64,000 bases of DNA from Planctomycetales bacterium (lineage in GTDB: Bacteria > Planctomycetota > Planctomycetia > Planctomycetales > Planctomycetaceae), in assembly GCA_026400835.1 (NCBI GenBank), contig JAPLOA010000083.1, forward strand, positions 1-64,000, in the 5' to 3' direction. A program made the position numbers and the translations under genes. Position 1 is the first letter of the stretch; each line of letters begins with the position of its first letter. Positions 1 to 64,000 of this stretch are shown one piece after another. The notes under the pieces are model-generated. The model did no database searches and was not told where the DNA came from. It saw only the letters and a program-made list of their open reading frames with translations.

Positions 1-320
1 GCTCGACACCCAACCTCCCTGTTGTAAAAATTCCCTCCAGAATCAATCTTTCAGGAATCCGTCGTGGTAAAAATTGCAATCAACTCAAGCGTCCAACGCT
101 CGATATGAACATACCGCAATAGATGTGCCTAAACCTAAGGCTAAAGCCCGGGGCTACCTGCTGCCGCCTCTACGAGGCGAAATCAAAACGATAGTTGTCC
201 CACTGAATCTCCTTGTAATACCAAGTTTTTGACACCTCAGGACAAGCCCGATTGCGGCAGGTCGAGCTTAAGTCCAAGCCATTGGGGTGTAAGCCCGGTG
301 GCGTGGACTTTGAAGCCTGT
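1..320. other. Intergenic stretch, no gene seen
   Basis: This 320-base stretch lies downstream of the minus-strand PVC haem-binding gene. I see no convincing coding sequence: the only open frame (about 170-373) overlaps the end of the neighbouring gene and has no family-like sequence. A short GC-rich block near 140-180, with the words aaggctaaagccc and ggggctac, resembles intergenic filler of planctomycete genomes. No terminator with a T-tract is obvious. Confidence 0.5.
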
Positions 321-3300
321 TTAACGCTGATCGCTCTGCAGGAAGGCCAGCAGATCGGCCATCTCCTGAGCACTTAACAGTGTGGCCAGACCGTTTGGCA
401 TCGGCGACACATTTGACGGTTGGATTGCAACGATCGATGTTCGTGCCAGGTGGAACGTTTTCTGAGCATCGGGGGACAGCACAATTTCATCGGCCGATTC
501 GCTGCTGATGATCCCGCTGATGACTCGACCATCTTCCATCTCCACGCTGACCGGCTCATAACCTCGCACGATGCTGGAGCTTGGAAAGACCAGTGCTTCC
601 AGCAGATCGCGACGATTTCGAACGCGAGCGATGCTTGTCAGGTCTGGACCAAGTCGTCCACCGCCGTAGCCAAGTTTGTGGCAACCATTACACGCGGCCT
701 TTTTGCTCATAAAGACTTCGTGACCACGGCGAACATCGCCTTCGGGTAAGGTCGTCAGAAGTTTCTCCAGTGTTGCAGTTTGCTCTTCTTCGCTGGCGTT
801 GAGAAGCTTCAGCAGAGCTTTGCCTGCCTCCTGAACAGACGTTGGATACTTAGTCAGAAGTGGCTTAATCAGATCCGACCGGAGTCCTCGAACACCTTCA
901 GCCTGCATCAACGCGGTGACAAGCTGGAGTCCCAACGATTCCGAACCGCCCTTCTCAAAGGCTGGCAGCAACTTGGGCAACTCCATTGGTCCAACGGTTT
1001 TGACCGTTGAGAGAAGCGACGTCAATTGAGGTTCCGAAAGTATGGACGATGCGAGTCGGTTGGCGGCAATCGAACGCAGGTTCATGGGCAGGTCGGGGCT
1101 TAAGGTCGTCGTGAGGAGCGCGAACGTGCTGTCGCTCAGGTTCAGGCCACTCCCTGCGGCGTCGATGGCATTCAGTCGAGTATCATTTTCCAGATCAGAG
1201 TTGGCCGCAATCTTTGCGAGAGCATCGCGAAGACCAGCGTGACCCTCCTTGGGCATGGGAAGATTCTGAGCCGCCGCGATCGCCAGCGGCAATGTTTCTT
1301 GATCCGCTGATGTCAACGTCTCCGCAAGGGCATCCAGCCACGCGGCCGGCGTGGCCGTCAGACCGCTTGATGCCATCACCGCGAGAGACTGCTGGCGACC
1401 GGATTTATTGCTCTTGTTCGTCAGCGTCGCCAGAAGCAACGCCTGAATATCCGGAGCGTTAGCGAGACTGGCCAGCAACTGACGGTCCTGTTCGCGATCT
1501 ACCTCGGACAGATCGGCTGCCTTGGTCAGACGTTGCTCAAAATAAGATTTCAGTTCCGGACCCCAGTCGGAATGTTGATTCATGATCCACGCTGCGGTGG
1601 CTCGCAGAGCAACATTCGGGCTGCTCATATGGCGAATCACATCGGCTGCCTGCAGTCCTCCGTTCTTCATTTGATCCAGAGCGACGAGGGCGGCACGAAT
1701 CGTAGCAGGGTTTGTTGAGGTCAGTCCTGAGCGAGTTTGTTCAGCGTCGCCAATTTCGATCAAAGCATAGATCAGAGCATGCTCGCGAATCCGTTCGGCA
1801 GCGACAGCGGGGGCTCCGGAAGCGTCCGGGCCTGTCGACTTGAGCTGGGCCGTCAGGTCCAGCAGGTTCCGGATCGTACCTTCATCCGCACGCAGTCGGC
1901 CGATTGCTTCCGCGGCGGCTCGAGCGGACCCCGGCTCACCTGTTTTTGCAATCGTCATCAACTGTTCTGCGGCTGCTTGATTTCGAGCAAGACCTGTCGC
2001 ATGAACGGCCGCCTGTTGCACGGTTTGATCTTTGTCATTCAAAGCCGGCAAGATTGCTGCGATTGCTGAAGAAGTATTAATCCCGGCTAATGTCCAGACT
2101 GCTCGCCGACGTACTTCGGGAGATTCATTCGCTTTAACAATTGCGGAAAGTGCATCGACAGACTTGTCCTGCATCTTTCGCAATTCGCCCGTCGCGCGGC
2201 GTTGGACGAACAGACGAGGATCTTTCAACAGAGCGGTGAGCTCTGTCGCATCAGCTTTGGCCCAGGCAATCTCTGCCCCGAGCGGATCGGCTATCAAAGG
2301 AGCATCGTTCCGGCGAACTCGATAAATTGCACCCAGCACATCAGGCTTAGCCAATTGAGATGTTGGACAGCAGACTTTGTACCAGCCGCCGGTGTCGACG
2401 ATCAGTAAGCTGCCATCCGCGTCTTCGAAGACATCGGTGGGATGAAAATCGGGATGATCGCACGCCAGAAAGTCGACGTCCTCCGTGTCGTATGTGGGGC
2501 CGTTCGGTGTGAGCTTGTGCTGGACCACTTTGTGGAGATTGAAGTAGCACGCAAACAGTTGCTGACTGTGGCCTCCGCCCAGCAAAGAGTCAGTGCCGCC
2601 AATAAAGCCACACGGAGCCGCGGCACCCTGATGATTCAACACCGGCATCACATCGCCGGTCATTGGGTGAGCGTAGATTGAGTCATGCTTCTTGCCATAG
2701 ACACCGCCGTAGATTGCATGAATCAATCCGTCGCGACGACCAGCTTCAGGATTCTGGAAGAACGTGCAGCTCAGGAATCGCTCGCCGTTGTTCAGGAAGG
2801 CGACGTTCACTGGGTTATCCATGCCGCCGATCAGGACGGATTCCATTTCTGTTCCGTCCGGTTTGGCACGGAAGATATGAGATGATCGAGTGACCAATTC
2901 GTTGCCATCGGACAGCATGTGTTTCTGTTCGGCAAAAGCTCCTTTGCACCAGTAGAATCGCCCATCGTGGCCAGGATACGGGCCATGAAGGTCGTTGCCG
3001 CAGCCGGTCAGAGTTTTTCCGTCGAACCAGACTTCTCTTTTGTCTGCGGAGCCGTCGTCATTGGTATCTGTCAACTTCCAGATCTCCGGAGGAGCGGCGA
3101 CATAGAGCGAGCCGTCGTACCACATGCAGCCTTCAGGAAACATCATTTTGTCAGCAAATAAAACGGACTTATCGTAAACGCCATCGCCGTTTGTATCTTC
3201 AACTCGTCGAATACTGTGAGGCTTCAACTCCAGTTGCTTTTCGGCTCGTTCTGACATGCCACCAGAATCTGTGACGTAGAGTCGTCCACGTTCATCGCGG

Positions 3301-3485
3301 GCTACGGCAATCGGGCGGCCGACAAGTGATGAGTCCACGGCCAGTTCGACGGAATAACCATCGGCAACCCGCAGAGTGCGAGCTCCAATCGTGACATCCA
3401 CGGAGAACGCAGGATTCAAGGTCAACAAAGCTGCCAGGGCGGCGAAGGCGGCAGGAGTCGAACGATAGAGCGCAGCGACAAGCAT
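321..3485 (-). CDS. PVC-type haem-binding dehydrogenase-like protein with HEAT repeats
   Basis: Secreted 1054-residue protein of the planctomycete membrane-bound dehydrogenase/PVC haem-binding group. An N-terminal signal peptide (about residues 1-28, Ala/Leu-rich, ending near AFS) is followed by a beta-propeller-like dehydrogenase domain (about 35-400; repeated D-x-N-x-D-G calcium-type loops such as DTNGDG). An alpha-helical HEAT-like region (about 420-850) comes next, then a C-terminal cytochrome c domain with CNGCH (Cys932, Cys935, His936) and the usual GPDLT block. Such proteins are thought to oxidise sugars or alcohols and pass electrons to c-type haem; the substrate is unknown. The start at 3485 has an AAAGGGA ribosome site. 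It is a paralogue of the protein at 9994. The family is certain, the reaction is not. Confidence 0.9.
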   Translation of the reverse strand: MLVAALYRSTPAAFAALAALLTLNPAFSVDVTIGARTLRVADGYSVELAVDSSLVGRPIAVARDERGRLYVTDSGGMSERAEKQLELKPHSIRRVEDTNGDGVYDKSVLFADKMMFPEGCMWYDGSLYVAAPPEIWKLTDTNDDGSADKREVWFDGKTLTGCGNDLHGPYPGHDGRFYWCKGAFAEQKHMLSDGNELVTRSSHIFRAKPDGTEMESVLIGGMDNPVNVAFLNNGERFLSCTFFQNPEAGRRDGLIHAIYGGVYGKKHDSIYAHPMTGDVMPVLNHQGAAAPCGFIGGTDSLLGGGHSQQLFACYFNLHKVVQHKLTPNGPTYDTEDVDFLACDHPDFHPTDVFEDADGSLLIVDTGGWYKVCCPTSQLAKPDVLGAIYRVRRNDAPLIADPLGAEIAWAKADATELTALLKDPRLFVQRRATGELRKMQDKSVDALSAIVKANESPEVRRRAVWTLAGINTSSAIAAILPALNDKDQTVQQAAVHATGLARNQAAAEQLMTIAKTGEPGSARAAAEAIGRLRADEGTIRNLLDLTAQLKSTGPDASGAPAVAAERIREHALIYALIEIGDAEQTRSGLTSTNPATIRAALVALDQMKNGGLQAADVIRHMSSPNVALRATAAWIMNQHSDWGPELKSYFEQRLTKAADLSEVDREQDRQLLASLANAPDIQALLLATLTNKSNKSGRQQSLAVMASSGLTATPAAWLDALAETLTSADQETLPLAIAAAQNLPMPKEGHAGLRDALAKIAANSDLENDTRLNAIDAAGSGLNLSDSTFALLTTTLSPDLPMNLRSIAANRLASSILSEPQLTSLLSTVKTVGPMELPKLLPAFEKGGSESLGLQLVTALMQAEGVRGLRSDLIKPLLTKYPTSVQEAGKALLKLLNASEEEQTATLEKLLTTLPEGDVRRGHEVFMSKKAACNGCHKLGYGGGRLGPDLTSIARVRNRRDLLEALVFPSSSIVRGYEPVSVEMEDGRVISGIISSESADEIVLSPDAQKTFHLARTSIVAIQPSNVSPMPNGLATLLSAQEMADLLAFLQSDQR

Positions 3486-3621
3486 CGGAGTTCCCTTTCT
3501 CTACGGATGTCAGATTCGTCGCCGGATGTTGGCGAATTCCCGATGCGTTGTCATCTCCATGGTAACATTACTTTGTTCTGAAGTGGACATCGGACGACCC
3601 GCAGCGCGAAAGCGAGTTGTC

Positions 3622-4326
3622 TCAGGCATCTGTGTCTGCTGCTGCGGCTGTTGGTGACTTAAGCATCCGCGAAAGAATGACAGCGACGGCCGCAATGTAC
3701 AGCAGACCAGCGATCATGAGTGGGCAAATCAGACCGGGCCACCGATTGAAGATTCCGTCAGAAAGCCACGATTGCGCGAAACACAAAGGAGCCATGCCGA
3801 GACCAGTGGCGAGCATTACGTGCCAGATCGGAATTCGAGTCAGTCCTGCGGCGTAGGACAACAGATCAGTGGACGTCAGTGGATTGAGACGAAGAAACAG
3901 GATCATCCAGAAGCCACGACGGTTGAGTGACTTCTGAAGTTTGTCCATCGACGTGTTCGCTGAGATTCTATCCAGCCAGCCACTTCCCATACTTCGCACG
4001 ACCAAACAGGAGATCCCAGCTCCGATCGTGTTCCCGATAATCGCCAGAAAACCTCCCAGCCACGGACCGAAGATAAGTCCTCCAGGTGCGTACAACATCA
4101 GTCCAGGGATCGGCGCGACAATGACCTCTGCGATGACAAAAATTACGTACGCCACCGGCGCAAAGAAACCAGCCTTTTGAAAGAAGTGCTGAAGGACCAG
4201 CACTCGTTCAGAGGCCGAAAGTTGGGCATCCAGAAGTTTGGCGACGATTTCGTTGTTGCGCCAGGAAACCAGCATCGTCAGCAGGATGACGACCAGAACC
4301 AGCCACGGAAGGTGCGACTTGCGCAT
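3622..4326 (-). CDS. TVP38/TMEM64 (VTT/DedA-like) membrane protein
   Basis: Integral membrane protein of 234 residues from the VTT (SNARE-associated, DedA-like) superfamily. It has a first transmembrane helix at about residues 8-24, several more hydrophobic segments, and the family signature around residues 80-110 (APGGLIFG followed by a GNTIGAG helix). A second half-motif lies in RLNPLTSTDLLSYAAG. Family members act as lipid scramblases or transporters; this one's cargo cannot be read from sequence. The gene starts 16 bases after the stop of the amidohydrolase at 4343-5299 on the same strand, so the two are probably co-transcribed. No clear Shine-Dalgarno precedes its ATG, which fits translational coupling. 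Confidence 0.88.
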   Translation of the reverse strand: MRKSHLPWLVLVVILLTMLVSWRNNEIVAKLLDAQLSASERVLVLQHFFQKAGFFAPVAYVIFVIAEVIVAPIPGLMLYAPGGLIFGPWLGGFLAIIGNTIGAGISCLVVRSMGSGWLDRISANTSMDKLQKSLNRRGFWMILFLRLNPLTSTDLLSYAAGLTRIPIWHVMLATGLGMAPLCFAQSWLSDGIFNRWPGLICPLMIAGLLYIAAVAVILSRMLKSPTAAAADTDA

Positions 4327-4342
4327 GACGGTTGCTGTTGTG

Positions 4343-5299
4343 CTACACGTAGAAGAACGTGGATTCGGCTGTCGTTTTCAGCAGCATTCGACGTTCTTCC
4401 GGAGTCACAAAGTCGATGTGGTCGCGAATCAACGAAATCGATGAAGCATACGTATTGAGTCCCGAAATCTGATATGGGCAATCGCTGGCCCACATCAGGC
4501 GATCAGGTCCGTACGTCTCACAGAGACGTTTAATCATGGGGATCATTTCGTGATGCGGTGGCGTTTTCTTACCGAACGCGTAGTAAGCCGAAATCTTGAT
4601 TCGAATGGTTTTGTGTTTGGCGAGTTTGCAAAGCAGATTCACATCTTCATCTCGAATTTCGCCATTCTCTCCGATGCGAGCGAAGTGGTCGATCACAACC
4701 GGAGTGTCGGGGAACTTCTGGCACATAGCGTCCAGCTCAGGCAGGTTGTCTGGATTGATCAGGCAACACATAGACTGACGGGTCTCGGCTGCGGTTTTCC
4801 ACATTTGCTGCATGCCATCTGTGGCCAACCACTTTGGCTGGTCTTCACGAGGGCCGATTCTGAAACCTGTCACGCCGGTCTTCAGCATCTGTTTCATCAG
4901 ATCTGCGACATGATCCTTCTTGTCATCGATTTGGGCGACGATTCGAAAGCGGTCGGGGTGTTTCTTCCAGGTGTCAATCAGGTACGAATTATCAAAGCCG
5001 TGGTAAGGATGGTGCTGAATCAGGACGACTCGTCCCACGCCTTCAGGCTGAGCGATGGCCATCAATTCGTCATCTGTGAAACTTCGTGGAGCCAGAACGT
5101 CTACCGCCTGGTGATTACGGAGAGGATATTTCGCCAGATCAGTTGTCCAGATGTGGGAATGTGCATCAACCCACGGGTGTTTTTCGACCTGCATTGCGGC
5201 TGCCCTTTTTGAGTCCGCCAGAAAAAGTGAAGTACCGGAGACCAAAGCAGCAGCAGAAGCCAATGCATGACGGCGAGAAATCTGACCTGACTGAGACAT
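4343..5299 (-). CDS. Tat-exported amidohydrolase (amidohydrolase 2 family)
   Basis: A 318-residue metal-dependent hydrolase with a TIM-barrel of the amidohydrolase 2 (lactonase/decarboxylase-like) family. The N-terminus carries a twin-arginine-type leader (SRRHALASAAALVSG), so export in folded form is likely. Metal-binding motifs are DAHSHIW near residue 45, QHHPYHG in the middle, VIDHFARIG, and a C-terminal WASDCPY carrying the conserved Asp. Relatives hydrolyse lactones or decarboxylate aromatic acids; the substrate here is unknown. The ATG at 5299 is preceded by GGAG at seven bases. It is the first gene of a two-gene unit with the VTT membrane protein. Confidence 0.88.
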   Translation of the reverse strand: MSQSGQISRRHALASAAALVSGTSLFLADSKRAAAMQVEKHPWVDAHSHIWTTDLAKYPLRNHQAVDVLAPRSFTDDELMAIAQPEGVGRVVLIQHHPYHGFDNSYLIDTWKKHPDRFRIVAQIDDKKDHVADLMKQMLKTGVTGFRIGPREDQPKWLATDGMQQMWKTAAETRQSMCCLINPDNLPELDAMCQKFPDTPVVIDHFARIGENGEIRDEDVNLLCKLAKHKTIRIKISAYYAFGKKTPPHHEMIPMIKRLCETYGPDRLMWASDCPYQISGLNTYASSISLIRDHIDFVTPEERRMLLKTTAESTFFYV

Positions 5300-5771
5300 C
5301 AGTGAACTCCGAATAATTGCTGAAACAAATGTTGAAGCACAGCAGAGGGCGTTCTATCAGATTGGATAATGGCGGCCAACTTATTGCCAATGGATTGCGT
5401 TGCTCAAATGATTCCGGGGTGTGCAAACGTGACTCTGTCGTTAACTCTCCTCGCATCTTGCGAATACTGGAAAGTAATTGCGACTGATCCGTTGAAGGTG
5501 CCTGAGATGCGAACAAGAATCGGGTGGGAATTCCTGATTTGATTCGTCTGTAAAAATGAGAGCCTGCTTAAGGGTGTTTGTGGTGCGATCATGCGTGTGA
5601 TGTAAGGGTAAACCCACCTGTTGGTTGTCTCATTTTTGGTTGTCGTGGGCTGGGGGGATCTCGCAGGTCGTTGAATCTCAGTCGCCACGATACTATTTTG
5701 GAGGGAGAGCAGGAGGACGCCCGAATTATTTAATTTCTGGCATGGAAGCCAACTCATGAAGGAACAGTTTG
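5300..5771. other. Divergent promoter region
   Basis: This 472-base gap lies between the minus-strand amidohydrolase and the plus-strand response regulator, so it should hold promoters for both. The open frames in it (5166-5516 and 5404-5823, minus) look like random translations and overlap the flanking genes. A direct repeat of ttggttgtc occurs near 5621 and 5638. I see no convincing -35/-10 pair, riboswitch or hairpin. Confidence 0.4.
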
Positions 5772-6473
5772 ATGCAGCGCAAACGCAGACCAGGAAAGAG
5801 GGCGGAACGAAAAGCTCCGCCACTTACAGAATTTGAACAGCCGAAGAAGCGACGTCCATTCACTGTCTTTTTGATCGAAGACGATCAGGCCGTACGCGCG
5901 TCTCTTGTCGAGGCACTTGGGGAACACAAGATTTCGGTCAGAGATTACATGACCGCGATGGAGTTCTATCGCGATTACCGTGAACCGGTTCCAGGCGTGT
6001 TGATTCTCGACTTGCGACTCCCGGGGATGTCCGGAATCGAGTTGCAGGAGAAACTGAATGAAGACGGCTTTGAACTGCCAGTCGTGATGATCTCAGGGCA
6101 TGCTGATGTGCCGATGGCTGTACGAGCCATGAAGAATGGTGCGTTTGATTTTCTCTGTAAGCCTCTGAAGATCGAAGATCTCGTGGCTGCGATCGCGCGT
6201 TCATATGCCTACTTCTATGACGTAGATCCGGAAGTTCTGGAAGAAGAACTCGAGGATACCGAAGACAGCATCAATCGTTTGACCGGACGAGAGCGTCAGG
6301 TTCTGGATCATGTTGTTGATGGTCTCTCCAGCCGAGAGATCGCGCAGGAACTCGGTGTGAGCACAAAAACAGTGGAAGCTCATCGTGCTCGAATCAACGA
6401 CAAGATGCGAGCTGACAACGTTTCGCATTTGATTCGCATGTGCTTTGCTTATAACGAAGAGCACAGCAACTGA
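5772..6473 (+). CDS. FixJ/NarL-type response regulator
   Basis: Two-domain response regulator of 233 residues. After a basic N-terminal extension of about 35 residues comes a receiver domain with the acidic pair in FLIEDDQAVR, the phosphoacceptor Asp80 (ILDLRLPGMSG) and the conserved Lys in CKPLK. A LuxR/FixJ helix-turn-helix follows (LTGRERQVLDHVVDGLSSRE, then TKTVEAHRARI). The architecture is that of FixJ. ATG at 5772 is preferred over the TTG one codon upstream because a GAAGGAAC site sits about eight bases before it. No histidine kinase is present in the window, so it is an orphan here. The targets are unknown. Confidence 0.93.
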   Translation: MQRKRRPGKRAERKAPPLTEFEQPKKRRPFTVFLIEDDQAVRASLVEALGEHKISVRDYMTAMEFYRDYREPVPGVLILDLRLPGMSGIELQEKLNEDGFELPVVMISGHADVPMAVRAMKNGAFDFLCKPLKIEDLVAAIARSYAYFYDVDPEVLEEELEDTEDSINRLTGRERQVLDHVVDGLSSREIAQELGVSTKTVEAHRARINDKMRADNVSHLIRMCFAYNEEHSN

Positions 6474-6670
6474 TTGTGTTGAATCGACTGTCGCGACGGG
6501 GTCTGTCACGAATAGCAGATTCGGTCGCGAGATGAACAAGACGGTGTTGGCGATGTCGAGCCTGTTTGGCCGTTGGTGGCCATGGAGGTCCGATCCGCCA
6601 TACCGTCTTTTTGTTTTTGTGGCGGGATGACTGCAGTATGTTCAGCTGTCCAATTTCGTCCAAACAGGAG

Positions 6671-6697
6671 TTGACAGTCACGGGCAACATTTATACT
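6671..6697 (+). promoter_or_regulatory. Putative sigma-70-type promoter for the XRE regulator
   Basis: A perfect TTGACA (6671-6676) is followed by TATACT (6692-6697) with a 15-base spacer, shorter than the ideal 17. Transcription would begin near 6704, which leaves a leader of about 58 bases before the GTG start chosen at 6762 and makes the ATG at 6708 unlikely. Confidence 0.4.
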
Positions 6698-6761
6698 GTG
6701 CGTCGACATGCGGCTCGCTGGTAACGCGAGCGTGTCTGAATCTGCCGAAGGAGCGACATCA

Positions 6762-7112
6762 GTGACGACGGTTGGGCAGCGAATCCGGGAGATTCGCAAG
6801 AGTCGCAATCTGACTCAGCGAGAACTAGCCGACCGCGTCGGCATTAATTTTACCTACTTGAGCCGCGTCGAGAATGATCGGCTTGATGATGAGCAGACTC
6901 CTCGTGAGGAGACTCTGCAGCGAATTGCCAAAGCGTTAGACGCAGATCCGGATGAGCTACTTTTGTTGGCAAGGCGAATTCCAGATGCGTATCGCGACAG
7001 AATCTTGTCTCGCCCCGGTGTCTTCCGAAAGCTGTTGAATCTGTCTGATACTGACCTTGAGAGCCTCGTTGGTCAGTTAGAACAGCAGGCTCGTCGCCCG
7101 AAGAATCACTAG
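6762..7112 (+). CDS. XRE-family helix-turn-helix regulator
   Basis: Small Cro/C1-type DNA-binding protein (116 residues from this start). The HTH spans roughly residues 6-65: GQRIREIRKSRNLTQREL, then a recognition helix in NFTYLSRVEN, then TLQRIAKALDADPDEL. The C-terminal 45 residues are a short helical tail. I chose GTG 6762 because GAAGGAG lies eight bases upstream; an ATG at 6708 in the same frame has no ribosome site and would start almost at the predicted transcription start. It is followed 89 bases later by an ImmA/IrrE-like peptidase. This pairing is known from prophage/ICE repressor-antirepressor circuits and stress regulators, in which the peptidase cleaves its XRE partner. Confidence 0.88.
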   Translation: MTTVGQRIREIRKSRNLTQRELADRVGINFTYLSRVENDRLDDEQTPREETLQRIAKALDADPDELLLLARRIPDAYRDRILSRPGVFRKLLNLSDTDLESLVGQLEQQARRPKNH

Positions 7113-7201
7113 CGATCGATGGAAATCACTGCACGGAGCCGGATTTTGAGGCTTCGTATCGAACTCAGGAAGAGCGACGAATCTCGCAGGGAGTGTGACT
7201 T

Positions 7202-7942
7202 GTGCGACGCCATGATTTGACCAATATGCGAACGCGTTCCATTGACGCAGTCACCGCCATGCGTATTCGGCAGTATGAACAACTGACGGGAGAACCCGTG
7301 ATGTTCCCTGTGCCGATCGAAAAAATCGTCGAGCGAATTCTGGGCCTGAATTTCGACTGGGTGGAAATTGAAGAGCAGCTCGGTGAACAGATTCTTGCGG
7401 GATTGATTCCTGAAGAACGACGCATCGTGCTGAATAGTCGTCACCTCGATCTGTTCCAAAAGAAGCCCGGTCTGGAGCGCAGCACGATTGGTCACGAGGC
7501 TGGGCACTGGGACATTGACATCGACCGCACCAGCCTGCATCATCCTCGATTGCCCGGATTTGAGTTGCAGACGAGTGTCGTTCGTCGACACGCGGCTGAT
7601 CGTCAGGTGCTGGTCGAAGTCCTGAATCGCGCGGCTTATGATGAACGCTATTTTGAGCTGTATCGTGAGTTGACGGCTGGTCAGGATTCCCCGGAAGTTC
7701 GCAGCGCTGTGGATAGATATCAGTCCTCGATGCTTATGCCCGACTGGCTTATCAAGTCCGTAGTTCGCGATGTCGATGTGACTTCGTGGCCCGCGCTCTA
7801 CGAACTGGCCGAGAAGGCTCAGGTGACGATCTCTAATTTGACCGTACGGCTGCATCGTCTGGGAGTGATCTACATTCCGGAGGGAAGTCGGGAAATCTAC
7901 GCCGGGCGCGATGCCTATATTGGGCAGAAGCACTTGTTCTGA
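7202..7942 (+). CDS. ImmA/IrrE-family metallopeptidase-like protein
   Basis: A 246-residue protein with a zinc-peptidase motif in IGHEAGHWDID (His98, Glu99, His102) and the family's later LMP box (SSMLMPDWLI). ImmA/IrrE peptidases cleave partner XRE repressors; the gene follows an XRE gene on the same strand, so cleavage of that regulator is the natural inference. Two oddities: the spacing between HEAGH and the LMP box is much longer than usual, and the Glu normally supplied as third zinc ligand just before the box is not obvious (the sequence reads PEVRSAVDRYQ). The C-terminus may be a small winged-helix-like region. Start GTG 7202 has AGGGAG upstream; ATG 7226 is the alternative. Confidence 0.82.
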   Translation: MRRHDLTNMRTRSIDAVTAMRIRQYEQLTGEPVMFPVPIEKIVERILGLNFDWVEIEEQLGEQILAGLIPEERRIVLNSRHLDLFQKKPGLERSTIGHEAGHWDIDIDRTSLHHPRLPGFELQTSVVRRHAADRQVLVEVLNRAAYDERYFELYRELTAGQDSPEVRSAVDRYQSSMLMPDWLIKSVVRDVDVTSWPALYELAEKAQVTISNLTVRLHRLGVIYIPEGSREIYAGRDAYIGQKHLF

Positions 7943-7993
7943 TTGTATCTGTCTCGATCTGTCTCATTGGTGATGTGACTTAAAACAGATTCG

Positions 7994-8019
7994 GGCGAAG
8001 CGTTTGGCTTCGCCTTTTT
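7994..8019 (+). terminator. Rho-independent terminator
   Basis: A perfect 8-bp stem (GGCGAAGC / GCTTCGCC, 7994-8001 and 8007-8014) with a five-base loop is followed directly by TTTTT. It ends the XRE/ImmA transcript and separates it from csrA. Confidence 0.88.
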
Positions 8020-8032
8020 CTGAGCCACTGTG

Positions 8033-8060
8033 TTGACAGTTTCTGGCAACTTTGTGTTTT
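8033..8060 (+). promoter_or_regulatory. Possible csrA promoter
   Basis: A perfect TTGACA (8033-8038) lies just after the terminator and about 70 bases before the csrA start. No good -10 is visible at the expected spacing (the region is T/G-rich, tttgtgtttt), so this is only a weak call. Confidence 0.3.
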
Positions 8061-8106
8061 CGTGTTGGCCGATTGCCGACTTTTTTGCCTTGAATGGAGT
8101 CTTGAT

Positions 8107-8310
8107 ATGTTGGTTCTTTCTCGCAAACTGCAGCAGCAAATCGTCATCCCGGATTTGAATATTCGCATCACCGTGCTTTCCGTGGGAACAAACCGTGTGC
8201 AATTGGGTATCGAAGCGCCGAACTCAATTCAGATTACAAGACCGGAGATCAATGGTTTAACATCCGCGAATCGAGCGACGTCAGAGTGGCGTCAGGTTAT
8301 TGAGGTGTAG
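8107..8310 (+). CDS. csrA: Carbon storage regulator CsrA
   Basis: Typical 67-residue CsrA/RsmA translational regulator: it starts MLVLSRK and continues with the conserved core IVIPDLNIRITVLSV and VQLGIEAP. The homodimer binds GGA motifs in mRNA leaders to control translation and stability. The start is fixed by the invariant MLVLSRK and by GGAG about eight bases upstream; the longer in-frame reading from 8062 should be ignored. The gene is probably transcribed alone, between a terminator and a flavoenzyme gene that starts 18 bases later. Co-transcription with the latter is possible. Confidence 0.96.
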   Translation: MLVLSRKLQQQIVIPDLNIRITVLSVGTNRVQLGIEAPNSIQITRPEINGLTSANRATSEWRQVIEV

Positions 8311-8328
8311 TTTCAGTGGAGTGAACTT

Positions 8329-9477
8329 GTGGGAGAATCGTTGAACACTGAAACGTATGATGTCATTGTGATTGGTTGTGGTGGCTTTGGTTCGTCTGCG
8401 ATGTTTCATCTGGCTCAACGTGGTCTGAAGGTGATCGGGATTGATCAATTTCACCCGCCTCACGATCGAGGAAGTTCGCACGGCGAGACGCGAATTATTC
8501 GCAAGGCTTATTTTGAGCATCCCAGTTATGTCCCGTTGTTACATCGGGCGTGGGAGCTCTGGGAAGAGTTGTCAGAGAGTGTTAACGAGCGACTGATCGA
8601 ACAGCGTGATTTGTTGATGGCTGGTCCGCCTGGATCAGAAGTGATCGAAGGGGCTCGGTTGTCTGCTCGTTTGTATGGACTGCCAATGGAGAATCTGACG
8701 GCTGCTGAGGCCGCGATTCGATACCCGGAATTCCACTTACCCGAAGATTATGCCGTGGCGATTGAATCTACGGCTGGCTACCTGTGGGCCGAACGTTGCG
8801 TGGCTTCGCACTTGAGCTCTGCGGCATCATTCGGTGCACAATTACGGCATAATGAAACCGTGTTGTCGGTGTCGTCGTCGGGTACTGGAGTTCAGGTTCA
8901 GACTGACCGGGGCTGCTATTCTGCAGGTGCAGCGGTTGTGACTTCCGGAGCGTGGACGGGGCAGTTGTTGTCGGACTACGCGCGGCATATTTCAGTGCTC
9001 AGAAAAACACTGTGTTGGTTTCCTGTGACTTCCGAAAACTGGATTCGTAAAGATCGAGCTCCTTTGTTTTTTGTCGATGCTCCTGAAAGTCAGTTCTACG
9101 GGACTCCGAGTGTCGATGGGGCAACGATCAAGGTTGGGATGCATACTGGCGGTGAGATGATTTCTGATCCTTCAGGTTTGTCCCGACAGGTAACCGATGA
9201 GGATGAACGTCCAATCTCGCAATTTGCTCAGAAATATCTCGGAGGCATCAAGCCTCAGGTCAGCGCATCGGTCATCTGCATGTATTCAATGACTCCGGAT
9301 GGCCATTTCCTGCTCGATCGGTTGCCTGAGTTACCAATCGTTGTCGCTGCAGGTTTTTCTGGGCATGGCTTTAAATTTACGAGCGTGCTGGGAGAAGTCG
9401 CGGCGGACCTGGTTCAGCGAGGGCAGACGGGGCTTGATATTGGGTTTCTGTCTGCGAATCGACTCAGTGCACGTTGA
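8329..9477 (+). CDS. Monomeric sarcosine oxidase/N-methyl amino acid oxidase-like flavoenzyme
   Basis: FAD-dependent amine oxidase of 382 residues. The N-terminal dinucleotide-binding loop is GCGGFGSSA, followed by the family signature GSSHGETRIIRKAYFEHP. CMYSMTPDGHF near the C-terminus places a Cys (about residue 317) where monomeric sarcosine oxidase attaches FAD covalently, and GFSGHGFKF closes the FAD site. Known members oxidise sarcosine, N-methyl-tryptophan or pipecolate to H2O2 and the demethylated amine. Released formaldehyde could feed the tetrahydromethanopterin pathway implied by the fhcC gene at 38319, but that link is inference. The start is GTG 8329 or TTG 8341; GGGAG just before the second may favour it. 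Confidence 0.9.
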   Translation: MGESLNTETYDVIVIGCGGFGSSAMFHLAQRGLKVIGIDQFHPPHDRGSSHGETRIIRKAYFEHPSYVPLLHRAWELWEELSESVNERLIEQRDLLMAGPPGSEVIEGARLSARLYGLPMENLTAAEAAIRYPEFHLPEDYAVAIESTAGYLWAERCVASHLSSAASFGAQLRHNETVLSVSSSGTGVQVQTDRGCYSAGAAVVTSGAWTGQLLSDYARHISVLRKTLCWFPVTSENWIRKDRAPLFFVDAPESQFYGTPSVDGATIKVGMHTGGEMISDPSGLSRQVTDEDERPISQFAQKYLGGIKPQVSASVICMYSMTPDGHFLLDRLPELPIVVAAGFSGHGFKFTSVLGEVAADLVQRGQTGLDIGFLSANRLSAR

Positions 9478-9993
9478 TGTGATTCTTGTTTTGCGTCTTG
9501 ATTGTACAGTATTGAATCGTAGCTTCAGGAATTGCTCTCGGGGCAGTAAATTCGGCTCGATGCAAAATCGAGTGCGCGCACCAGCACAGCAAGGCGACAC
9601 CGTAGTTTTCGGAGTCCGGGACGGATTGTTGCGATTCACCGCGAAGCGGTTTAAGAGGGTAGCCGGTGGTCAGCGTAGCGCAACCACCGGTTCGTGCTGT
9701 CATCCCTTCAGGATGAGTGTTCTTCCGACTAAGTCACCGGCGGTGCGCCGGTCGGCGACCGCCGGCTACTCTCCGGGATCCTTTCCGGATGAATCGCAGG
9801 GGGGCCCGCTTGCTACGCTTGCACACATGATTTCGCGTTGAACCGTAGTCAAATACTCGGTCTTGTTGGCCTCGCAAAATCAAGGGGGGCGTCGCGTTGC
9901 CAAATCGGCGATGCAAAGTCAGACTGCGTGACCAAGATCAGTCCGGAGATTCCTGCCGGCCATTGCCCTCCTCCTTAAAAGGACAACGAACAG
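9478..9993. other. Intergenic region with palindromic repeats
   Basis: This 516-base gap has no credible gene; its open frames are low-complexity translations of repeats. It holds the repeat block listed separately at 9650-9790. An AAAAGGA ribosome site for the downstream gene lies near 9977-9983. Confidence 0.5.
9650..9790. repeat. GC-rich intergenic palindrome cluster
   Basis: Three small hairpins lie side by side: ccggtggt (9663-9670) pairs with accaccgg (9683-9690); catcc/ggatg flanks a short loop near 9701-9715; and a block around 9735-9765 alternates ccgg, ggcggt and gaccgccggctac. The outer words gtagccggtggt and accgccggctac are imperfect inverted copies of each other. This looks like a degenerate dispersed intergenic repeat, not a regulatory RNA. 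Confidence 0.5.
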
Positions 9994-12900
9994 ATGTCCG
10001 TCGTTTGCCCACGTTTCGTTTTTGGTGTACACCCAGCCTGTTCTGCTTTGATAATTCTTCTGACAATAGGTTCGTTTACCGTCATCGCGCCGAGTGCTGC
10101 TGGCGAAGATGATTTTCCGAAGGCATTTAATACGGATCCTCCGGACTCACATCCTCCAACTCCCGATGAGATGGTGAAACTGATTGAAGTCCCCGAAGGC
10201 TTCAATGTGACTCTGTTTGCGGGTGAGCCGGACGTGCAGCAGCCGATCTGCATGGATTTTGATGACAAAGGTCGACTATGGGTTGCTGAATGTTACAGCT
10301 ACAGCGGCGGTCCGTATGAGACCAAACTGCGAGATCGTGTCACCATCCTGGAAGATACAGACGGTGACGGAAAGCATGACTCCCGCAAAGTGTTCTGGGA
10401 CAAAGGCTTCATGCTGACCAGTCTCACCTGGGGCTTCGGCGGTCTATGGGTTCTGCATGATGGCACGCTGTCTTTTATTCCTGATCGCGATGGTGACGAT
10501 GTGCCGGACAGTGAGCCCGTTGTCATGCTGGATGGCTGGAGCAAGGATTGTGGTCACAACTTTGTGAGCGGTCTGATCTGGGGGCCGGACGGTTGGCTCT
10601 ACGGTCGTCACGGGATTGTTGATACGTCCTATCCGGGAGTACCGGGAACTCCAAGAGAAGAACGGCCCTTCATGAACTGCGGCGTTTGGAGATATCACCC
10701 GACAAAACACACGATTGAAGTCGTCTGTAATGGCACGACCAATCCCTGGGGGCTTGACTACAACCCCGATGGTCAGTTCTTCATGACCAACAATGTTCAG
10801 GGACATCTCTGGCACGTCATTCCTGGCGCGCGCTACCAGCGGATGTATGGGCAGGACTTCAATCCTCATGCTTACGAGCTGATGGATATGACGGCCGATC
10901 ATTACCACTGGGACACGAAGACGAAGTGGAATGAAAGTCGTGATGGAGTGGCCAACGATCTGGGTGGCGGGCATTCCCATGTCGGTGGTTTGATCTATCA
11001 GGGAGACAACTTTCCGAAAGAGTATTTCGGAAAGATCTTCATGTGCAATACGCACGGTCGACGAATGAACGTCAATCGGCTTGAGCGTCAGGGCAGCGGC
11101 TACGTGGGCAAGCGAGAGCCGGACTTCATGATTGTGAAGAACCCCTGGTTCCGCGGAATCGATATTAAGATGGGTCCTGAAGGAGCGATCTATGTCTCCG
11201 ACTGGTCCGACAATGGCGAGTGTCATGACCACGATGGAGTCCATCGCACGAGTGGTCGGATCTATCGAATTGCTTACGGAACTCCAAAGCTGACCGCGTC
11301 GCAGGCTGCGGTGTTGAAGGGCAACAATAAACTGGCATTCCTGAATAACGACTGGATCAACAAAGGCGATTGGTTCGGCCGTCACGGGCGTCGAATTCGT
11401 CAGGAATTGGTGTCCGGTGGCGAACTGTCCGGACGAGCACTGGCGCCAATGACTGGTTATGAAACCGTCAGCCAGTTGTTGTTTACTGAAGCTTACGGCG
11501 GGAACAACAAGATGCAGCTTGAGGGAGCTCTGGGTTCTTCAGATCCGCTTGTGCTGGCTCAGGCAATTCAATTGGCTGCTTCGACACCAGACCGTCGCAC
11601 TGCCCATTTTGAAAAATTGAAAAAGGTTGCCGCCAAAGAACAACCGGCCAACGTCTTGTTGGCCATGGTTTCGGTGATGCAGAAGTTTGACGAGAATCAA
11701 CGCGGTGGATTGATGGAAGCTGTTATTGGCTGTGCCGCGAATGCGCAGACAATTGCGTCAGAGAATCAGCTCACGTTGATGACGTGGTATGCAATTGAAC
11801 CGGTGGTGCTGCGAAAAGGTGCTGTGCAACTTCTGGAGTCCACTCCGAAGCTTCAGATGTTTGCAGTGCGTCGACTGGCCAACGATATTGACCGTGATGC
11901 GGACAATGCGAACACCGCCCTGCTCTATGTTGGCAAACAGGTGGAGTCGAAGAAGAATGATCGCGCTGCGGCGATGCTGACAGGCTTTTTGACAGGACTT
12001 GCAGGTCGAGCAAAAGTCGATGCTCCGAAAGATTGGGCAACGATTGAAAAGCAACTGAAGGCGAGTGAATCCAAAGACGTCCAGGTGCTTGGTGAAGCAG
12101 TGGGCGTTCTCTTTGGTGACGGAGCTTCAATGGATGGTCTGCGTAAGTTGGCAGGTGATTCCTCTGCTGACTATGTCGCGCGCGACAAGGCGATTCTGGC
12201 ATTGGCTCAGGCAAAGGATGCGGAATCAATTCCGATGTTCTTTAATCTGCTCGGTGACCGCGCTGTTTATTCAACAGTGATTACAGCACTGGCCGGCTTT
12301 GATCATCCGGATACGGCCAGGCAATTGCTGCAGCGAATGGGTGGATTCAAAGACGGAAATCGTGGACTGGCGATCGATACTATGGCCAGTCGTGAGAGCT
12401 ATGCTCTGGAACTCATTGGTGCCATCGAAGGCGGACGTATTGATGCTCGCGAGCTGACAGCCGCTCAAGTCCGTCAGATGACGGCGTTCGGCGACGATCG
12501 AATCAAGAGCGTGCTTGAAGAAAAATGGGGTGTCATTCACGAAACTCCTGAAGCTCGAATTGTGGCCATCAGGAAGTGGCAGGCTGTGTTGACTCCGGAA
12601 ACGATTGCCAAAGCTGATCGTGACAACGGGGCCGCGATCTTTAAGAAGTCATGTGCGAATTGTCACAAGCTCTACGGTGAAGGCAAAGCCATTGCTCCGG
12701 ACCTGACTGGTGCCAATCGCAGTAATCTTGAGTATCTGTTGATGAATATCGTGGACCCCAGTTCGGTCGTTCCGAAGCAGTTCACAACCTCCGTTGTGGC
12801 GTTGAAAGATGGTCGAGTTATCACTGGGGTTGTGGTGTCAGAAACAGAACAGACGCTGGTCATTCAGACTGACAAAGAGCAGCTTTCGATTTCGCGCGGT

Positions 12901-13014
12901 GATGTCGAGGAAACTCGCAATACTGGCAAATCTTTGATGCCGGACGGAATGCTGGATCCGCTGACTGAAGATCAGGTGAGAGATCTGTTCGGGTTTATGA
13001 TGCCGAAGAAGTGA
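9994..13014 (+). CDS. PVC-type haem-binding dehydrogenase-like protein
   Basis: Secreted 1006-residue paralogue of the protein at 321-3485. A signal peptide (about residues 1-36, ending near APSAAG) leads into a beta-propeller dehydrogenase domain starting at EVPEGFNVTLFAGEPDVQQP. This domain has DxDGDG calcium-type loops and the GGGHSHVGG and YVSDWSDNGECHDHDGVHR blocks. Helical repeats lie at about 480-860. The C-terminal cytochrome domain has CANCH (Cys887, Cys890, His891), IAPDLTGANR and the end motif of the PVC haem family. It probably oxidises an unknown sugar-like substrate in the periplasm. ATG 9994 is preceded by AAAAGGA. It is transcribed away from the sarcosine-oxidase-like gene and ends before a strong hairpin. 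Confidence 0.92.
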   Translation: MSVVCPRFVFGVHPACSALIILLTIGSFTVIAPSAAGEDDFPKAFNTDPPDSHPPTPDEMVKLIEVPEGFNVTLFAGEPDVQQPICMDFDDKGRLWVAECYSYSGGPYETKLRDRVTILEDTDGDGKHDSRKVFWDKGFMLTSLTWGFGGLWVLHDGTLSFIPDRDGDDVPDSEPVVMLDGWSKDCGHNFVSGLIWGPDGWLYGRHGIVDTSYPGVPGTPREERPFMNCGVWRYHPTKHTIEVVCNGTTNPWGLDYNPDGQFFMTNNVQGHLWHVIPGARYQRMYGQDFNPHAYELMDMTADHYHWDTKTKWNESRDGVANDLGGGHSHVGGLIYQGDNFPKEYFGKIFMCNTHGRRMNVNRLERQGSGYVGKREPDFMIVKNPWFRGIDIKMGPEGAIYVSDWSDNGECHDHDGVHRTSGRIYRIAYGTPKLTASQAAVLKGNNKLAFLNNDWINKGDWFGRHGRRIRQELVSGGELSGRALAPMTGYETVSQLLFTEAYGGNNKMQLEGALGSSDPLVLAQAIQLAASTPDRRTAHFEKLKKVAAKEQPANVLLAMVSVMQKFDENQRGGLMEAVIGCAANAQTIASENQLTLMTWYAIEPVVLRKGAVQLLESTPKLQMFAVRRLANDIDRDADNANTALLYVGKQVESKKNDRAAAMLTGFLTGLAGRAKVDAPKDWATIEKQLKASESKDVQVLGEAVGVLFGDGASMDGLRKLAGDSSADYVARDKAILALAQAKDAESIPMFFNLLGDRAVYSTVITALAGFDHPDTARQLLQRMGGFKDGNRGLAIDTMASRESYALELIGAIEGGRIDARELTAAQVRQMTAFGDDRIKSVLEEKWGVIHETPEARIVAIRKWQAVLTPETIAKADRDNGAAIFKKSCANCHKLYGEGKAIAPDLTGANRSNLEYLLMNIVDPSSVVPKQFTTSVVALKDGRVITGVVVSETEQTLVIQTDKEQLSISRGDVEETRNTGKSLMPDGMLDPLTEDQVRDLFGFMMPKK

Positions 13015-13027
13015 TTGTTCTCGGCGA

Positions 13028-13089
13028 GCGGCAGGGCGTCAGCCCTCCCACTCTCATGCGCAGTGCTCGGAGGGCTGACGCCCTGCCGC
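13028..13089. repeat. Perfect 21-bp inverted repeat (hairpin)
   Basis: Arms 13028-13048 and 13069-13089 are exact reverse complements (core ggcagggcgtcagccctcc) around a 20-base loop. No T-tract follows on either strand, so it is a poor intrinsic terminator. It sits between the haem-binding gene and rnr and resembles a REP-like intergenic element. Confidence 0.8.
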
Positions 13090-13142
13090 CCGGCAATTTG
13101 GTTTGGTGACGTTGTTCTGACAATGTTCATAAAGGTGAACCC

Positions 13143-15467
13143 ATGGGCAACTCACGCGACAATTCTTTGCTCGAAACACGCATCCTTGCGATCGTCAACG
13201 CCGTTGATTACGCACCGGTAACGACATCGATTCTGGCGAAATCGATGCAGGTCTCGAAACCGCAGTTTGCTGAATTCAAAGACGCACTGGCCACATTAAT
13301 CGAAGCGGGTCGCATTCGGCAGGATAAGAAAGGAAGGCTTCGTCCACGCGGCAGTGCCGGACTGGTTGCTGGTGTGCTGCGCAAGATCAGCAGCGGTGCC
13401 GCGTTCGTGATTCCGGCCCGGAAAGATCCCTCACAGAAAGATAACGATATCTATGTCGCCCCGCGCGATGTGAGAGATGCACAGACCGGAGACGATGTGC
13501 TGGTTCGTGTATCGGCCAAACGGCGTGCGAATGGCCAGCGATGTGGCATTGTCGAGAAGATCGTCGAACGGGCGACCAGCATTTTTGTCGGCACATACAT
13601 TGAATCCGGTGATCAGGGCTTCGTTCAGATCGACGGGACCGCATTCACGGCGCCGATTCACGTCGGCGACCCTGGTGCCAAAGGTGCGAAGCCGAACGAT
13701 AAAGTCGTGATTGAAATGCTGCGTTTCCCGACGGCCAGTCGGCCGGGAGAAGCGGTGCTGACCGAGGTGCTTGGCAAACGCGGTGATCCGGGCATCGACA
13801 CGAAGACGGTGGTTCACAGCCTTGGATTGCCGCACGAGTTTCCTGAAGACGCTCTTGCTGAAGCACGAAGGCAGGCGGAACTGTTCAAGGAGACGGATCT
13901 CTCGGGACGAGTCGATCTGACTGGTGAAACGATCATCACAATCGATCCCGCGACGGCTCGCGATTTTGACGATGCCATTTCGCTGACAAGATCGGACGAT
14001 GGCCATTGGCATCTGGGTGTGCATATTGCGGACGTGGCTCACTTCGTTCAGGCGGGCAGTCCTCTCGACAAAGAAGCACGCAAACGAGGGACCAGTGTCT
14101 ATCTGCCGCGGCATGTGATTCCGATGTTGCCGGAATTGATCAGCAACGGGCTGGCCAGCTTGCAGCAGGATCAGGTGCGTTACACAAAGTCGATGTTTAT
14201 CGAGTTTGATGCTGAAGGAAGCGTACTCGGAACCGAAGTTGCCAACTCGGCGATCAAGGTGGTGCGTCGCTTCGCGTACGAAGAAGTCATGCCCATCATT
14301 CAGAATCCGCGACAGCAGGTGGCCGATGTCACAGCCCCGGTACGAAAACTGCTGCACCTGATGTTTGAGTTGGCCATGTTGCTGCGTCGTCGACGATTTG
14401 CCAATGGTGCGCTCACAATGGGCATTCCGGAGGTCGAGATTGATTTCGACAAGGACGGCGGCGTCACCGGTGCGCATGAGCGTCATCATGATGAAAGTCA
14501 TGAGATCATCGAAGAGTTTATGCTGGCGGCCAATATTGCGGTCGCTCGCCTGCTGGAAAGCAAGCGGTTGCCGTTTCTGCGACGCGTGCATGGCGATCCG
14601 GATGAACTCAAAATGCGGAACTTCGAGCAGTTCTGCCTGGGCCTCGGGATTACTCTTCGCAAAGTTCAGAGTCGTGCAGAACTGCAGGAGATCATTCGTT
14701 CGGTTGAAGGAAAGCCGGAATCTCGTGCGGTCAACTTTGCGTTGCTCCGCAGTATGAAGCAGGCGGAATATGCTCCTGACGATATGGGCCATTATGCTCT
14801 TGCCGAAGAAGACTATTGCCACTTCACGAGTCCGATTCGACGTTATCCCGATCTGACAATTCACCGTCTGATTGGCCAGTTGGCAGCGAAGAGGCCCGCG
14901 AATGCTCAAACCATTGATGAGCTGCTGGAGTTGGGCAAGCATTGTTCCATCACAGAACGCCGTGCTGAGAAAGCGGAACGCGAGCTGATTAAGATCAAGC
15001 TGCTGCGATATATGTCCGGACACCTCGGCGAGGAGATGGATGCCTTCATCACGGGCGTTGAAAGCTTCGGCATGTTCTGTCAGGGAGTTGCTGTTCCCGC
15101 AGAAGGCATGGTTCATCTGAGCGCGCTGGGCGATGATTTCTATGTGTTTGATCAGCCGACCAGAACGCTGAAGGGGAGTCGCACAAAGCGGGAGTTTCGT
15201 CTGGGTGATCCCATCAGAGTTGTCGTTGCGGCCGTGGATATTGATCGCCGCATGCTGGACCTGCGTCCGGTGCTTGATGCGGCTGGATTAAAGCGACGAT
15301 CAGCTCCGCGGTCTCGTCCTGCTGGACCGCCTTCCCGTGAGTCAAAGGAACGACGCGCCGGTTCTGGAAGTTATCCGGAACCAGGACGCGGTCGTGGTGC
15401 TTCGAAGAATAAGCCGAAAGGGAAGGCCAAAGGCAAAACGAAGAAGGGCAAGAAAGGGCGGCGTTAG
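13143..15467 (+). CDS. rnr: Ribonuclease R
   Basis: A 774-residue 3'-to-5' exoribonuclease of the RNB family that degrades structured RNA and takes part in mRNA and rRNA turnover. Domain order: an N-terminal winged-helix region (residues 1-65), cold-shock OB domains (about 70-230), the RNB catalytic domain with ITIDPATARDFDDAISL (about 262-278, four acidic metal ligands) and HFTSPIRRYPDLTIHR, then an S1 domain (about 625-705). A very basic Lys/Gly/Arg tail follows (about 715-774, ending KGKTKKGKKGRR). Such tails assist RNA and ribosome binding. ATG 13143 has AAGGTG six bases upstream. Length and motifs are normal for the family. Confidence 0.97.
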   Translation: MGNSRDNSLLETRILAIVNAVDYAPVTTSILAKSMQVSKPQFAEFKDALATLIEAGRIRQDKKGRLRPRGSAGLVAGVLRKISSGAAFVIPARKDPSQKDNDIYVAPRDVRDAQTGDDVLVRVSAKRRANGQRCGIVEKIVERATSIFVGTYIESGDQGFVQIDGTAFTAPIHVGDPGAKGAKPNDKVVIEMLRFPTASRPGEAVLTEVLGKRGDPGIDTKTVVHSLGLPHEFPEDALAEARRQAELFKETDLSGRVDLTGETIITIDPATARDFDDAISLTRSDDGHWHLGVHIADVAHFVQAGSPLDKEARKRGTSVYLPRHVIPMLPELISNGLASLQQDQVRYTKSMFIEFDAEGSVLGTEVANSAIKVVRRFAYEEVMPIIQNPRQQVADVTAPVRKLLHLMFELAMLLRRRRFANGALTMGIPEVEIDFDKDGGVTGAHERHHDESHEIIEEFMLAANIAVARLLESKRLPFLRRVHGDPDELKMRNFEQFCLGLGITLRKVQSRAELQEIIRSVEGKPESRAVNFALLRSMKQAEYAPDDMGHYALAEEDYCHFTSPIRRYPDLTIHRLIGQLAAKRPANAQTIDELLELGKHCSITERRAEKAERELIKIKLLRYMSGHLGEEMDAFITGVESFGMFCQGVAVPAEGMVHLSALGDDFYVFDQPTRTLKGSRTKREFRLGDPIRVVVAAVDIDRRMLDLRPVLDAAGLKRRSAPRSRPAGPPSRESKERRAGSGSYPEPGRGRGASKNKPKGKAKGKTKKGKKGRR

Positions 15468-15484
15468 ACGCGCTGAGTTGATGC

Positions 15485-15533
15485 CCGTCGGCGGAGCGAC
15501 GGGTGTACGGTACACCCGTCGCTCCGCCGACGG
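15485..15533. repeat. Perfect 49-base palindrome, copy 1 of a dispersed family
   Basis: Arms 15485-15508 and 15510-15533 are exact reverse complements (24 bp each) around a single base. The core ccgtcggcggagcgacgggt reappears with one changed base at 37516-37568. It lies between rnr and the permease gene; the in-frame extension of the permease open frame into it is not likely to be translated. Confidence 0.85.
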
Positions 15534-15556
15534 AGATTTTGCCCGAACGTCCTGTC

Positions 15557-16960
15557 ATGATCGGTGTTGTCGGAATCATCCTGTCTTTGCTATTGCTGAT
15601 CTATCTTGCGTATCGAGATGTCAGTGTCCTCGTCCTTGCGCCGATCTGTGCATTGCTGGCTGTTGTGATGGATGGGCAGCATCCGGTGCTGGCTGCCTAC
15701 ACTCAGATCTTTATGGTCAGTGTGGGACAGTTTATTGCTGACTATTTTCCGATGTTTCTGCTGGGAGCATTGTTCGGAAAGCTGATGGAAGATTCCGGCT
15801 CCGCAGCGAAGATCGCTGAGGTGATCGTGGGGCTGGTTGGAGTTCGCAACACGATCCTCGCAATCGTCTTGAGCTGTGCGGTGTTGACCTATGGCGGCGT
15901 ATCTTTGTTTGTTGTCGTGTTCGCAGTGTTTCCCCTGGCCCGCTCATTGTTTCGAGAAGCCGATATTCCTCGAAGGCTGATTCCGGCCACCATCGGGCTG
16001 GGTTCATTCACGTTTACTATGACTGCCCTGCCCGGTTCTGTGCAGATTCAAAATCAGATTCCGACACAGTTCTTTCGCACGACCTCGTTTGCAGCTCCGG
16101 GTCTCGGATGTCTTGGCGGGCTGGTCATGTTTTCGCTGGGAATGTTGTGGTTGAATTATCGAGCGTCGATTGCCCGACGGAAAGGCGAAGGCTTTGGGCC
16201 GATCCTGCCAATGGATGAAATCGCGGCTGAGAACACAATTGCTGCGGGGAGAGTTTTGCCGTCAGCATGGGCCGCTTTTGCCCCACTGGTCTGCGTGATC
16301 ATTTTGAGCTTTGTGTTTTCGCAGTTCGTTATTTCTCGCTGGGACGGCAGCTTTTTGTCACAGGACGTTTATGGAAAAACTGTGCTGGGCAAGGTCGTCA
16401 ATTCCTGGGCCACGATACTCGCACTGAGCACTGCTCTGTTGTTGTCCGCAGCATTGCACTATCGATCGACGGAGAAGTTGAAAGCATCGCTCGCTGCGGG
16501 GGCTCGGTCGTCATTGATGCCGGTCTTTAATACAGCCTGTGAGTTCGGGTATGGCAGTACGATCAAGTCACTTGCGGGGTTCTCAGCGGTTCAGGCTTTT
16601 GTCACAAGCATTGCTCCTGGAAACCCGTTGATCTCGGAGGCGATTGCTGTCAACGCGTTGGCGGCGATCACCGGATCTGCTTCGGGTGGATTGAGTATTG
16701 CATTGAAGGCTCTGGGGGAAACTTATTTACAGCGTGGAACCGCCGCCGGGATCAGTCCTGAACTGCTGCATCGAGTCGCCTCCATGTCGTGTGGATGTCT
16801 GGACAGCCTGCCGCACAACGGAGCCTTGATTACTCTGCTATTGATTTGCGGAGTGACTCATCGTCAGGCCTATCGCGATGTGGGCATGGTGACGGTACTG
16901 ATTCCGTTGGTCGCTACTGCTGTGGTGATAGTTTTGGGGACGCTGTTTGGTTCGTTCTGA
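15557..16960 (+). CDS. GntP-family permease (gluconate/organic acid:H+ symporter-like)
   Basis: Integral membrane transporter of 467 residues with about 12 hydrophobic segments, including GIILSLLLLIYLAY, LAIVLSCAVLTYGGVSLFVV and the family-like GSFTFTMTALPGSVQIQNQI. Late motifs are NALAAITGSASGGLSIAL and SMSCGCLDSLPHNGALITLL, characteristic of the GntP/CitMHS-like group. Members import gluconate, glycerate or related carboxylates with protons. The ATG at 15557 is chosen because it puts the first transmembrane helix near the N-terminus; the upstream in-frame ATG at 15503 would start translation inside the palindrome. No strong ribosome site is seen. The substrate is unknown; the neighbours give no clear pathway. 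Confidence 0.85.
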   Translation: MIGVVGIILSLLLLIYLAYRDVSVLVLAPICALLAVVMDGQHPVLAAYTQIFMVSVGQFIADYFPMFLLGALFGKLMEDSGSAAKIAEVIVGLVGVRNTILAIVLSCAVLTYGGVSLFVVVFAVFPLARSLFREADIPRRLIPATIGLGSFTFTMTALPGSVQIQNQIPTQFFRTTSFAAPGLGCLGGLVMFSLGMLWLNYRASIARRKGEGFGPILPMDEIAAENTIAAGRVLPSAWAAFAPLVCVIILSFVFSQFVISRWDGSFLSQDVYGKTVLGKVVNSWATILALSTALLLSAALHYRSTEKLKASLAAGARSSLMPVFNTACEFGYGSTIKSLAGFSAVQAFVTSIAPGNPLISEAIAVNALAAITGSASGGLSIALKALGETYLQRGTAAGISPELLHRVASMSCGCLDSLPHNGALITLLLICGVTHRQAYRDVGMVTVLIPLVATAVVIVLGTLFGSF

Positions 16961-17150
16961 GGCGAGCGGCTGGTAGCAGCTTTTCGACATAACCGTTGCT
17001 CGGGGAGGCGGAGCATCCTGCGGAGCAGGTTGAGTACAATTTTCCGCCGTTCACCTGGGAACTGCTGCAGGCGGAGAACGCGATTTCTGATAAGATACGG
17101 CCGGAGTTCCGCTGTTCGGCTTGTGATACAACTGTCACCCTCTCAGTCAA

Positions 17151-18887
17151 ATGTCGCCCAAAATGAAGATCCATCGAATTCTGTGCTCCCTGGCATTCGC
17201 CCTTTTGTTCTCAGTATCCGGCTTTGCAGCCGATGAGGCGAAGCAAAAATTTGATTCCGTGACGATCAAGGACAGCTACGGCAAGTCGCGAACCCTGGGC
17301 GAGTTTAAAGATTCCAGGTTCCTCGTCGTCGCGTTTCTGGGCACCGAATGTCCGCTGGCGAAATTGTACGGCCCCGGACTGCAGCAATTGTCTGAGAAGT
17401 TTGAATCGACTAGTGTTGGTTTTGTCGGCGTTTGTGCCAACGTTCAGGACAGCCTGACAGAGATCACTGCCTACACCAATAAGGCTGGCATTCGCTTTCC
17501 GATGCTGCTGGACAATGAGCAGGTTCTGACTGACTTGCTTGGAGCAAGGCGGACTCCGGAAGTTTTTGTGCTCGATGAGCAGAGACGGATTCGGTATCAG
17601 GGTCGGATCGATGATCAGTACGGGATCGGAGTCATTCGAAAGACTGCGACCAATAAGGATCTTGAGGATTCCATTCAGAATCTTCTCAAGGGAGTAGATC
17701 CGGTTGTTGCGAAGACTTCCGCGGTGGGTTGTGTAATTGGCCGGAAGAAAAACATCGAGCCGTACGGTGATGTGACTTATTCCAAACACATTGCACCAAT
17801 CTTCAATCAGCGATGCGTCGAGTGTCATCGCGCGGGCGAGATTGCTCCGTTTCCTCTGACAAGTTATCAGGACTCGATCGGCTGGGAGGCGACAATTGCC
17901 GAGGTGATTCGTGAAGATCGTATGCCGCCCTGGAATGCAAATCCGGAGTTCGGTCATTTCCGAAATGACTCACGGCTGACTGCGGAAGAGAAGACCACAA
18001 TCCTGACCTGGATTGAAAATGGGTGTCCAGAAGGTGATCAGGCAGATTTGCCCCCAGCTCCATCGTTCGTAAAAGGCTGGCGCATGCCGGAGCCGGACAA
18101 GGTCATTGCAATTCGTGACGAGCCGTTTACTGTTCCGGCAACCGGAGTCGTGGAGTATCAGTACTTCAAAGTTGATCCGGGCTTTACGGAAGATGTTTAT
18201 GTGACCGCTGCGGAAGCTCGACCGGAGAACCCTGAGGTTGTGCATCACATCATCGCGTTCCTGTTGGTTCCGGGGCAGGAGAATATCAGCCTTGGTAAAA
18301 TGCTGATTGGATATGCGCCGGGCACATCTCCGCTGATTTTTCCGGACGGTGCGGCCATGCGAGTTCCCGCAGGATCTCAGATTCTATTTGAGCTGCACTA
18401 CACGCCGAACGGCTCGGAACAGATTGATCGCAGCTACATCGGATTGAAGTTTACCAGTGCCGACAAGGTGACTCGCGAAATTGTTGGGCTTGAGGCGTTG
18501 AACGAGCGTCTGCAGATTCCACCCGGTGCCAATAGTCATGTCGTAACAGCCGAGGAGCGATTTCGCGAAGATACAACTCTGCTGAGTCTGACTCCGCACA
18601 TGCATCTGCGAGGTAAAGCGTTTCGCTACGATGCGACCTATCCCGATGGCACTACCGAAACGCTGCTCGACGTTCCAAAGTACGACTTCAATTGGCAGCT
18701 TCGCTATGAGTTTTTCGAACCCAAGCTGATGCCCAAAGGCACGGTCGTAAAATGTACAGCGACATTTGATAACTCCGCCGACAATCCCAACAACCCTGAC
18801 CCAACTCGCAAAGTCACCTGGGGCCAGCAGAGCTTTGATGAAATGATGATCGGTTTCTTTACCGGCGTGCGACCTATGGTCAAGTGA
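17151..18887 (+). CDS. Secreted redoxin-cytochrome-copper monooxygenase fusion
   Basis: A 578-residue three-part protein. After a signal peptide (hydrophobic to about residue 27, ending FAAD) comes a peroxiredoxin/AhpC-TSA fold (about 35-185) with Cys67 in GTECPLAKLYGP. Next is a cytochrome c-like segment (about 205-300) with CVECH (Cys222, Cys225, His226) and DRMPPWNANP. The C-terminal part resembles the copper type II ascorbate-dependent monooxygenase fold: His365-His366 (VVHHIIAF), His416 (HYTPNG) and His483-x-His485 (PHMHLRG) are candidate copper ligands. Possible roles are periplasmic hydroxylation of a small molecule or peptide with built-in electron delivery. The start could also be ATG 17163. 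Neither ATG has a clear ribosome site. Confidence 0.85.
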   Translation: MSPKMKIHRILCSLAFALLFSVSGFAADEAKQKFDSVTIKDSYGKSRTLGEFKDSRFLVVAFLGTECPLAKLYGPGLQQLSEKFESTSVGFVGVCANVQDSLTEITAYTNKAGIRFPMLLDNEQVLTDLLGARRTPEVFVLDEQRRIRYQGRIDDQYGIGVIRKTATNKDLEDSIQNLLKGVDPVVAKTSAVGCVIGRKKNIEPYGDVTYSKHIAPIFNQRCVECHRAGEIAPFPLTSYQDSIGWEATIAEVIREDRMPPWNANPEFGHFRNDSRLTAEEKTTILTWIENGCPEGDQADLPPAPSFVKGWRMPEPDKVIAIRDEPFTVPATGVVEYQYFKVDPGFTEDVYVTAAEARPENPEVVHHIIAFLLVPGQENISLGKMLIGYAPGTSPLIFPDGAAMRVPAGSQILFELHYTPNGSEQIDRSYIGLKFTSADKVTREIVGLEALNERLQIPPGANSHVVTAEERFREDTTLLSLTPHMHLRGKAFRYDATYPDGTTETLLDVPKYDFNWQLRYEFFEPKLMPKGTVVKCTATFDNSADNPNNPDPTRKVTWGQQSFDEMMIGFFTGVRPMVK

Positions 18888-18891
18888 CGTT

Positions 18892-18984
18892 GTAGGACGG
18901 GCATTCCTGCCCGTCGTCTTCGCAAAGAGAAGATCTCGGACAAGAATGTCCAGGCTACGTGTCTGATTCTGTAGGTATGGCATG
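18892..18984. repeat. Intergenic hairpin-rich repeat
   Basis: gacgggca (18896-18903) pairs perfectly with tgcccgtc (18908-18915) around ttcc. The block ends with aatgtccaggctacg and a second small hairpin, ggcatg/catgcc, near 18978-18992. The opening gtaggacgggcattcctgcc looks like a planctomycete interspersed sequence. There is no T-tract. Confidence 0.5.
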
Positions 18985-19035
18985 CGGTCATGCCCCCAGC
19001 TTCAGCTAAGGTAGTTTTTTCTTTACACTCCCCGC

Positions 19036-22000
19036 ATGAAACAACTTATTCGAGCATCTGCGGGGAGCGGGAAGACTTTTCAGCTGTCCGGGCATTTTTT
19101 GCGGCAGCTGTTTCTGGGGCATCGGCCGGAAACAATTCTGGCGACGACGTTTACTCGAAAAGCTGCGGGTGAAATTCTTGGCCGAGTTCTGCTGCGACTG
19201 GCCAGTGCGGCGGAAGATGCGAAAGAAGCGAAGAAGCTGGGTGAGTTTCTTGCGCCGGCTGTTGTCACGACGGAAACGTCCAGCCAATTGTTGTCGGAGG
19301 TCACTCGACAACTCCACCGGCTGCGTGTGTGTACGCTCGACAGTTTCTTTCAGCAGGTCGCTCGCAGCCTGACTCTGGAACTGGGTCTGCCTCCGGGCTG
19401 GAGCATCGTTGATGAACACACGGACCGTGAACTGCGTGAGCAGGCCATTGATGCGGTGCTGTCGCAGCATGTTCCTCAGGATGCGCAGAACCTGATGCAG
19501 ATGCTGGCGAAGGGGCGATCGAAACGGAGCGTGCGAGATCTGATCGATGACACCGTCAGCAACTACCACGAACTCTTCCTGTTGACCGATGACGAAGCGT
19601 GGAACAAACTGCCAAAGCTCAATCGTCTGACCAATGAACAACGTGATCAGGCTCTGCGCGATCTCTACGCGGCTCCGCTGCCGACGGATAAACGATTTAT
19701 CAAGGCTCGCTCCGAAGATCTCGAACGATTTCAGGCCGAACAATGGGATGAGTTCGTCGACAAAGGGCTCGCCGCAAAAGTGCTGGCGGGGGATCTCAAG
19801 TTCTACAACAAGCCGCTGAACGACGAAATTGTCGAGGTGTATCAGCGGCTGTTGAATCATGCCAGGGCGGAATTGCTGGAGCGACTTTCGTTGCAGATGA
19901 AGGCGATTCGCAATCTGATGACGCGATTTGATCGCGAGTATACTCGCCTGCGCGCCGAGCATGGCTGGTTGCGATTCAACGACGTGACTCGCATTCTGGC
20001 TCGACAAGGTGGTGCGGCGAGTGGACAGAGAATGAGTTTTCGGCTGGACAGTTCAATTCGAAATCTGCTGCTCGATGAGTTCCAGGACACTTCATCCGAT
20101 CAATGGCAGATTCTCAAACGGTTGACCTTGTCGCTGCAGCATCACGGTGAGAAATCCAGTTTCTTCTGCGTGGGTGACAAGAAGCAGGCGATCTACGGCT
20201 GGCGAGGCGGCGTCGCCGGGATCTTTGACGCTGTGGAGAAAACAGTCGAGGGCATTACGTCGACGGAGCTTGATACAAGTCGGCGCTCTTCTCCGCCCGT
20301 GATGGAAGCTGTCAATCAGATCTTTCGGCACATCACGAATCACAATAATCTGGATGATTACACGGCGGCCAGTGTGAAGTGGTCGGATGAGTTTCCAGAC
20401 CATTCGACGGCTCTCAAAGACATGCCAGGCTATGTTTGTTTTCGTACCTCACCGACGATGGAGGGTGACTCGGCGGATGAACGCAGAGTTCCCTGGTTTC
20501 GCTGGGTCGCAGAACAAATTCGCAACATGCATCTGGAAACTCCGGGAGCTGAGATTGGCGTGCTGACTCGAAAGAACAGCACGGTGGCACGACTGGTACA
20601 TGAGCTTTCACTTCTGAATGTTCCAGCCAGTGAAGAAGGTGGAACTCCGCCGACAGACAGCCCCGCAGTACTCGCGCTGTTGTCGCTGTTGCATATGACA
20701 TCGCATCCGTCGTGTCAGGTTTCTCGTTATCACGTCGCGCAGACTCCGTTTGCGGCCGTGATTGGGTTGACTCGCTGGCGAGATCTTCAGCAGGGAACTC
20801 GAGTGGCTGCGATGTTGCGAGCTCGTTTGATGGACGACGGCTACGGTCGCACTTTGCAATGGCTTTCTGAATCAGTTCAGTCGCATTGCAGTGCTCGTGA
20901 CGTTCTGCGACTTCAGCAGGTAGTTGCCCAGGGATGGTTGTTCGACAACAGTGGGTCTTTGAATCCCTGTGATTTCGTGCGGTTACTGGAGAAAAGCAAG
21001 TTCCAGAAGTCTGAGCCTGCTCCGGTGCGAGTGATGACGATTCATCAGAGCAAGGGGCTGGAGTTTGATATCGTCGTTCTGCCGGAGATCGATGGGGCTC
21101 TGTTTCAGAGTCCTCAGGCAGCCTTCACGGGACCTGATGCTGGCGAAGCGCCCGATCGAGTTTGCGTGTGGAGTCGAAAAACGCTGCGTCCTCTATTGCC
21201 GGTTTCATTGCAGCAGGCGTTTGATGATACAGTCGCCAGACAAGTCTCCGAGAGTCTCTGTCTGTTCTACGTCGCATTAACTCGAGCCAGGCATGCGATG
21301 CATCTGCTCGCACCGCCGGTCATGGGCGACAAGCCTCCGAAGACTTATGCCGGATTGTTGATGGCGGCATTGGCAGGAGGAAATCAGGCACCGCCTTCGA
21401 CCGTGATTTATCAGACCGGTGATCCCGACTGGTTTCATCAGATTCCTCGAATGCTCGAACAGGAGTCTTATCAACGTCGAGCGGCCAGGGTCCTTGTACC
21501 GAAAGTTCGGCTTTCACCGATGCAGGACGGACGCCGACGTGGGCTGCATAGGCGAGCTCCCTCGCGGCACGATCAAACGCGGCTGTATCTACCTGAAGTG
21601 ACTCTATCGATCGCTCACAGAGAAAAAACGGCTGATGCTGTGGAATCGGAACCTCGTCATGGTGGTCCTCCCACCGTCGATGCGCGAACTCGAGGAACTG
21701 TGATTCACGCGTGGTTCGAATGTATCGAATGGCTGGATGAGTTTCGTGCCGAACCTGATGAAGCCAGCCTTCGTCAGCGAGCGGCGGAGTTGACGGTGTC
21801 GGAGAGAGCGGTTGATCGACTGCTGCCTGACTTTCGAAAGATGCTGCAGGTTGCGGGAGTTCGCAAGTTATTCCTGGCTGCCTCAGGAGGAGCGGCCCGG
21901 GTCTTTGGTGCTCATCGCACGCAGATTGAAACTGGTTCCGCCAGTTTGAAGGTCGAACGCGAACGAATGTTTGTGCTGTTGCACGATGGAGAACTGGTTC

Positions 22001-22245
22001 AGGGGACGATCGATCGACTCGTATTGCTTTATGAGAACGGTCGACCCATCGCTGCTGACATCGTGGATTTCAAAACAGATCGGCTTGTTGGCGCGCGAGA
22101 ACAGTGGATCGAAAACAAACGCAATCACTACGCGCCGCAGTTGCAGGAGTACCGGTTTGCGGTGTCTCATTGCTTCGGGATTCCGGCAGAGAAAATCAGC
22201 ACTCGACTGTTGCTGCTGGAAGCTCAGGCAACGGTCGAGACATAG
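19036..22245 (+). CDS. AddA/RecB-like UvrD-family helicase-nuclease
   Basis: A 1069-residue ATP-dependent exonuclease-type protein. The N-terminal superfamily-1A helicase has a Walker A in ASAGSGKT (residues 7-14), motif Ia TTFTRKAA, Walker B LLDEFQDTS (Asp347), motif III GDKKQAIYGWRG, a late motif VMTIHQSKGLEFD and motif VI FYVALTRA. A C-terminal PD-(D/E)xK nuclease follows: GTVIHAWFE (about 885), DIVDFKTD (about 1007) and QLQEYRFAV. The architecture is AddA/RecB, for double-strand-break end resection in recombination repair. No AddB, RecC or RecD partner is in the window. The gene stands alone; no clear ribosome site precedes ATG 19036. Confidence 0.9.
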   Translation: MKQLIRASAGSGKTFQLSGHFLRQLFLGHRPETILATTFTRKAAGEILGRVLLRLASAAEDAKEAKKLGEFLAPAVVTTETSSQLLSEVTRQLHRLRVCTLDSFFQQVARSLTLELGLPPGWSIVDEHTDRELREQAIDAVLSQHVPQDAQNLMQMLAKGRSKRSVRDLIDDTVSNYHELFLLTDDEAWNKLPKLNRLTNEQRDQALRDLYAAPLPTDKRFIKARSEDLERFQAEQWDEFVDKGLAAKVLAGDLKFYNKPLNDEIVEVYQRLLNHARAELLERLSLQMKAIRNLMTRFDREYTRLRAEHGWLRFNDVTRILARQGGAASGQRMSFRLDSSIRNLLLDEFQDTSSDQWQILKRLTLSLQHHGEKSSFFCVGDKKQAIYGWRGGVAGIFDAVEKTVEGITSTELDTSRRSSPPVMEAVNQIFRHITNHNNLDDYTAASVKWSDEFPDHSTALKDMPGYVCFRTSPTMEGDSADERRVPWFRWVAEQIRNMHLETPGAEIGVLTRKNSTVARLVHELSLLNVPASEEGGTPPTDSPAVLALLSLLHMTSHPSCQVSRYHVAQTPFAAVIGLTRWRDLQQGTRVAAMLRARLMDDGYGRTLQWLSESVQSHCSARDVLRLQQVVAQGWLFDNSGSLNPCDFVRLLEKSKFQKSEPAPVRVMTIHQSKGLEFDIVVLPEIDGALFQSPQAAFTGPDAGEAPDRVCVWSRKTLRPLLPVSLQQAFDDTVARQVSESLCLFYVALTRARHAMHLLAPPVMGDKPPKTYAGLLMAALAGGNQAPPSTVIYQTGDPDWFHQIPRMLEQESYQRRAARVLVPKVRLSPMQDGRRRGLHRRAPSRHDQTRLYLPEVTLSIAHREKTADAVESEPRHGGPPTVDARTRGTVIHAWFECIEWLDEFRAEPDEASLRQRAAELTVSERAVDRLLPDFRKMLQVAGVRKLFLAASGGAARVFGAHRTQIETGSASLKVERERMFVLLHDGELVQGTIDRLVLLYENGRPIAADIVDFKTDRLVGAREQWIENKRNHYAPQLQEYRFAVSHCFGIPAEKISTRLLLLEAQATVET

Positions 22246-22471
22246 TTAGCGCGGATAGGGATGGGCATCGCAGAATAGCGGATGGGAATTCTTTGCATTC
22301 GCGATTGATCCCTCTCGTACCATGAATTGATCATTTTCTCTTTCTCGCGGCATTCTCCAATGCCCGATCGCCGCGTGGGAAATGCAGCCCGCTGCGTTCC
22401 GATTGTGTATCAGCACTTGATGAATTTTTGCGCACTTCAAGGCAGCATCTCGGCCGAGCGGGATGTCTGCA

Positions 22472-24187
22472 TTACGTCGACTTCAGCATTTTGCGAAACT
22501 CTTTCAACGTCCGAGTATTTGCGACATCGTCTTTGGTCAGCCCCGCGCGGCGAGCCTGGTCGACGCCGTATTCAAGAACCTCGAAGCCATTGACGCTATG
22601 AGAATCCGTACTGATGACGATCGGGATACCCAGATCTTTGGCTGCTGCAGCATGGATATCATCAAGATCAAGTCGACTCGGGTGAGCATTGATTTCCATC
22701 ATTACCTGATGGTCGGCGGCGGCTTTCAACAGCTCTGAAAAATTGATGTCCGCGCCTTCTCGTCGGCCAATCATGCGCCCGGTGCAATGACCGATGATAT
22801 CCACGTGAGGATTTGTCACCGCTGTCATGAGACGCTTCATGATCTGTTCGCCAGGTTGCTTTAAGCCATAATGCAGAACTGCGATAACCCAGTCGGCTTC
22901 AGCGAGAACATCGTCGGGAAGATCCATCGTGGCATCTTCCAGAATGTCACATTCGATCCCGCAGAGAATTTCAATGCCGGAGATGGTCTCACGGATTCGT
23001 CGAATCTCTTCCCAATGCTTCCGCAGGCGATTTGCATCGAGGCCATTGGCCATGGAGACGCGTTTGCTGTGATCTGTGATGGCGATGTACTTCAGGCCTC
23101 GATCACGCGCGGCAATTGCCATCTGTTCGATTGTCGCAGCCCCGTCCGAGGCGGTCGTATGCATGTGGAGATCGCCCTTGATATCGGCAATCGTCACAAG
23201 CTCGGGAAATTTGCCGGCATCGGCCCATTCAAACTCGCGCCGATTCTCACGAAGCTCCGGAGGAAACCATGGCAGTCCAATCGCCGCGTAAACCTCTTCT
23301 TCCGTTCGCCCTGCGATCTGAACGTCGTCTCGAAAGACACCGTATTCGTTCAGCTTGAGACCCAGATCTTTAGCTCGCTGACGAACAACGACATTGTGTT
23401 CTTTGGACCCTGTGAAATACTGCATTGCCGCACCGAAGGATTCTTCCGGAACGACTCGCAGGTCGAGTTCCATCCCGGTTTTCAGGCGAACACGCTGTTT
23501 GGTTTCGCCGCGCTGGAGAACCGAATCCACGAGTGGATGAGCCGCGAGGCAATCCATCGGCGGACCTGAGTCGGAACAGGTCGCAAGAATATCGAGATCA
23601 CCACAGGTTTCTTTGCGACGACGGCAACTACCCGCCACGGCCACGTGTCCAACTTCTTTCAGCTTTTGCAAGTCCTCAACAATCGCCTCTGCAGCAGCAC
23701 GTGCATCGGAGATCGAAGCACGCTGGCTTTGTTCTGTGGCGGTAGCAATGTTGGCCAGAATGGATTCTTCGGTCTTTTTTCCGAAGCCTTTCAGCTTGGA
23801 GAGTCTGCCTGCTTCACAAGCCGCTTTCAGATCTTCCAGCGACTTGAGACCAAGCTCGTTAAAGAAGACGGAAACCTTCTTCGGACCGACTCCGGGAATG
23901 CGCAGCATATCAAGAACGCCGCCGGGGATCTGTTTCCGCAATTCTTCAAGGGCCGAATGTTGTCCCTTGGTAGTGATCTCTTCGATCTGTTTGGCAAGAT
24001 CCTTTCCGATGCCCGCGAACTGTGTCAGATCCTGTTTCGTCGCAACAAGGTCGCTGAGTGATTCCGAGGTCGATGAGATTGTTCGTGCTGCGTTACGATA
24101 GGCTCGAATTCGAAACGGATTAGCGCCCTGGATTTCGAGAAGATCGGCAAGCAGTTCAAACTGAACCGCGATAAATTCATTCTTCAT
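22472..24187 (-). CDS. polX: DNA polymerase/3'-5' exonuclease PolX
   Basis: A 571-residue bacterial family-X polymerase for gap filling in base-excision or end-joining repair. Helix-hairpin-helix and 8-kDa-like regions (residues 1-140, with [10 protein letters not shown] and IPGVGPKK) precede the nucleotidyltransferase core with [16 protein letters not shown] (the catalytic Asp pair). The C-terminal PHP phosphoesterase domain (from about 340) has [16 protein letters not shown] and a terminal STDSHS. Full length matches PolX. Its start overlaps the end of the upstream amidohydrolase gene by 11 bases, so the two are translationally coupled. Confidence 0.96.
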
Positions 24188-25511
24188 GGGAATGACCTGA
24201 GAATTCCTGATGTGGGGGCAAGTTGTTCGAAGTTTGATGAAGAAAAGGATGCCATGGAATCGTGGAAGGATTTCGGATCAGCTTTGGGAGATCTTCACTG
24301 GCGTTTTCTGTCAGCAGGAAAAGCGGAGAGAAGTTTTGATCCTGGCGAATTCGAAACGGTGTTGTCTCGCACTGCATCGCCTCTGCGGAATGTGTCGTAA
24401 TCATGGCCAGCAGTTGGCTTGGCGATAATTCCGGGGCCAGTCTGGCGACGTGCTGAAGTTCCCGCCAAATACTTAAGTCCGGATTCGACGCGCGGCTGTC
24501 GGTACCGAGCACAACTCTGCATCCGGCACTGAGCAGTTTGCGAAATGGATGAGGAGTGTGACCAAAGAAATGATGTGTTCGAGGACAATAGACAGTCGTG
24601 ATGTTCTGGTGTCGTGAAAGAAAAGAAATATCCTCATCAGTGAAGTAGTTGCCATGCACAGCCAGCACTTTGGACGCAGAGCTGAGTATCTTCAGCAGGT
24701 TGAGAATGCAGCGGCCCCCGGGAAACAGCTTCGGATCGAACAAGCCCATCGATGAAAGAAACGTCTGAAATCGCCCGGTCCCGGATTCCAGTAACTCCAG
24801 TTCATCGGTTGTTTCCGCCAAATGCATGGCCACCGGAATATGGTGCTTACCAGCGAGAGCCACGGCTCGTTCCAGTAGATCGGGATGCACCGTATAAGGA
24901 GCATGTGGACTCAGTGCTCTGTGGACTCCAGCAACCGAAGGAGCCGTCAGAAAACGTTCCGCGAGTTCGAGCTGTTGCTGGACTCGCGCCGAGCTGAGCC
25001 CTATCAGTTCTCGAAATGCGACGCATGACGTTCGTTGATTCGAGAACTGTTGATTTGACAACAACGCCATCTCGTCGTTGGTTGAGATCTCGCCGATCAG
25101 CCCGACCCCGGAGTCAATCGATTCGGCAAGTCCGCTTCGGATGGATTCTGCCAGCGTCGCACCGTTGCTGCCACGCCATTTCATCAGCGATTGAATCCAG
25201 CTCTGAAACGGCAGAGCTGGTTCAAGGGGGTCGGCCAAAGCTGAGAACTCCAGGTGCGTGTGAGCATTCACAAGCGGTGGAATCAGCACAACAGGCAGAA
25301 CGTTTGTCAGTTCACTGTCAGAACAGGGGCGGATATCGAGAACTGTTCCTCCTTGTTCACGAACACAAACGTTCTCAAGGGCCGCTTCTTCTGGATTCCA
25401 TAGCCAGCGCACGCGAAGCAGACGTTCCTCACCAGCGCGTACAATCCAGTCGTCTCTCCAACGCTGGATTTCCGTCGCTAGTTGAGTCTGTGAACGGTGC
25501 AAACTGGACAT
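24177..25511 (-). CDS. Amidohydrolase of the deaminase/chlorohydrolase type
   Basis: A 444-residue TIM-barrel hydrolase of the cytosine-deaminase/MtaD-like group. The metal site is visible in [14 protein letters not shown] (HxH), the middle His in [27 protein letters not shown], and the late Asp in [17 protein letters not shown]. Relatives deaminate adenosine derivatives, guanine or aminodeoxyfutalosine; the exact substrate cannot be assigned. The gene is the middle member of a minus-strand cluster: VOC protein upstream (32-base gap), PolX downstream (11-base overlap). Linkage with polX could mean a role in clearing damaged nucleobases, but that is inference. Confidence 0.88.
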
Positions 25512-25542
25512 TTGGGAAATCAGTTCTGAACCGAGTGGTCCA

Positions 25543-25929
25543 TCAGATCATCGGCGTGAGACGTTTGACGAGTTGAAGTGGCAAGCCCCATGGATCTCGC
25601 AACATGGCGAACGTGTCTCCCGACGGCAATGTATGAACGTCCGCAACAATGGAAGCTCCTGCGGCGACGAGTCGCTTTACGTCGGCGGTGAGGTCTGCTG
25701 AGAGAAAAGCCAGATGCAAAGCCGGCGGCTGGACGTTCGGAAGATCCAACATCGGAGCATTCGGGTTACCGTATACTTCCAGCATTACCGTCCCGCTATC
25801 GTCGGCCAGGAAATGAACATAGGGCGGCTCAATGATTCGGCGCTTTACCGTGAGACCAAGATGCTCAACGTACCATCGAGCAAATGCCAACGGGTCTGCA
25901 ACGTTAAACGCAAGATGTTCAATCTTCAT
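25543..25929 (-). CDS. VOC (glyoxalase/bleomycin-resistance) family protein
   Basis: A 128-residue single-module vicinal-oxygen-chelate protein, starting MKIEHLAFNVADPLAFARWY and ending FAMLRDPWGLPLQLVKR. Both halves of the beta-alpha-beta-beta-beta fold can be recognised, with His5 and the late Glu/Gln positions as possible metal ligands. Substrates range from methylglyoxal adducts to antibiotics and cannot be assigned. ATG 25929 matches the family N-terminus; the in-frame extension to 26034 is not family-like. It is the probable first gene of the VOC-amidohydrolase-polX cluster. Confidence 0.87.
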   Translation of the reverse strand: MKIEHLAFNVADPLAFARWYVEHLGLTVKRRIIEPPYVHFLADDSGTVMLEVYGNPNAPMLDLPNVQPPALHLAFLSADLTADVKRLVAAGASIVADVHTLPSGDTFAMLRDPWGLPLQLVKRLTPMI

Positions 25930-26373
25930 AACGAACCTGTCGCAGCGAGTGGTTGGAACTTGGGTAATGAATTCCGGATCGTTAGCGGGTTTATCATTGC
26001 CTGAAAGCAGTGTGTCGCATTGTGGGCGGAGCAAGCGAGTTCACTCATTGTTGAAAAGTCGCAGAGCACAATTCCCAAATGCAAAGCACCATCTCTGCCA
26101 AAAACGAGAGATAGCGACGGAGTGTAAGGCATCCGAAATGCAGCGTCGATCAAGGAGATGCGAACGGCTGCCGTTCGAGAAAACTCCAGTCTCCTTTGTG
26201 CTTGAGTTCATACGCTATTGCCGATCGACTGAAATCTGCCGGTCTGAGAGCAATGAATACCGACTTGCTGAGGTTACTGCGGAAAAGTCAGCAAGCCCCA
26301 ACGGATCTTGATCACGATTCCGCGTTTGGAAGGTATCGAATTCCAACCCGTAGTTTTGTCAGGCTACGCCGCG
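25930..26373. other. Intergenic stretch between divergent genes
   Basis: This 444-base region lies between the minus-strand VOC gene and a plus-strand small membrane protein. Several short open frames on both strands overlap one another and none resembles a protein family. No hairpin with a T-tract or clear promoter was found. Confidence 0.4.
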
Positions 26374-26715
26374 ATGGCAAATTTGTTCGAGATCATATTT
26401 GTCCGGAGCTGGTGGACCTATGACGTTAAGGAGCCGTTTGGATTCTCTGCCTGTTACCACTGGTTCAACATTCTGGAAGGACTGGTCTGGTTTGTTTTCT
26501 CTGCACTTGTGCTTTTGCGATTCCTGAGGCATCGCCAATTGCGAATTGAACTTTGCTACTGTGCGCTCTTTGCTGCATTTGCCGTCTCGGATTTTGTTGA
26601 GGCATGGCAGCAGTCGTCCTGGTTGATATGGCTCAAGCTGTTCAATCTGTATGGGCTCGTTTGGACGCGGGAACGAGTGATGCGCCGCCATTATCCCGAG
26701 GCACGCGTTTACTAA
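26374..26715 (+). CDS. Small membrane protein of unknown function
   Basis: A 113-residue hydrophobic protein starting MANLFEIIFVRSWW with about three membrane segments: around residues 28-48 (NILEGLVWFVFSALVLL), 58-72 (IELCYCALFAAFAVSD) and 76-95 (WQQSSWLIWLKLFNLYGLVW). It ends in a basic tail RERVMRRHYPEARVY. The periodic aromatic and charged residues look like a real protein. I do not recognise a named family. ATG 26374 is preferred over the in-frame TTG at 26308; neither has a good ribosome site. Confidence 0.6.
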   Translation: MANLFEIIFVRSWWTYDVKEPFGFSACYHWFNILEGLVWFVFSALVLLRFLRHRQLRIELCYCALFAAFAVSDFVEAWQQSSWLIWLKLFNLYGLVWTRERVMRRHYPEARVY

Positions 26716-26877
26716 ACGACCTGGCTTTCTCTGTTGCGTCACGACAACATCTCATGTTTTGCAGCTTTCAAACTGCTTCGGAGTCGGAAACGCGGCGGCT
26801 TTGTTTGACTTTGGCGGGTTTGGAGCGAACATTCGGGTTTCGCAGGTCTTGTGATGAGTTCTCTGAGAGATTCGAGG

Positions 26878-27414
26878 ATGTCTTTGTTCGACGAGTTTGA
26901 GCAGTTTCAGCGATTCAAAAACGCGTGGAGTTCCGTACGTATCGAACGATCGGCGGAGTATGGATTGTTCACATTCGGAGATTCCGAACTGCCCTATTAT
27001 CTCGTCACCTCATCGGACGAAGGTGATCGGCTGGTGAAGGTTCGCAAAGGCAAGGTGACGATTAGCCGCGCGCGAATCATTACTCCTGACAGCATGCATC
27101 CGGATTTGCGAGATTTCTTTGAGGAGCATGAAGACACAGGTTTGATCAATTTTCTGATGTCTCGCACGGCGGCCTTCTCGAATCTCAAGCTGGCCAATGA
27201 ATCAGGCCCTGATCGAATTGTGACGGATACCGTTGAAGAGGCGGTTGCGAAGTTGAACAAGCAGATGGATGCGGAAGAAGAAAATCAGGTGGGAATTCTG
27301 TCTGCTCCCGCAGAACTGGGTCGATTTGCCGTCTTCCGCTATGCATCAGAGAAAGTTCTCTCCAGTGCGCCGGACAATATCCAGGAAATGCGCGAGCGTG
27401 GGCTGCTGCCCTGA
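26878..27414 (+). CDS. Conserved-looking protein of unknown function
   Basis: A soluble acidic protein of 178 residues from this start (MSLFDEFEQFQRFKNAWSSV). Features include GLFTFGDSELPYYLV, a basic strand RLVKVRKGKVTISRARIITP and a C-terminal FAVFRYASEKVLSSAPDNIQ. There is no signal peptide or transmembrane segment. Codon use and composition look normal for the window, so I treat it as a real gene. Starts at 26854 or 26851 (ATG) are possible; GAGG immediately before 26878 is closer than ideal. It ends only five bases from the convergent stop at 27420. Function unknown. Confidence 0.68.
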   Translation: MSLFDEFEQFQRFKNAWSSVRIERSAEYGLFTFGDSELPYYLVTSSDEGDRLVKVRKGKVTISRARIITPDSMHPDLRDFFEEHEDTGLINFLMSRTAAFSNLKLANESGPDRIVTDTVEEAVAKLNKQMDAEEENQVGILSAPAELGRFAVFRYASEKVLSSAPDNIQEMRERGLLP

Positions 27415-27419
27415 TTTGA

Positions 27420-28097
27420 TCAGAAGTAATTGATTCCGGAGAAATGAGAGCGAACCTGCACGAAAGCTTCCAGCAGTTTCGTGGGTGATTGAGGCTGCGA
27501 AACGACGAGGGCAACACGGTCGGCTGTTAGACGCACTTGTCCCGGGATGCCTTTCAGGGACACATGACACCATGTCGTGTTCCGATCGTAATCCAGAGTG
27601 ACCGTCTCGAGGCCTCGTTCTTCAATTTGATCTATGAAGTCTGCCAGATCGATGGCCGCCGGAGGCAGCAGCTCCACCGTGTCGAACAGGTTGCCGAACA
27701 CTGAAGAGAAAGCCGACGAAAAGATCTGCGCTGGCGAACGGAATTCCGCCACCTGTCGGCGCCAAACGACCTCGGAGGGATCGTCGGGAGCAATCGAGGC
27801 GATGATCTGATAGTCAAACCACGGCGTCGAAATCATTGCGGCTCCCGATTCGGGGTCGGTGACCTGCAGATCGACACGTTTAAACTTCAGGAGTTTTCGA
27901 AAGTCGGCAAAACGAGTTTCGAGGTCGGCCGCCAGATCTTCAGCAGCAATTCGGCCGACAAAGCTGTTGGTGTGTTCTGTGGACTCGGTCGGTATTTGAT
28001 GCCCCTTGCGAAATCCCTGCAGATCGCGCACACGAGAACGCTGCTCTTTAACGAGCGTGACGTTCGCAAGATGGATCGATTCTGGCTCCGAAGGCAT
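27420..28097 (-). CDS. Protein of unknown function
   Basis: A 225-residue soluble protein with no signal peptide and no catalytic motif I can name. It has a mixed alpha/beta pattern: FRKLLKFKRVDLQVTDPESG, STPWFDYQIIASIAPDDPSE, and a C-terminal TTWCHVSLKGIPGQVRLTAD followed by LLEAFVQVRSHF. ATG 28097 starts MPSEPESIHLANV; an ATG at 28130 in frame is an alternative. It converges tail to tail with the unknown gene at 26878-27414 with a five-base gap, leaving no room for an independent terminator. Confidence 0.65.
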   Translation of the reverse strand: MPSEPESIHLANVTLVKEQRSRVRDLQGFRKGHQIPTESTEHTNSFVGRIAAEDLAADLETRFADFRKLLKFKRVDLQVTDPESGAAMISTPWFDYQIIASIAPDDPSEVVWRRQVAEFRSPAQIFSSAFSSVFGNLFDTVELLPPAAIDLADFIDQIEERGLETVTLDYDRNTTWCHVSLKGIPGQVRLTADRVALVVSQPQSPTKLLEAFVQVRSHFSGINYF

Positions 28098-28257
28098 AGG
28101 ATTCCGCGTCAATGGTCGCTGCTGACGCATTCTAATTTTTGTAAGCAGGCGGATGTGTTCTGTTGGTCGTTTTGTGTCACGTGCTTAAGATCGTGATGAG
28201 GCCAAATGCTATTGTCAACTACCCCATGAACAGAGTTCTGGGAACGGAGAGTCGGAA

Positions 28258-28815
28258 ATGCAAAGTAAAGCGACGACGGTTGATCAGTATCTTAAAGAAC
28301 TGCCTGAAGATCGACGAGCCGCTCTCTCGGCGATTCGAACGATGATTCTGAAGAACCTCGACAAGGATTTCGAAGAGGGAATTCAGTATGGAATGATTGG
28401 CTACTACGTTCCGCACCGCATTTTCCCTGACGGATACCATTGCGATCCCAGGCAGCCTCTGCCATTTGTCAGTGTGGCGTCGCAGAAGAATCACATGGCG
28501 GTTTATCTGATGTGCATCTACATGGGGCAGTCTGAAGATCAATTCCGCAGTGCCTGGCTCAGGACCGGCAAGAAACTGGACATGGGGAAGAGTTGTATCC
28601 GATTCAGGAAGCTGGAAGACGTTGCCCTCGATGTCATTGCAGGCGTGATTCGAAACGTCACGGCAAAAGATTTCGTTGCCAGATATCAGGAACAACTGCA
28701 GAAGTCCGCGGCGAATAAGCCTGTAAAGAAAACAGCAGGAGCTGCTGCAAAAAAAACTTCGATGAAAAGTGCGAAGTCTGCGAAAGCGGTACCGAAGAAA
28801 GTGAAGAAGAAATGA
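28258..28815 (+). CDS. DUF1801/YdhG-like protein with histone-like Lys/Ala tail
   Basis: A 185-residue protein. Residues 1-140 match the DUF1801 (YdhG/YdeI-like) fold: TVDQYLKELPEDRRAALSAI, then EEGIQYGMIGYYVP and a late MGKSCIRFRKLEDV. The last 35 residues are almost only Lys, Ala, Ser and Thr (KPVKKTAGAAAKKTS... ending PKKVKKK), like a histone-H1 tail, which suggests nucleic-acid binding. The function of DUF1801 itself is unknown; relatives are small soluble proteins in iron or stress contexts. The GTCGGAA region upstream gives a weak ribosome site. A large hairpin begins immediately after the stop codon. Confidence 0.85.
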   Translation: MQSKATTVDQYLKELPEDRRAALSAIRTMILKNLDKDFEEGIQYGMIGYYVPHRIFPDGYHCDPRQPLPFVSVASQKNHMAVYLMCIYMGQSEDQFRSAWLRTGKKLDMGKSCIRFRKLEDVALDVIAGVIRNVTAKDFVARYQEQLQKSAANKPVKKTAGAAAKKTSMKSAKSAKAVPKKVKKK

Positions 28816-28885
28816 ATCGTTTAACGGCAAGCCGCAGGCGTCGGCGAAATCTCACGATGACGCCTCCGGCTTGCCGTTAAACGAT
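28816..28885. repeat. 27-bp near-perfect inverted repeat
   Basis: Arms 28816-28842 and 28859-28885 pair over 27 bases with one mismatch (core cgtttaacggcaagccg) around a 16-base loop. It lies between convergent genes (DUF1801 protein and 6-phosphofructokinase) directly after the stop codon. It may act as a bidirectional transcription barrier, but no T-tract follows on either side, so it may instead be a REP-like element. Confidence 0.8.
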
Positions 28886-28952
28886 TGAGTCAATCGAGCA
28901 ATACCGCTCTGCCGCTGACAAGCACTTGGCGGTATCCAGTTAGTCCGGATAC

Positions 28953-30326
28953 TCAAACGTAACGAATACGTTTTCGGATGTCGGTATTCACACTCTGGTA
29001 GCGATTGCTGAGGCTTCCGGCGCTGAACATTTGCGTGCGGATCGCTTCCACGTCATCAAGTCCAATCGCATTGGTAAAGATCGGCTTCAGATAGTCCATG
29101 CCGAACTCTGAAAGCTGCATGCGATGCGCATCGTACATTGATGGGTGGACTTCGCGAGGGTGAATCTCACCCCATTGATCCCGCAGTTTGTTGGCCGCGA
29201 TCGAACTCAGAGTGAAGCCTTTGTCGCTGTTATACTGAATTGTCGTGATTTCATTGGATTCGCCAGACGCCAGCAAATCGATTCCCTTGCCGCCAAGCTG
29301 GGAAGCATGGAAGCGATCGAACAGGATCGGGCGGCCGCCTCGCTGTGTATGTCCAATTTTTCGAGTGAACATGTTGGAAGAAGCGGGTTCGAAGGAACGC
29401 ATCTCGAGGAAAACGTCGTCACCCATCGACTTCGCCAGCATGTCGGCGAGAGTATCACCGGCTCCGCTGTAACGAATATTGCCAGCAGGATCGTAAGTCG
29501 GCATGGCTGCACCCAGCTCTCTTCCATCGGCGTCACGAACGCCTTCTCCGACAACAATCACAACATGCTTCTGCAGGTCGTAGAGCTGCGTTACTCGAGC
29601 CGTCAAATGATTCAGGTCCAGCGGTACTTCCGGAATCAGAATGATATCCGGCTGGGCATAGGCCGCGCCAAGAGCGATGTATCCCGACTGTCGTCCCATC
29701 ACTTCCACGATAGCGATGCGTCGATGACTTTCGGCTGTCGTTCGCAATCGCTCAATGGATTGTGCGACCACGAAAACCGCCGTTGCATAGCCCGGGGTCG
29801 CGTAATTAATGATGTCGTCCAGCCGCATTGTGTCTCGCGTTGGAACACGTTTCTCAATGAAACCACCGCCTGCTTTGGGTGCGTGAATCCACTCATTGGG
29901 TTCGTCGATGTAATTCAGACCAAGATCGTTATCGATTGTTTTTGGAGCGAGCACGCAAGGAAGAATCTCGGCGATTGGCTGCATACCATTGATCGTTCCG
30001 TCGCCACCGATACAGATCAGACCATCAAGTTTCAGCTTCTTGACGTGAGCAGCCACAAGTTCCAGTTTGTCAGTGCAGGTTTCGTCGAGGTAGGTTCTGG
30101 AAGAGCCCAGCAGAGTTCCTCCTTTGCACGGATCCAGTTCCGGAATTGCCGTGAAGAGTGGATTCAGATAAACATGCGGAACTCGACTGTCGAGCAATCC
30201 CGCATAACCTCGCTGCAGGCCGATCAGTTCAATCTTCAGGGCATTCGCACGCTCGACAGCGCCGTAGATTGTTGCATTGAGAGCGGGAGTGTCACCGCCA
30301 GCCGTCAAAATCCCGATGCGCTTCAT
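28953..30326 (-). CDS. pfkA: 6-phosphofructokinase
   Basis: A 457-residue phosphofructokinase, converting fructose 6-phosphate to the 1,6-bisphosphate. It begins MKRIGILTAGGDTPALNA; nucleotide and substrate motifs are GGDGTINGMQ (107-116), PKTIDNDLG (128-136), RDTMRLDDI, VEVMGRQSGYIAL and IGHTQRGGRP. It is longer than E. coli PfkA (about 320) and belongs with the long group. The donor-determining positions read Gly110 and Lys129, an ATP-like glycine with a PPi-like lysine, so the phosphate donor should be tested. ATG 30326 is preferred over the adjacent GTG 30329. It begins 16 bases after the aspartate kinase stop; AGGA lies upstream, so the two are likely one operon. Confidence 0.93.
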   Translation of the reverse strand: MKRIGILTAGGDTPALNATIYGAVERANALKIELIGLQRGYAGLLDSRVPHVYLNPLFTAIPELDPCKGGTLLGSSRTYLDETCTDKLELVAAHVKKLKLDGLICIGGDGTINGMQPIAEILPCVLAPKTIDNDLGLNYIDEPNEWIHAPKAGGGFIEKRVPTRDTMRLDDIINYATPGYATAVFVVAQSIERLRTTAESHRRIAIVEVMGRQSGYIALGAAYAQPDIILIPEVPLDLNHLTARVTQLYDLQKHVVIVVGEGVRDADGRELGAAMPTYDPAGNIRYSGAGDTLADMLAKSMGDDVFLEMRSFEPASSNMFTRKIGHTQRGGRPILFDRFHASQLGGKGIDLLASGESNEITTIQYNSDKGFTLSSIAANKLRDQWGEIHPREVHPSMYDAHRMQLSEFGMDYLKPIFTNAIGLDDVEAIRTQMFSAGSLSNRYQSVNTDIRKRIRYV

Positions 30327-30342
30327 CACGTTTTCATTCCTG

Positions 30343-32136
30343 TCAGGTCAAACCAAACTCTGCTCGGAGCAACTGAAGAGCCCGATCACATTCGGATGCG
30401 GAAATCACTATACTCAATTTGATTTCGCTCGTATTAATCATCTGCACATTGATGCCGTTGTCACCCAGCGTCCGGAAGACTCGTCGACCAACATCCGTGT
30501 GGCTGCGAAGCCCGATTCCCGCGATCGTCAGCATGCCGATGTGTCGATCAGAAGTGACTGCGGACCCTTCATATCGCTCCAGAGCTTCTCGAAGAAGAAG
30601 CAATGATCGATCCAGATCACCAAACGGCACAGTGAAAGAGATTGTGGCGCGGTTGTCGCGAGCAACATTCTGAACAATCATGTCGACAAGGACACCGCCT
30701 TCGGCAATGGCTGTGAAAATGTCTTCCGCAATCCCGGATTCGTCAGGCAGGTTACTGAGGGTGACTCGCGACTGATTCATGTCAGCAGAGACGTCACTGA
30801 CGAGGATACTTTCCATACCCTCAAGGCGCGATACGATGTCATCAGCGACCGCGGCCTGAGACGCATCGCTGGCTCCGTTACGGCGACTGGTGGCAACGTA
30901 TCCGACCTGTGGCAATGCCGCACTGGCCTGATGAAGCTCAAATCCTTCATGGACAGCAAGAACCGCGTCGCTGCAACGTTCGCGGTCAATCAATACAGAG
31001 ATCTTGATCTCGCTCGTTGTGACCACTTTGATATTGATCGAATGTTTGGCCAAAACTTGAAACATCCGAGCAGCAACGCCGGTGTGAGACTGCATCCCGT
31101 GTCCGACAATGGAGACCTTTGACAAGCCAGTCTGAGTCGTGACTTCCTGTGCGCCCAAGCTCTGTGCGGTTACCTGAACGACTTTCATCGCCGCCGGAAG
31201 TTCGTCTTCAGCCACAGTGAAAGAAACGTTGGCATAGCCTTCTCGAGCAACATTCTGAACGACCATGTCGACGGGAATTTTGGCTGACGACAACGCGGTG
31301 AAGAGACCGCTCATGACACCCGGCTGATCCGGCAGACCAACGAGACTAATCAACGCTTCATTACGGACAAATGCGACGCCGCTGACGATCGACGTAACAC
31401 CGTCGGCCTCCGGGGCAATCAATGTCCCAGGGCCATCGGAATACGATGGGCGAACTCGCAGATGGACGCGATACTTCTTCGCGAACTCGATCGATCGGGA
31501 GTGCATCACGCCGGCGCCAAGGCTGGCGAGTTCCAGCATCTCATCGTAAGAAATCCGCTCGACCTTTCGTGCGGATGAAACCAGACGCGGGTCCGTTGTA
31601 AACACGCCTTCAACGTCGGTGTAGATTTCACAAAGTTCCGCATTCATTACGGCCGCCAGCGCTGTGGCTGTTGTATCGCTGCCACCACGTCCCAGCGTGG
31701 TGATGTTCATATTCGAGTCCACGCCCTGGAAACCGGCCGCGATGACGATGTTGCCTGCAGAGAGCAGTTCGCGCATTCGTTGAGTTGAAATGCTGACGAT
31801 ACGTGCTTTGGTGTGAGTCGTGTCGGTCAGAACACCGATCTGCGCGCCGGTCAGGCTGATGGCTTCTTCGCCCAATTCGTGGACGGCCATGGCCATAAGC
31901 GCAACGGATTCCTGTTCGCCCGTGGAGAGCAGCATGTCCATTTCGCGAGGTCGAGGTGTTTTGGTGATTTCAGCCGCGAGGTCCACGAGTTCATCTGTTT
32001 TGTGACCTCGTGCACTGACGACAACGACAACGTCGTAACCTTTGCGTTTGGCATCGACGGCCCGCTGAGCTGCCTGACGAATTTTCCCGGCATTCGCAAC
32101 GCTGGTGCCGCCAAACTTCTGAACAATAACCGCCAC
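30343..32136 (-). CDS. lysC: Aspartate kinase with four ACT domains
   Basis: Aspartokinase (597 residues from GTG 32136), catalysing the first step to Lys, Thr and Met. The kinase domain has the N-terminal VQKFGGTSVANAGKI, FQGVDSNMNITTLGRGGSD and YTDVEGVFTTDPRLV. After about residue 260 come two tandem ACT pairs: ISLVGLPDQPGVMSGLF and VSIVGHGMQSHTGVAARMF, then VTLSNLPDESGIAEDIF and LTIAGIGLRSHTDVGRRVF. The usual enzyme has one pair; a duplicated pair is known from cyanobacteria and some other phyla. The ACT domains bind Lys or Thr for feedback control. ATG 32163 would add a non-family MSLFERVEI prefix. It is co-directional with, and 16 bases from, pfkA. Confidence 0.95.
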   Translation of the reverse strand: MAVIVQKFGGTSVANAGKIRQAAQRAVDAKRKGYDVVVVVSARGHKTDELVDLAAEITKTPRPREMDMLLSTGEQESVALMAMAVHELGEEAISLTGAQIGVLTDTTHTKARIVSISTQRMRELLSAGNIVIAAGFQGVDSNMNITTLGRGGSDTTATALAAVMNAELCEIYTDVEGVFTTDPRLVSSARKVERISYDEMLELASLGAGVMHSRSIEFAKKYRVHLRVRPSYSDGPGTLIAPEADGVTSIVSGVAFVRNEALISLVGLPDQPGVMSGLFTALSSAKIPVDMVVQNVAREGYANVSFTVAEDELPAAMKVVQVTAQSLGAQEVTTQTGLSKVSIVGHGMQSHTGVAARMFQVLAKHSINIKVVTTSEIKISVLIDRERCSDAVLAVHEGFELHQASAALPQVGYVATSRRNGASDASQAAVADDIVSRLEGMESILVSDVSADMNQSRVTLSNLPDESGIAEDIFTAIAEGGVLVDMIVQNVARDNRATISFTVPFGDLDRSLLLLREALERYEGSAVTSDRHIGMLTIAGIGLRSHTDVGRRVFRTLGDNGINVQMINTSEIKLSIVISASECDRALQLLRAEFGLT

Positions 32137-32292
32137 GATCTCTACCCGCTCAAACAGTGACATGTATGGGAACTCGCGGATTCGCGAGAGGCGGGGAGTT
32201 TATCGATCCACTCTACCGTTGTCATCCACGTGAAACTTCCCGCAGAAATTCTCGAACGATGAACCGGAAAGATTCCTGGTGTACTGATCGTA

Positions 32293-33237
32293 TTAATTCA
32301 GCCACGGCCCCAATTTAGCGAGAATCTCTGCCAAAATCGGCGTGTCGCTTTCGGGCCGTTCGGGGCTCTGAGGATGTGTCAAAGTCGACTTTAGCCAGCC
32401 TCGTTGATAAAGAAACATGGCGGCTGAATGTTTGTAAGCGGGGACCGGAACTCGGAATGCGAAGAATCCCAGATACTGCAGGACATCGTTCAACTGAAAG
32501 AAATCCGCATCGCCTGCAGCCCACATGGCATCTCGCTTGGCAAACAAATCCGGCGCAAAACTGCTCAGGCCCAGCAGGTAGTCGCTGCCGTACATGACCA
32601 TATCAATCGCCAGGTCATTGCCGGTCAGAACCATAAAGTCGGGACGAATCTCGTCCCGCCATTTCAGTCGCTGCCATTCGAGTTCTCGCTGCAGCGAGGA
32701 ATGTTTGGCACCGAGGCATCGAGGGATTTGCAGAAGTCCGCGATAAACCTGTTCGCTGTAGATACGTCCAAAGGGGGCGAACATCGTTCCCAGCTCGAAG
32801 CCGATGAACCTGTCGCAGGCTTGACCAATTTGAGTGTAAGCGTTGATGATGGCCGCGTCAGGCTGCTGAGTCAGTCCATACGACTGAAAGATCACCGGCG
32901 TGCCGCCGTGCTTTTGGATCTCTTCCATCCGCTGACTGTATAATGGCAGATTGAAAGAACTCCCCGGAGTATCTTTGACAAATGCGCCGGCGACGAACAT
33001 CCGCCCGGCCATCACAGCCTGAGTTCTCTGCAGGACTTCCAGACGCGTTGAGTCATCCAGCAGGTTGACGTAGCCCGTATCCATGTTGACTGCGGGTGAA
33101 AGTCCGGCGTCACAAGTGCGGGCCACATGAGCTTCGAATGAATTCCAGTCGACTTCGCCGGGGGCAAGAAACGGCAGAAGCACTGCTGACATCCCGGTGA
33201 TTTTTCGACGCGGGCGAAGTTGCGAGAATGGAGACAT
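32293..33237 (-). CDS. DapA-like (dihydrodipicolinate synthase/NAL family) aldolase
   Basis: A 314-residue class I aldolase-type TIM barrel. The N-terminal strand [19 protein letters not shown] is followed by barrel strands and the Schiff-base lysine in CLGAKHSSL (Lys178); later [14 protein letters not shown] fits the family. Members include dihydrodipicolinate synthase, N-acetylneuraminate lyase and several keto-sugar-acid aldolases. The gene lies 45 bases downstream of a sulfatase on the same strand and not with lysine genes, so a role in breaking down a sugar acid from a sulfated glycan is plausible but inferred. No clear ribosome site precedes the ATG. Confidence 0.85.
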
Positions 33238-33282
33238 CTGAGACTCAGGAGGGAATGGGGATTGGTCGGTTCGGCCGACTGT

Positions 33283-35124
33283 TTATTCTGACTTCGTGGC
33301 ATGTTCATACAAGCGACGGACATATTCTTCGTCCGGGCCGACCGTAATCTCGTCTCGCACCGCGTTAATGAGCTGTTCGCCCGCTTCATCGATTTCCAGC
33401 ATTGCTGCATGACGGACAAATGTGTTTTCGGATTTGATCAGAGCTTTGAAGACAGCGGCGGCGTCTTCTGTCCTGTTGGTTCGTGCCAGGCCTGCTGCTG
33501 CGGCCAATTGAATAGCGGGATTCGAAGAACGGGCTACTTCACTCAATATGTCCGCAAACTGCTTCGCATTTTCCGCACGAGCCAGCAATGTGAGTTGCCA
33601 CCAGCGAACTGCTGGATCGGTATCGAGCTGACCTGAAATGGTCGTCGCTGTGGTTGGATCGAGATGCGATGTTTGTTTCGCGGCTTCCAGCAGTCGTTGA
33701 ATACGAAGCTTTCCTGCGTCGCCCTGAAACGTCTTCCAGCGAGAGCCATGTTCATGTTCCGCCTCGTCCAGCATGATTTCCGGCAGCAAATGAACATCTC
33801 GGACTTCGACCTGCCAGCGATCACATTCTGCACGCAGTATTTCCAGCGTGGCTTTGTGAGCCGGATCATTCGCGAGGTTGACCAGCTCCCACGGATCGGC
33901 TTCAAGATCGTAAAGCTCTTCAGCCGCTCGAGGAGACTCGAACCATTGTGAAGATTGCGGGGCTAACTCACCCGCGGCCAGCAGACTTCGCATTTCGCGA
34001 AGAATCTCGTTCTGTTCGCCATAGGCGACATGCTGCAACGCCGGACGCCACGGCATCAAATTTCTGACATATCGATGAGTGCGGCTGCGAACCGTACGTA
34101 TCATGTCGAAACGTTCGTCCAAACGGTCACGGGCGCCGTAGATGTACTCGTGGCCGTCGTGGTTCTGCTTGCCGAGAAAAGGGATACCATGCATGTGATC
34201 CGGAAGTGGAATTCCCGCGAGACTCAGCACAGTTGGCCCCAGATCAATCAGGCTCACCATAAGGTCATTTTTTGTTCCGGCCGGAGTGGAGTGAAGCTCG
34301 TCACGAAGTTTCTCTGGGACGCGGACCATCAGAGGAACATGCGAGCCGCTGTCATAGGTCCAGCGTTTGGAGCGAGGAAGTCCATTACCGTGATCGGACC
34401 AAAACATCACGATCGTGTTCTCTGCAAGGCCGGCGTCTGATAACTCCAGCAGCAGGGTTCCCACCTCCTGATCCATCACAGTAATAATGTCCGCCAATCG
34501 CGCGAGGTCTGCTCGAACGGCGGGTGTGTCCGGATAAATCGGAGGAACGATCATGTCCTCGGCCTTGTGACGCCGCGATGCCGGAAGATCCTTGACCACA
34601 TCAATCCAGCCCTTTGGCCAGACTTTACTTTCATGAGTCATCGTCAGGTTGAAGACCGCAAAAAAAGGCGTCTCCTTTGACGGGCGATTCTTCCAGTGAG
34701 CTTTCCCGGAGGACTCATTCCAGACTGCTTTCTGATTCCAGACGAGGTTGTAATCTGTCTTACTGTTGTTTGTGCAGTAATAGCCTGCTTCCTTCAGGTA
34801 CTGCGGAAAGAGCTTCACGTGATCCGGCAGAACGGCCTTCGATCGCATGTGATTGGCACCCAGCGAAATGGGATACATCCCTGTGATGATCCCAGTGCGA
34901 CTTGGTGCACAAACGCCGTGGCAGGAAAACGCATGCGTGAACAGAGTGCTTTCAGTCGCGAACTTGTCAAGGTTCGGCGTCGTGGCCGTGGAGTCACCAT
35001 AGCAGCCCAATTGAGGACTGATATCTTCACAGCTGATCCAGACAATGTTCGGACGTTCGGCGGCTGAAGTCAGACTCGCAATGAGCATCAAGCACAGTGT
35101 AGTCAGGTGAAGGCGAAATCTCAT
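33283..35124 (-). CDS. Secreted sulfatase with C-terminal HEAT-like repeats
   Basis: A 613-residue sulfatase. A signal peptide (residues 1-21, ending LTSAA) precedes RPNIVWISCEDISPQLGCYG, giving the metal-binding Asp. The formylglycine site is Cys72 in CAPSRTG, so activation by a formylglycine-generating enzyme is expected. Later motifs MFWSDHGNGLPRSKRWTYDSG and SLIDLGPTVLSLAGI match the N-sulfoglucosamine-sulfohydrolase-like branch. The last about 115 residues contain HEAT-like helices (NPAIQLAAAAGLARTNRTED), an extra module. ATG 35124 is set by the signal peptide; the open frame extends far upstream without family-like sequence. It is probably co-transcribed with the DapA-like aldolase. Confidence 0.93.
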   Translation of the reverse strand: MRFRLHLTTLCLMLIASLTSAAERPNIVWISCEDISPQLGCYGDSTATTPNLDKFATESTLFTHAFSCHGVCAPSRTGIITGMYPISLGANHMRSKAVLPDHVKLFPQYLKEAGYYCTNNSKTDYNLVWNQKAVWNESSGKAHWKNRPSKETPFFAVFNLTMTHESKVWPKGWIDVVKDLPASRRHKAEDMIVPPIYPDTPAVRADLARLADIITVMDQEVGTLLLELSDAGLAENTIVMFWSDHGNGLPRSKRWTYDSGSHVPLMVRVPEKLRDELHSTPAGTKNDLMVSLIDLGPTVLSLAGIPLPDHMHGIPFLGKQNHDGHEYIYGARDRLDERFDMIRTVRSRTHRYVRNLMPWRPALQHVAYGEQNEILREMRSLLAAGELAPQSSQWFESPRAAEELYDLEADPWELVNLANDPAHKATLEILRAECDRWQVEVRDVHLLPEIMLDEAEHEHGSRWKTFQGDAGKLRIQRLLEAAKQTSHLDPTTATTISGQLDTDPAVRWWQLTLLARAENAKQFADILSEVARSSNPAIQLAAAAGLARTNRTEDAAAVFKALIKSENTFVRHAAMLEIDEAGEQLINAVRDEITVGPDEEYVRRLYEHATKSE

Positions 35125-35585
35125 TGGGCATGGGCCTTGTTCGGTCAGGAGCGATCTCAATGGGGGCCGAGATGATATCTGATTGTTGAAAACGGTAAAC
35201 GCAATGCCCACTTGGACTGCGGCAGCCTGCTGCCGCTTTCGTGCAGGCAGCCTGCTGCCGAACCGCTCGTTGTGTGCCCTCGTTGTGCGCCGGTCAATGA
35301 TCACGCACTTGAAATCGATCGAAGGTCTCCCTGTTTTGGGGAGCGGTTGCGGCGTGGTCTTGAGACCTGCGGTGCTCGGTCGTAGACCGGCCACAACGAA
35401 AGACCGGTGATCCACAGCAGGCTGTGGATCGGAAAGCTGCAGCAGGCTGCCGCAGTCCAAAGTGAGAACGCAGACCACCGAAATGGTTACTTCCCGGGCG
35501 CGGGAGGACATTGCATCGCTGGACCTTCGGCTATGATGTCTGGTCGTTGAGTTGCGAATGAGAAGATGCCTGTCGGAGAAGATGA
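35125..35585. other. Divergent intergenic region
   Basis: This 461-base region lies between the divergent sulfatase and creatininase-family genes. The in-frame upstream extension of the sulfatase open frame covers it, but the translation is not protein-like. It contains the long inverted repeat listed separately; GGAGA at 35575-35579 serves the creatininase-family gene. Confidence 0.5.
35212..35460. repeat. Perfect 22-bp inverted repeat enclosing 205 bases
   Basis: Arms 35212-35233 and 35439-35460 are exact reverse complements (core ttggactgcggcagcctgct). Inside, the word gcagcctgctgccg recurs at about 35247-35260, and tccacag/ctgtgga (35411-35428) forms a small hairpin. The arrangement resembles a small non-coding mobile element (MITE-like) or a nested REP cluster between divergent genes. 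No transposase frame is inside. Confidence 0.75.
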
Positions 35586-36368
35586 ATGCGTCCGTGGATC
35601 CTGGCGGAAACGAATTACGCTCATGTGAAGATGTGTGAGTATCAGGTGGCCGTGTTGCCGATGGGGGCCACGGAGCCTCACAATCTGCATTTGCCGTATG
35701 GGACCGACACGTTCGAGGCTGAAGCCATTGGAAGCCGATCGTGTGAAGCCGCATGGAAGCGAGGAGCCAAAGTGGTCCTGCTGCCGACGATTCCGTATGG
35801 CACGGAGACGAATCAGTCTCAATGCAGCTTGTCGATGAATCTGAATCCTTCAACACTGGCGCGAGTGATTCAGGATCTTGTGGAATCACTGGAAGGACAT
35901 GGCATTCGAAAGCTGTTGATTCTGAATAGTCATGGCGGGAACGAGTTTAAGCCGCTGCTGAGGGAACTGCATGGCAAGACATCCGTGCAATTGTTTCTGT
36001 GTGACTGGTTTCGTGGCCTCACGGCCGACGTAAAGAAAACGATTTTTCAGGAAGCCGATGATCATGCCGGGGAAGTTGAGACCTCGCTGGGACTGGCCTA
36101 CTTTGGCCACCTTGTCGCACAGCATCCGGACGGAAGTCTGGCCGCCGACGACGGTTTGACCGCGGAAACTCGCCTGGAAGCCGTCAACAATGGCTGGGTC
36201 TCGATTACTCGGCCGTGGCATCTGCTGACGACAAACACCGGAGCCGGGAATCCTCACGCGGCAACGGCGGAAAAGGGGCGGCAGTTGATGGAGGTGATGG
36301 TAGATCGGCTTTCGAGATTTCTCTGCGACCTTTCGCATGCGGAGATCGATGCTCGTTTCCCGTTTTAA
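35586..36368 (+). CDS. Creatininase-family amidohydrolase-like protein
   Basis: A 260-residue member of the creatininase family. Metal ligands can be read in LPMGATEPHNLHLPYGTDT (Glu, His and Asp), in the NSHGGNEF motif, and in the Glu of DDHAGEVETS. Family members hydrolyse creatinine or act on cyclic amides, and include the mycofactocin peptidase MftE and a riboflavin-pathway enzyme. No mycofactocin or riboflavin genes are nearby, so the substrate is open. Length is normal. ATG 35586 has GGAGA six bases upstream. Confidence 0.9.
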   Translation: MRPWILAETNYAHVKMCEYQVAVLPMGATEPHNLHLPYGTDTFEAEAIGSRSCEAAWKRGAKVVLLPTIPYGTETNQSQCSLSMNLNPSTLARVIQDLVESLEGHGIRKLLILNSHGGNEFKPLLRELHGKTSVQLFLCDWFRGLTADVKKTIFQEADDHAGEVETSLGLAYFGHLVAQHPDGSLAADDGLTAETRLEAVNNGWVSITRPWHLLTTNTGAGNPHAATAEKGRQLMEVMVDRLSRFLCDLSHAEIDARFPF

Positions 36369-36450
36369 CACCGGGCCGGTTTACGCACACCGTGCGAAGA
36401 GTATACTTTCGCCGTTCTGAGATCTGAAACTGCCGAGGGGAGTCAATTGC

Positions 36451-37482
36451 GTGTCTGAAATCGACGTCTACAAGGAATGGCTGGGAATTCCGGAAGGAGA
36501 TCGTCCGCCGGATTATTATACGTTGTTGCGTCTGGTTATGTTCGAAGACGACGTGGAGAAGATCCGAGGCAATTATCGCAAGCTCAACGGGCATGTGCGA
36601 AAGTATTCGACCGGGCAGTATCTCCTTCGTTCGCAGGAATTGCTGAACGAGATGGCTAAGGCCATGCTTTGCCTGACAGATCCGGACGGAAAGCACGAAT
36701 ACGATCTGTCATTGGGGCGAGAACAGTCAAATACAGAGGAAGATGAGCCAAAGTCCACGCTCGACTATCTCATCGCAAAGAGTCTGATTAAGCGGTCTCA
36801 GGTTTCTGAGATTGAGCATTTTGCGGAAGCGCGAGGACTCAATCATCGCGATGCCGTGATTCAAATGAAGCTGGTTGAGCCGGCCGATGCGACTCGCGCG
36901 CTGGCGGTGGAGTTGCGTTTACCTTACGTTGATCTGGAAGACATGTTGCCGGAAGACAATGTGCTTGACCAGATTCCTCGTCGAGTCGTCAAGAAGCACC
37001 AGTGCCTGCCACTTTTTGAAGATCGCGGACGCCTTCTTGTGGCGTGCATTGATGAACCTTCGCCGGCTCTGGAAGATGAGATTCGACTGCGATGCGGGAT
37101 GCCGATGCGAGCAGTGCTCGCGTTGCCTCGAGCAATTAACCAGGCGATTGCCAAGCACTACGCGCCGGGAATGCGCGAAGACTCGGCGACTGAAGAACCT
37201 GCCGCCAAGTCCAACGGTAAAGCAGCCAAAGGAGAGAGTAGCAAGCCGGAAAAGAAGGCCGCGCCTGCTGCGAAAGCCAAAAGCAAGTCGGCACCGTTAT
37301 CCGCCGAGGAAGCTCAGCAGCGAACCGCGATTTCTGCAATCGTTGCCTGTTGGGCGACGATTGGAACGGCCGGCGTTCTTTACTTCCTGAACGAGCAAAG
37401 CATTCCGTTTTCGTATATGCCCATTCCCTTAGCAATGGGTGGTGCTGTGTTTGGAATCATGAAGGCGACGTACTGCAAATAG
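36451..37482 (+). CDS. J-domain-like/MshEN (GspE N-terminal) membrane fusion
   Basis: A 343-residue protein of four parts. Residues about 19-92 resemble a J-domain (DYYTLLRLVMFEDDVEKI, then ending DPDGKHEYD), but the HPD tripeptide that activates Hsp70 is missing. Residues about 105-235 match the MshEN/type II secretion ATPase N-terminal domain, with LIKRSQVSEI, RLPYVDLEDM and IPRRVVKKHQCLPLFED. A Lys/Ala/Pro-rich linker (240-285) leads to two C-terminal membrane helices (293-314 and 320-340). There is no ATPase domain. MshEN domains can bind cyclic di-GMP, so a membrane-anchored sensor or adaptor is a reasonable guess. GTG 36451 has a GAGGGGAG site eight bases upstream. Confidence 0.82.
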   Translation: MSEIDVYKEWLGIPEGDRPPDYYTLLRLVMFEDDVEKIRGNYRKLNGHVRKYSTGQYLLRSQELLNEMAKAMLCLTDPDGKHEYDLSLGREQSNTEEDEPKSTLDYLIAKSLIKRSQVSEIEHFAEARGLNHRDAVIQMKLVEPADATRALAVELRLPYVDLEDMLPEDNVLDQIPRRVVKKHQCLPLFEDRGRLLVACIDEPSPALEDEIRLRCGMPMRAVLALPRAINQAIAKHYAPGMREDSATEEPAAKSNGKAAKGESSKPEKKAAPAAKAKSKSAPLSAEEAQQRTAISAIVACWATIGTAGVLYFLNEQSIPFSYMPIPLAMGGAVFGIMKATYCK

Positions 37483-37515
37483 CGGCATAGTGGATGCGTG
37501 TTGGGGCGATGAGAA

Positions 37516-37568
37516 TCCCGTCGACGGAGCGACGGGTGTACCGTTCGCCCGTCGCTCCGCCGACGGGA
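37516..37568. repeat. 21-bp inverted repeat, copy 2 of a dispersed family
   Basis: Arms 37516-37536 and 37548-37568 pair with one mismatch. The sequence cggagcgacgggtgtacc followed by cccgtcgctccgccgacggg repeats the palindrome at 15485-15533. It lies between the convergent MshEN-fusion and mobA genes. Confidence 0.82.
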
Positions 37569-37597
37569 AGAGTTGGACGCTGCACAAAGGTCAGTAG

Positions 37598-38239
37598 TTA
37601 GGAGCGGTTTTCCAACTGCTCCAACGCCTTCTCATAGTCCTCAGGATGATTTAAGTTCATCAGTGTCGACAACGTCGGATCGAATACGCGGAGAGATTCC
37701 ACGTCGACTTCCATGGTGTCGACTTCATCGAACAGGAATCGTGGGCGGAGTTTATTCGCGGCTAGTAGTTGCTGCACAACCGCCAGGACTCGCGGGCGAT
37801 AAACGGCCGCCAGTGGATGGTGAAACTGTCCTTCCACGGGAACGGCGATTTCATGGTTCCCGAGATGATCGAAAATCGCGCGAACAAAGCGGGTTGCCAT
37901 CAATGGCACGTCGCAACTTGTGGCGTAGACAGCATCGACATGATCGGGCATGCCTTTCAGGCCGGCGGCAAGTCCCTCCAGTGGTCCGCGGCCCGGGTTT
38001 TCATCGCAGACGACTCGGATTTCAGGCGGAAGTGGTGGGAGAATTTGTCCCTTCGCTGACACCACTGCAATTGCTGAGGAATCGACTTCTTCTGAAAGCA
38101 GTCGGACGATACGCTGCAACATGAGTTCCGGTCCAAAAGGCAGAGTTGCCTTGTCGCGTCCCATGCGGCTGGATTTGCCTCCACACAGGATAATCGCGCC
38201 TTTTTTTGAAGCCTCGTTGTGAAGTGCGGAAACTGACAA
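37598..38239 (-). CDS. mobA: Molybdenum cofactor guanylyltransferase
   Basis: A 213-residue nucleotidyltransferase that attaches GMP to molybdopterin to form the MGD cofactor. The signature AIILCGGKSSRMGRDKATLP (residues about 15-34) binds GTP; VYATSCDVPLMA supplies the metal-binding Asp, and FHHPLAAVYRP follows. The only usable start before the signature is TTG 38239 (or a later GTG), which suggests weak translation. It is divergent from fhcC with 79 bases between them. Formylmethanofuran dehydrogenase-type enzymes use molybdenum or tungsten with such a cofactor, so the pairing is functionally sensible. Confidence 0.92.
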   Translation of the reverse strand: MSVSALHNEASKKGAIILCGGKSSRMGRDKATLPFGPELMLQRIVRLLSEEVDSSAIAVVSAKGQILPPLPPEIRVVCDENPGRGPLEGLAAGLKGMPDHVDAVYATSCDVPLMATRFVRAIFDHLGNHEIAVPVEGQFHHPLAAVYRPRVLAVVQQLLAANKLRPRFLFDEVDTMEVDVESLRVFDPTLSTLMNLNHPEDYEKALEQLENRS

Positions 38240-38318
38240 TTGTGTGAAATCCGTTGAGAAGTTAGTGTCCCGAAACTTGTCTGACCACTGGTTACGATTT
38301 TAGAGGATCACGGGATTC

Positions 38319-39146
38319 ATGGCGATCACATTGACCTACAACGCGGAAACGTCCGTTCCTGTAGAGATTGAAGGATTGACTCCCGACTGGGTCTGCGAGA
38401 AATCCCTTGCTGAGATTGAGCGATTCGAAATCTTCCACGGCAATCGCCGAATTCCTCTGGCAGAAATGTTCGCTGTTTCAGGCGATCCGACTGACGCAGC
38501 CATGGATTTCGTCGGCAATCTTTCCGGTGTTCACTGGATCGGTGCGCACATGAAGAAGGGACAGGTACGAGTCCTTGGTAATGCTGGCCGACATGTGGGC
38601 AGTCAGATGGCTGGCGGAAGAATCATAGTCGAAGGAAACGCCGCTGGCTGGGTCGGTGCCGAAATGCGAAAGGGATTGATCCACATTCGCGGCAACGCCG
38701 GGCATTTGACCGGAGCTGCATACCGGGGATCTACCAAAGGCATGACTGGCGGAACCATCCTGGTCGATGGCAGCGCAGGAAATGAAATTGGACTGACGAT
38801 GCGACGAGGCTTGATCGCCATCGGTGGATCGGCCGGCGATATGCCGGGGTTCAACATGATCGCCGGAACAATTGCCGTCTTCGGTGAGTGCGGCATTCGT
38901 CCGGGGGCAGGAATGCGACGAGGTACATTAGCGCTCTTTGGGCCGAATCCTCCCCAATTGCTTCCGAGTTTTCGTTTCGCATCAACTTATCGACCACAGG
39001 CCGTGCGGCTGATGTTGCGAACCTTGAAAGATGCAGGATTCTCTTTAGATCCAGCGCTGTTTGAAGCGAGTGTTGATCTCTATCACGGTGACCTGGTTTC
39101 CGTGGGACGTGGCGAAATTCTATTTCTGCATCGCGAAGTTGCATAA
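38319..39146 (+). CDS. fhcC: Formylmethanofuran dehydrogenase subunit C (formyltransferase/hydrolase complex C)
   Basis: A 275-residue protein with the C-subunit beta-helix fold: repeated GxxxGxxMxxGxIxVxGxAG units from about residue 75 to 200 (VGSQMAGGRIIVEGNAAGWV, then GAEMRKGLIHIRGNAG). A segment ending in RPGAGMRRGTLALFGP follows. In methylotrophs and planctomycetes, the Fhc complex hydrolyses formyl-tetrahydromethanopterin to formate as the last step of formaldehyde oxidation. The A, B and D subunits are not in the window, so the operon is split. Glycine-rich repeats of this type also occur in glutamate synthase C-domains, but the order fits FwdC/FhcC best. Confidence 0.88.
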   Translation: MAITLTYNAETSVPVEIEGLTPDWVCEKSLAEIERFEIFHGNRRIPLAEMFAVSGDPTDAAMDFVGNLSGVHWIGAHMKKGQVRVLGNAGRHVGSQMAGGRIIVEGNAAGWVGAEMRKGLIHIRGNAGHLTGAAYRGSTKGMTGGTILVDGSAGNEIGLTMRRGLIAIGGSAGDMPGFNMIAGTIAVFGECGIRPGAGMRRGTLALFGPNPPQLLPSFRFASTYRPQAVRLMLRTLKDAGFSLDPALFEASVDLYHGDLVSVGRGEILFLHREVA

Positions 39147-39254
39147 ATCGATCCTGAACATGCATCGACCGGCAACTGACTGCCATGAATCGTCACGGCA
39201 ATCAGTCCTGCGGACCAAAGATACATGTGGCAGGGATTGTTTTGCGACGATCGT

Positions 39255-40295
39255 TTATCGTTCGCGTGTCTTATACTGTCGCTGTTCACCATCGGGACCG
39301 ATCTGGACAGTATAGCTTTCCCCATCTGGTGCGATGGAGGCTTTGACCCACTGGCCCTTGCAGTCGGCAGTCGGTGCAGCGTTAGCGATGAACTCCGATG
39401 GTGCCTGAAGCTCATGGCCGAGATCCACATTAAGATGCAACTGGTACCAGGCCTTCAGTGACTGAACTTCTTTCAGAGTTTTCATGGTCTGCTCCGCCCC
39501 GCCCTTTTTCGGGCCGTTGCACATGACGGCAACGACAGGATCGATCGCAAGGACAAGGGCCGGATTATTGCTGACCGGCAGACCATGATGAGTCACCATA
39601 AACAGGTCGACTTTTCCCACGGGGTTGCGTGGCGTCACCAGCTTGGCTTCGGTGTTCCATGTCAAATCGCCGCAGGTCAGAAATCGAAAGTCACCGAAGC
39701 CAAAAAGAAGGCTCAGGCTGGCGGAGTTGTCGCTGGGATCATCAGGCTGTGGTTGGTGGCGATTGACAAACGGATTGGATTCGCCAACGCCGGTCAGCAC
39801 CTCTCGTCCGGATGTTATCACCTTGACTGCCAACGGCGTCTTTCCCGATTTGAGCGGCAGAGAATCTCCCACGTGCAAAGCTTTGGACGCGTTCTGAGAA
39901 GCCGCGCGGTAAGCGGCGATGCGATCCGGATACAGAGGATCCTCGGCCAGATCGTCCGGGATGCCTCGATCCCAGAACTGCCCAATTCCAAACTTCGCAG
40001 CCAACGCAGCGTGATTACCGAAGTGATCGAGATGCCAGTGGGAAACCACGGCATGGTCGATCTTCTTCAGTCCAGCGATATCTTTCGCCACGTGAATAAT
40101 TCTGTCGAGATCACGTGCTTGATTGTCGGGATATCCGGAGTCGATCAGGATCGATTCCTTGAAAGGCGTCACAATCAAAGTCGCCGCGCCGCCCTCGACA
40201 TCAATGAAGTAAAGATCCAGAGATCCTTCGTCCGCTGTTGTCTGTTGATTGATCAGGATGGCGATTGCGATGACGATGGAAGCAAGTCGTTGCAT
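39255..40295 (-). CDS. Secreted MBL-fold metallohydrolase (ComEC-C-like)
   Basis: A 346-residue metallo-beta-lactamase-fold protein with a signal peptide (residues 1-22, MQRLASIVIAIAILINQQTT). The metal site is VVSHWHLDHFGNH, with ILIDSGYPDNQARDLDRII before it and FLTCGDLTWNTE and FMVTHHGLPVSNN after it. It resembles the soluble C-terminal hydrolase domain of ComEC. The substrate may be a phosphodiester or lactone; it cannot be assigned. GAGG lies nine bases before ATG 40295. It converges with fhcC. Confidence 0.87.
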   Translation of the reverse strand: MQRLASIVIAIAILINQQTTADEGSLDLYFIDVEGGAATLIVTPFKESILIDSGYPDNQARDLDRIIHVAKDIAGLKKIDHAVVSHWHLDHFGNHAALAAKFGIGQFWDRGIPDDLAEDPLYPDRIAAYRAASQNASKALHVGDSLPLKSGKTPLAVKVITSGREVLTGVGESNPFVNRHQPQPDDPSDNSASLSLLFGFGDFRFLTCGDLTWNTEAKLVTPRNPVGKVDLFMVTHHGLPVSNNPALVLAIDPVVAVMCNGPKKGGAEQTMKTLKEVQSLKAWYQLHLNVDLGHELQAPSEFIANAAPTADCKGQWVKASIAPDGESYTVQIGPDGEQRQYKTRER

Positions 40296-40609
40296 GCGTG
40301 ATACCTCGTGTGAGCAGTGGTGGTAAGTCGGGACATCCGAAGCAACGGTCTTCTGCTCTTTCAGAGCGATATCGAATCGCGCGAAGGAGCAAAGGGCATT
40401 GCCGTATGTTTCTCACCGCTACTATACACGGGCTCGTATTCGGCGTCAGTTGATCATACCGTTCGACGATCAGATATATGTGCCCCGGAGAGTTCCAGAC
40501 ACCTTTTTCAATGGCCTGACAGGCCAGGTGTGTCTGATTCGAAACTATCGATCTCACTATCCTGAACGGCAGCTGAAATCAATCGCTGCAGCTCGTGGGT
40601 GCCTGTGAG
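40296..40609. other. Intergenic stretch with REP-like hairpin
   Basis: This 314-base gap lies upstream of the MBL gene and downstream of the lipoprotein gene, both on the minus strand. Its only notable content is a nested hairpin at 40495-40536: tggcct/aggcca (40512-40526) inside ccagacacct and an imperfect aggtgtgtctg. It may serve as the MBL promoter region; no -35/-10 pair is clear. Confidence 0.45.
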
Positions 40610-42982
40610 TTACTCAACAGGAATTTCGATCGGGTGCTGGCTGGGATCGGTAATCGTACTACGACGGCCACTTGCGGGCTTAGTTGCCGTCTCTTGTTCC
40701 GGCTTCGGTTTCGCAGCGGTGGCGCCCGTGAAGTAAACAACGCCGTCGTACTCTTCCGACTGCGTTGCCGACTTCGGACGAGTCGTTGGTAGAGCTGAAT
40801 CTGAGCTTGATGTCGGTGCTTTGGTTCTTACGGCCGATGACGGCCCGAAATGCAGCGTCCCCGTTTGTTGACTGGCCGGCGCGGTTTTTGGCAGCGGATC
40901 TTCTTCAGTGAAGTCGAGGCCCTCAAGCGGTGCGTCTGCAGTCTGAGTCGACTTTGGTTTGCCATAAGACTGGAGGGTCAGGTTGCCTGCCGGTTTACCG
41001 ATGCCGGTTCCAACAGCTCGCACAACTCCGCCATCGGTTTCCGGGGAGTCATTGAAGCGAGCCTGTTTAATGCCGCCGCTGGGGTCGTTCAGGAATTGCT
41101 GTGCAATTACCTGTCGCAGAGTTTTACGAAGTTCAAGTTGAGTTCCATCGGTCTGTTTGATGGAGACTTCATCAATCACCCACGATGTATTTTCTTTCAG
41201 TAACAACACCGTCACTTCTGGTTGTCCATCACCGGCCAGTTCGATCTTTGCTCTTTGCTCAGTTGATTGAGTACGCTGGACTGGCATGCGGAGCAGTTCC
41301 GGCAACGCTTGATATTGTTCCGGTACGGCAGGCAGATTGCTCCAGACAAGACGATTGAAATCCAGAGAGCTGTGCTTTCTGATCGATTGGATGTCCTGAT
41401 TCTCCCAGGCATTCGCCAATTCGATGACAGGGACAGTCAGCATCAGCTGTGTTCGCAGTGAAGCGACGCCAGCGGAGGGATCCGGGTATTGAATATCTTC
41501 AACCTTCAGATCACCATTTTCGTCTCGCATCAGCACGCTGCAGATCTGCCCGTTCGCAGACTGGAATTCAAGTTCAGTCACTTCGCCACGCACATGGCTG
41601 TTCTGCAGATTCATTTCGCCTGAGGGGATTCCAGTGAGCGGCAGTCCATCCATCAGCGAGGGATCGATATGACTCCAGACGGATTCGACAAGATCTCTTG
41701 TTGAAATCTGTCGCAACATCGGGAGGTCATGAGACTGAAGAGCCGACAGGAACAGTGTGCCTCGTGCCGGGGCAGTAAATGCTGACTTCAGGGTGCGCTG
41801 TTGCTGTGTCTGACGATCGTAAATCGTGACGTCTTCAATGATAAACTCCGCCTCAACCGCAGCAGTGACAGGACGTTTCCGGTCATCTTTGGCGTCGGCA
41901 ACGTCAGGAGTTGTCAGATCAATTCGCACGACAGTGGCATCGTCGGGAATCATCACCGTCAATTGTCCGGCGAACGATTGGATCTCAAAATCTTTTGGTG
42001 CGAATTCAGGAGAAGGCAGCTTGATCATTGTCAGATCACCGACACTGATCGCATTCCTGAAGAACTTTTCTTCGGTCAGTTTCTGCAGGCGTTCCTGATT
42101 ATCTTCCTGATAGGCAGCCAGGAAGTCGGTCACCGCATTCATGGCTCGTGCCTGACGAAGAACAGAGCCCGGATGGTCGTCAGATTTGCGTTTACGAATT
42201 TCCAGATCGGAGACCAGCCACTTGTCGTCCTGTCGTGCGACCTTCAACAGCATGAAACCGTTCTTTGAAGGCATCTTCACGACAGCATCGGATTCGTTCA
42301 TCTGGGCTTCCGGACGGCGAGCCATACCGGATTCGCATTCGGCGGAGATCTGAGCAATCATCTGCTGCATCCATGGTTCAGGCAGCTTTTCAAGCGGTCC
42401 TCGGAGTTCTAAGTTGACAGCCTGAAGAACCGCACTGCGATCGGCTGATTCCCAGGTCTTCAGGAACTCGCGAATTGTCAACAGAAGGTCCATGACTTCG
42501 ACAGAAGATTTTGTGGCGCGAGTGCCCTTCTTCTGCTGACGCAGCATGACATCATCAACGACCCAGCGATTTTTGACGTCATCTTTGACGATGATGAACT
42601 GGTACCTGGTGCCTTCTTTTTCTTCCTTGGCGACGGCTTCAAGTCGATTGGCTTCCAGCTCTTTGGATTCGACGACTTCCAGCTTCGTTTTGGGAAGGTT
42701 CAGGATTTCCAGATCTTTGAAAGCATCCGGAGATCGCATCGCCTTTTGTTCAAATCGAGTGGAAACGATGCGACGAAACGCCGCTTCGTTGTTTTCCGCA
42801 ATCGCGTCTGTAAACAGTCCAACAACGCGCTGTTCTGTCCCGTGACCGTCCATAATTGACGGTTTCAGGTTTGATGGCTTCAGCATCTCTGTGTTCAACA
42901 GTGAACTGGCACATCCTGTCGCCGACACACTGAGCCCACCGGCCAGCATCAGAACTATCGAGAGTCGGTAAGAGCGGTGCAT
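40610..42982 (-). CDS. Large lipoprotein with repeated NTF2-like modules
   Basis: A 790-residue exported lipoprotein. The signal peptide ends in a lipobox with Cys24 (SATGCASS). I see about five repeats of some 100-150 residues, each starting with a helix of the type (hydrophobic)-x-x-(F/L)-x-x-A-x-x-x-x-(D/N) and a later strand ending in an acidic VxD: LFTDAIAENNEAAFRRIVST, FLKTWESADRSAVLQAVN, FLAAYQEDNQERLQKLTEE, FLSALQSHDLPMLRQISTRD and LANAWENQDIQSIRKHSSLD. That pattern suggests tandem SnoaL/NTF2-like folds. The C-terminal about 180 residues are low-complexity Pro/Thr/Ser. It lies downstream of the FtsK-like gene. AGGAG lies eight bases before ATG 42982. Function unknown. Confidence 0.82.
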   Translation of the reverse strand: MHRSYRLSIVLMLAGGLSVSATGCASSLLNTEMLKPSNLKPSIMDGHGTEQRVVGLFTDAIAENNEAAFRRIVSTRFEQKAMRSPDAFKDLEILNLPKTKLEVVESKELEANRLEAVAKEEKEGTRYQFIIVKDDVKNRWVVDDVMLRQQKKGTRATKSSVEVMDLLLTIREFLKTWESADRSAVLQAVNLELRGPLEKLPEPWMQQMIAQISAECESGMARRPEAQMNESDAVVKMPSKNGFMLLKVARQDDKWLVSDLEIRKRKSDDHPGSVLRQARAMNAVTDFLAAYQEDNQERLQKLTEEKFFRNAISVGDLTMIKLPSPEFAPKDFEIQSFAGQLTVMIPDDATVVRIDLTTPDVADAKDDRKRPVTAAVEAEFIIEDVTIYDRQTQQQRTLKSAFTAPARGTLFLSALQSHDLPMLRQISTRDLVESVWSHIDPSLMDGLPLTGIPSGEMNLQNSHVRGEVTELEFQSANGQICSVLMRDENGDLKVEDIQYPDPSAGVASLRTQLMLTVPVIELANAWENQDIQSIRKHSSLDFNRLVWSNLPAVPEQYQALPELLRMPVQRTQSTEQRAKIELAGDGQPEVTVLLLKENTSWVIDEVSIKQTDGTQLELRKTLRQVIAQQFLNDPSGGIKQARFNDSPETDGGVVRAVGTGIGKPAGNLTLQSYGKPKSTQTADAPLEGLDFTEEDPLPKTAPASQQTGTLHFGPSSAVRTKAPTSSSDSALPTTRPKSATQSEEYDGVVYFTGATAAKPKPEQETATKPASGRRSTITDPSQHPIEIPVE

Positions 42983-43618
42983 ACAAACACTCCTGCCAGC
43001 TCATCAGTGGATTGATCGCAAACGATCAGAGTCCAAATGGCTGGACAGACAACGAAAGGGATAGGAAAACTGACTTACCTCCGACACACCGTTCAGAAGG
43101 AGTGACTGAAGATTCGTCGGAGGGGAGCACAAGAAGGGATGATCTCAGCGCTGTCCGCACAGCGCGAACGCGCAGAGTGAGGACCAGTGCTGAGGTTGTC
43201 TCAGTTCTTTCCCTGGCGGTCAACATGCGTCCGGGATCTCAACGTGTGTTGGTTTGCAAGTCAGACGCGACGAGTTGCTTATTCCGGCGAATTCAGCAAC
43301 TTCTTTGCAGAATCTGCCTGCCGCCTCCGGATCGGATTCAGTACATCGGCAAAAACTGCTGCAGAGCTCCAGAATCCAGCCCTGGTTGTTGTCAGGGCGA
43401 TTCTCATGCAGACCCATGGGTCTTGAAAGAGGCATGCGAAAATCCGCGACTCGATAAACGACTCTGACAGCTGTCGTCCCGAAGTTGCCTGTTGCTCCCA
43501 TTGAGTATTTCGCTTTGCAGGCAGCGGTAAACAAAAACAGCGTGCCTGTGAACCATTGAAGATTCACAGGCACGCTGCTGAATGAGACAAAGTCGTTATG
43601 ACCAGACCTCTCGTCGTG
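42983..43618. other. Intergenic region between FtsK-like and lipoprotein genes
   Basis: This 636-base non-coding region on the minus strand follows the FtsK-like gene and precedes the lipoprotein gene. It contains a clear terminator (listed at 43531-43577) and about 500 bases that must carry the lipoprotein promoter. Short open frames here are not protein-like. Confidence 0.5.
43531..43577 (-). terminator. Rho-independent terminator of the FtsK-like gene
   Basis: A perfect 15-bp stem (43538-43552 with 43563-43577; arm cagcgtgcctgtgaa) has a 10-base loop. Read on the minus strand it is followed by TTTTTGTTT. It lies 42 bases past the stop codon at 43619. Confidence 0.88.
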
Positions 43619-46600
43619 TTATTCGATCATGAGGCTGTTGAAGTCCATTTCATCAAAGTCACTGCTCGGCGCTTCCTGGTCTGGAGAGAGCCGAGGTTCT
43701 GTTGGTGCTTTGGGTTCAGGAGGTGCATCGAGCAGGCGATTGTGATCTGTGCGTCGTGATGACAATCGCACGGCCATCGCAGTCGGTTTTCCAACTTTCT
43801 TCGGTGCAGCTTCCGGAGCAACAGCCGCTGGCGTTGGTGCTACCGTCCCCGTCGGCTTCTGTGCTGGTGGTGTCGGTGCAACCGGCGGTACTGCTTTGGC
43901 GAAGATTGAATCGTCAAGCACAAAGTCCATATCATCGTCAGCGCTGGTTGCGGCTGGTGCTGAAGGAGTCACCGGTGGTTTTGATACTGGTGTTACTGCC
44001 GCAGGTGTTTGAGGTTTAGGACTTTGCGCCGGAACTTGCGCTGGCTTTTGAGGGACAGGCTTTGGTGTTTCTGCCACTGGTTTGGCTGGCGATTTTCCGG
44101 ACTGCTTCTGTTTCGCCGGTGTCTTTGCAGGTGGAGCCGCTGGCTTCTCTGTGACAACCGGTTTCTCCGCAACAACCGGCTCTTTAGGGGCGGCATGCTT
44201 TGGAGCTTCAGGTTCGGAAGTCAAAGGCTTTGCCGGAGGCTGAGCTTTCTCGGCTGCTGGTGCTGCCGGAGGTTGGGCCACCGGAGCCACAGCATTTGCA
44301 ACAGACTCCGTCACCGCGATCAGTTTAACTTTGGGGCTGGTCGGTTCCGAAGCATCAACATTTACTACGGGCACGGAGGCATCAGCAGACCTGACTTCTG
44401 ATGCTATCACGACAGATTCCGCTGGTGCAACAACATCATTCGTTGATGGAGCACTTGTTGCTTCGGCAACAACCTGGCTAATCGCCTCGACAGTTGCAGG
44501 AGACTCTGAAACGACCGCAGCAATCTGTGAGACACCAGCTTCTGGCGTCTGGGCTTTGGAGATAAGAAACTCGGCTGGGGCGGTCGTTACTTCGGCAGCA
44601 ACAGTCGGCAACACTTCGATCGCTGCTGGCTGGCTGATCAAAGGCTCGCCAACAGTGGGTTCCTGAATGGTGGTTTCGATCGCATCTCCAGCAGGCATTG
44701 CCTCAGCGACGGCTTCAGCGACCTCTGGTTCGAGGGCAGGAGTCGTGGCCGTCGGAGTCTGCTCAACAACCTGAGTCGGTGGAATGATCTCCTCTTCTGG
44801 CCCGGTCGGGACATTGGAGAGCCACTGCTGCGAGGGCCAACTGAATGGACGGAATCGATCGGCTGCTCCGGTCTGATCGCGATAGAGGATGGCTCGTCCC
44901 GGCGACAATGAGGCTGCGGCTGGCGTATCAATCAGGCTGGAAGAATCCGTCTGATTGAGTCGGAAGGCGATGCGGGAATCAAACTCACGCAACAGCGAAT
45001 TGGACAGCCAACGCATTGAATTGCTGAACGTGTCAGACCACACAATCACATGGATGCCGACCAGCGGACCCTTGCGAATCAGATCGCCCAGTTGTGAAGC
45101 TGGCGTGGCAGATTTGGTCGCTCCAAAACCGCCCATCCCGAAATCATCTTCATCGCGACGCAGGGAACGGAATTGTCCAATGTTACGAATCGCCAGGATG
45201 ATCGTCGGCGAGTTTGATCCATCTCCTGCGGCTTCGCGGGTCGCAAGTTCTGCTGATAATTCAGCAACAGTCGCATCGGCCTCGGCGGCTTTCCGCAGGG
45301 AGAAGCGAGGTGCGATTCCCTTGGTGAATGACGACGCGAATTTCAATTGCGAAGTCTGGTCCTGTCCATCGTGCAAAAGCACAAGTCGAGAAGCTTCCGA
45401 CACTCCACGTCCCGCAGGACCCGCAGAGATGCTGAGGATCGTCGACGCGAGGATAGAGTCCGCCAGATCGCCTTCCTGTCCAACGATCAGGACATTTTGT
45501 CCGCCTGATCTCTGGAAACGAATGCACATAGGTTCCGAGATCGCAACGGGGTCTCCGATCCATGCAGGAACGCCGTCCGCGCCCATGCGATTGGATACGG
45601 ACCGATTGGCGATCCAGGCATTCAGCGGTTCGCATTCTTCAATTGTCGGAGCAACATTGCCCTCAAACACAATCATGCGGCCCGGAGCCTTGTCCGCATA
45701 ATCCGGGCGCTGAGTCATCTCGTGAATCATAGATTCACGTTTCTCTTCATCCAGCCACGCGATCTGGAACGGATGATTGCCTTCGACCATTCCGTTCGCG
45801 TCGTTGTAAATGGCTTCGCCTGGTCGAGTCAGTTGGCGAGCGGCACCGTTTTCTTCGCTGAGAATCAGGTGTGCGTCGCTTTCGCTGCACTGCAGAGCGA
45901 TTCGAACGGCAACCTGTCCCAGCGTGCTGCGAGCCAGAGAATAGGCACCGCCGAGAGTTTGCGAACCAAGCAAAACGTGAATACCGAACGCACGACCCTG
46001 ACGGATCAGGCGGTCCATCAACAAGGCGGCTTTGGAAGAGACGCGGTCTTCAGAGGTAAAGAACTCCTGAAACTCGTCAATCAACAGCAGCAGGCGAGGC
46101 ATTTTCTCGTCAGGAAACTGTTTACGGAACGAAGGAACATCCTGCACGCCTCGCACGCGAAACAATTCACCGCGTTCCTGCAAAACTTCGTCCAGCCGTT
46201 CCAGAACGCTGAGTCCGAACTCGCGATCGCTTTCAATCGCCACGACTCGAGCATGCGGCAATTTGTTAGCGGCGTAGGTTCGAAACTCCACACCCTTCTT
46301 AAAGTCGATCAGATAAAACTGAACTTCATCAGGACTATAATGCAAGGAGAGATTCGTAATCAGAATGTGCAACAGCGTCGACTTGCCGGAACCCGTTTTG
46401 CCAGCGACCAGAACGTGCTGGCTGGTTCCTCGACCAAGACGCATAAACTGAAGTCGCGCCGCGCCAGCGCGGCCAATCGGGAAGTCGATTCCGTCTGCAG
46501 AGCGGGATGTCCAGATCGCATCTGACTTGGGAGCGATTCGGCTGAAGGAGACCTCGACTCTCCGAGCGTTGCGGGACTGCTCGCCAACGGCCCGCACCAG

Positions 46601-48847
46601 GCTGACGTATTCGGCAGACTCCGGAGGTACCAGAGCAGAGAACTCCAGAAAGTTGTCAGTCGATTCTGCGGCTGCCGGGGTAATTGGTTTGGCGTCCAGA
46701 ATATCCTGGCCGGGCAGAGTTTTTAACTTCTCCACTGGACGGCTGGCCGGTGACATGCCGGGCTGGACCAGACCTTTGGCCACGTGGAACTGAGTGCAGC
46801 AGTTTCTGAGATTACTCACATCGAACGAGCGTGGCGTTGTTTGGTCAGGCGACCAGGTGACGATCGCATGGACACCGCAACGAGGACCGCTCGTCAGAAT
46901 ACTGGTCAGCGCGCGAGCGGCTTCTTCCGTAAAGCTGTGCGGAAATCCGGCAACAACAACAAAATGATACGGTTCAGCAACTTCGCCGGCAGCCGCGTTG
47001 TATTGTTCGATCGTTTCGAATTCACTGCGAAGATACGTCTGAAAGACGCTCTCCATATGTTCGGTGATTTTCTGCAGTCGATCACGGATCTGAGTCGCGT
47101 CTGTCCAGATTCGATTGCTGATCAGCAGTTCATCGAAGTCCGCCAGATGCATCAAAGCGGAAAAGCTTTGGCCAAGCCCCACAGGATCAATCAGTGTGAA
47201 CTGAACTCGCCCGGGAGCGATATGAGTCAGGAGTCGCAACAGGATGGCACGGACGAATTCAAGAGCAGGTTCGCGACCGGCCGCGTCGTGTTCGACAAGG
47301 ATGGATGTGTCGCGAGGAAAATTCAACAGACCCGGAAGTTCGAAAACAGTATCGGCATCAATGCTGCCTTCGGCATCTTCCGGCGGGGCGGGCAGCATCA
47401 CTTCAAGATCACCGACCGGCAATGTCATCGGGAAGGCCGTCGGGGATGTCCAGCCGTTCGACTTCAAAGACTCCCATGAGAAAATGTCTTTTGCTCGTTC
47501 ATTGCTGATACGAGAAAGCTCTGACGCGACCATGACTCCGGCACGCCATCGAGCCAGTGCGTTGGCCTCATCGGTTGTCAGTTGAGCGCGGCGTGCCGCG
47601 GATTCCTTCTCAATCGCTTCACGTCCCTGAGCCAGTTCAGCGTCGTGCTGGCTGTGGATCCGAGCTAACTCCTGGGAACGCCAGTTTTCGACGGCGGTCT
47701 GGTGAAAGGAAGTCTCTGACTCTCCATTCAGCATCTGCTCATCAAACAGGCGAGACTGTCGAGCCACCTGTTCTGTATAGCCCTGGATTAACTCGTTTAC
47801 CTGGTCGTCAGTAGCGCTTTGCAATTTGGCCGCGTGTTTTTCACGACGCCCGACCATTTCGGCCTTCCATGTGTCAGCAGTGGTCATCAACTGCTGAATT
47901 TCCTGCTGGCTCTTTTGTGCCCAGTGGTTCGCGGCAGCAGTTGCATTGGAGGCATGCAGCAAAACGTCTTCGAATGCTCCTCGCAGACCAGATCGAGCCA
48001 GGAGCGTAAGCACAGTATTGATCAGAACGGCGGCCCCAAGACCAATGACTGCGGAAACTCCCAGCCATTCCCAGTCAGGCTTTGACAGCTCTGGGTTCAG
48101 AAACTTCGTCAGGTCAGCACGCAACGCAGTCGAAGCGATTGTGACTACAACAAAAATGAGAAGTCCCAGTCCGAAGAGTCTCCAGCCTGCGATCCACTGA
48201 GGCAGCATCTGACTATCGACTCGTCCTGCGGCTGCAAGCGCATAATCCAGTTGTTCGACAGCGATCTGGCGACTTGCATCTCGTCCCTTCAACTCCACCA
48301 CTGGCAATGGAAGTTGTTTGTCCATCCCGGCATGACAATCATCGAGATACCTGGCCGTATGATCAACTCGAGAAGTCAGATCGGCCAGTTGCTGATCGAT
48401 AAACGCTCTCTGAGTATTGAAAGATTCCTGAACGCGTTCTGCGTTTCGAACCGGAGTGTCTTCATTGGATTCATCACAGACGGACTGCAGAACCCAAAGT
48501 TCATTCTGGAGTTTCTGACGACACTCGGCAACATCCTGTTTAAGCTTTGCGTGCAGTGCTTCCAGACGCCGTTCACGAGCTTCGCTTGCGGACTCTCTCT
48601 GACCAGCAACGTCGACATCGGTCTGCTCCAGTCTGTTTCGAACTTCAACGGCCAGCAGCTCAATATGCTGCTTCGTTTCTGTTTCAAGACGTGACTGCAG
48701 GCGAGAGATGGCTTCGGAGGAGTGTGAGTCGAGTTCAAGAAGCTGAACTCGAATCTTCAGAACTGCCGCTCGAGCTTCGACGCAACGGATCTGGAGTTTC
48801 TTCAGTTCAGAGATTTGTGTTTCGAGAATCAGATCTTCCAAATTCAT
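43619..48847 (-). CDS. Giant coiled-coil, membrane-anchored FtsK/EccC-like triple-ATPase protein
   Basis: A 1742-residue protein. Residues 1-210 are mostly coiled coil (MNLEDLILETQISELKKL...). Two membrane helices follow (about 220-240, GLGLLIFVVVTIAS, and 262-285, AVIGLGAAVLINTVLTLLA), then a second helical region with many Gln/Glu/Arg. Three FtsK/SpoIIIE-type domains come next: the first (about 460-690) lacks a Walker A; the second (about 780-1040) is canonical, with GKTGSGKST (816-824) and LLLLIDEF (about 922); the third (about 1090-1330) has a degenerate loop, VGQEGDLADS. A Pro/Ala/Val-rich tail of about 370 residues ends with acidic MDF motifs. Triple ATPases of this kind drive type VII secretion (EccC). 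ATG 48847 replaces the longer frame from 48964. Confidence 0.85.
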   Translation of the reverse strand: MNLEDLILETQISELKKLQIRCVEARAAVLKIRVQLLELDSHSSEAISRLQSRLETETKQHIELLAVEVRNRLEQTDVDVAGQRESASEARERRLEALHAKLKQDVAECRQKLQNELWVLQSVCDESNEDTPVRNAERVQESFNTQRAFIDQQLADLTSRVDHTARYLDDCHAGMDKQLPLPVVELKGRDASRQIAVEQLDYALAAAGRVDSQMLPQWIAGWRLFGLGLLIFVVVTIASTALRADLTKFLNPELSKPDWEWLGVSAVIGLGAAVLINTVLTLLARSGLRGAFEDVLLHASNATAAANHWAQKSQQEIQQLMTTADTWKAEMVGRREKHAAKLQSATDDQVNELIQGYTEQVARQSRLFDEQMLNGESETSFHQTAVENWRSQELARIHSQHDAELAQGREAIEKESAARRAQLTTDEANALARWRAGVMVASELSRISNERAKDIFSWESLKSNGWTSPTAFPMTLPVGDLEVMLPAPPEDAEGSIDADTVFELPGLLNFPRDTSILVEHDAAGREPALEFVRAILLRLLTHIAPGRVQFTLIDPVGLGQSFSALMHLADFDELLISNRIWTDATQIRDRLQKITEHMESVFQTYLRSEFETIEQYNAAAGEVAEPYHFVVVAGFPHSFTEEAARALTSILTSGPRCGVHAIVTWSPDQTTPRSFDVSNLRNCCTQFHVAKGLVQPGMSPASRPVEKLKTLPGQDILDAKPITPAAAESTDNFLEFSALVPPESAEYVSLVRAVGEQSRNARRVEVSFSRIAPKSDAIWTSRSADGIDFPIGRAGAARLQFMRLGRGTSQHVLVAGKTGSGKSTLLHILITNLSLHYSPDEVQFYLIDFKKGVEFRTYAANKLPHARVVAIESDREFGLSVLERLDEVLQERGELFRVRGVQDVPSFRKQFPDEKMPRLLLLIDEFQEFFTSEDRVSSKAALLMDRLIRQGRAFGIHVLLGSQTLGGAYSLARSTLGQVAVRIALQCSESDAHLILSEENGAARQLTRPGEAIYNDANGMVEGNHPFQIAWLDEEKRESMIHEMTQRPDYADKAPGRMIVFEGNVAPTIEECEPLNAWIANRSVSNRMGADGVPAWIGDPVAISEPMCIRFQRSGGQNVLIVGQEGDLADSILASTILSISAGPAGRGVSEASRLVLLHDGQDQTSQLKFASSFTKGIAPRFSLRKAAEADATVAELSAELATREAAGDGSNSPTIILAIRNIGQFRSLRRDEDDFGMGGFGATKSATPASQLGDLIRKGPLVGIHVIVWSDTFSNSMRWLSNSLLREFDSRIAFRLNQTDSSSLIDTPAAASLSPGRAILYRDQTGAADRFRPFSWPSQQWLSNVPTGPEEEIIPPTQVVEQTPTATTPALEPEVAEAVAEAMPAGDAIETTIQEPTVGEPLISQPAAIEVLPTVAAEVTTAPAEFLISKAQTPEAGVSQIAAVVSESPATVEAISQVVAEATSAPSTNDVVAPAESVVIASEVRSADASVPVVNVDASEPTSPKVKLIAVTESVANAVAPVAQPPAAPAAEKAQPPAKPLTSEPEAPKHAAPKEPVVAEKPVVTEKPAAPPAKTPAKQKQSGKSPAKPVAETPKPVPQKPAQVPAQSPKPQTPAAVTPVSKPPVTPSAPAATSADDDMDFVLDDSIFAKAVPPVAPTPPAQKPTGTVAPTPAAVAPEAAPKKVGKPTAMAVRLSSRRTDHNRLLDAPPEPKAPTEPRLSPDQEAPSSDFDEMDFNSLMIE

Positions 48848-49198
48848 GATCAGGCTTTCGCGGAAGTCAATTCGTGATGGCTGGCATGAACCGCCAATAC
48901 GCGGAACGGGGCCTCCTGACCCGGAACACGAAGTTACTGTCGTTGTGGGAATACGCAATCCCAAGGGGAGGAACTGCGTTCAGTGCCCGTGTCGCCGGTG
49001 ATTCTCGGAGATTTTGACAGTATTTGGCAGTCTTCTAAGGTCCAAAACGCTTTTCACAAACGAAAATCATTCTCGTTCCGGCCAGAATCTGAGAAAGCTA
49101 CGCTGACTTTGAGAGGCGTAGGAGCGCCCTGGCAACGATGAACATCGTTTTACCACCGCGCAGCGTCAGAGTCATTAAAAAAGGTACAATCTGCCAAA
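48848..49198. other. Intergenic region upstream of the FtsK-like gene
   Basis: This 351-base stretch lies between the SDR stop and the FtsK-like start, both on the minus strand. It should hold the FtsK-like promoter. I see no clear -35/-10, hairpin or coding sequence; the in-frame extension to 48964 gives a Gly/Ser/Pro string without family character. Confidence 0.4.
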
Positions 49199-50122
49199 TC
49201 AGGCAGCACGCTGTCCGAGGGGCTCATTGGCCCCGTTCGGCGCGGTGCGGATCGTTGCCTGAGACGGCTGGGCCGACTCCGGGGGGGCAAGCGCTGATTT
49301 ACGCCGTCGGCCCAGAAAACGGCGTTTTAGGTGACTGGAGCTGAAGCGATTTGCGAAATCGATAAGCCCCGGTACGAACCGCTTGAGTTGGAACAGCAAG
49401 TGAGCCAGAGGCGTGATCAGGACCTGCCGTCGATCTCGTAAAATCGCCTTCAGAGTCACCGAGGCGACTCGTTGGGGCGTCGCACACAGCCATGCTGGAG
49501 GGTTCGGGACTTTTCGTTCGGCGCGGCCTGAAATGCCGTCTTCGTAAAGACGAGTTGTCACTGGGCCCGGACAGATCGCTGTGACTCCAAGACCACGACG
49601 ACCGTACTCAGCTCTCAAGGCTTCCGTGAATCCTATCAAGCCGAACTTGCTCGTGTGGTACGCAGAGAGTCTTCCGCCGGCAACCAGACCGGAGATGCTG
49701 CACATGTTGACGACATGAGCATCTGGCCGCTGTAGAAGAGCTGGCAGCATTTGTTGAGTAATCTGGATTGGTGCCAGCAGGTTGATCGACATGACCCAGT
49801 CCCATTGGCTCTGCGACATGTTCTCGGTTGGACCGTAGTAGACCACTCCGGCATTATTGATCAACAGATCAATTCCACCGCTGGCTTCCATTGCCGCATT
49901 GACGACGGCCGGGATTGCCTTGCTATCCGAAAGATCGCACTGACGAGTCCAAACGCGAACTCGAGTAGATGCCAGTTCCTGTTCCAGGCTTCCCAGGCCA
50001 GCCTCATTGACGTCGACAAGGTACAAGTGACAGCCCTCGACCGCGAGTGCTGTTGCGAGTGCTCGTCCAATGCCCGAGGCGGCTCCCGTGATGAACGCGT
50101 TGCGATCTTTAACTGACTTCAT
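49199..50122 (-). CDS. SDR-family NAD(P)-dependent oxidoreductase
   Basis: Classical short-chain dehydrogenase of 307 residues. The Rossmann motif is TGAASGIGRALA (residues about 12-23). NNAGVVYYG follows, the catalytic Ser and the YxxxK pair lie in CSISGLVAGGRLSAYHTSKF, and CPGPVTTRLY comes after. The C-terminal about 60 residues add an extension rich in Arg, Phe and Leu (LLFQLKRFVPGLIDFANRF), which may bind membrane, as in lipid or retinol-type SDRs. The substrate is unknown. ATG 50122 has GGGAAG upstream. Nothing shows that it works with the FtsK-like gene downstream. Confidence 0.92.
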   Translation of the reverse strand: MKSVKDRNAFITGAASGIGRALATALAVEGCHLYLVDVNEAGLGSLEQELASTRVRVWTRQCDLSDSKAIPAVVNAAMEASGGIDLLINNAGVVYYGPTENMSQSQWDWVMSINLLAPIQITQQMLPALLQRPDAHVVNMCSISGLVAGGRLSAYHTSKFGLIGFTEALRAEYGRRGLGVTAICPGPVTTRLYEDGISGRAERKVPNPPAWLCATPQRVASVTLKAILRDRRQVLITPLAHLLFQLKRFVPGLIDFANRFSSSHLKRRFLGRRRKSALAPPESAQPSQATIRTAPNGANEPLGQRAA

Positions 50123-50393
50123 GGCATCTTCCCTGATGAAAGCTGTATCGCCTTTCCTGCGGCGACAATCCTGATGTTATCTGTTTCGTGCGAACTTCTG
50201 TCTCCAGGGTGGCATTGAACCTGAAGAGACTGTGCAAATTTTTTTCCCCGGACTCTCTGTCGACTCATGCTCGCCATATTTCAGTGCCATCTCCAAAGTT
50301 CCAGACACCGTTTTCCATACGCTGTTGAAGGCAACGAATCACAAAAAGTCTGCCAAAAGCCTGAGAGTGATTAATTGGGATTCAACCAAAAGA

Positions 50394-51038
50394 TCACTGT
50401 TTTCGAGAACGCTTAAAGGGAATGGCACATCCTCGAGCTGGCACTCGTTGAGTCACAGGAAGCTCATTCTTCAATGCTGCCTCGATTGCCTGTTCAACGT
50501 ATCTTTCTGTCACCTGCGAAGCATCTGTCCTGTCATCCATCGCTCCAACAAAAACAACTTTACGTTCCCCGTTCAGGACAAAAAACTCCGGCGTGAAATT
50601 AGCCCGATAAGTGTTCGCAACTTGTTGTGTTTCATCAATCAGATAGGCAAATGAAAACTTCTTTTCCACTGCCCGCTGCTTCATCTTGTCCAATTGTTCT
50701 GATGGCTTCTTATTCGCATTGATCGCAACAAGGACGACTCCCTGCGGATGTTCCGCATATTTCTTTTGAAGTTCAATCATCCTGTCTTCATAATCAACCG
50801 CGTAAGGGCATGAGTTGCAGGTGAAGCACACGATCACGACTTGCTTGTCTTTCAGATCCGCCAATGAATGTGTCTTGTCATCAGTCCCCTTGAGATCTTT
50901 CCACTCCGGTGCCGCATCACCAATCCTGAGTTCCGTGGGAGATTCTTCCTGCGCAATGGCAGTTGAAACACAGCATAAAAGACCAGCAAAAAATGCCACT
51001 CCGATCTTCAGGGTCGCGTGTGTTACTTCAGAACTCAT
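50394..51038 (-). CDS. Exported thioredoxin-like/redoxin protein
   Basis: A 214-residue secreted thiol-disulfide protein of the AhpC-TSA/thioredoxin group. The signal peptide (to about residue 29, LLCCVSTAIAQ) precedes RIGDAAPEWKDLKGTDDKTH. The redox site is CNSC in VIVCFTCNSCPYAVDYEDRM, and the cis-Pro lies in NFTPEFFVLN. In planctomycetes such proteins are common beside haem or copper proteins; here it stands alone. ATG 51038 follows GGAGA; the TTG one codon earlier is not needed. Confidence 0.9.
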   Translation of the reverse strand: MSSEVTHATLKIGVAFFAGLLCCVSTAIAQEESPTELRIGDAAPEWKDLKGTDDKTHSLADLKDKQVVIVCFTCNSCPYAVDYEDRMIELQKKYAEHPQGVVLVAINANKKPSEQLDKMKQRAVEKKFSFAYLIDETQQVANTYRANFTPEFFVLNGERKVVFVGAMDDRTDASQVTERYVEQAIEAALKNELPVTQRVPARGCAIPFKRSRKQ

Positions 51039-51724
51039 CAATTCAATCTCCGTGTGCGTGTCATCGACTTCATTCCGGGGTTGCTCCAGTGGCTGATAAA
51101 GAGGCCTCCAAAAACTGGCAGTCGCATTTCAGAAAGCCTGAGAATCATGTCAGCCGTCACGGCTTCAGGATCTTCAACCCAAAGCCCGCTCATCATGCCA
51201 TCCACGGTCCGTTGGGGTTGTTCTGGCGAAACCGGCGTCGTTGTAAGCCATCGCTCACGATTGCCTGCTCCCGGATTCTGCTGGACCGGCCTCCCAAAAT
51301 CAATGCTCGTTTTCGTTCCGGATATCTTCCGGAAAGCCCACTTGAGTCAACTTCGAAGTTTTATTAAGCCTGACGAAGTTTCATTCTGGAATAAAGCGTC
51401 CTGCGGCAAAACCTGCGTTCGCCAATCATGGTTTAGCCAGTGTTTCTTGCGGAATGGACGACATCAACAAGCGAGCCAAGTGGAAGTTATCCGGGTCTTC
51501 CGGTCATCAGAGACGGTTCTCCGATGAATTACGAAGTCGAATCATTCCTCCCAGTTTGCCTGGTCGGTTTTTTCTTCAAACGGCAGAGTTTGCCGGACTG
51601 TTACTTAAATCGCAGGGATTGCCGAATCATGTCTGAATTCAAAACGCGACTTGATCTTTCGAGTGAAACTGATTTCCCTGAAGTTATTACTGTTCATTGC
51701 CAACCCCTTCACGGAGGCACCGCC
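51039..51724. other. Divergent promoter region
   Basis: This 686-base gap lies between the divergent thioredoxin-like and SH3-type genes. Long overlapping open frames on the plus strand run into the SH3 gene, but their translations lack domain signatures and the downstream start is fixed by a signal peptide. A GGAGG ribosome site for the SH3 gene lies at 51713-51717. No RNA gene was recognised. Confidence 0.45.
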
Positions 51725-53167
51725 ATGTTGCGTGCATTCGCCACGGTTGTCCTGTACCCCATTACCCTGGTCTGTTGTGCTCTTGTGTCTGCCAATGCAG
51801 ACGCACAGAGCACTGATTTTCCATATGAAGCGAGGGTCGTCGCGGAAGAGACGTATGCCCGAAGCGGTGCCGGGGAAGCTTATTACCCGACTCAGCGACT
51901 TCCGCGCGAATCGACAGTGATTGTCCATCGCCATGATCCGGGTGGATGGTATTCCATCGAGCCGCCAAGCGGCAGCTTCAGTTGGATTCCCGAACGCTTT
52001 GTGAAACGGTTGAGTGACTCCGAAGGTGAAGTTACGGAAGAGAACGTGGCTGCCTGGGTGGGCAGTGAATTCGGTGACGAGACATCCGTCTTTCAGCGCC
52101 GAATGAAAGCTGGTGAGAAGGTTACGATCATTGGTCAGAAGCAGCTTGATACGACCAGCGGTCTTCAGTCGATGTTGAAGGTTGCTCCTCCGACAAGAGA
52201 ACGCCGCTGGATTCCCGGTGCAGCAGTCGTCCCAGTGGATGAGAACCTGCGACGAAAGCAGAATGCCGATCCCTACAAAGTGCCCGGCAACGCCAGGCTT
52301 CAGGATGGTGCGATCGTCACTCCCGGTCAGGCGAAGGAGCGCACGGCGATGACTGGTGGAGGAGTTGTCGACGTTCCATTGCCCGGGCCCAGTTCACAGT
52401 TGCAGAACCTGAAGTCGTTGCGTCAGGAGCAGCAGCAACTTGCAGAGATTGATAGACGATTTCGTGAAATGATTCTGCAGGATGCATCACGATGGGATCT
52501 GGACTCAATCGAGAACCAGTATCGCAGTCTTCAGACCGCAACAACTCACAAGCCAATCTCCGGTCAGATCGACATGCGATACCCCGCGATTGAACGCTAT
52601 CGGCGTCGTCTCGTTTCTCTGACGGAAATCAAAGATGTCACAACACAAACCGAGATGCGTGATGCTCAGTTGCTGGCACGTCATTCTCAGAATGGTTTTG
52701 GCTTATTGAACTCTGCCGTTGCCAGCATCGGGCCTGAGTCTACGGCTCCTCAGGGCGAGCCGATGGAGTTGGCAGCCGCGTTTGATTCGTTTCTGAATCG
52801 TGATGTTTCGAATATCGCCGCCAATACACAGCCAGTGCCTGCCGTCACGTCGATGACACCAGAATCTCTCCTGACGAGCGAGAACCCGCCAGCGGCGTCG
52901 TCAGGTGTGATCACTCCCGGTAGTCCACAGAATCGCTTTGTCGGCGCGGGGATCGTTCAGAAAGTCGGGGATAGCGAACCCGGGGCTGGTTATGTGCTGA
53001 TGGCACCTTCAGGGAAGATCCTCGCGGATCTGAAGCCGACGGGCAATGTTCGACTTGAGGATTTTGTCGGACAGCAGGTCGGCGTTCAGGGCAGTCGCTG
53101 GTCAGAAAAAGAAAAACGCGACATCATCGAAGTCAGCGCCCTGGAGTCTGTGAGAATTCGACAGTAG
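51725..53167 (+). CDS. Secreted SH3-domain protein
   Basis: A 480-residue exported protein. The signal peptide (1-28, ending ADAQS) precedes a bacterial SH3-like domain (about 32-95: EARVVAEETYARSGAGEAYY, then GGWYSIEPPSGSFSWIPERF). A second SH3-like unit lies near 95-165 (ETSVFQRRMKAGEKVTII). A helical middle (about 220-320) and a low-complexity linker lead to a small C-terminal beta domain (about 400-480: GAGIVQKVGDSEPGAGYVLM). SH3b domains often bind cell-wall or surface polymers. ATG 51725 is chosen for its GGAGG site at seven bases and for the signal peptide; the longer frame from 51440 lacks both. Confidence 0.83.
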   Translation: MLRAFATVVLYPITLVCCALVSANADAQSTDFPYEARVVAEETYARSGAGEAYYPTQRLPRESTVIVHRHDPGGWYSIEPPSGSFSWIPERFVKRLSDSEGEVTEENVAAWVGSEFGDETSVFQRRMKAGEKVTIIGQKQLDTTSGLQSMLKVAPPTRERRWIPGAAVVPVDENLRRKQNADPYKVPGNARLQDGAIVTPGQAKERTAMTGGGVVDVPLPGPSSQLQNLKSLRQEQQQLAEIDRRFREMILQDASRWDLDSIENQYRSLQTATTHKPISGQIDMRYPAIERYRRRLVSLTEIKDVTTQTEMRDAQLLARHSQNGFGLLNSAVASIGPESTAPQGEPMELAAAFDSFLNRDVSNIAANTQPVPAVTSMTPESLLTSENPPAASSGVITPGSPQNRFVGAGIVQKVGDSEPGAGYVLMAPSGKILADLKPTGNVRLEDFVGQQVGVQGSRWSEKEKRDIIEVSALESVRIRQ

Positions 53168-53191
53168 CAATCGCCATGCTCTTTGACTCAA

Positions 53192-53228
53192 TTCACGGCC
53201 TCCTCGAACTCCTCGAGCCTGCCGTGAA
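53192..53228 (+). other. Hairpin after the SH3 gene
   Basis: ttcacggc (53192-53199) pairs perfectly with gccgtgaa (53221-53228); outer bases tgact/agtca can extend the stem and ctcgaa/ctcgag forms a small inner pair. It lies 24 bases past the stop codon and may help end transcription, but no T-tract follows. Confidence 0.4.
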
Positions 53229-53417
53229 AGTCATTTGCGAATGCACCCGGGACCGGCTTGCGTTCCGAAGCATTCAGGTGGAATGTCAGTTCCTGCAACT
53301 TGACTCATGCGGGCTGATGGTTTGACCCGAAGTGTCGATTTCAACCGGTATTGTTATTCAAGCGAGAATAGAAAGCCGACTGAAGCGTGCACTAAAAGTG
53401 CGACGGCCCAAAGATCA

Positions 53418-54575
53418 TCACCCCGCAGGAGCATCTCCGATGTCCTTGCTGAGAACCTGCAGGAAATTCGGTTCCGAATGAAGATCGACAAACTGCTGAT
53501 GCAAAGGCGATGGAGCCCATGTCTTAGCTTCCTTCGAAGATTCATCGATGGCAGTTGCAAGCTCGTGCTCATTACCGGAATCACAAACTGAACCCAGTTG
53601 GTAGCGTTTCGTCATTTCTCCGATCCAGCCGTAAGAATCACCGAGAACCGGTCTGTTTGCAGCGGCTGCCCTGATAACGGTACTTGAGGACCCGATGTGC
53701 CGCCGAAACGGAACGCACACAAAATCACACGCTTCAAAATATGTCGGTAGTTCTGAGTTATCAATAAACTTATCCAGAGCAACGATTCTGTTCGAGTCGG
53801 CCGTTTGCCCGTGGATTCGATTTCTAATCGTGGCTGAGAATTTCCCAGCCAGCAATAACTTCCATTGAGCTGATAAGCCGGCAGCGTTAAACGCATCAAT
53901 CAGTCGGTCTGCGCCCTTTCGCTCATCGATCGCACCAAAGAGCCCGATATAGCTGAATCCAGTCGGCAATTTCAGTGCATTCACAGCATCGAGACAGCTC
54001 AACATCTGCCCTTGAGGAACAGGGTCCGGCAGGAAGACACTTTTCCTGGCCAAAACATCGCAATGCTTCTTTACAAATTCGTATGCGATTGCATCAATCC
54101 AATAGACCCTGTGAATGACATTGGAGCTTAACGCCCGAAGAGTTATCAGATTCTGCAACCTTCTCCGAACGCCACTTTGCTCATATGCGAATGTGCCACG
54201 CATTTTCAGTACAGACACTCGTGCCCGGATTGAAGATCGCCTTAGCGACAGGGCTTCGAAAAGTGCCACGCACTCAGCAAGTCCTCCATCTGCGTAAGGA
54301 ATCAACACATCCGAATACGCCCCGCTTCGGATCTGGCTGCACAACCACGAGAGCACTCCAAACCTGCCCCTGCCATCAATGGTGACCTGTCTGACGTTGT
54401 CTGCAATTGCAGCCAGATGCCCATTAAACTCGGGGGTCTTGTTCACATCCGCCGGGAGCGCAAGCGTAACGTTGGCACCAGAAAACTGAGCGGCCATTGC
54501 GAATAGCCTGACATAGTTAAGCCTATGGCCTCCTGAGTTGGGCTCAAAGATTAAAATGTTCCTGTTGCTTCCCAC
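53418..54575 (-). CDS. Glycosyltransferase (GT4/GT-B-like)
   Basis: A 385-residue retaining-type glycosyltransferase with two Rossmann-like halves. The N-terminal GGHRLNYVRLFAMAAQF is the glycine-rich acceptor loop. The C-terminal half has YIGLFGAIDERKGADRLIDA and FDNSELPTYFEACDFVCVPF-like segments (IDNSELPTYFEACDFVCVPF), then SSSTVIRAAAANRPVLGDSY, the donor-binding part of GT4 enzymes. It probably adds a sugar to a surface polysaccharide. The start is GTG 54575: GGAGAGG lies seven bases before it and the protein begins MGSNRNILIFEPNSGGH. The ATG at 54626 would add an unrelated basic prefix. It is the last gene of the minus-strand polysaccharide cluster. Confidence 0.87.
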   Translation of the reverse strand: MGSNRNILIFEPNSGGHRLNYVRLFAMAAQFSGANVTLALPADVNKTPEFNGHLAAIADNVRQVTIDGRGRFGVLSWLCSQIRSGAYSDVLIPYADGGLAECVALFEALSLRRSSIRARVSVLKMRGTFAYEQSGVRRRLQNLITLRALSSNVIHRVYWIDAIAYEFVKKHCDVLARKSVFLPDPVPQGQMLSCLDAVNALKLPTGFSYIGLFGAIDERKGADRLIDAFNAAGLSAQWKLLLAGKFSATIRNRIHGQTADSNRIVALDKFIDNSELPTYFEACDFVCVPFRRHIGSSSTVIRAAAANRPVLGDSYGWIGEMTKRYQLGSVCDSGNEHELATAIDESSKEAKTWAPSPLHQQFVDLHSEPNFLQVLSKDIGDAPAG

Positions 54576-54961
54576 GCAGACACCTCTCCAATACCTGAGC
54601 CTCGCCGGACCGACCGCGGACGCCATCGTAGCCGTGGCAACCTTTGGATTTTCTGAACTGACCCGACCAGGACGTTATCTCCGAGAAACTGATCATAGCC
54701 TTCATTCTGAAACCGAAGCATCCGAGTTTCACGCCGATGTACCCAGGACGACAAACGCAATTCTTTAGATGAGCACCCTCGACACATCTGACGGAAAGAC
54801 GTCAACGGCGGAAATTCCTCTAATGCAACCTGAACTCATAACCAACTCCGGGGTTTATCGAGAACTGCTTACAGGGAAAGTGTCGCAGCGTCAATCGTCT
54901 TCAGTTGAAGTGGTTTAGGTTCATCACCAGGTGCTGAACTGCAATCATCGCTATTCAGCAT
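54576..54961. other. Intergenic stretch in the polysaccharide cluster
   Basis: This 386-base gap lies between the flippase and glycosyltransferase genes. A minus-strand frame (54551-54805) contains WVHRRETRMLRFQNEGYDQF, which looks slightly protein-like, but it overlaps the glycosyltransferase start and matches no family I know. It could be a decayed gene remnant; I leave it uncalled. Confidence 0.35.
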
Positions 54962-56308
54962 TCACGAAGTGTGAGTCACCAGTTTCTCTCGAACTCCGGA
55001 GTTAAGCAAAACGACAAAAGGAATGATGGTCAAGGCAAATGCGAGACCGGCCGCAGCGCAGAAGAAGTTGACCTCGAAGCCGTTGCAGGCCAGAAATGCG
55101 GCGACGGTAACAGTTCCAATTGATCTCGCAAACAGGAGCAATGAAACGACCCTCGTTTTGCCTAACGCAAGATTGACTGAATAAAGAAAGTTCTCAAGCG
55201 AGATTGCAGTTAAGTACACCATGGAGGCGGCCAACTGGTATTTCTCAGGGGGGGCTAACTTAGGAACAATTAACCGCAACACGGGATCGCCAAAGAAAAA
55301 TGCAGCTGTAGTAACGAACGCGCCAAACACCATCAAACTGAGAGTACCACCAAACATGTAGATTCGGACCCAACGGTGCGACCCCTCAGCCAGCGCATGA
55401 AAGAATGCAGCGCAAAGAGGCGAGATGATGATGCTCGCGACGGAGAACAGGCCCAGCACCAGGGACATCAATAAAGCAAAGCGAGAGATCTGATCAGCTT
55501 CACCAAACCTGGAAAGCAACAGTAGTGGCGCCTGGTTGCAAAGATAGGCCGATATTCCGCCAACGAAGGTAAAGACAAGAGTTTCGGAGCGGAGCGATGA
55601 ATACAGATCAGGATCAGCCTCGGTAGGCTTTACGCAGAGCGAGCTATTGTGAGCAAGAAACAAAAGCAAATTCAACACCTGCACGGTGAAGGGAACGGCA
55701 GCCACAATCGCAGCAACGACCAGATAGTTGGGCAGGCGTGGCAGGAGCGCGACGAGCAAGAGCATCGATATCAGTTTTGCAACAATCTCCCTGATGCTGG
55801 ATCGGTGCGATTCCAGCAGTGCTGACTGGAGCAGATCTGTCGTGCCAAGGGAAATCGAGAACAGTCCGCAAAATGCCAACAAGACGATTGGGGTTCTGTC
55901 GACGCTGTTTTCATTCACCCCCGGAATCAATCGTCCAAGACTCTCGTTGTAGATAACAATCAGAAAGACGAGAAAGAGAATCGTGGCCCACAGCGCTGAG
56001 GATCCGAGCGAAAAGCGAAGCAGAGAACGCTGGGAGTTAAGATCGCCCTTAACCACAGCCCGCGAAAAGACAGCGATCAGCGAAGGCCCGAACCTGATCA
56101 TGAAAACTGCAGGAAGAGCCGCGATCGCGGAAAGCGCCGCGAACTTACCGATACCACCACTCCCAAAAATAGAGACACAGGTTGCGGCCAACTGCAACTG
56201 GAAAACAACACTCAACGCGCGATGCAGGAACGCCGCAGCTATTGCAAGAAAAGTTCTCTTATTCCTCTGTGAACCGAAGTTCTTTCGCACGCCCCCCCCA
56301 TTCGTCAC
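54962..56308 (-). CDS. Polysaccharide/oligosaccharide flippase (Wzx-like)
   Basis: A 448-residue integral membrane protein with about 12 hydrophobic segments and short charged loops, the pattern of the MOP/PST (Wzx) flippase superfamily. The N-terminus has RTFLAIAAAFLHRALSVVFQ; middle segments include IVLLAFCGLFSISLGTTDLL and VFGAFVTTAAFFFGDPVLRL, the latter like the family's helix 9-10 region. It would move lipid-linked sugar units across the inner membrane for a surface glycan. The start is GTG 56308 (or GTG six codons on); no clear ribosome site. It lies between FkbM methyltransferase and glycosyltransferase genes. Confidence 0.82.
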   Translation of the reverse strand: MTNGGGVRKNFGSQRNKRTFLAIAAAFLHRALSVVFQLQLAATCVSIFGSGGIGKFAALSAIAALPAVFMIRFGPSLIAVFSRAVVKGDLNSQRSLLRFSLGSSALWATILFLVFLIVIYNESLGRLIPGVNENSVDRTPIVLLAFCGLFSISLGTTDLLQSALLESHRSSIREIVAKLISMLLLVALLPRLPNYLVVAAIVAAVPFTVQVLNLLLFLAHNSSLCVKPTEADPDLYSSLRSETLVFTFVGGISAYLCNQAPLLLLSRFGEADQISRFALLMSLVLGLFSVASIIISPLCAAFFHALAEGSHRWVRIYMFGGTLSLMVFGAFVTTAAFFFGDPVLRLIVPKLAPPEKYQLAASMVYLTAISLENFLYSVNLALGKTRVVSLLLFARSIGTVTVAAFLACNGFEVNFFCAAAGLAFALTIIPFVVLLNSGVREKLVTHTS

Positions 56309-56604
56309 CTCAATTGCATTGGAATCGGCCCCCGGAAAATCTGGTAAACGAGATTCACGATCACCAGCGTATCCGGGTCAATTGCTAAGTCTCTATCCTG
56401 AGCCGCATCATTGCCGTTCATCTCTGAATCGACGCAACTATGCCCCCTGCCTTACACGCATCGTCACCAACGATACATCAACATGCGCTACCGCAGGCGA
56501 AAAACTGGTGCCGCAATACAGCAGGCCATGGACATCGCTGAAATGCCGATACTGAAGTTACTCAAGCCTGATCATAGCTCTCCATCGGAAAACATGATCC
56601 TGCT

Positions 56605-57480
56605 CTACCGGTTTGGGACGGCCAGAATGTCTCCATAGGCTCGTGAGCCTGCCGGAGATGAGCTGTGGAAGGGGTCACATACTGAGTACCCCATCGCCTT
56701 CAACTCCGCGACGATGGATTCCGCTTTAAATCCTTTTGCTGCAAGAAGCTCTCGCGAGAACTCAGCAAACACAACTGGCCGGAACGACTTGAGTGTCTCC
56801 GTCGCACCTTTAAGCACAAGGCCTTCCGCGCCCTCGACATCAATCTTGATCAGGCCCGGATTTAGCCCATGCTCACGCACCAGTTGATCGATGGTTGAAA
56901 CATTGACTGGTATTCTTGTGCGATTTTGATCGTTCCTGACGGAGTAATGACTAATCCCACCCAGTGAAGAAAACTCTTCACGATCTTCAATAAACTCAAT
57001 GTCTAAAACGCCAGCCTTGTCGGCGAGGGCACCGTTAAAGACGATGACCTTCTGATTCAAGTTGTTACGCGCCACATTCGCGACCAGTCGCCTGTGTGCT
57101 CCTGGCGTTGGTTCGACAGATAACACTCGACCCGATTGAAGATAGGTCGCGAGCAGGCATGTGAAGAAGCCAATATTTGCCCCCACATCGATTGCATCTT
57201 TGTCCGGAGACACGTGCTCTCTCAGGATCTTGATGGCTTCCGGTTCGTACTCGCCAGTCTCGACTAATCTCGCGAAAAGATGCGACGCCACTGGTACTTG
57301 AAACACACCACCGAATGACGGCACGTTCAACACTGGATCATTCACGATCAATCGCTTCATGTTCACCCATTCATGTGATCTGAATGAGTTTTTGCGACCA
57401 AAAGTCTGCATCGCATAAATCCAGAGGGGGCGTAAACGACTCCCGAATCGCGATTGTTTAAGAGTCTCCAGCATCAGCAT
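56605..57480 (-). CDS. FkbM-family methyltransferase (1)
   Basis: A 291-residue SAM-dependent methyltransferase. The SAM motif is AIDVGANIGFFTCLLA (residues about 94-109). Motif II is VLSVEPTPGAHRRLVANVAR, and the core ends with LIKIDVEGAEGLVLKGATET, the hallmark of FkbM proteins. An N-terminal helix of about 40 residues, basic and aromatic, precedes the core. FkbM enzymes O-methylate sugars or polyketides; beside the flippase and glycosyltransferase it probably methylates the surface glycan. It starts at ATG 57480 (or 57474) and has a separate 338-base leader. Confidence 0.9.
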   Translation of the reverse strand: MLMLETLKQSRFGSRLRPLWIYAMQTFGRKNSFRSHEWVNMKRLIVNDPVLNVPSFGGVFQVPVASHLFARLVETGEYEPEAIKILREHVSPDKDAIDVGANIGFFTCLLATYLQSGRVLSVEPTPGAHRRLVANVARNNLNQKVIVFNGALADKAGVLDIEFIEDREEFSSLGGISHYSVRNDQNRTRIPVNVSTIDQLVREHGLNPGLIKIDVEGAEGLVLKGATETLKSFRPVVFAEFSRELLAAKGFKAESIVAELKAMGYSVCDPFHSSSPAGSRAYGDILAVPNR

Positions 57481-57818
57481 TCCTTTTCATACCCAAACGA
57501 ACAGCAATCTACGCGTCTGACCAGTAGCCGCCGTGTAGACTTCGCGTTTTACTTTGTCGCTTTGTGGATTGGATGCACGGGGCTGAGTCAACCGTATGCA
57601 GGTTCAATCACGACCACTTGGCGGTCTGGCTGAAGTTTATCAGCGGTAATGGCTATTGTCACCCGGAATTCATGGCTTGAGTTGCTTCGATCGTGACGAT
57701 GGCTGCGGATGTTTCGGGACAGTAATCAGCTTTCATGCGAGAAAAACAATGTCCGTCCGTTGTCCTTCAGAAATACCAGCAAGTTCAACAACACTCCGGT
57801 ATACAAATGGAACGGCAA
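57481..57818. other. Intergenic region between the two FkbM genes
   Basis: A 338-base gap, minus-strand context. Short open frames only; no hairpin with a T-tract, no clear promoter. The composition is slightly more AT-rich than the coding DNA around it. Confidence 0.4.
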
Positions 57819-58523
57819 CTACAGCAGATCACTTCTGACAAAGATGACGTCAGCCTGGTAAAGCTGGAAGCTTGGCTTGGCTGTATACCCATTGATAATC
57901 CAGATCGGCACGAATGATCTCGATCGAAGGTAGGCAATCAGATCTTCAATGAGAGATTCTCCCATGTATTGGGGGACAAGCGAAGCTTCAAGCTGAATCA
58001 GCTTGATCTCGCTGAGCCGAGTTCCGGCTCCCTCTAACACCTGCATCTCAAAGCCCTGAGTGTCAATTTTAAGACAAACGTTGTCGGAAGAGGCACACAA
58101 CTCGCTGTAGATGCTGTCCAGTCGAACGATGGTCACGGTCTCTTGCCCAACCGTCGTCAGATCGATCGCGTGTTCAATGGCTGAGAGTTTTCTGAATGAA
58201 CTGGCGGCCGAATGCGTGGATACGTTTATTGTGTCGGTGGCAGGAGCGGAGCCAAGGGCATAGTTATGCACCTTCCACTTTCCCGCACCATGCTGATTTG
58301 CCTTCAATCGCAGTTTCTCACTTGCGCTCCCAAGCGGCTCGAATGATTCGATTCTTCCTCTATAGCCGAGGGACCGTATGTGCATGGCATACTGCCCAAC
58401 GTTAGCCCCCACGTCCAATACACAGTCGATTTTAAAAGTGTCAAGATAATGCTTTAGAGGATATCGAATGAAGTCCCTGCCCTGCCGCTGCAGCGCATCC
58501 CGAATCAAGCTGAAGAGGAACAC
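57819..58523 (-). CDS. FkbM-family methyltransferase (2)
   Basis: A 234-residue SAM-dependent methyltransferase, shorter than its neighbour. The SAM motif is CVLDVGANVGQYAMHIRSLG (about 33-52), then RIESFEPLGSASEKL, and the FkbM end CLKIDTQGFEMQVLEGAGTR. A C-terminal region with FVPIWIINGYTAKPSFQLYQ follows. It probably modifies a glycan with the polysaccharide genes downstream. The start is GTG 58523, with only GGTGTCAG upstream and no clear ribosome site. Confidence 0.88.
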   Translation of the reverse strand: MFLFSLIRDALQRQGRDFIRYPLKHYLDTFKIDCVLDVGANVGQYAMHIRSLGYRGRIESFEPLGSASEKLRLKANQHGAGKWKVHNYALGSAPATDTINVSTHSAASSFRKLSAIEHAIDLTTVGQETVTIVRLDSIYSELCASSDNVCLKIDTQGFEMQVLEGAGTRLSEIKLIQLEASLVPQYMGESLIEDLIAYLRSRSFVPIWIINGYTAKPSFQLYQADVIFVRSDLL

Positions 58524-59439
58524 CTGACACCACTACTTTCGATCTGGACGTAAACGCAAAGAAGTTGATTCTTCTGCCGGTGATTTTTGGGCCACACAGT
58601 ATTGAAAATGAACACAATCTACGGGCGTTGTCGGTGCTTGAAATTTTAATCGTCGTCATTCCTGCCAGGGCAGGATGCAGATGGAGGTACCGGATTCACC
58701 TGCGAGCAGAAGTTCCAGCTCCGAAACCAGAGATTGACAGAGCGCCAGCGTCATTTTCCCATTACAGCAGACAGAAATTCCTCAATCAGACAAGAATCCC
58801 GCGTGGAAAACGTGCCCTTATTGCGACAAACACTCCGCCTGATCTTGAAAGGTATGCTGCCTGTTGTCAAACGATTGACCGTCACAGATTATCACGGTGC
58901 GACGGTGGGAATTGTTGGTGACAGGGAATTGAGAAATGGTGATGGTTGACCTGAGCTGCAGGGGGGCACGCCATGCCTGTTGATAGGTCGAGAAGGCTCA
59001 TTGGAAGTGCCTGTCATTTGTTTGGCGTTTGCTCTGCAAGGGCTCGCAAAGGTTCAAACGCAAAGCCGAACGACTGCTCGGCCCGGTTGCCCAGGACCAG
59101 AAGATCGGCCCCACGCCAGAACACTTGCCGAGGCTGCGCATCGCACGACTCGGGAGAGCGTGCAGGACTTTTTCAGGCTGCCTCTTGCCGGGCTTTTTCG
59201 CTGACTGATGATATGCCTTGCTTCCGAATCTCAATCGCAATCCAACGAATCCCCTCAAAATGCTTTTGGTGTCGAAAGAGTTTTCTTTGACGTGGGGAAG
59301 TTGCGATGAAATGAATCATCGCCGATCAAAAACTTCTGATCCGTTTCGTGGTCTGTGGATTGAACGACACCGTAAGACATTTTGACTATGATTCCGGCTG
59401 CGAGATTTTCACGCAGATTTTCGTCGGAGTCAGAATTCG
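58524..59439. other. Long gap without a recognisable gene
   Basis: A 916-base stretch, the longest non-coding region in the window, between the polysaccharide cluster and the PSCyt1 gene. Open frames on both strands are short, overlapping and have no domain signatures. Segments around 58734-58949 and 58998-59258 read slightly protein-like and may be decayed genes, but I cannot name a parent family. Near 58526 is the word cctgacaccactactttc. Confidence 0.4.
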
Positions 59440-62400
59440 ATGTGCCAGTTCAGAACGATTCTAAAGCCCGGGCTAACGAAGATGTGGGTCGTGATTCCGA
59501 GACTGCTGTCTTTTGTGTTGATCCTCGGGGCCGTTGAGCAAATCGCAGCCGATGATCCTGACTTCTATCGCGACGTACGTCCGATACTGGCAAAAGCCTG
59601 TTTTCATTGTCACGGTCCCGATGAAGAAACTCGGGAGGCCGGCTTACGACTGGACAGGCCCGAGGGCTTGTTTGGGACAATTGAGGATCGACGAGTGGTG
59701 TCGGAGGGCGATCCGGATCACAGTGAGTTGATCCGACGAATTCTTTCTGATCAGGCCGATGTTAAGATGCCTCCTGCCGACTCGGGAAAATCTCTGACTC
59801 CTGAGCAAAAGGATGTGCTGATAAAATGGGTCTCTGCAGGTGCGCCCTGGAAAGAACATTGGGCGTTTATTCCGCCTCACCTTCCTGAAGTTCCTGCTGT
59901 CGTTCCGGAAGCATTGAGAGATAACGCCGCGGTCAGTGAGATCGATTGCTTCATACTCGAAAAGCTTTCTGCTGCCGGTCTGACTCCGTCGTTGGCTGCT
60001 GATGACTCCACTCAGGTTCGCCGTGTATTTCTCGACCTGATCGGACTACCTCCGACCGTCGAAGAAGCGGATCATTGGTTGGCACGATTGCGGGAAGAGC
60101 AATCCGCTGAGAAGCCAACATCCACGGACAATGCGGTATGGCGTGAACTCGTCGATCATCTGCTTTCGCGTCCGGAGTACGGCGAACGCTGGGCTCGAGT
60201 CTGGCTGGATATGGCTCGGTATGCTGATACTAATGGTTACGAGAAAGATCGAGCGCGATCAATCTGGCCTTATCGTGACTGGGTGATCAGCGCATTGAAT
60301 GCTGATATGCCGTTTGATCAGTTTTCTATCGAACAACTGGCCGGAGACCTGTTGCCCAACGCATCGATTTCGCAGCGAATCGCCACAGGGTTTCATCGCA
60401 ACACGATGTTAAACGAAGAGGGGGGCATTGATCCTCTGGAGTTTCGTTTTCATGCGATGACCGATCGCGTGGCCACCACGGGGACAACATGGCTTGGGCT
60501 GACTGTCGGTTGTGCTCAATGCCATACTCACAAGTACGATCCACTGACACATCGTGAGTATTATCAGATGATGGCGTTTTTGAACAACGCTGATGAGCCG
60601 TCGTTGTCTCTGCCGGATGACACAAAGTCGCGACGTGAGTCCGCAAATCGACAGCAGGCAGAACAGTTGCTTCATGAATTGCCGAAGCACTGGCCGCTTG
60701 AACAACTGGAGGTGCTTGCGTCGCGAATCACAATCGCTGCTGGCGAGGGAGACGAGAAACTTACAATCGATGGTCCCGATGTTGTGGTGGCTTCGGGGAA
60801 TGTGCCCGCTCGAACGACTTATGTGATTGATTTGGAAGTTGCCGATATCGCCGCAGCGACATCGCTGCGTTTGAGTGCATTTAAGAAGGACCCGCACGCC
60901 GGACCGGGGCAAGCAGATAACGGCAACTTCGTGTTGAGTGAAGTGCAGTTGAGTCTGTTTCAGAAAGCGGATTCTCAGGACGATCGCTCGCCCGAGACAG
61001 AAGTGCAGCTTCCGATTAAAGAAGCGACGGCTTCCGTGGAGCAGGCAAACTATGCCGCGGCCTTTTGTATCGATGGGAAGCTGGAGACCGGATGGGCGAT
61101 CGACAATGGACAAGGCATTCCGGCCTCGGCCGAAGCGACATTCTCACTGGACCCGGATCATCTTGGGGAAGCGTTGAGGAAACTTGGTTCGACAAAGGAG
61201 CCAGTTGGGTTACGCGTGCGACTGATTCAGAATCATGGGGCCCGCCATGTTCTTGGCGCATTTCGGCTGGCCGTGGGAAAGTCGCTGTCGCCGACCGAAC
61301 AGGATATCCGGCGGAGCGAACTGGTTATGAAGAAGTTTGAGGAATGGAGCAATGCGAGCAGGACGCAGGTTGTTGCCTGGATGCCTCTGAAGCCGCTTGT
61401 TGCGACTTCAAATCTCCCTCATCTGACGATTCTGGACGATGCCTCAATTCTGGCCTCGGGCGATACGACTAAACAGGATCGTTATGAAATCATTTTGGGA
61501 GCATCGACGGAACCAATCACGGCATTGCGACTCGAAGCGCTGCCGGATGAGCGGTTGCCGGGAGGTGGCCCGGGGACGACTTACTATGAGGGATCGCTCG
61601 GCGATTTTTATCTCAACGAGCTTTCTGTTTTTGCGGGCGATGTCCCGGCGAAAGTGACTTCGGCGACAGAGAGCTATACTCGAAACAAGTTCGGGAACAC
61701 TCCCACATCAGCCGCATTGACTCTGGACGGGGATGTCCAGACGGGCTGGTCGATCGCTGGTAAAGAAGGACAGCGGCATTCAGCAGTCTATGTTTTCGAA
61801 AAGACTGTTCCGCCGTTTACGGCCGTGAAGATTCAGATGATCTTCGGAAGGCACTTCGCAAGTTCGCTCGGACGCTTTCGATTCTCTGCAGCGAATAGTG
61901 ATCGTTCTCCGGTGGCTCATCGACTATCGGAGTCTGAGGAGCTGCTGCTGTTGAAACAGCCAGAGCAGTTGACGTCGGGCGATAAGACGCAACTGATGAA
62001 CGCGTTCCTGCTGAATGCTCCGGAGCTTGGAAAGCAATCGGAACAGATCAGACGGCTTTTGGCTCCAATCGAATCTATGACAACACTCGTCATGCAGGAG
62101 CGACCTCCTGAGAATCCGAGGCCCACTTATCGCCATCATCGTGGTGAATTCCTTCAGGCTAAAGAACAACTGGATTCGGGGACTCCTGAGTTTCTGCATC
62201 AGTGGCCGGACGAGTTTCCTCGCACAAGACTGGGATTCGCACAATGGCTCGTGCATCGAAAAAATCCTTTGACCGCGCGAGTGATTGTGAATCGGCAGTG
62301 GGCGGCGTTCTTTGGGCGAGGGATTGTCGAGACGGTCGATGATTTTGGGATTCAGGGAACTGAACCCAGTCATCCTGAGTTGCTGGACTGGCTGGCTGTG

Positions 62401-63162
62401 ACGTTCATGGATGCGGATCACTGGTCTCTGAAGTCATTACATCGTCGGATTGTTCTGAGCAGCGTGTATCGACAGGCGGCTAGCCAGCGAGATGAAGTGG
62501 ATGCCAAAGATCCCGAGAATCGATTGCTGTCCTATGCGCCTCGATTTCGGCTGGATGCGGAGATCGTCAGAGACTCGATTGTTCAGGCGGCCGGAGTGTT
62601 ATCAAAGAAAGAAGGCGGTCCACCGGTTCGACCGCTGCAACCCAAAGGAATCACGGAAGTGGCTTATGGCAGCCAGGGCTGGAATGTCAGCGAAGGCGAG
62701 GATCGTTATCGCCGCAGCATTTACACGTTCATCAAACGCACCGCACCATTTGCGATGGTGACGACGTTTGACGGGCCAACGGGAGAAGCCTGCATTGCTC
62801 GGCGGAATCGTTCGAATACTCCCTTGCAGGCGCTGACACTGTTGAACGATCCGATGTTTGTCGATTTGGCGCGAGCCTCTGGTGATCATCTGTTGAAGGG
62901 GCATGATTCTGAAGATGGCCGGAGGATCGTCAAACTGTTTCGACGGCTTCTGACCCGTAGTCCCGATGAGGCCGAATTAGCGGCTTTGCAGAGTTTTGTT
63001 GTGATGCATCGCATAATGTTTCAGGAGCATCCTGAACAGGCGGCAGAGCTGACGGATAAGAATGCCGCGAATATTGATGCAAACGCGGTCGCAGAGTTGG
63101 CGACATGGACTGCTCTTTCACGAGCATTGTTTGCATTGGACGAAGTTGTAATGCGGCCTTAG
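59440..63162 (+). CDS. Planctomycete cytochrome (PSCyt1)-DUF1549-DUF1553 protein
   Basis: A 1240-residue secreted protein of a family greatly expanded in planctomycetes. After the signal sequence (about residues 15-37, [19 protein letters not shown]) is PSCyt1 with CFHCH (Cys54, Cys57, His58) in [23 protein letters not shown]1549 follows (about 160-400: [51 protein letters not shown], which supplies a second CxxCH). A long middle (about 440-860) has discoidin-like beta segments. DUF1553 closes (about 920-1240: [39 protein letters not shown]). It probably binds polysaccharide and haem. The start may be ATG 59482. A DUF1501 gene follows 55 bases later, the usual partner. Confidence 0.92.
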
Positions 63163-63217
63163 GAACAGTCCCGTAGTTATGATTCGGTTTTTGTGACTCC
63201 CATCAGGACCGTCAAAC

Positions 63218-64000
63218 ATGAATATGTTTTCGCCGATAGCCAGAAGATTCTGTTTGTCTGAATTGACGTCCGGGCTTGGGACGTTCGCGTTGGGAGGACT
63301 TCTGTGTGATAACGCGAAAGCGGATGTCATATCGACAGATCCGCTCGCCGTTCGAGCTCCTCATTTTCCGGGGAAGGCGAAGGCTGTTATTCATTTGTTC
63401 ATGGCGGGCGCTCCAAGCCAGCTGGAAATGTTTGACAACAAACCGATGTTGACGGAGCTCTCCGGGAAGCCTTTACCGCCGTCCGTAATTGGCGGACAGA
63501 GATATGCGTTTATTCAGCCCGACGCTGCAGTCATGGGGCCTCAGTTTGAGTTTTCCCGGCATGGGCAATCCGGAGCTGAATTGTCCTCCGCCCTGCCCCA
63601 TCTGGCATCAATTGCGGATGAGATATGTCTGATTAAGTCGATGCATACCGATCAGTTCAATCATGCCCCGGCACAGTTACTGATGAATACGGGGTTTTCT
63701 CAGCCGGGGCGACCTGCCATTGGTTCGTGGTTGTTATATGGGCTGGGCTCTGAGACGAAGGAACTGCCTTCGTTTGTCGTCATGAGCACTGGTGATGGAA
63801 TCAGCGGAGGTGCATCGCTGTGGTCCAGTGGATTTCTGCCGACCGTTTACACCGGCGTGCAGTTTCGTAGTCAGGGGCCGCCGATTCTTAATGTGACAAC
63901 GCCTGCTGGTGTCAGCAACGAACTTCAGTCAGAAACCTTTTCACTGATTAATCGGCTCAATAAACATCGGCTGGAAGCGGTCCACGATCCCGAAATTGCC
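63218..64000 (+). CDS. DUF1501 protein, 3' end cut by the window
   Basis: The frame is open from ATG 63218 to the last base (261 codons, no stop). A Tat-type leader (ARRFCLSELTSGLGTFALGG) is followed by IHLFMAGAPSQLEMFDNKPM, ICLIKSMHTDQFNHAPAQLL and MNTGFSQPGRPAIGSWLLYG, the standard opening of DUF1501. These are secreted sulfatase/alkaline-phosphatase-fold proteins. It starts 55 bases after the PSCyt1/DUF1549/DUF1553 gene; the two are almost always paired in planctomycetes and are likely co-transcribed. Function is unknown but probably extracellular polysaccharide work. The rest lies beyond the window. Confidence 0.93.
   Translation, partial: MNMFSPIARRFCLSELTSGLGTFALGGLLCDNAKADVISTDPLAVRAPHFPGKAKAVIHLFMAGAPSQLEMFDNKPMLTELSGKPLPPSVIGGQRYAFIQPDAAVMGPQFEFSRHGQSGAELSSALPHLASIADEICLIKSMHTDQFNHAPAQLLMNTGFSQPGRPAIGSWLLYGLGSETKELPSFVVMSTGDGISGGASLWSSGFLPTVYTGVQFRSQGPPILNVTTPAGVSNELQSETFSLINRLNKHRLEAVHDPEIA

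What the first reader, a model, noticed from the sequence alone, without database searches (positions are those of the whole stretch)
43619..48847. EccC-like triple ATPase with an unusual design
The sequence shows an N-terminal coiled coil, two membrane helices and three FtsK-like domains in a row, with the only complete Walker A (GKTGSGKST, residues 816-824) in the middle domain. Type VII secretion EccC proteins also have three tandem FtsK-like domains, but their first domain is the better conserved one and they have no long N-terminal coiled coil. No WXG100, EccB, EccD or EccE gene is near. This could be the motor of an undescribed planctomycete secretion or envelope-transport system, possibly with the lipoprotein downstream. 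The link to secretion is inference.
Basis: partly seen in the sequence, partly recalled or inferred. Interest (0 to 1): 0.75.

Follow-up and report, generated by a model that had tools for sequence, protein, structure and literature searches.

The report
Planctomycete type VII-like secretion motor
The gene encodes the membrane-anchored ATPase of what looks like a small, four-protein relative of type VII protein secretion found in most sampled planctomycetes of its class; in this organism its three partner genes lie elsewhere in the genome, which is why they were not seen next to it.

Summary
The gene is real: 1742 codons, minus strand (43619-48847), two membrane helices and three FtsK/RecA-like domains. 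Only the middle domain has a P-loop and a DE Walker B (20 of 20 aligned sequences). It is not segregation FtsK, which is a separate gene here; the closest solved relatives are type VII EccC/EssC/YukB. In 13 of 18 ATPase copies outside the window's genus, three small genes sit close upstream on the same strand: a WXG100 protein (WRD motif, nearest to H. pylori HP0062), a ~200-aa helical protein and a ~75-aa protein with a W-x-D motif. The window genome has all three, on two other contigs. Six of 40 genomes lack all four genes. The lipoprotein is a neighbour only in the two closest relatives. On a Helicobacter plasmid a WHH-nuclease protein beside a SUKH immunity gene takes the ~200-aa slot. The cassette type is in print (Zhang 2012 footnote; H. 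pylori pan-genome 2016; CoCoNuTs 2024). The planctomycete form looks like a membrane-anchored variant without a recognised nuclease. Protein export is the best explanation but has not been shown.

The parts
43619..48847 (-). ATPase gene, 1742 aa: EccC/EssC-like motor of a WXG100-linked cassette
48203..48847 (-). N-terminal region, residues 1-215, Pro/Gly-poor and charged (coiled coil likely, not demonstrated)
48122..48178 (-). membrane helix 1, residues 224-242
   Evidence: hydropathy 2.46
47996..48052 (-). membrane helix 2, residues 266-284
   Evidence: hydropathy 2.22
46523..47530 (-). residues 440-775, including the first FtsK-like domain, which has no P-loop; probably matches the EccC DUF/NBD0
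   Evidence: FtsK_SpoIIIE 37.7 bits at 46838-47257; no P-loop; FtsK-motor fold Z 16.4, rmsd 3.2, 218 aligned, on a low-confidence model; A5 profile found no PDB chain at E<=1
45743..46522 (-). residues 776-1035, active ATPase domain, probably EccC NBD1
46376..46402 (-). Walker A GKTGSGKST, residues 816-824
46073..46093 (-). Walker B region ending in D924-E925
   Evidence: D924 and E925 invariant
44813..45700 (-). residues 1050-1345, degenerate third domain, probably EccC NBD2
   Evidence: E 0.0015 to EccC5; RecA-like fold Z 10.7, rmsd 3.7, 156 aligned, low-confidence model
43643..44812 (-). Pro/Ala/Thr-rich tail of about 390 residues, long only in the window lineage among the 20 aligned rows
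43622..43660 (-). extreme C-terminal peptide, pattern shared within the family
   Evidence: 16 of 17 family f1 + Fuerstiella sequences, 0 of 20 others (pattern defined after the fact)

Best explanation
This is the motor ATPase of a minimal, membrane-anchored type VII-like export system of four proteins: a WXG100 protein, a ~200-aa helical partner, a ~75-aa protein with a W-x-D motif, and this ATPase. Shown by sequence: the ATPase has two membrane helices and FtsK-like domains with one live site. The partners lie next to it in most copies outside the genus, and all are present, unlinked, in the window genome. Six of 40 genomes lack the ATPase and all three partner families. Inferred: the ATPase forms a ring at the inner membrane through its two helices and helical stalks. 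The WXG100 protein pairs with itself or with the ~75-aa protein and escorts the ~200-aa protein to a degenerate ATPase domain. That docking activates the middle domain, and the folded helical complex is pushed across the inner membrane through a gap gated by the ATPase's own helices, as proposed for EccC. The exit across the outer membrane is unknown. On a Helicobacter plasmid the ~200-aa slot holds a nuclease protein beside a SUKH immunity gene. The planctomycete form would be a version without a recognised toxin domain, kept as a chromosomal function.
For: ATPase kinship: best PDB match 4nh0 EccC (E 5.9e-32 single sequence; 2.9e-42 profile), then EccC5 and YukB; FtsK is weaker (1e-12). Partners, in 40 genomes (the window's own and 39 relatives): WXG100 profile in 31, ~200-aa family in 33, ~75-aa family in 34, ATPase in 33 (read from the rows after setting FtsK paralogues aside and counting the 241-aa fragment of G016). 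G018, G019, G024, G028, G033 and G037 lack all four; a further FtsK-like match of G018 was checked and is a 656-aa FtsK-type protein. Fisher p 2e-6 for ATPase against the ~200-aa family, leaving out the 61%-complete G017 and not corrected for kinship. Linkage: 13 of 18 copies outside the genus have all three within about 5 kb on the same strand; 5 of 6 genomes from outside the class have the same order. All 17 WXG rows match Pfam WXG100 at E<=0.1, best 1e-12; 15 of 40 genomes have a hit over its cut-off, against 1 of 14 control genomes. Nearest solved structures are HP0062 3fx7 (E 2.9e-9), then EsxB; EsxA follows. Window genome partners: G000:C71:12148-12417 and 12550-13155, and G000:C52:79456-79671.
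Against: No secretion data. The YxxxD/E export signal is absent from 17 of 17 WXG proteins. No LXG match in any of 40 genomes (B. subtilis control positive), and YukD in only 4 of 40, none in the window genome. The first domain's profile finds no PDB chain at E<=1. The ATPase model is poor (mean pLDDT 46.6). Five of the 20 aligned rows show only one hydrophobic segment at the threshold used. Plasmid homologues show no or one weak segment, and the CoCoNuT authors infer a different mechanism for their TM-less forms. The tie between the ~200-aa family and the plasmid proteins in the same slot is weak: A2 profile E 1.3e-5 and 2.1e-5 in a 40-protein set, but 7.7e-5 also for a WXG-like protein, and 4.9 (no match) for the Helicobacter nuclease protein. 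The Caballeronia slot protein has no Pfam match. The ~75-aa family is not significantly WXG100 by profile comparison (hhalign probability 8%). Three genomes with the ATPase lack a WXG hit (G002, G007, G025).
Confidence: 0.66

Rival explanations
1. It is not an exporter but an intracellular stress or defence machine. The ATPase ring handles the coiled-coil and WXG proteins inside the cell, as may hold for the TM-less CoCoNuT/TerY-linked relatives, and the membrane helices only tether it.
For: The Caballeronia plasmid copy sits among VWA, CARF, PP2C and kinase genes. Plasmid copies have no or one weak hydrophobic segment. The CoCoNuT paper proposes a different mechanism for TM-less forms. PADLOC SspH and Mad8 models match the middle FtsK domain.
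Against: 15 of 20 aligned planctomycete rows have two or more hydrophobic segments in the same region, and in the 20 neighbourhoods clustered only the three small families recur widely beside the ATPase (clustering by BLAST, no domain search of all neighbours). The PADLOC matches cover only the shared FtsK domain. The nuclease plus SUKH pair of the Helicobacter plasmid is typical of export to rivals.
Confidence: 0.2
2. It is a DNA translocase: an FtsK paralogue, or a coupling protein of conjugation.
For: FtsK motor structures rank among the best fold matches, and TcpA is also matched; Pfam FtsK_SpoIIIE.
Against: EccC/EssC/YukB score far above FtsK by sequence. No gamma-domain family among the Pfam hits. 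The genome has a separate FtsK. The ATPase occurs with WXG100 genes.
Confidence: 0.05
3. It works with its window neighbours, such as the 790-aa lipoprotein, as an envelope transport unit separate from the WXG100 genes.
For: The lipoprotein lies downstream on the same strand and is adjacent in L004 and L005.
Against: Those two are the closest relatives (96% and 90% identity over the ATPase). The other 12 of 14 loci compared show no homologue of the lipoprotein, SDR or metallo-beta-lactamase at E<=1e-15 in the stretches fetched. The cassette genes share the ATPase's presence and absence.
Confidence: 0.04

Closest known systems
CoCoNuT-linked WXG100/EssC-like ATPase operon (PMC11090510; passages read)
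   Different: Those lack membrane helices, their coiled-coil protein carries a REase-like nuclease followed by a DNA mimic, and they sit between VWA genes in defence loci. The planctomycete form has two membrane helices and no recognised nuclease. The authors number the central domain D2; by profile it fits NBD1 best here.
HP0062/HP0066 'minimal type VII' pair of H. pylori (PMC4978471 and PMC3397514; passages read)
   Same: WXG100 protein with WRD in the bend, clustered with a FtsK/SpoIIIE protein. HP0062 is the nearest solved relative of the planctomycete WXG protein. The 2016 paper also lists FtsK/SpoIIIE together with a HNH/ENDO VII nuclease in one gene cluster.
   Different: The passages read describe neither a planctomycete form nor the membrane-anchored architecture. 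HP0066 itself was not aligned here.
[quoted passage not shown] passages read)
   Same: Exact description of the ATPase, and planctomycetes are named.
   Different: A footnote, called mobile, no partner genes beyond WXG. Here two more families, occurrence in most sampled genomes of the class, and an ATPase tree in which two families form clades.
EccC/EssC of T7SSa, T7SSb and T7SSc-j (PMC11217815, PMC8131196; passages read)
   Same: Membrane ATPase with two helices and a first NBD (DUF) before NBD1, plus WXG100.
   Different: Four NBDs and further membrane subunits there; three domains and no YukD/EsaB match in the window genome here. Equivalog cut-offs missed by far.

Membership tests
WXG100/FtsK-like ATPase cassette (CoCoNuT/TerY-P/HP0062-HP0066 type) | three FtsK-like domains, only the central one catalytic | tested here: met
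   P-loop and DE Walker B in the middle domain, no other P-loop, 20 of 20 rows; the third domain rests on a weak profile match and a low-confidence fold
WXG100/FtsK-like ATPase cassette (CoCoNuT/TerY-P/HP0062-HP0066 type) | WXG100 protein encoded with the ATPase | tested here: met
   13 of 18 copies outside the genus within about 5 kb, 0 of 16 inside it; present unlinked in the window genome
WXG100/FtsK-like ATPase cassette (CoCoNuT/TerY-P/HP0062-HP0066 type) | second, motif-poor WXG100-type protein | tested here: inconclusive
   ~75-aa family with invariant W24, W31 and D33 in 17 rows, but hhalign to the WXG profile has probability 8%
[quoted passage not shown]
   long Pro/Gly-poor region, no significant heptad signal; no dedicated predictor at hand
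WXG100/FtsK-like ATPase cassette (CoCoNuT/TerY-P/HP0062-HP0066 type) | coiled-coil protein fused to a nuclease (CoCoNuT form) | tested here: not met
   ~200-aa family, 18 members scanned: weak Exonuc_VII_L matches in 6 (best 8.4e-4), read here as the long helical part, and no REase or HNH family among the 19 families listed; the one member modelled is helices plus a loose tail
WXG100/FtsK-like ATPase cassette (CoCoNuT/TerY-P/HP0062-HP0066 type) | no membrane helices (CoCoNuT form) | tested here: not met
   residues 224-242 and 266-284 in the window protein
T7SS as defined in Bacillota/Actinomycetota (T7SSa-j) | EccC/EssC equivalog | tested here: not met
   113.8 bits against cut-off 778.4 (EssC), 107.9 against 346.55 (EccCb), 98.6 against 509.15 (EccCa)
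T7SS as defined in Bacillota/Actinomycetota (T7SSa-j) | four NBDs | tested here: not met
   three domains up to residue 1345, then a low-complexity tail
T7SS as defined in Bacillota/Actinomycetota (T7SSa-j) | EsaB/YukD protein | tested here: not met
   none at E<=0.01 in the window genome; 4 of 40 genomes, all in family f2; B. subtilis control positive
T7SS as defined in Bacillota/Actinomycetota (T7SSa-j) | EccB | tested here: inconclusive
   0 of 40, but no control genome rang
T7SS as defined in Bacillota/Actinomycetota (T7SSa-j) | EccD, EccE, EssA, EssB, EsaA | not tested
T7SS as defined in Bacillota/Actinomycetota (T7SSa-j) | YxxxD/E export signal on the WXG protein (motif recalled) | tested here: not met
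   0 of 17
T7SS as defined in Bacillota/Actinomycetota (T7SSa-j) | LXG effectors (T7SSb) | tested here: not met
   0 of 40; B. subtilis control positive
T7SS as defined in Bacillota/Actinomycetota (T7SSa-j) | protein export | not testable with these tools
   needs cells
FtsK/SpoIIIE DNA translocase | gamma domain and role as the genome's FtsK | tested here: not met
   no gamma-domain family among the Pfam hits at E<=1; separate FtsK at G000:C50 with 221.8 bits

The most novel reading that the evidence does not exclude
Planctomycetes of this class carry a widespread diderm export machine reduced to a single membrane protein, this ATPase, plus three small helical proteins. It derives from, or is ancestral to, the mobile toxin-bearing WXG100/FtsK cassettes, and it has become a toxin-free cellular function whose genes can disperse across the genome without being lost.
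Probability: 0.42. Interest if true: 0.7.

Novelty: new variant of a known kind. Interest (0 to 1): 0.5.

Why it matters
The 2024 survey of type VII systems read here (passages) covers Actinomycetota and Bacillota and does not mention planctomycetes. A four-gene version in a diderm phylum, with one identified membrane protein, would allow a test of whether an EccC-type ATPase and WXG100 proteins alone suffice for export. It also shows that judging such a gene by its neighbours can fail where a cassette has dispersed: in this genus the partners are found by whole-genome search only.

Tried and rejected
Led nowhere: NCBIfam and PADLOC give sub-cut-off or shared-domain matches. The A7 profile scan of viral contigs found no relative. 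The first-domain profile against PDB found nothing at E<=1. The ATPase model is too poor for domain packing (pLDDT 46.6). Foldseek put EccC/EssC in its first 8 rows, but with rmsd 15.5-38.0, so only single-domain rows are used, and with caution; EccC/EssC fragments align to several domain pairs, so it does not fix the domain numbering. The single-sequence model of the ~200-aa protein (L008; pLDDT 64.1) is five helices and a loose tail, with no PDB match at E<=0.001. The ~75-aa profile found designed, coiled-coil and other unrelated chains, best E 0.0082. The ~200-aa profile found unrelated helical chains, best E 0.00053, and an ESAT-6-like chain at 0.093. Heptad periodicity was not significant. 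The WXG100 family search at E<=1 rings in 40 of 40 genomes and 13 of 14 controls, so only hits over the cut-off or with the A1 profile are used.

Considered and rejected: the lipoprotein as partner; segregation FtsK; the 'mobile' label for the planctomycete form. The ATPase tree groups family f1 (with Fuerstiella; 100/99) and f3 (100/100), but f2 and f4 are not resolved as clades and 9 of 25 inner branches are open, so mainly vertical descent is a reading, not a proof.

Rows dropped or uncertain: the G016 ATPase fragment is counted among the 33 but left out of the synteny table (34 copies). G017 (61% complete) was left out of the Fisher test. G025's ATPase lies on a 6.6-kb contig and its ~200-aa and ~75-aa genes at the end of another, so its 'unlinked' status may be an assembly break. 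Several genus contigs are short (G010 4.3 kb, G007 4.8 kb), so 0 of 16 overstates unlinking for those. In G014, G001, G011 and G012 the WXG and ~200-aa genes are on different contigs, but G014's ~200-aa gene lies about 220 bases from its contig end, so breaks are not excluded. Firm cases are the window genome (contigs of 85, 65 and 370 kb), G021 (one contig) and G023. G094's first ATPase copy starts at a contig edge; its second copy and G103 have no adjacent partner hit.

Literature: ten searches (the lists of 44, 102, 103 and 122 were capped) showed no paper describing this four-gene set in planctomycetes; PMC3482391 names the ATPase type in a footnote. Papers were read as passages only. Anantharaman 2012 was seen only as cited by others.

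Full report
What is there. The frame 43619-48847 (minus strand, ATG start, 1742 aa) is real and has orthologues in most relatives searched. It has two membrane helices at residues 224-242 and 266-284 and a single P-loop at 816. Pfam FtsK_SpoIIIE matches the middle domain (93.1 bits) and, above its cut-off, the first domain (37.7 bits at 46838-47257). The third domain is degenerate: a weak match to EccC5 NBD2 and a RecA-like fold in a poor model. In an alignment of 20 sequences, the only P-loop and the DE Walker B are in the middle domain. The N-terminal 215 residues are Pro/Gly-poor, but a coiled coil was not demonstrated. Two or more hydrophobic segments are seen in 15 of the 20 rows, one in the other five.

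Kinship of the ATPase. The nearest solved chains are type VII ATPases: T. curvata EccC 4nh0 (E 5.9e-32 with the single protein; 2.9e-42 with the 20-row profile), EccC5 and YukB. FtsK is far weaker. The middle domain scores higher with EccC NBD1 than with NBD2 (81.3 against 39.1 bits in EccC5, 72.7 against 56.5 in 4nh0), the YukB alignment runs on upstream into the region before its NBD1, and the third domain's weak match is to NBD2. I therefore read the order as NBD0-NBD1-NBD2, which is EccC without its last domain; ESX-5 EccC has two helices and four NBDs, the first called DUF. The CoCoNuT authors number the central domain D2, so the numbering is open. Equivalog cut-offs of NCBIfam are missed by far. 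A separate true FtsK is in the genome.

The missing partners. A WXG100 search of 40 genomes (the window's own and 39 relatives) placed hits about 2 kb upstream of the ATPase in many of them. Clustering of neighbours gave a fixed order: WXG100 (~90 aa), a ~200-aa helical protein, a ~75-aa protein, then the ATPase, with gaps of -74 to 254 bases in the six loci measured. Profile searches of the same 40 genomes found the WXG protein in 31, the ~200-aa family in 33, the ~75-aa family in 34 and the ATPase in 33 (FtsK paralogues set aside, a fragment in G016 counted). G018, G019, G024, G028, G033 and G037, from three families, lack all four; a further FtsK-like match in G018 was checked and is a 656-aa FtsK-type protein. 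The other gaps are G017 (ATPase; 61% complete), G002, G007 and G025 (WXG) and G007 (~200-aa). Fisher p for ATPase against the ~200-aa family is 2e-6, uncorrected for kinship.

Linkage and dispersal. Outside the window's genus, 13 of 18 ATPase copies have all three partners within about 5 kb on the same strand, two more have two, one has one, and two have none. Inside the genus 0 of 16 do, though some of those contigs are short. In the window genome the WXG100 and ~200-aa genes lie together at G000:C71:12148-13155 and the ~75-aa gene at G000:C52:79456-79671, on contigs of 65 and 370 kb, while the ATPase is on an 85.4-kb contig. G021, a one-contig genome, has the WXG gene near 2.50 Mb, the other two small genes near 4.30 Mb and the ATPase near 5.92 Mb. 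G023 keeps WXG with the ~200-aa gene and the ~75-aa gene with the ATPase on two contigs. On the ATPase tree the window lineage is sister to Fuerstiella (L008) and G022, whose cassettes are intact. The break points differ, so the cassette seems to have broken up more than once while its genes stayed. In a sample of the phylum the ATPase is in 6 of 73 genomes outside the class, and 5 of those 6 have the same four-gene order.

The small proteins. The WXG protein has W43-R44-D45 invariant in 17 rows. All 17 match Pfam WXG100 at E<=0.1, best 1e-12. The nearest solved structures are H. pylori HP0062 (E 2.9e-9), then EsxB, and further down EsxA. None of the 17 has a YxxxD/E signal. The ~75-aa family has invariant W24, W31 and D33, but its link to WXG100 is only suggestive (hhalign probability 8%). 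The ~200-aa family has no informative Pfam match, and one member is modelled as a helical bundle with a loose tail.

Relatives elsewhere. On plasmids the ATPase type is rare: five records matched the Caballeronia and Helicobacter proteins at E<=1e-20. A Helicobacter plasmid has, in order, a WXG protein, a 340-aa protein ending in a WHH nuclease domain (E 1.1e-11), a SUKH-type immunity gene, a 77-aa gene and the ATPase. A Caballeronia plasmid has VWA, WXG100, a 436-aa protein without Pfam match, 113-aa and 76-aa genes, the ATPase, then CARF, VWA, PP2C and kinase genes. The WXG profile finds these WXG genes (E 1.1e-15 and 2.4e-25), whereas the ~200-aa profile reaches only 1.3e-5 on the Caballeronia protein, scores a WXG-like protein at 7.7e-5 and does not find the Helicobacter one. 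So the shared slot rests on position and weak similarity. These copies show no or one weak hydrophobic segment.

How it most likely works. Shown: gene content, co-occurrence, membrane helices and one live ATPase site. Inferred by analogy with EccC: a ring of ATPases whose helices gate the membrane, docking of a WXG-led helical complex on a degenerate ATPase domain, activation of the middle domain, and export of the folded complex across the inner membrane. Unknown: the outer-membrane step, the substrate and the function. A rival is an intracellular role, as suggested for TM-less relatives in defence islands.

What is known. The ATPase type is named for planctomycetes in a footnote of PMC3482391, as part of mobile T7SS versions. 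PMC4978471 calls WxG plus FtsK a minimal set of T7SS in H. pylori. PMC11090510 describes the same cassette type beside CoCoNuTs. What I did not find in print (ten searches, four with capped lists) is the planctomycete form: membrane-anchored, four genes, no nuclease recognised, in most sampled genomes of the class and dispersed in some genera. Hence a new variant of a known kind, interest 0.5.

Noticed in passing
window 43622-43660 and C-termini of relatives: A short acidic-hydrophobic peptide ends the ATPase in 16 of 17 sequences of family f1 plus Fuerstiella and in 0 of 20 others, after a tail of very variable length (pattern defined after seeing the sequences). It may be a docking motif.
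   Followed up: partly
G025:C256:2175, G030:C2:1926845, G034:C134:4208, G038:C1:3341505: YukD (EsaB-like ubiquitin fold) genes over the Pfam cut-off in 4 of 40 genomes, all in family f2. In G030 and G038 they lie on the ATPase contig but more than 250 kb away; in G025 and G034 on other contigs.
   Followed up: no
G034:C121:227209 and G038:C1:2286145: A second copy of the ATPase with its ~200-aa and ~75-aa partners but no adjacent WXG100 gene.
   Followed up: no
L091 (Rhodococcus plasmid) 6492-11922: ATPase, 314-aa, 73-aa and WXG-like genes, with the ATPase first rather than last, followed by TerD genes.
   Followed up: partly
L143, record MT836827.1: A human gut scaffold labelled bacteriophage carries an ATPase of this type (1423 aa, E 1.3e-127 to the profile) beside a ThiF/E1-like frame (recognised by eye, no search); it may be bacterial.
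   Followed up: no
L005, CAMAXD010000030.1: A contig titled Candidatus Kuenenia stuttgartiensis whose ATPase core is 97% identical to the window's and groups with it in the tree; the organism label looks wrong.
   Followed up: no
window 53418-58523: Two FkbM-type methyltransferases and a glycosyltransferase near each other, with a 448-aa frame without Pfam match between them.
   Followed up: no
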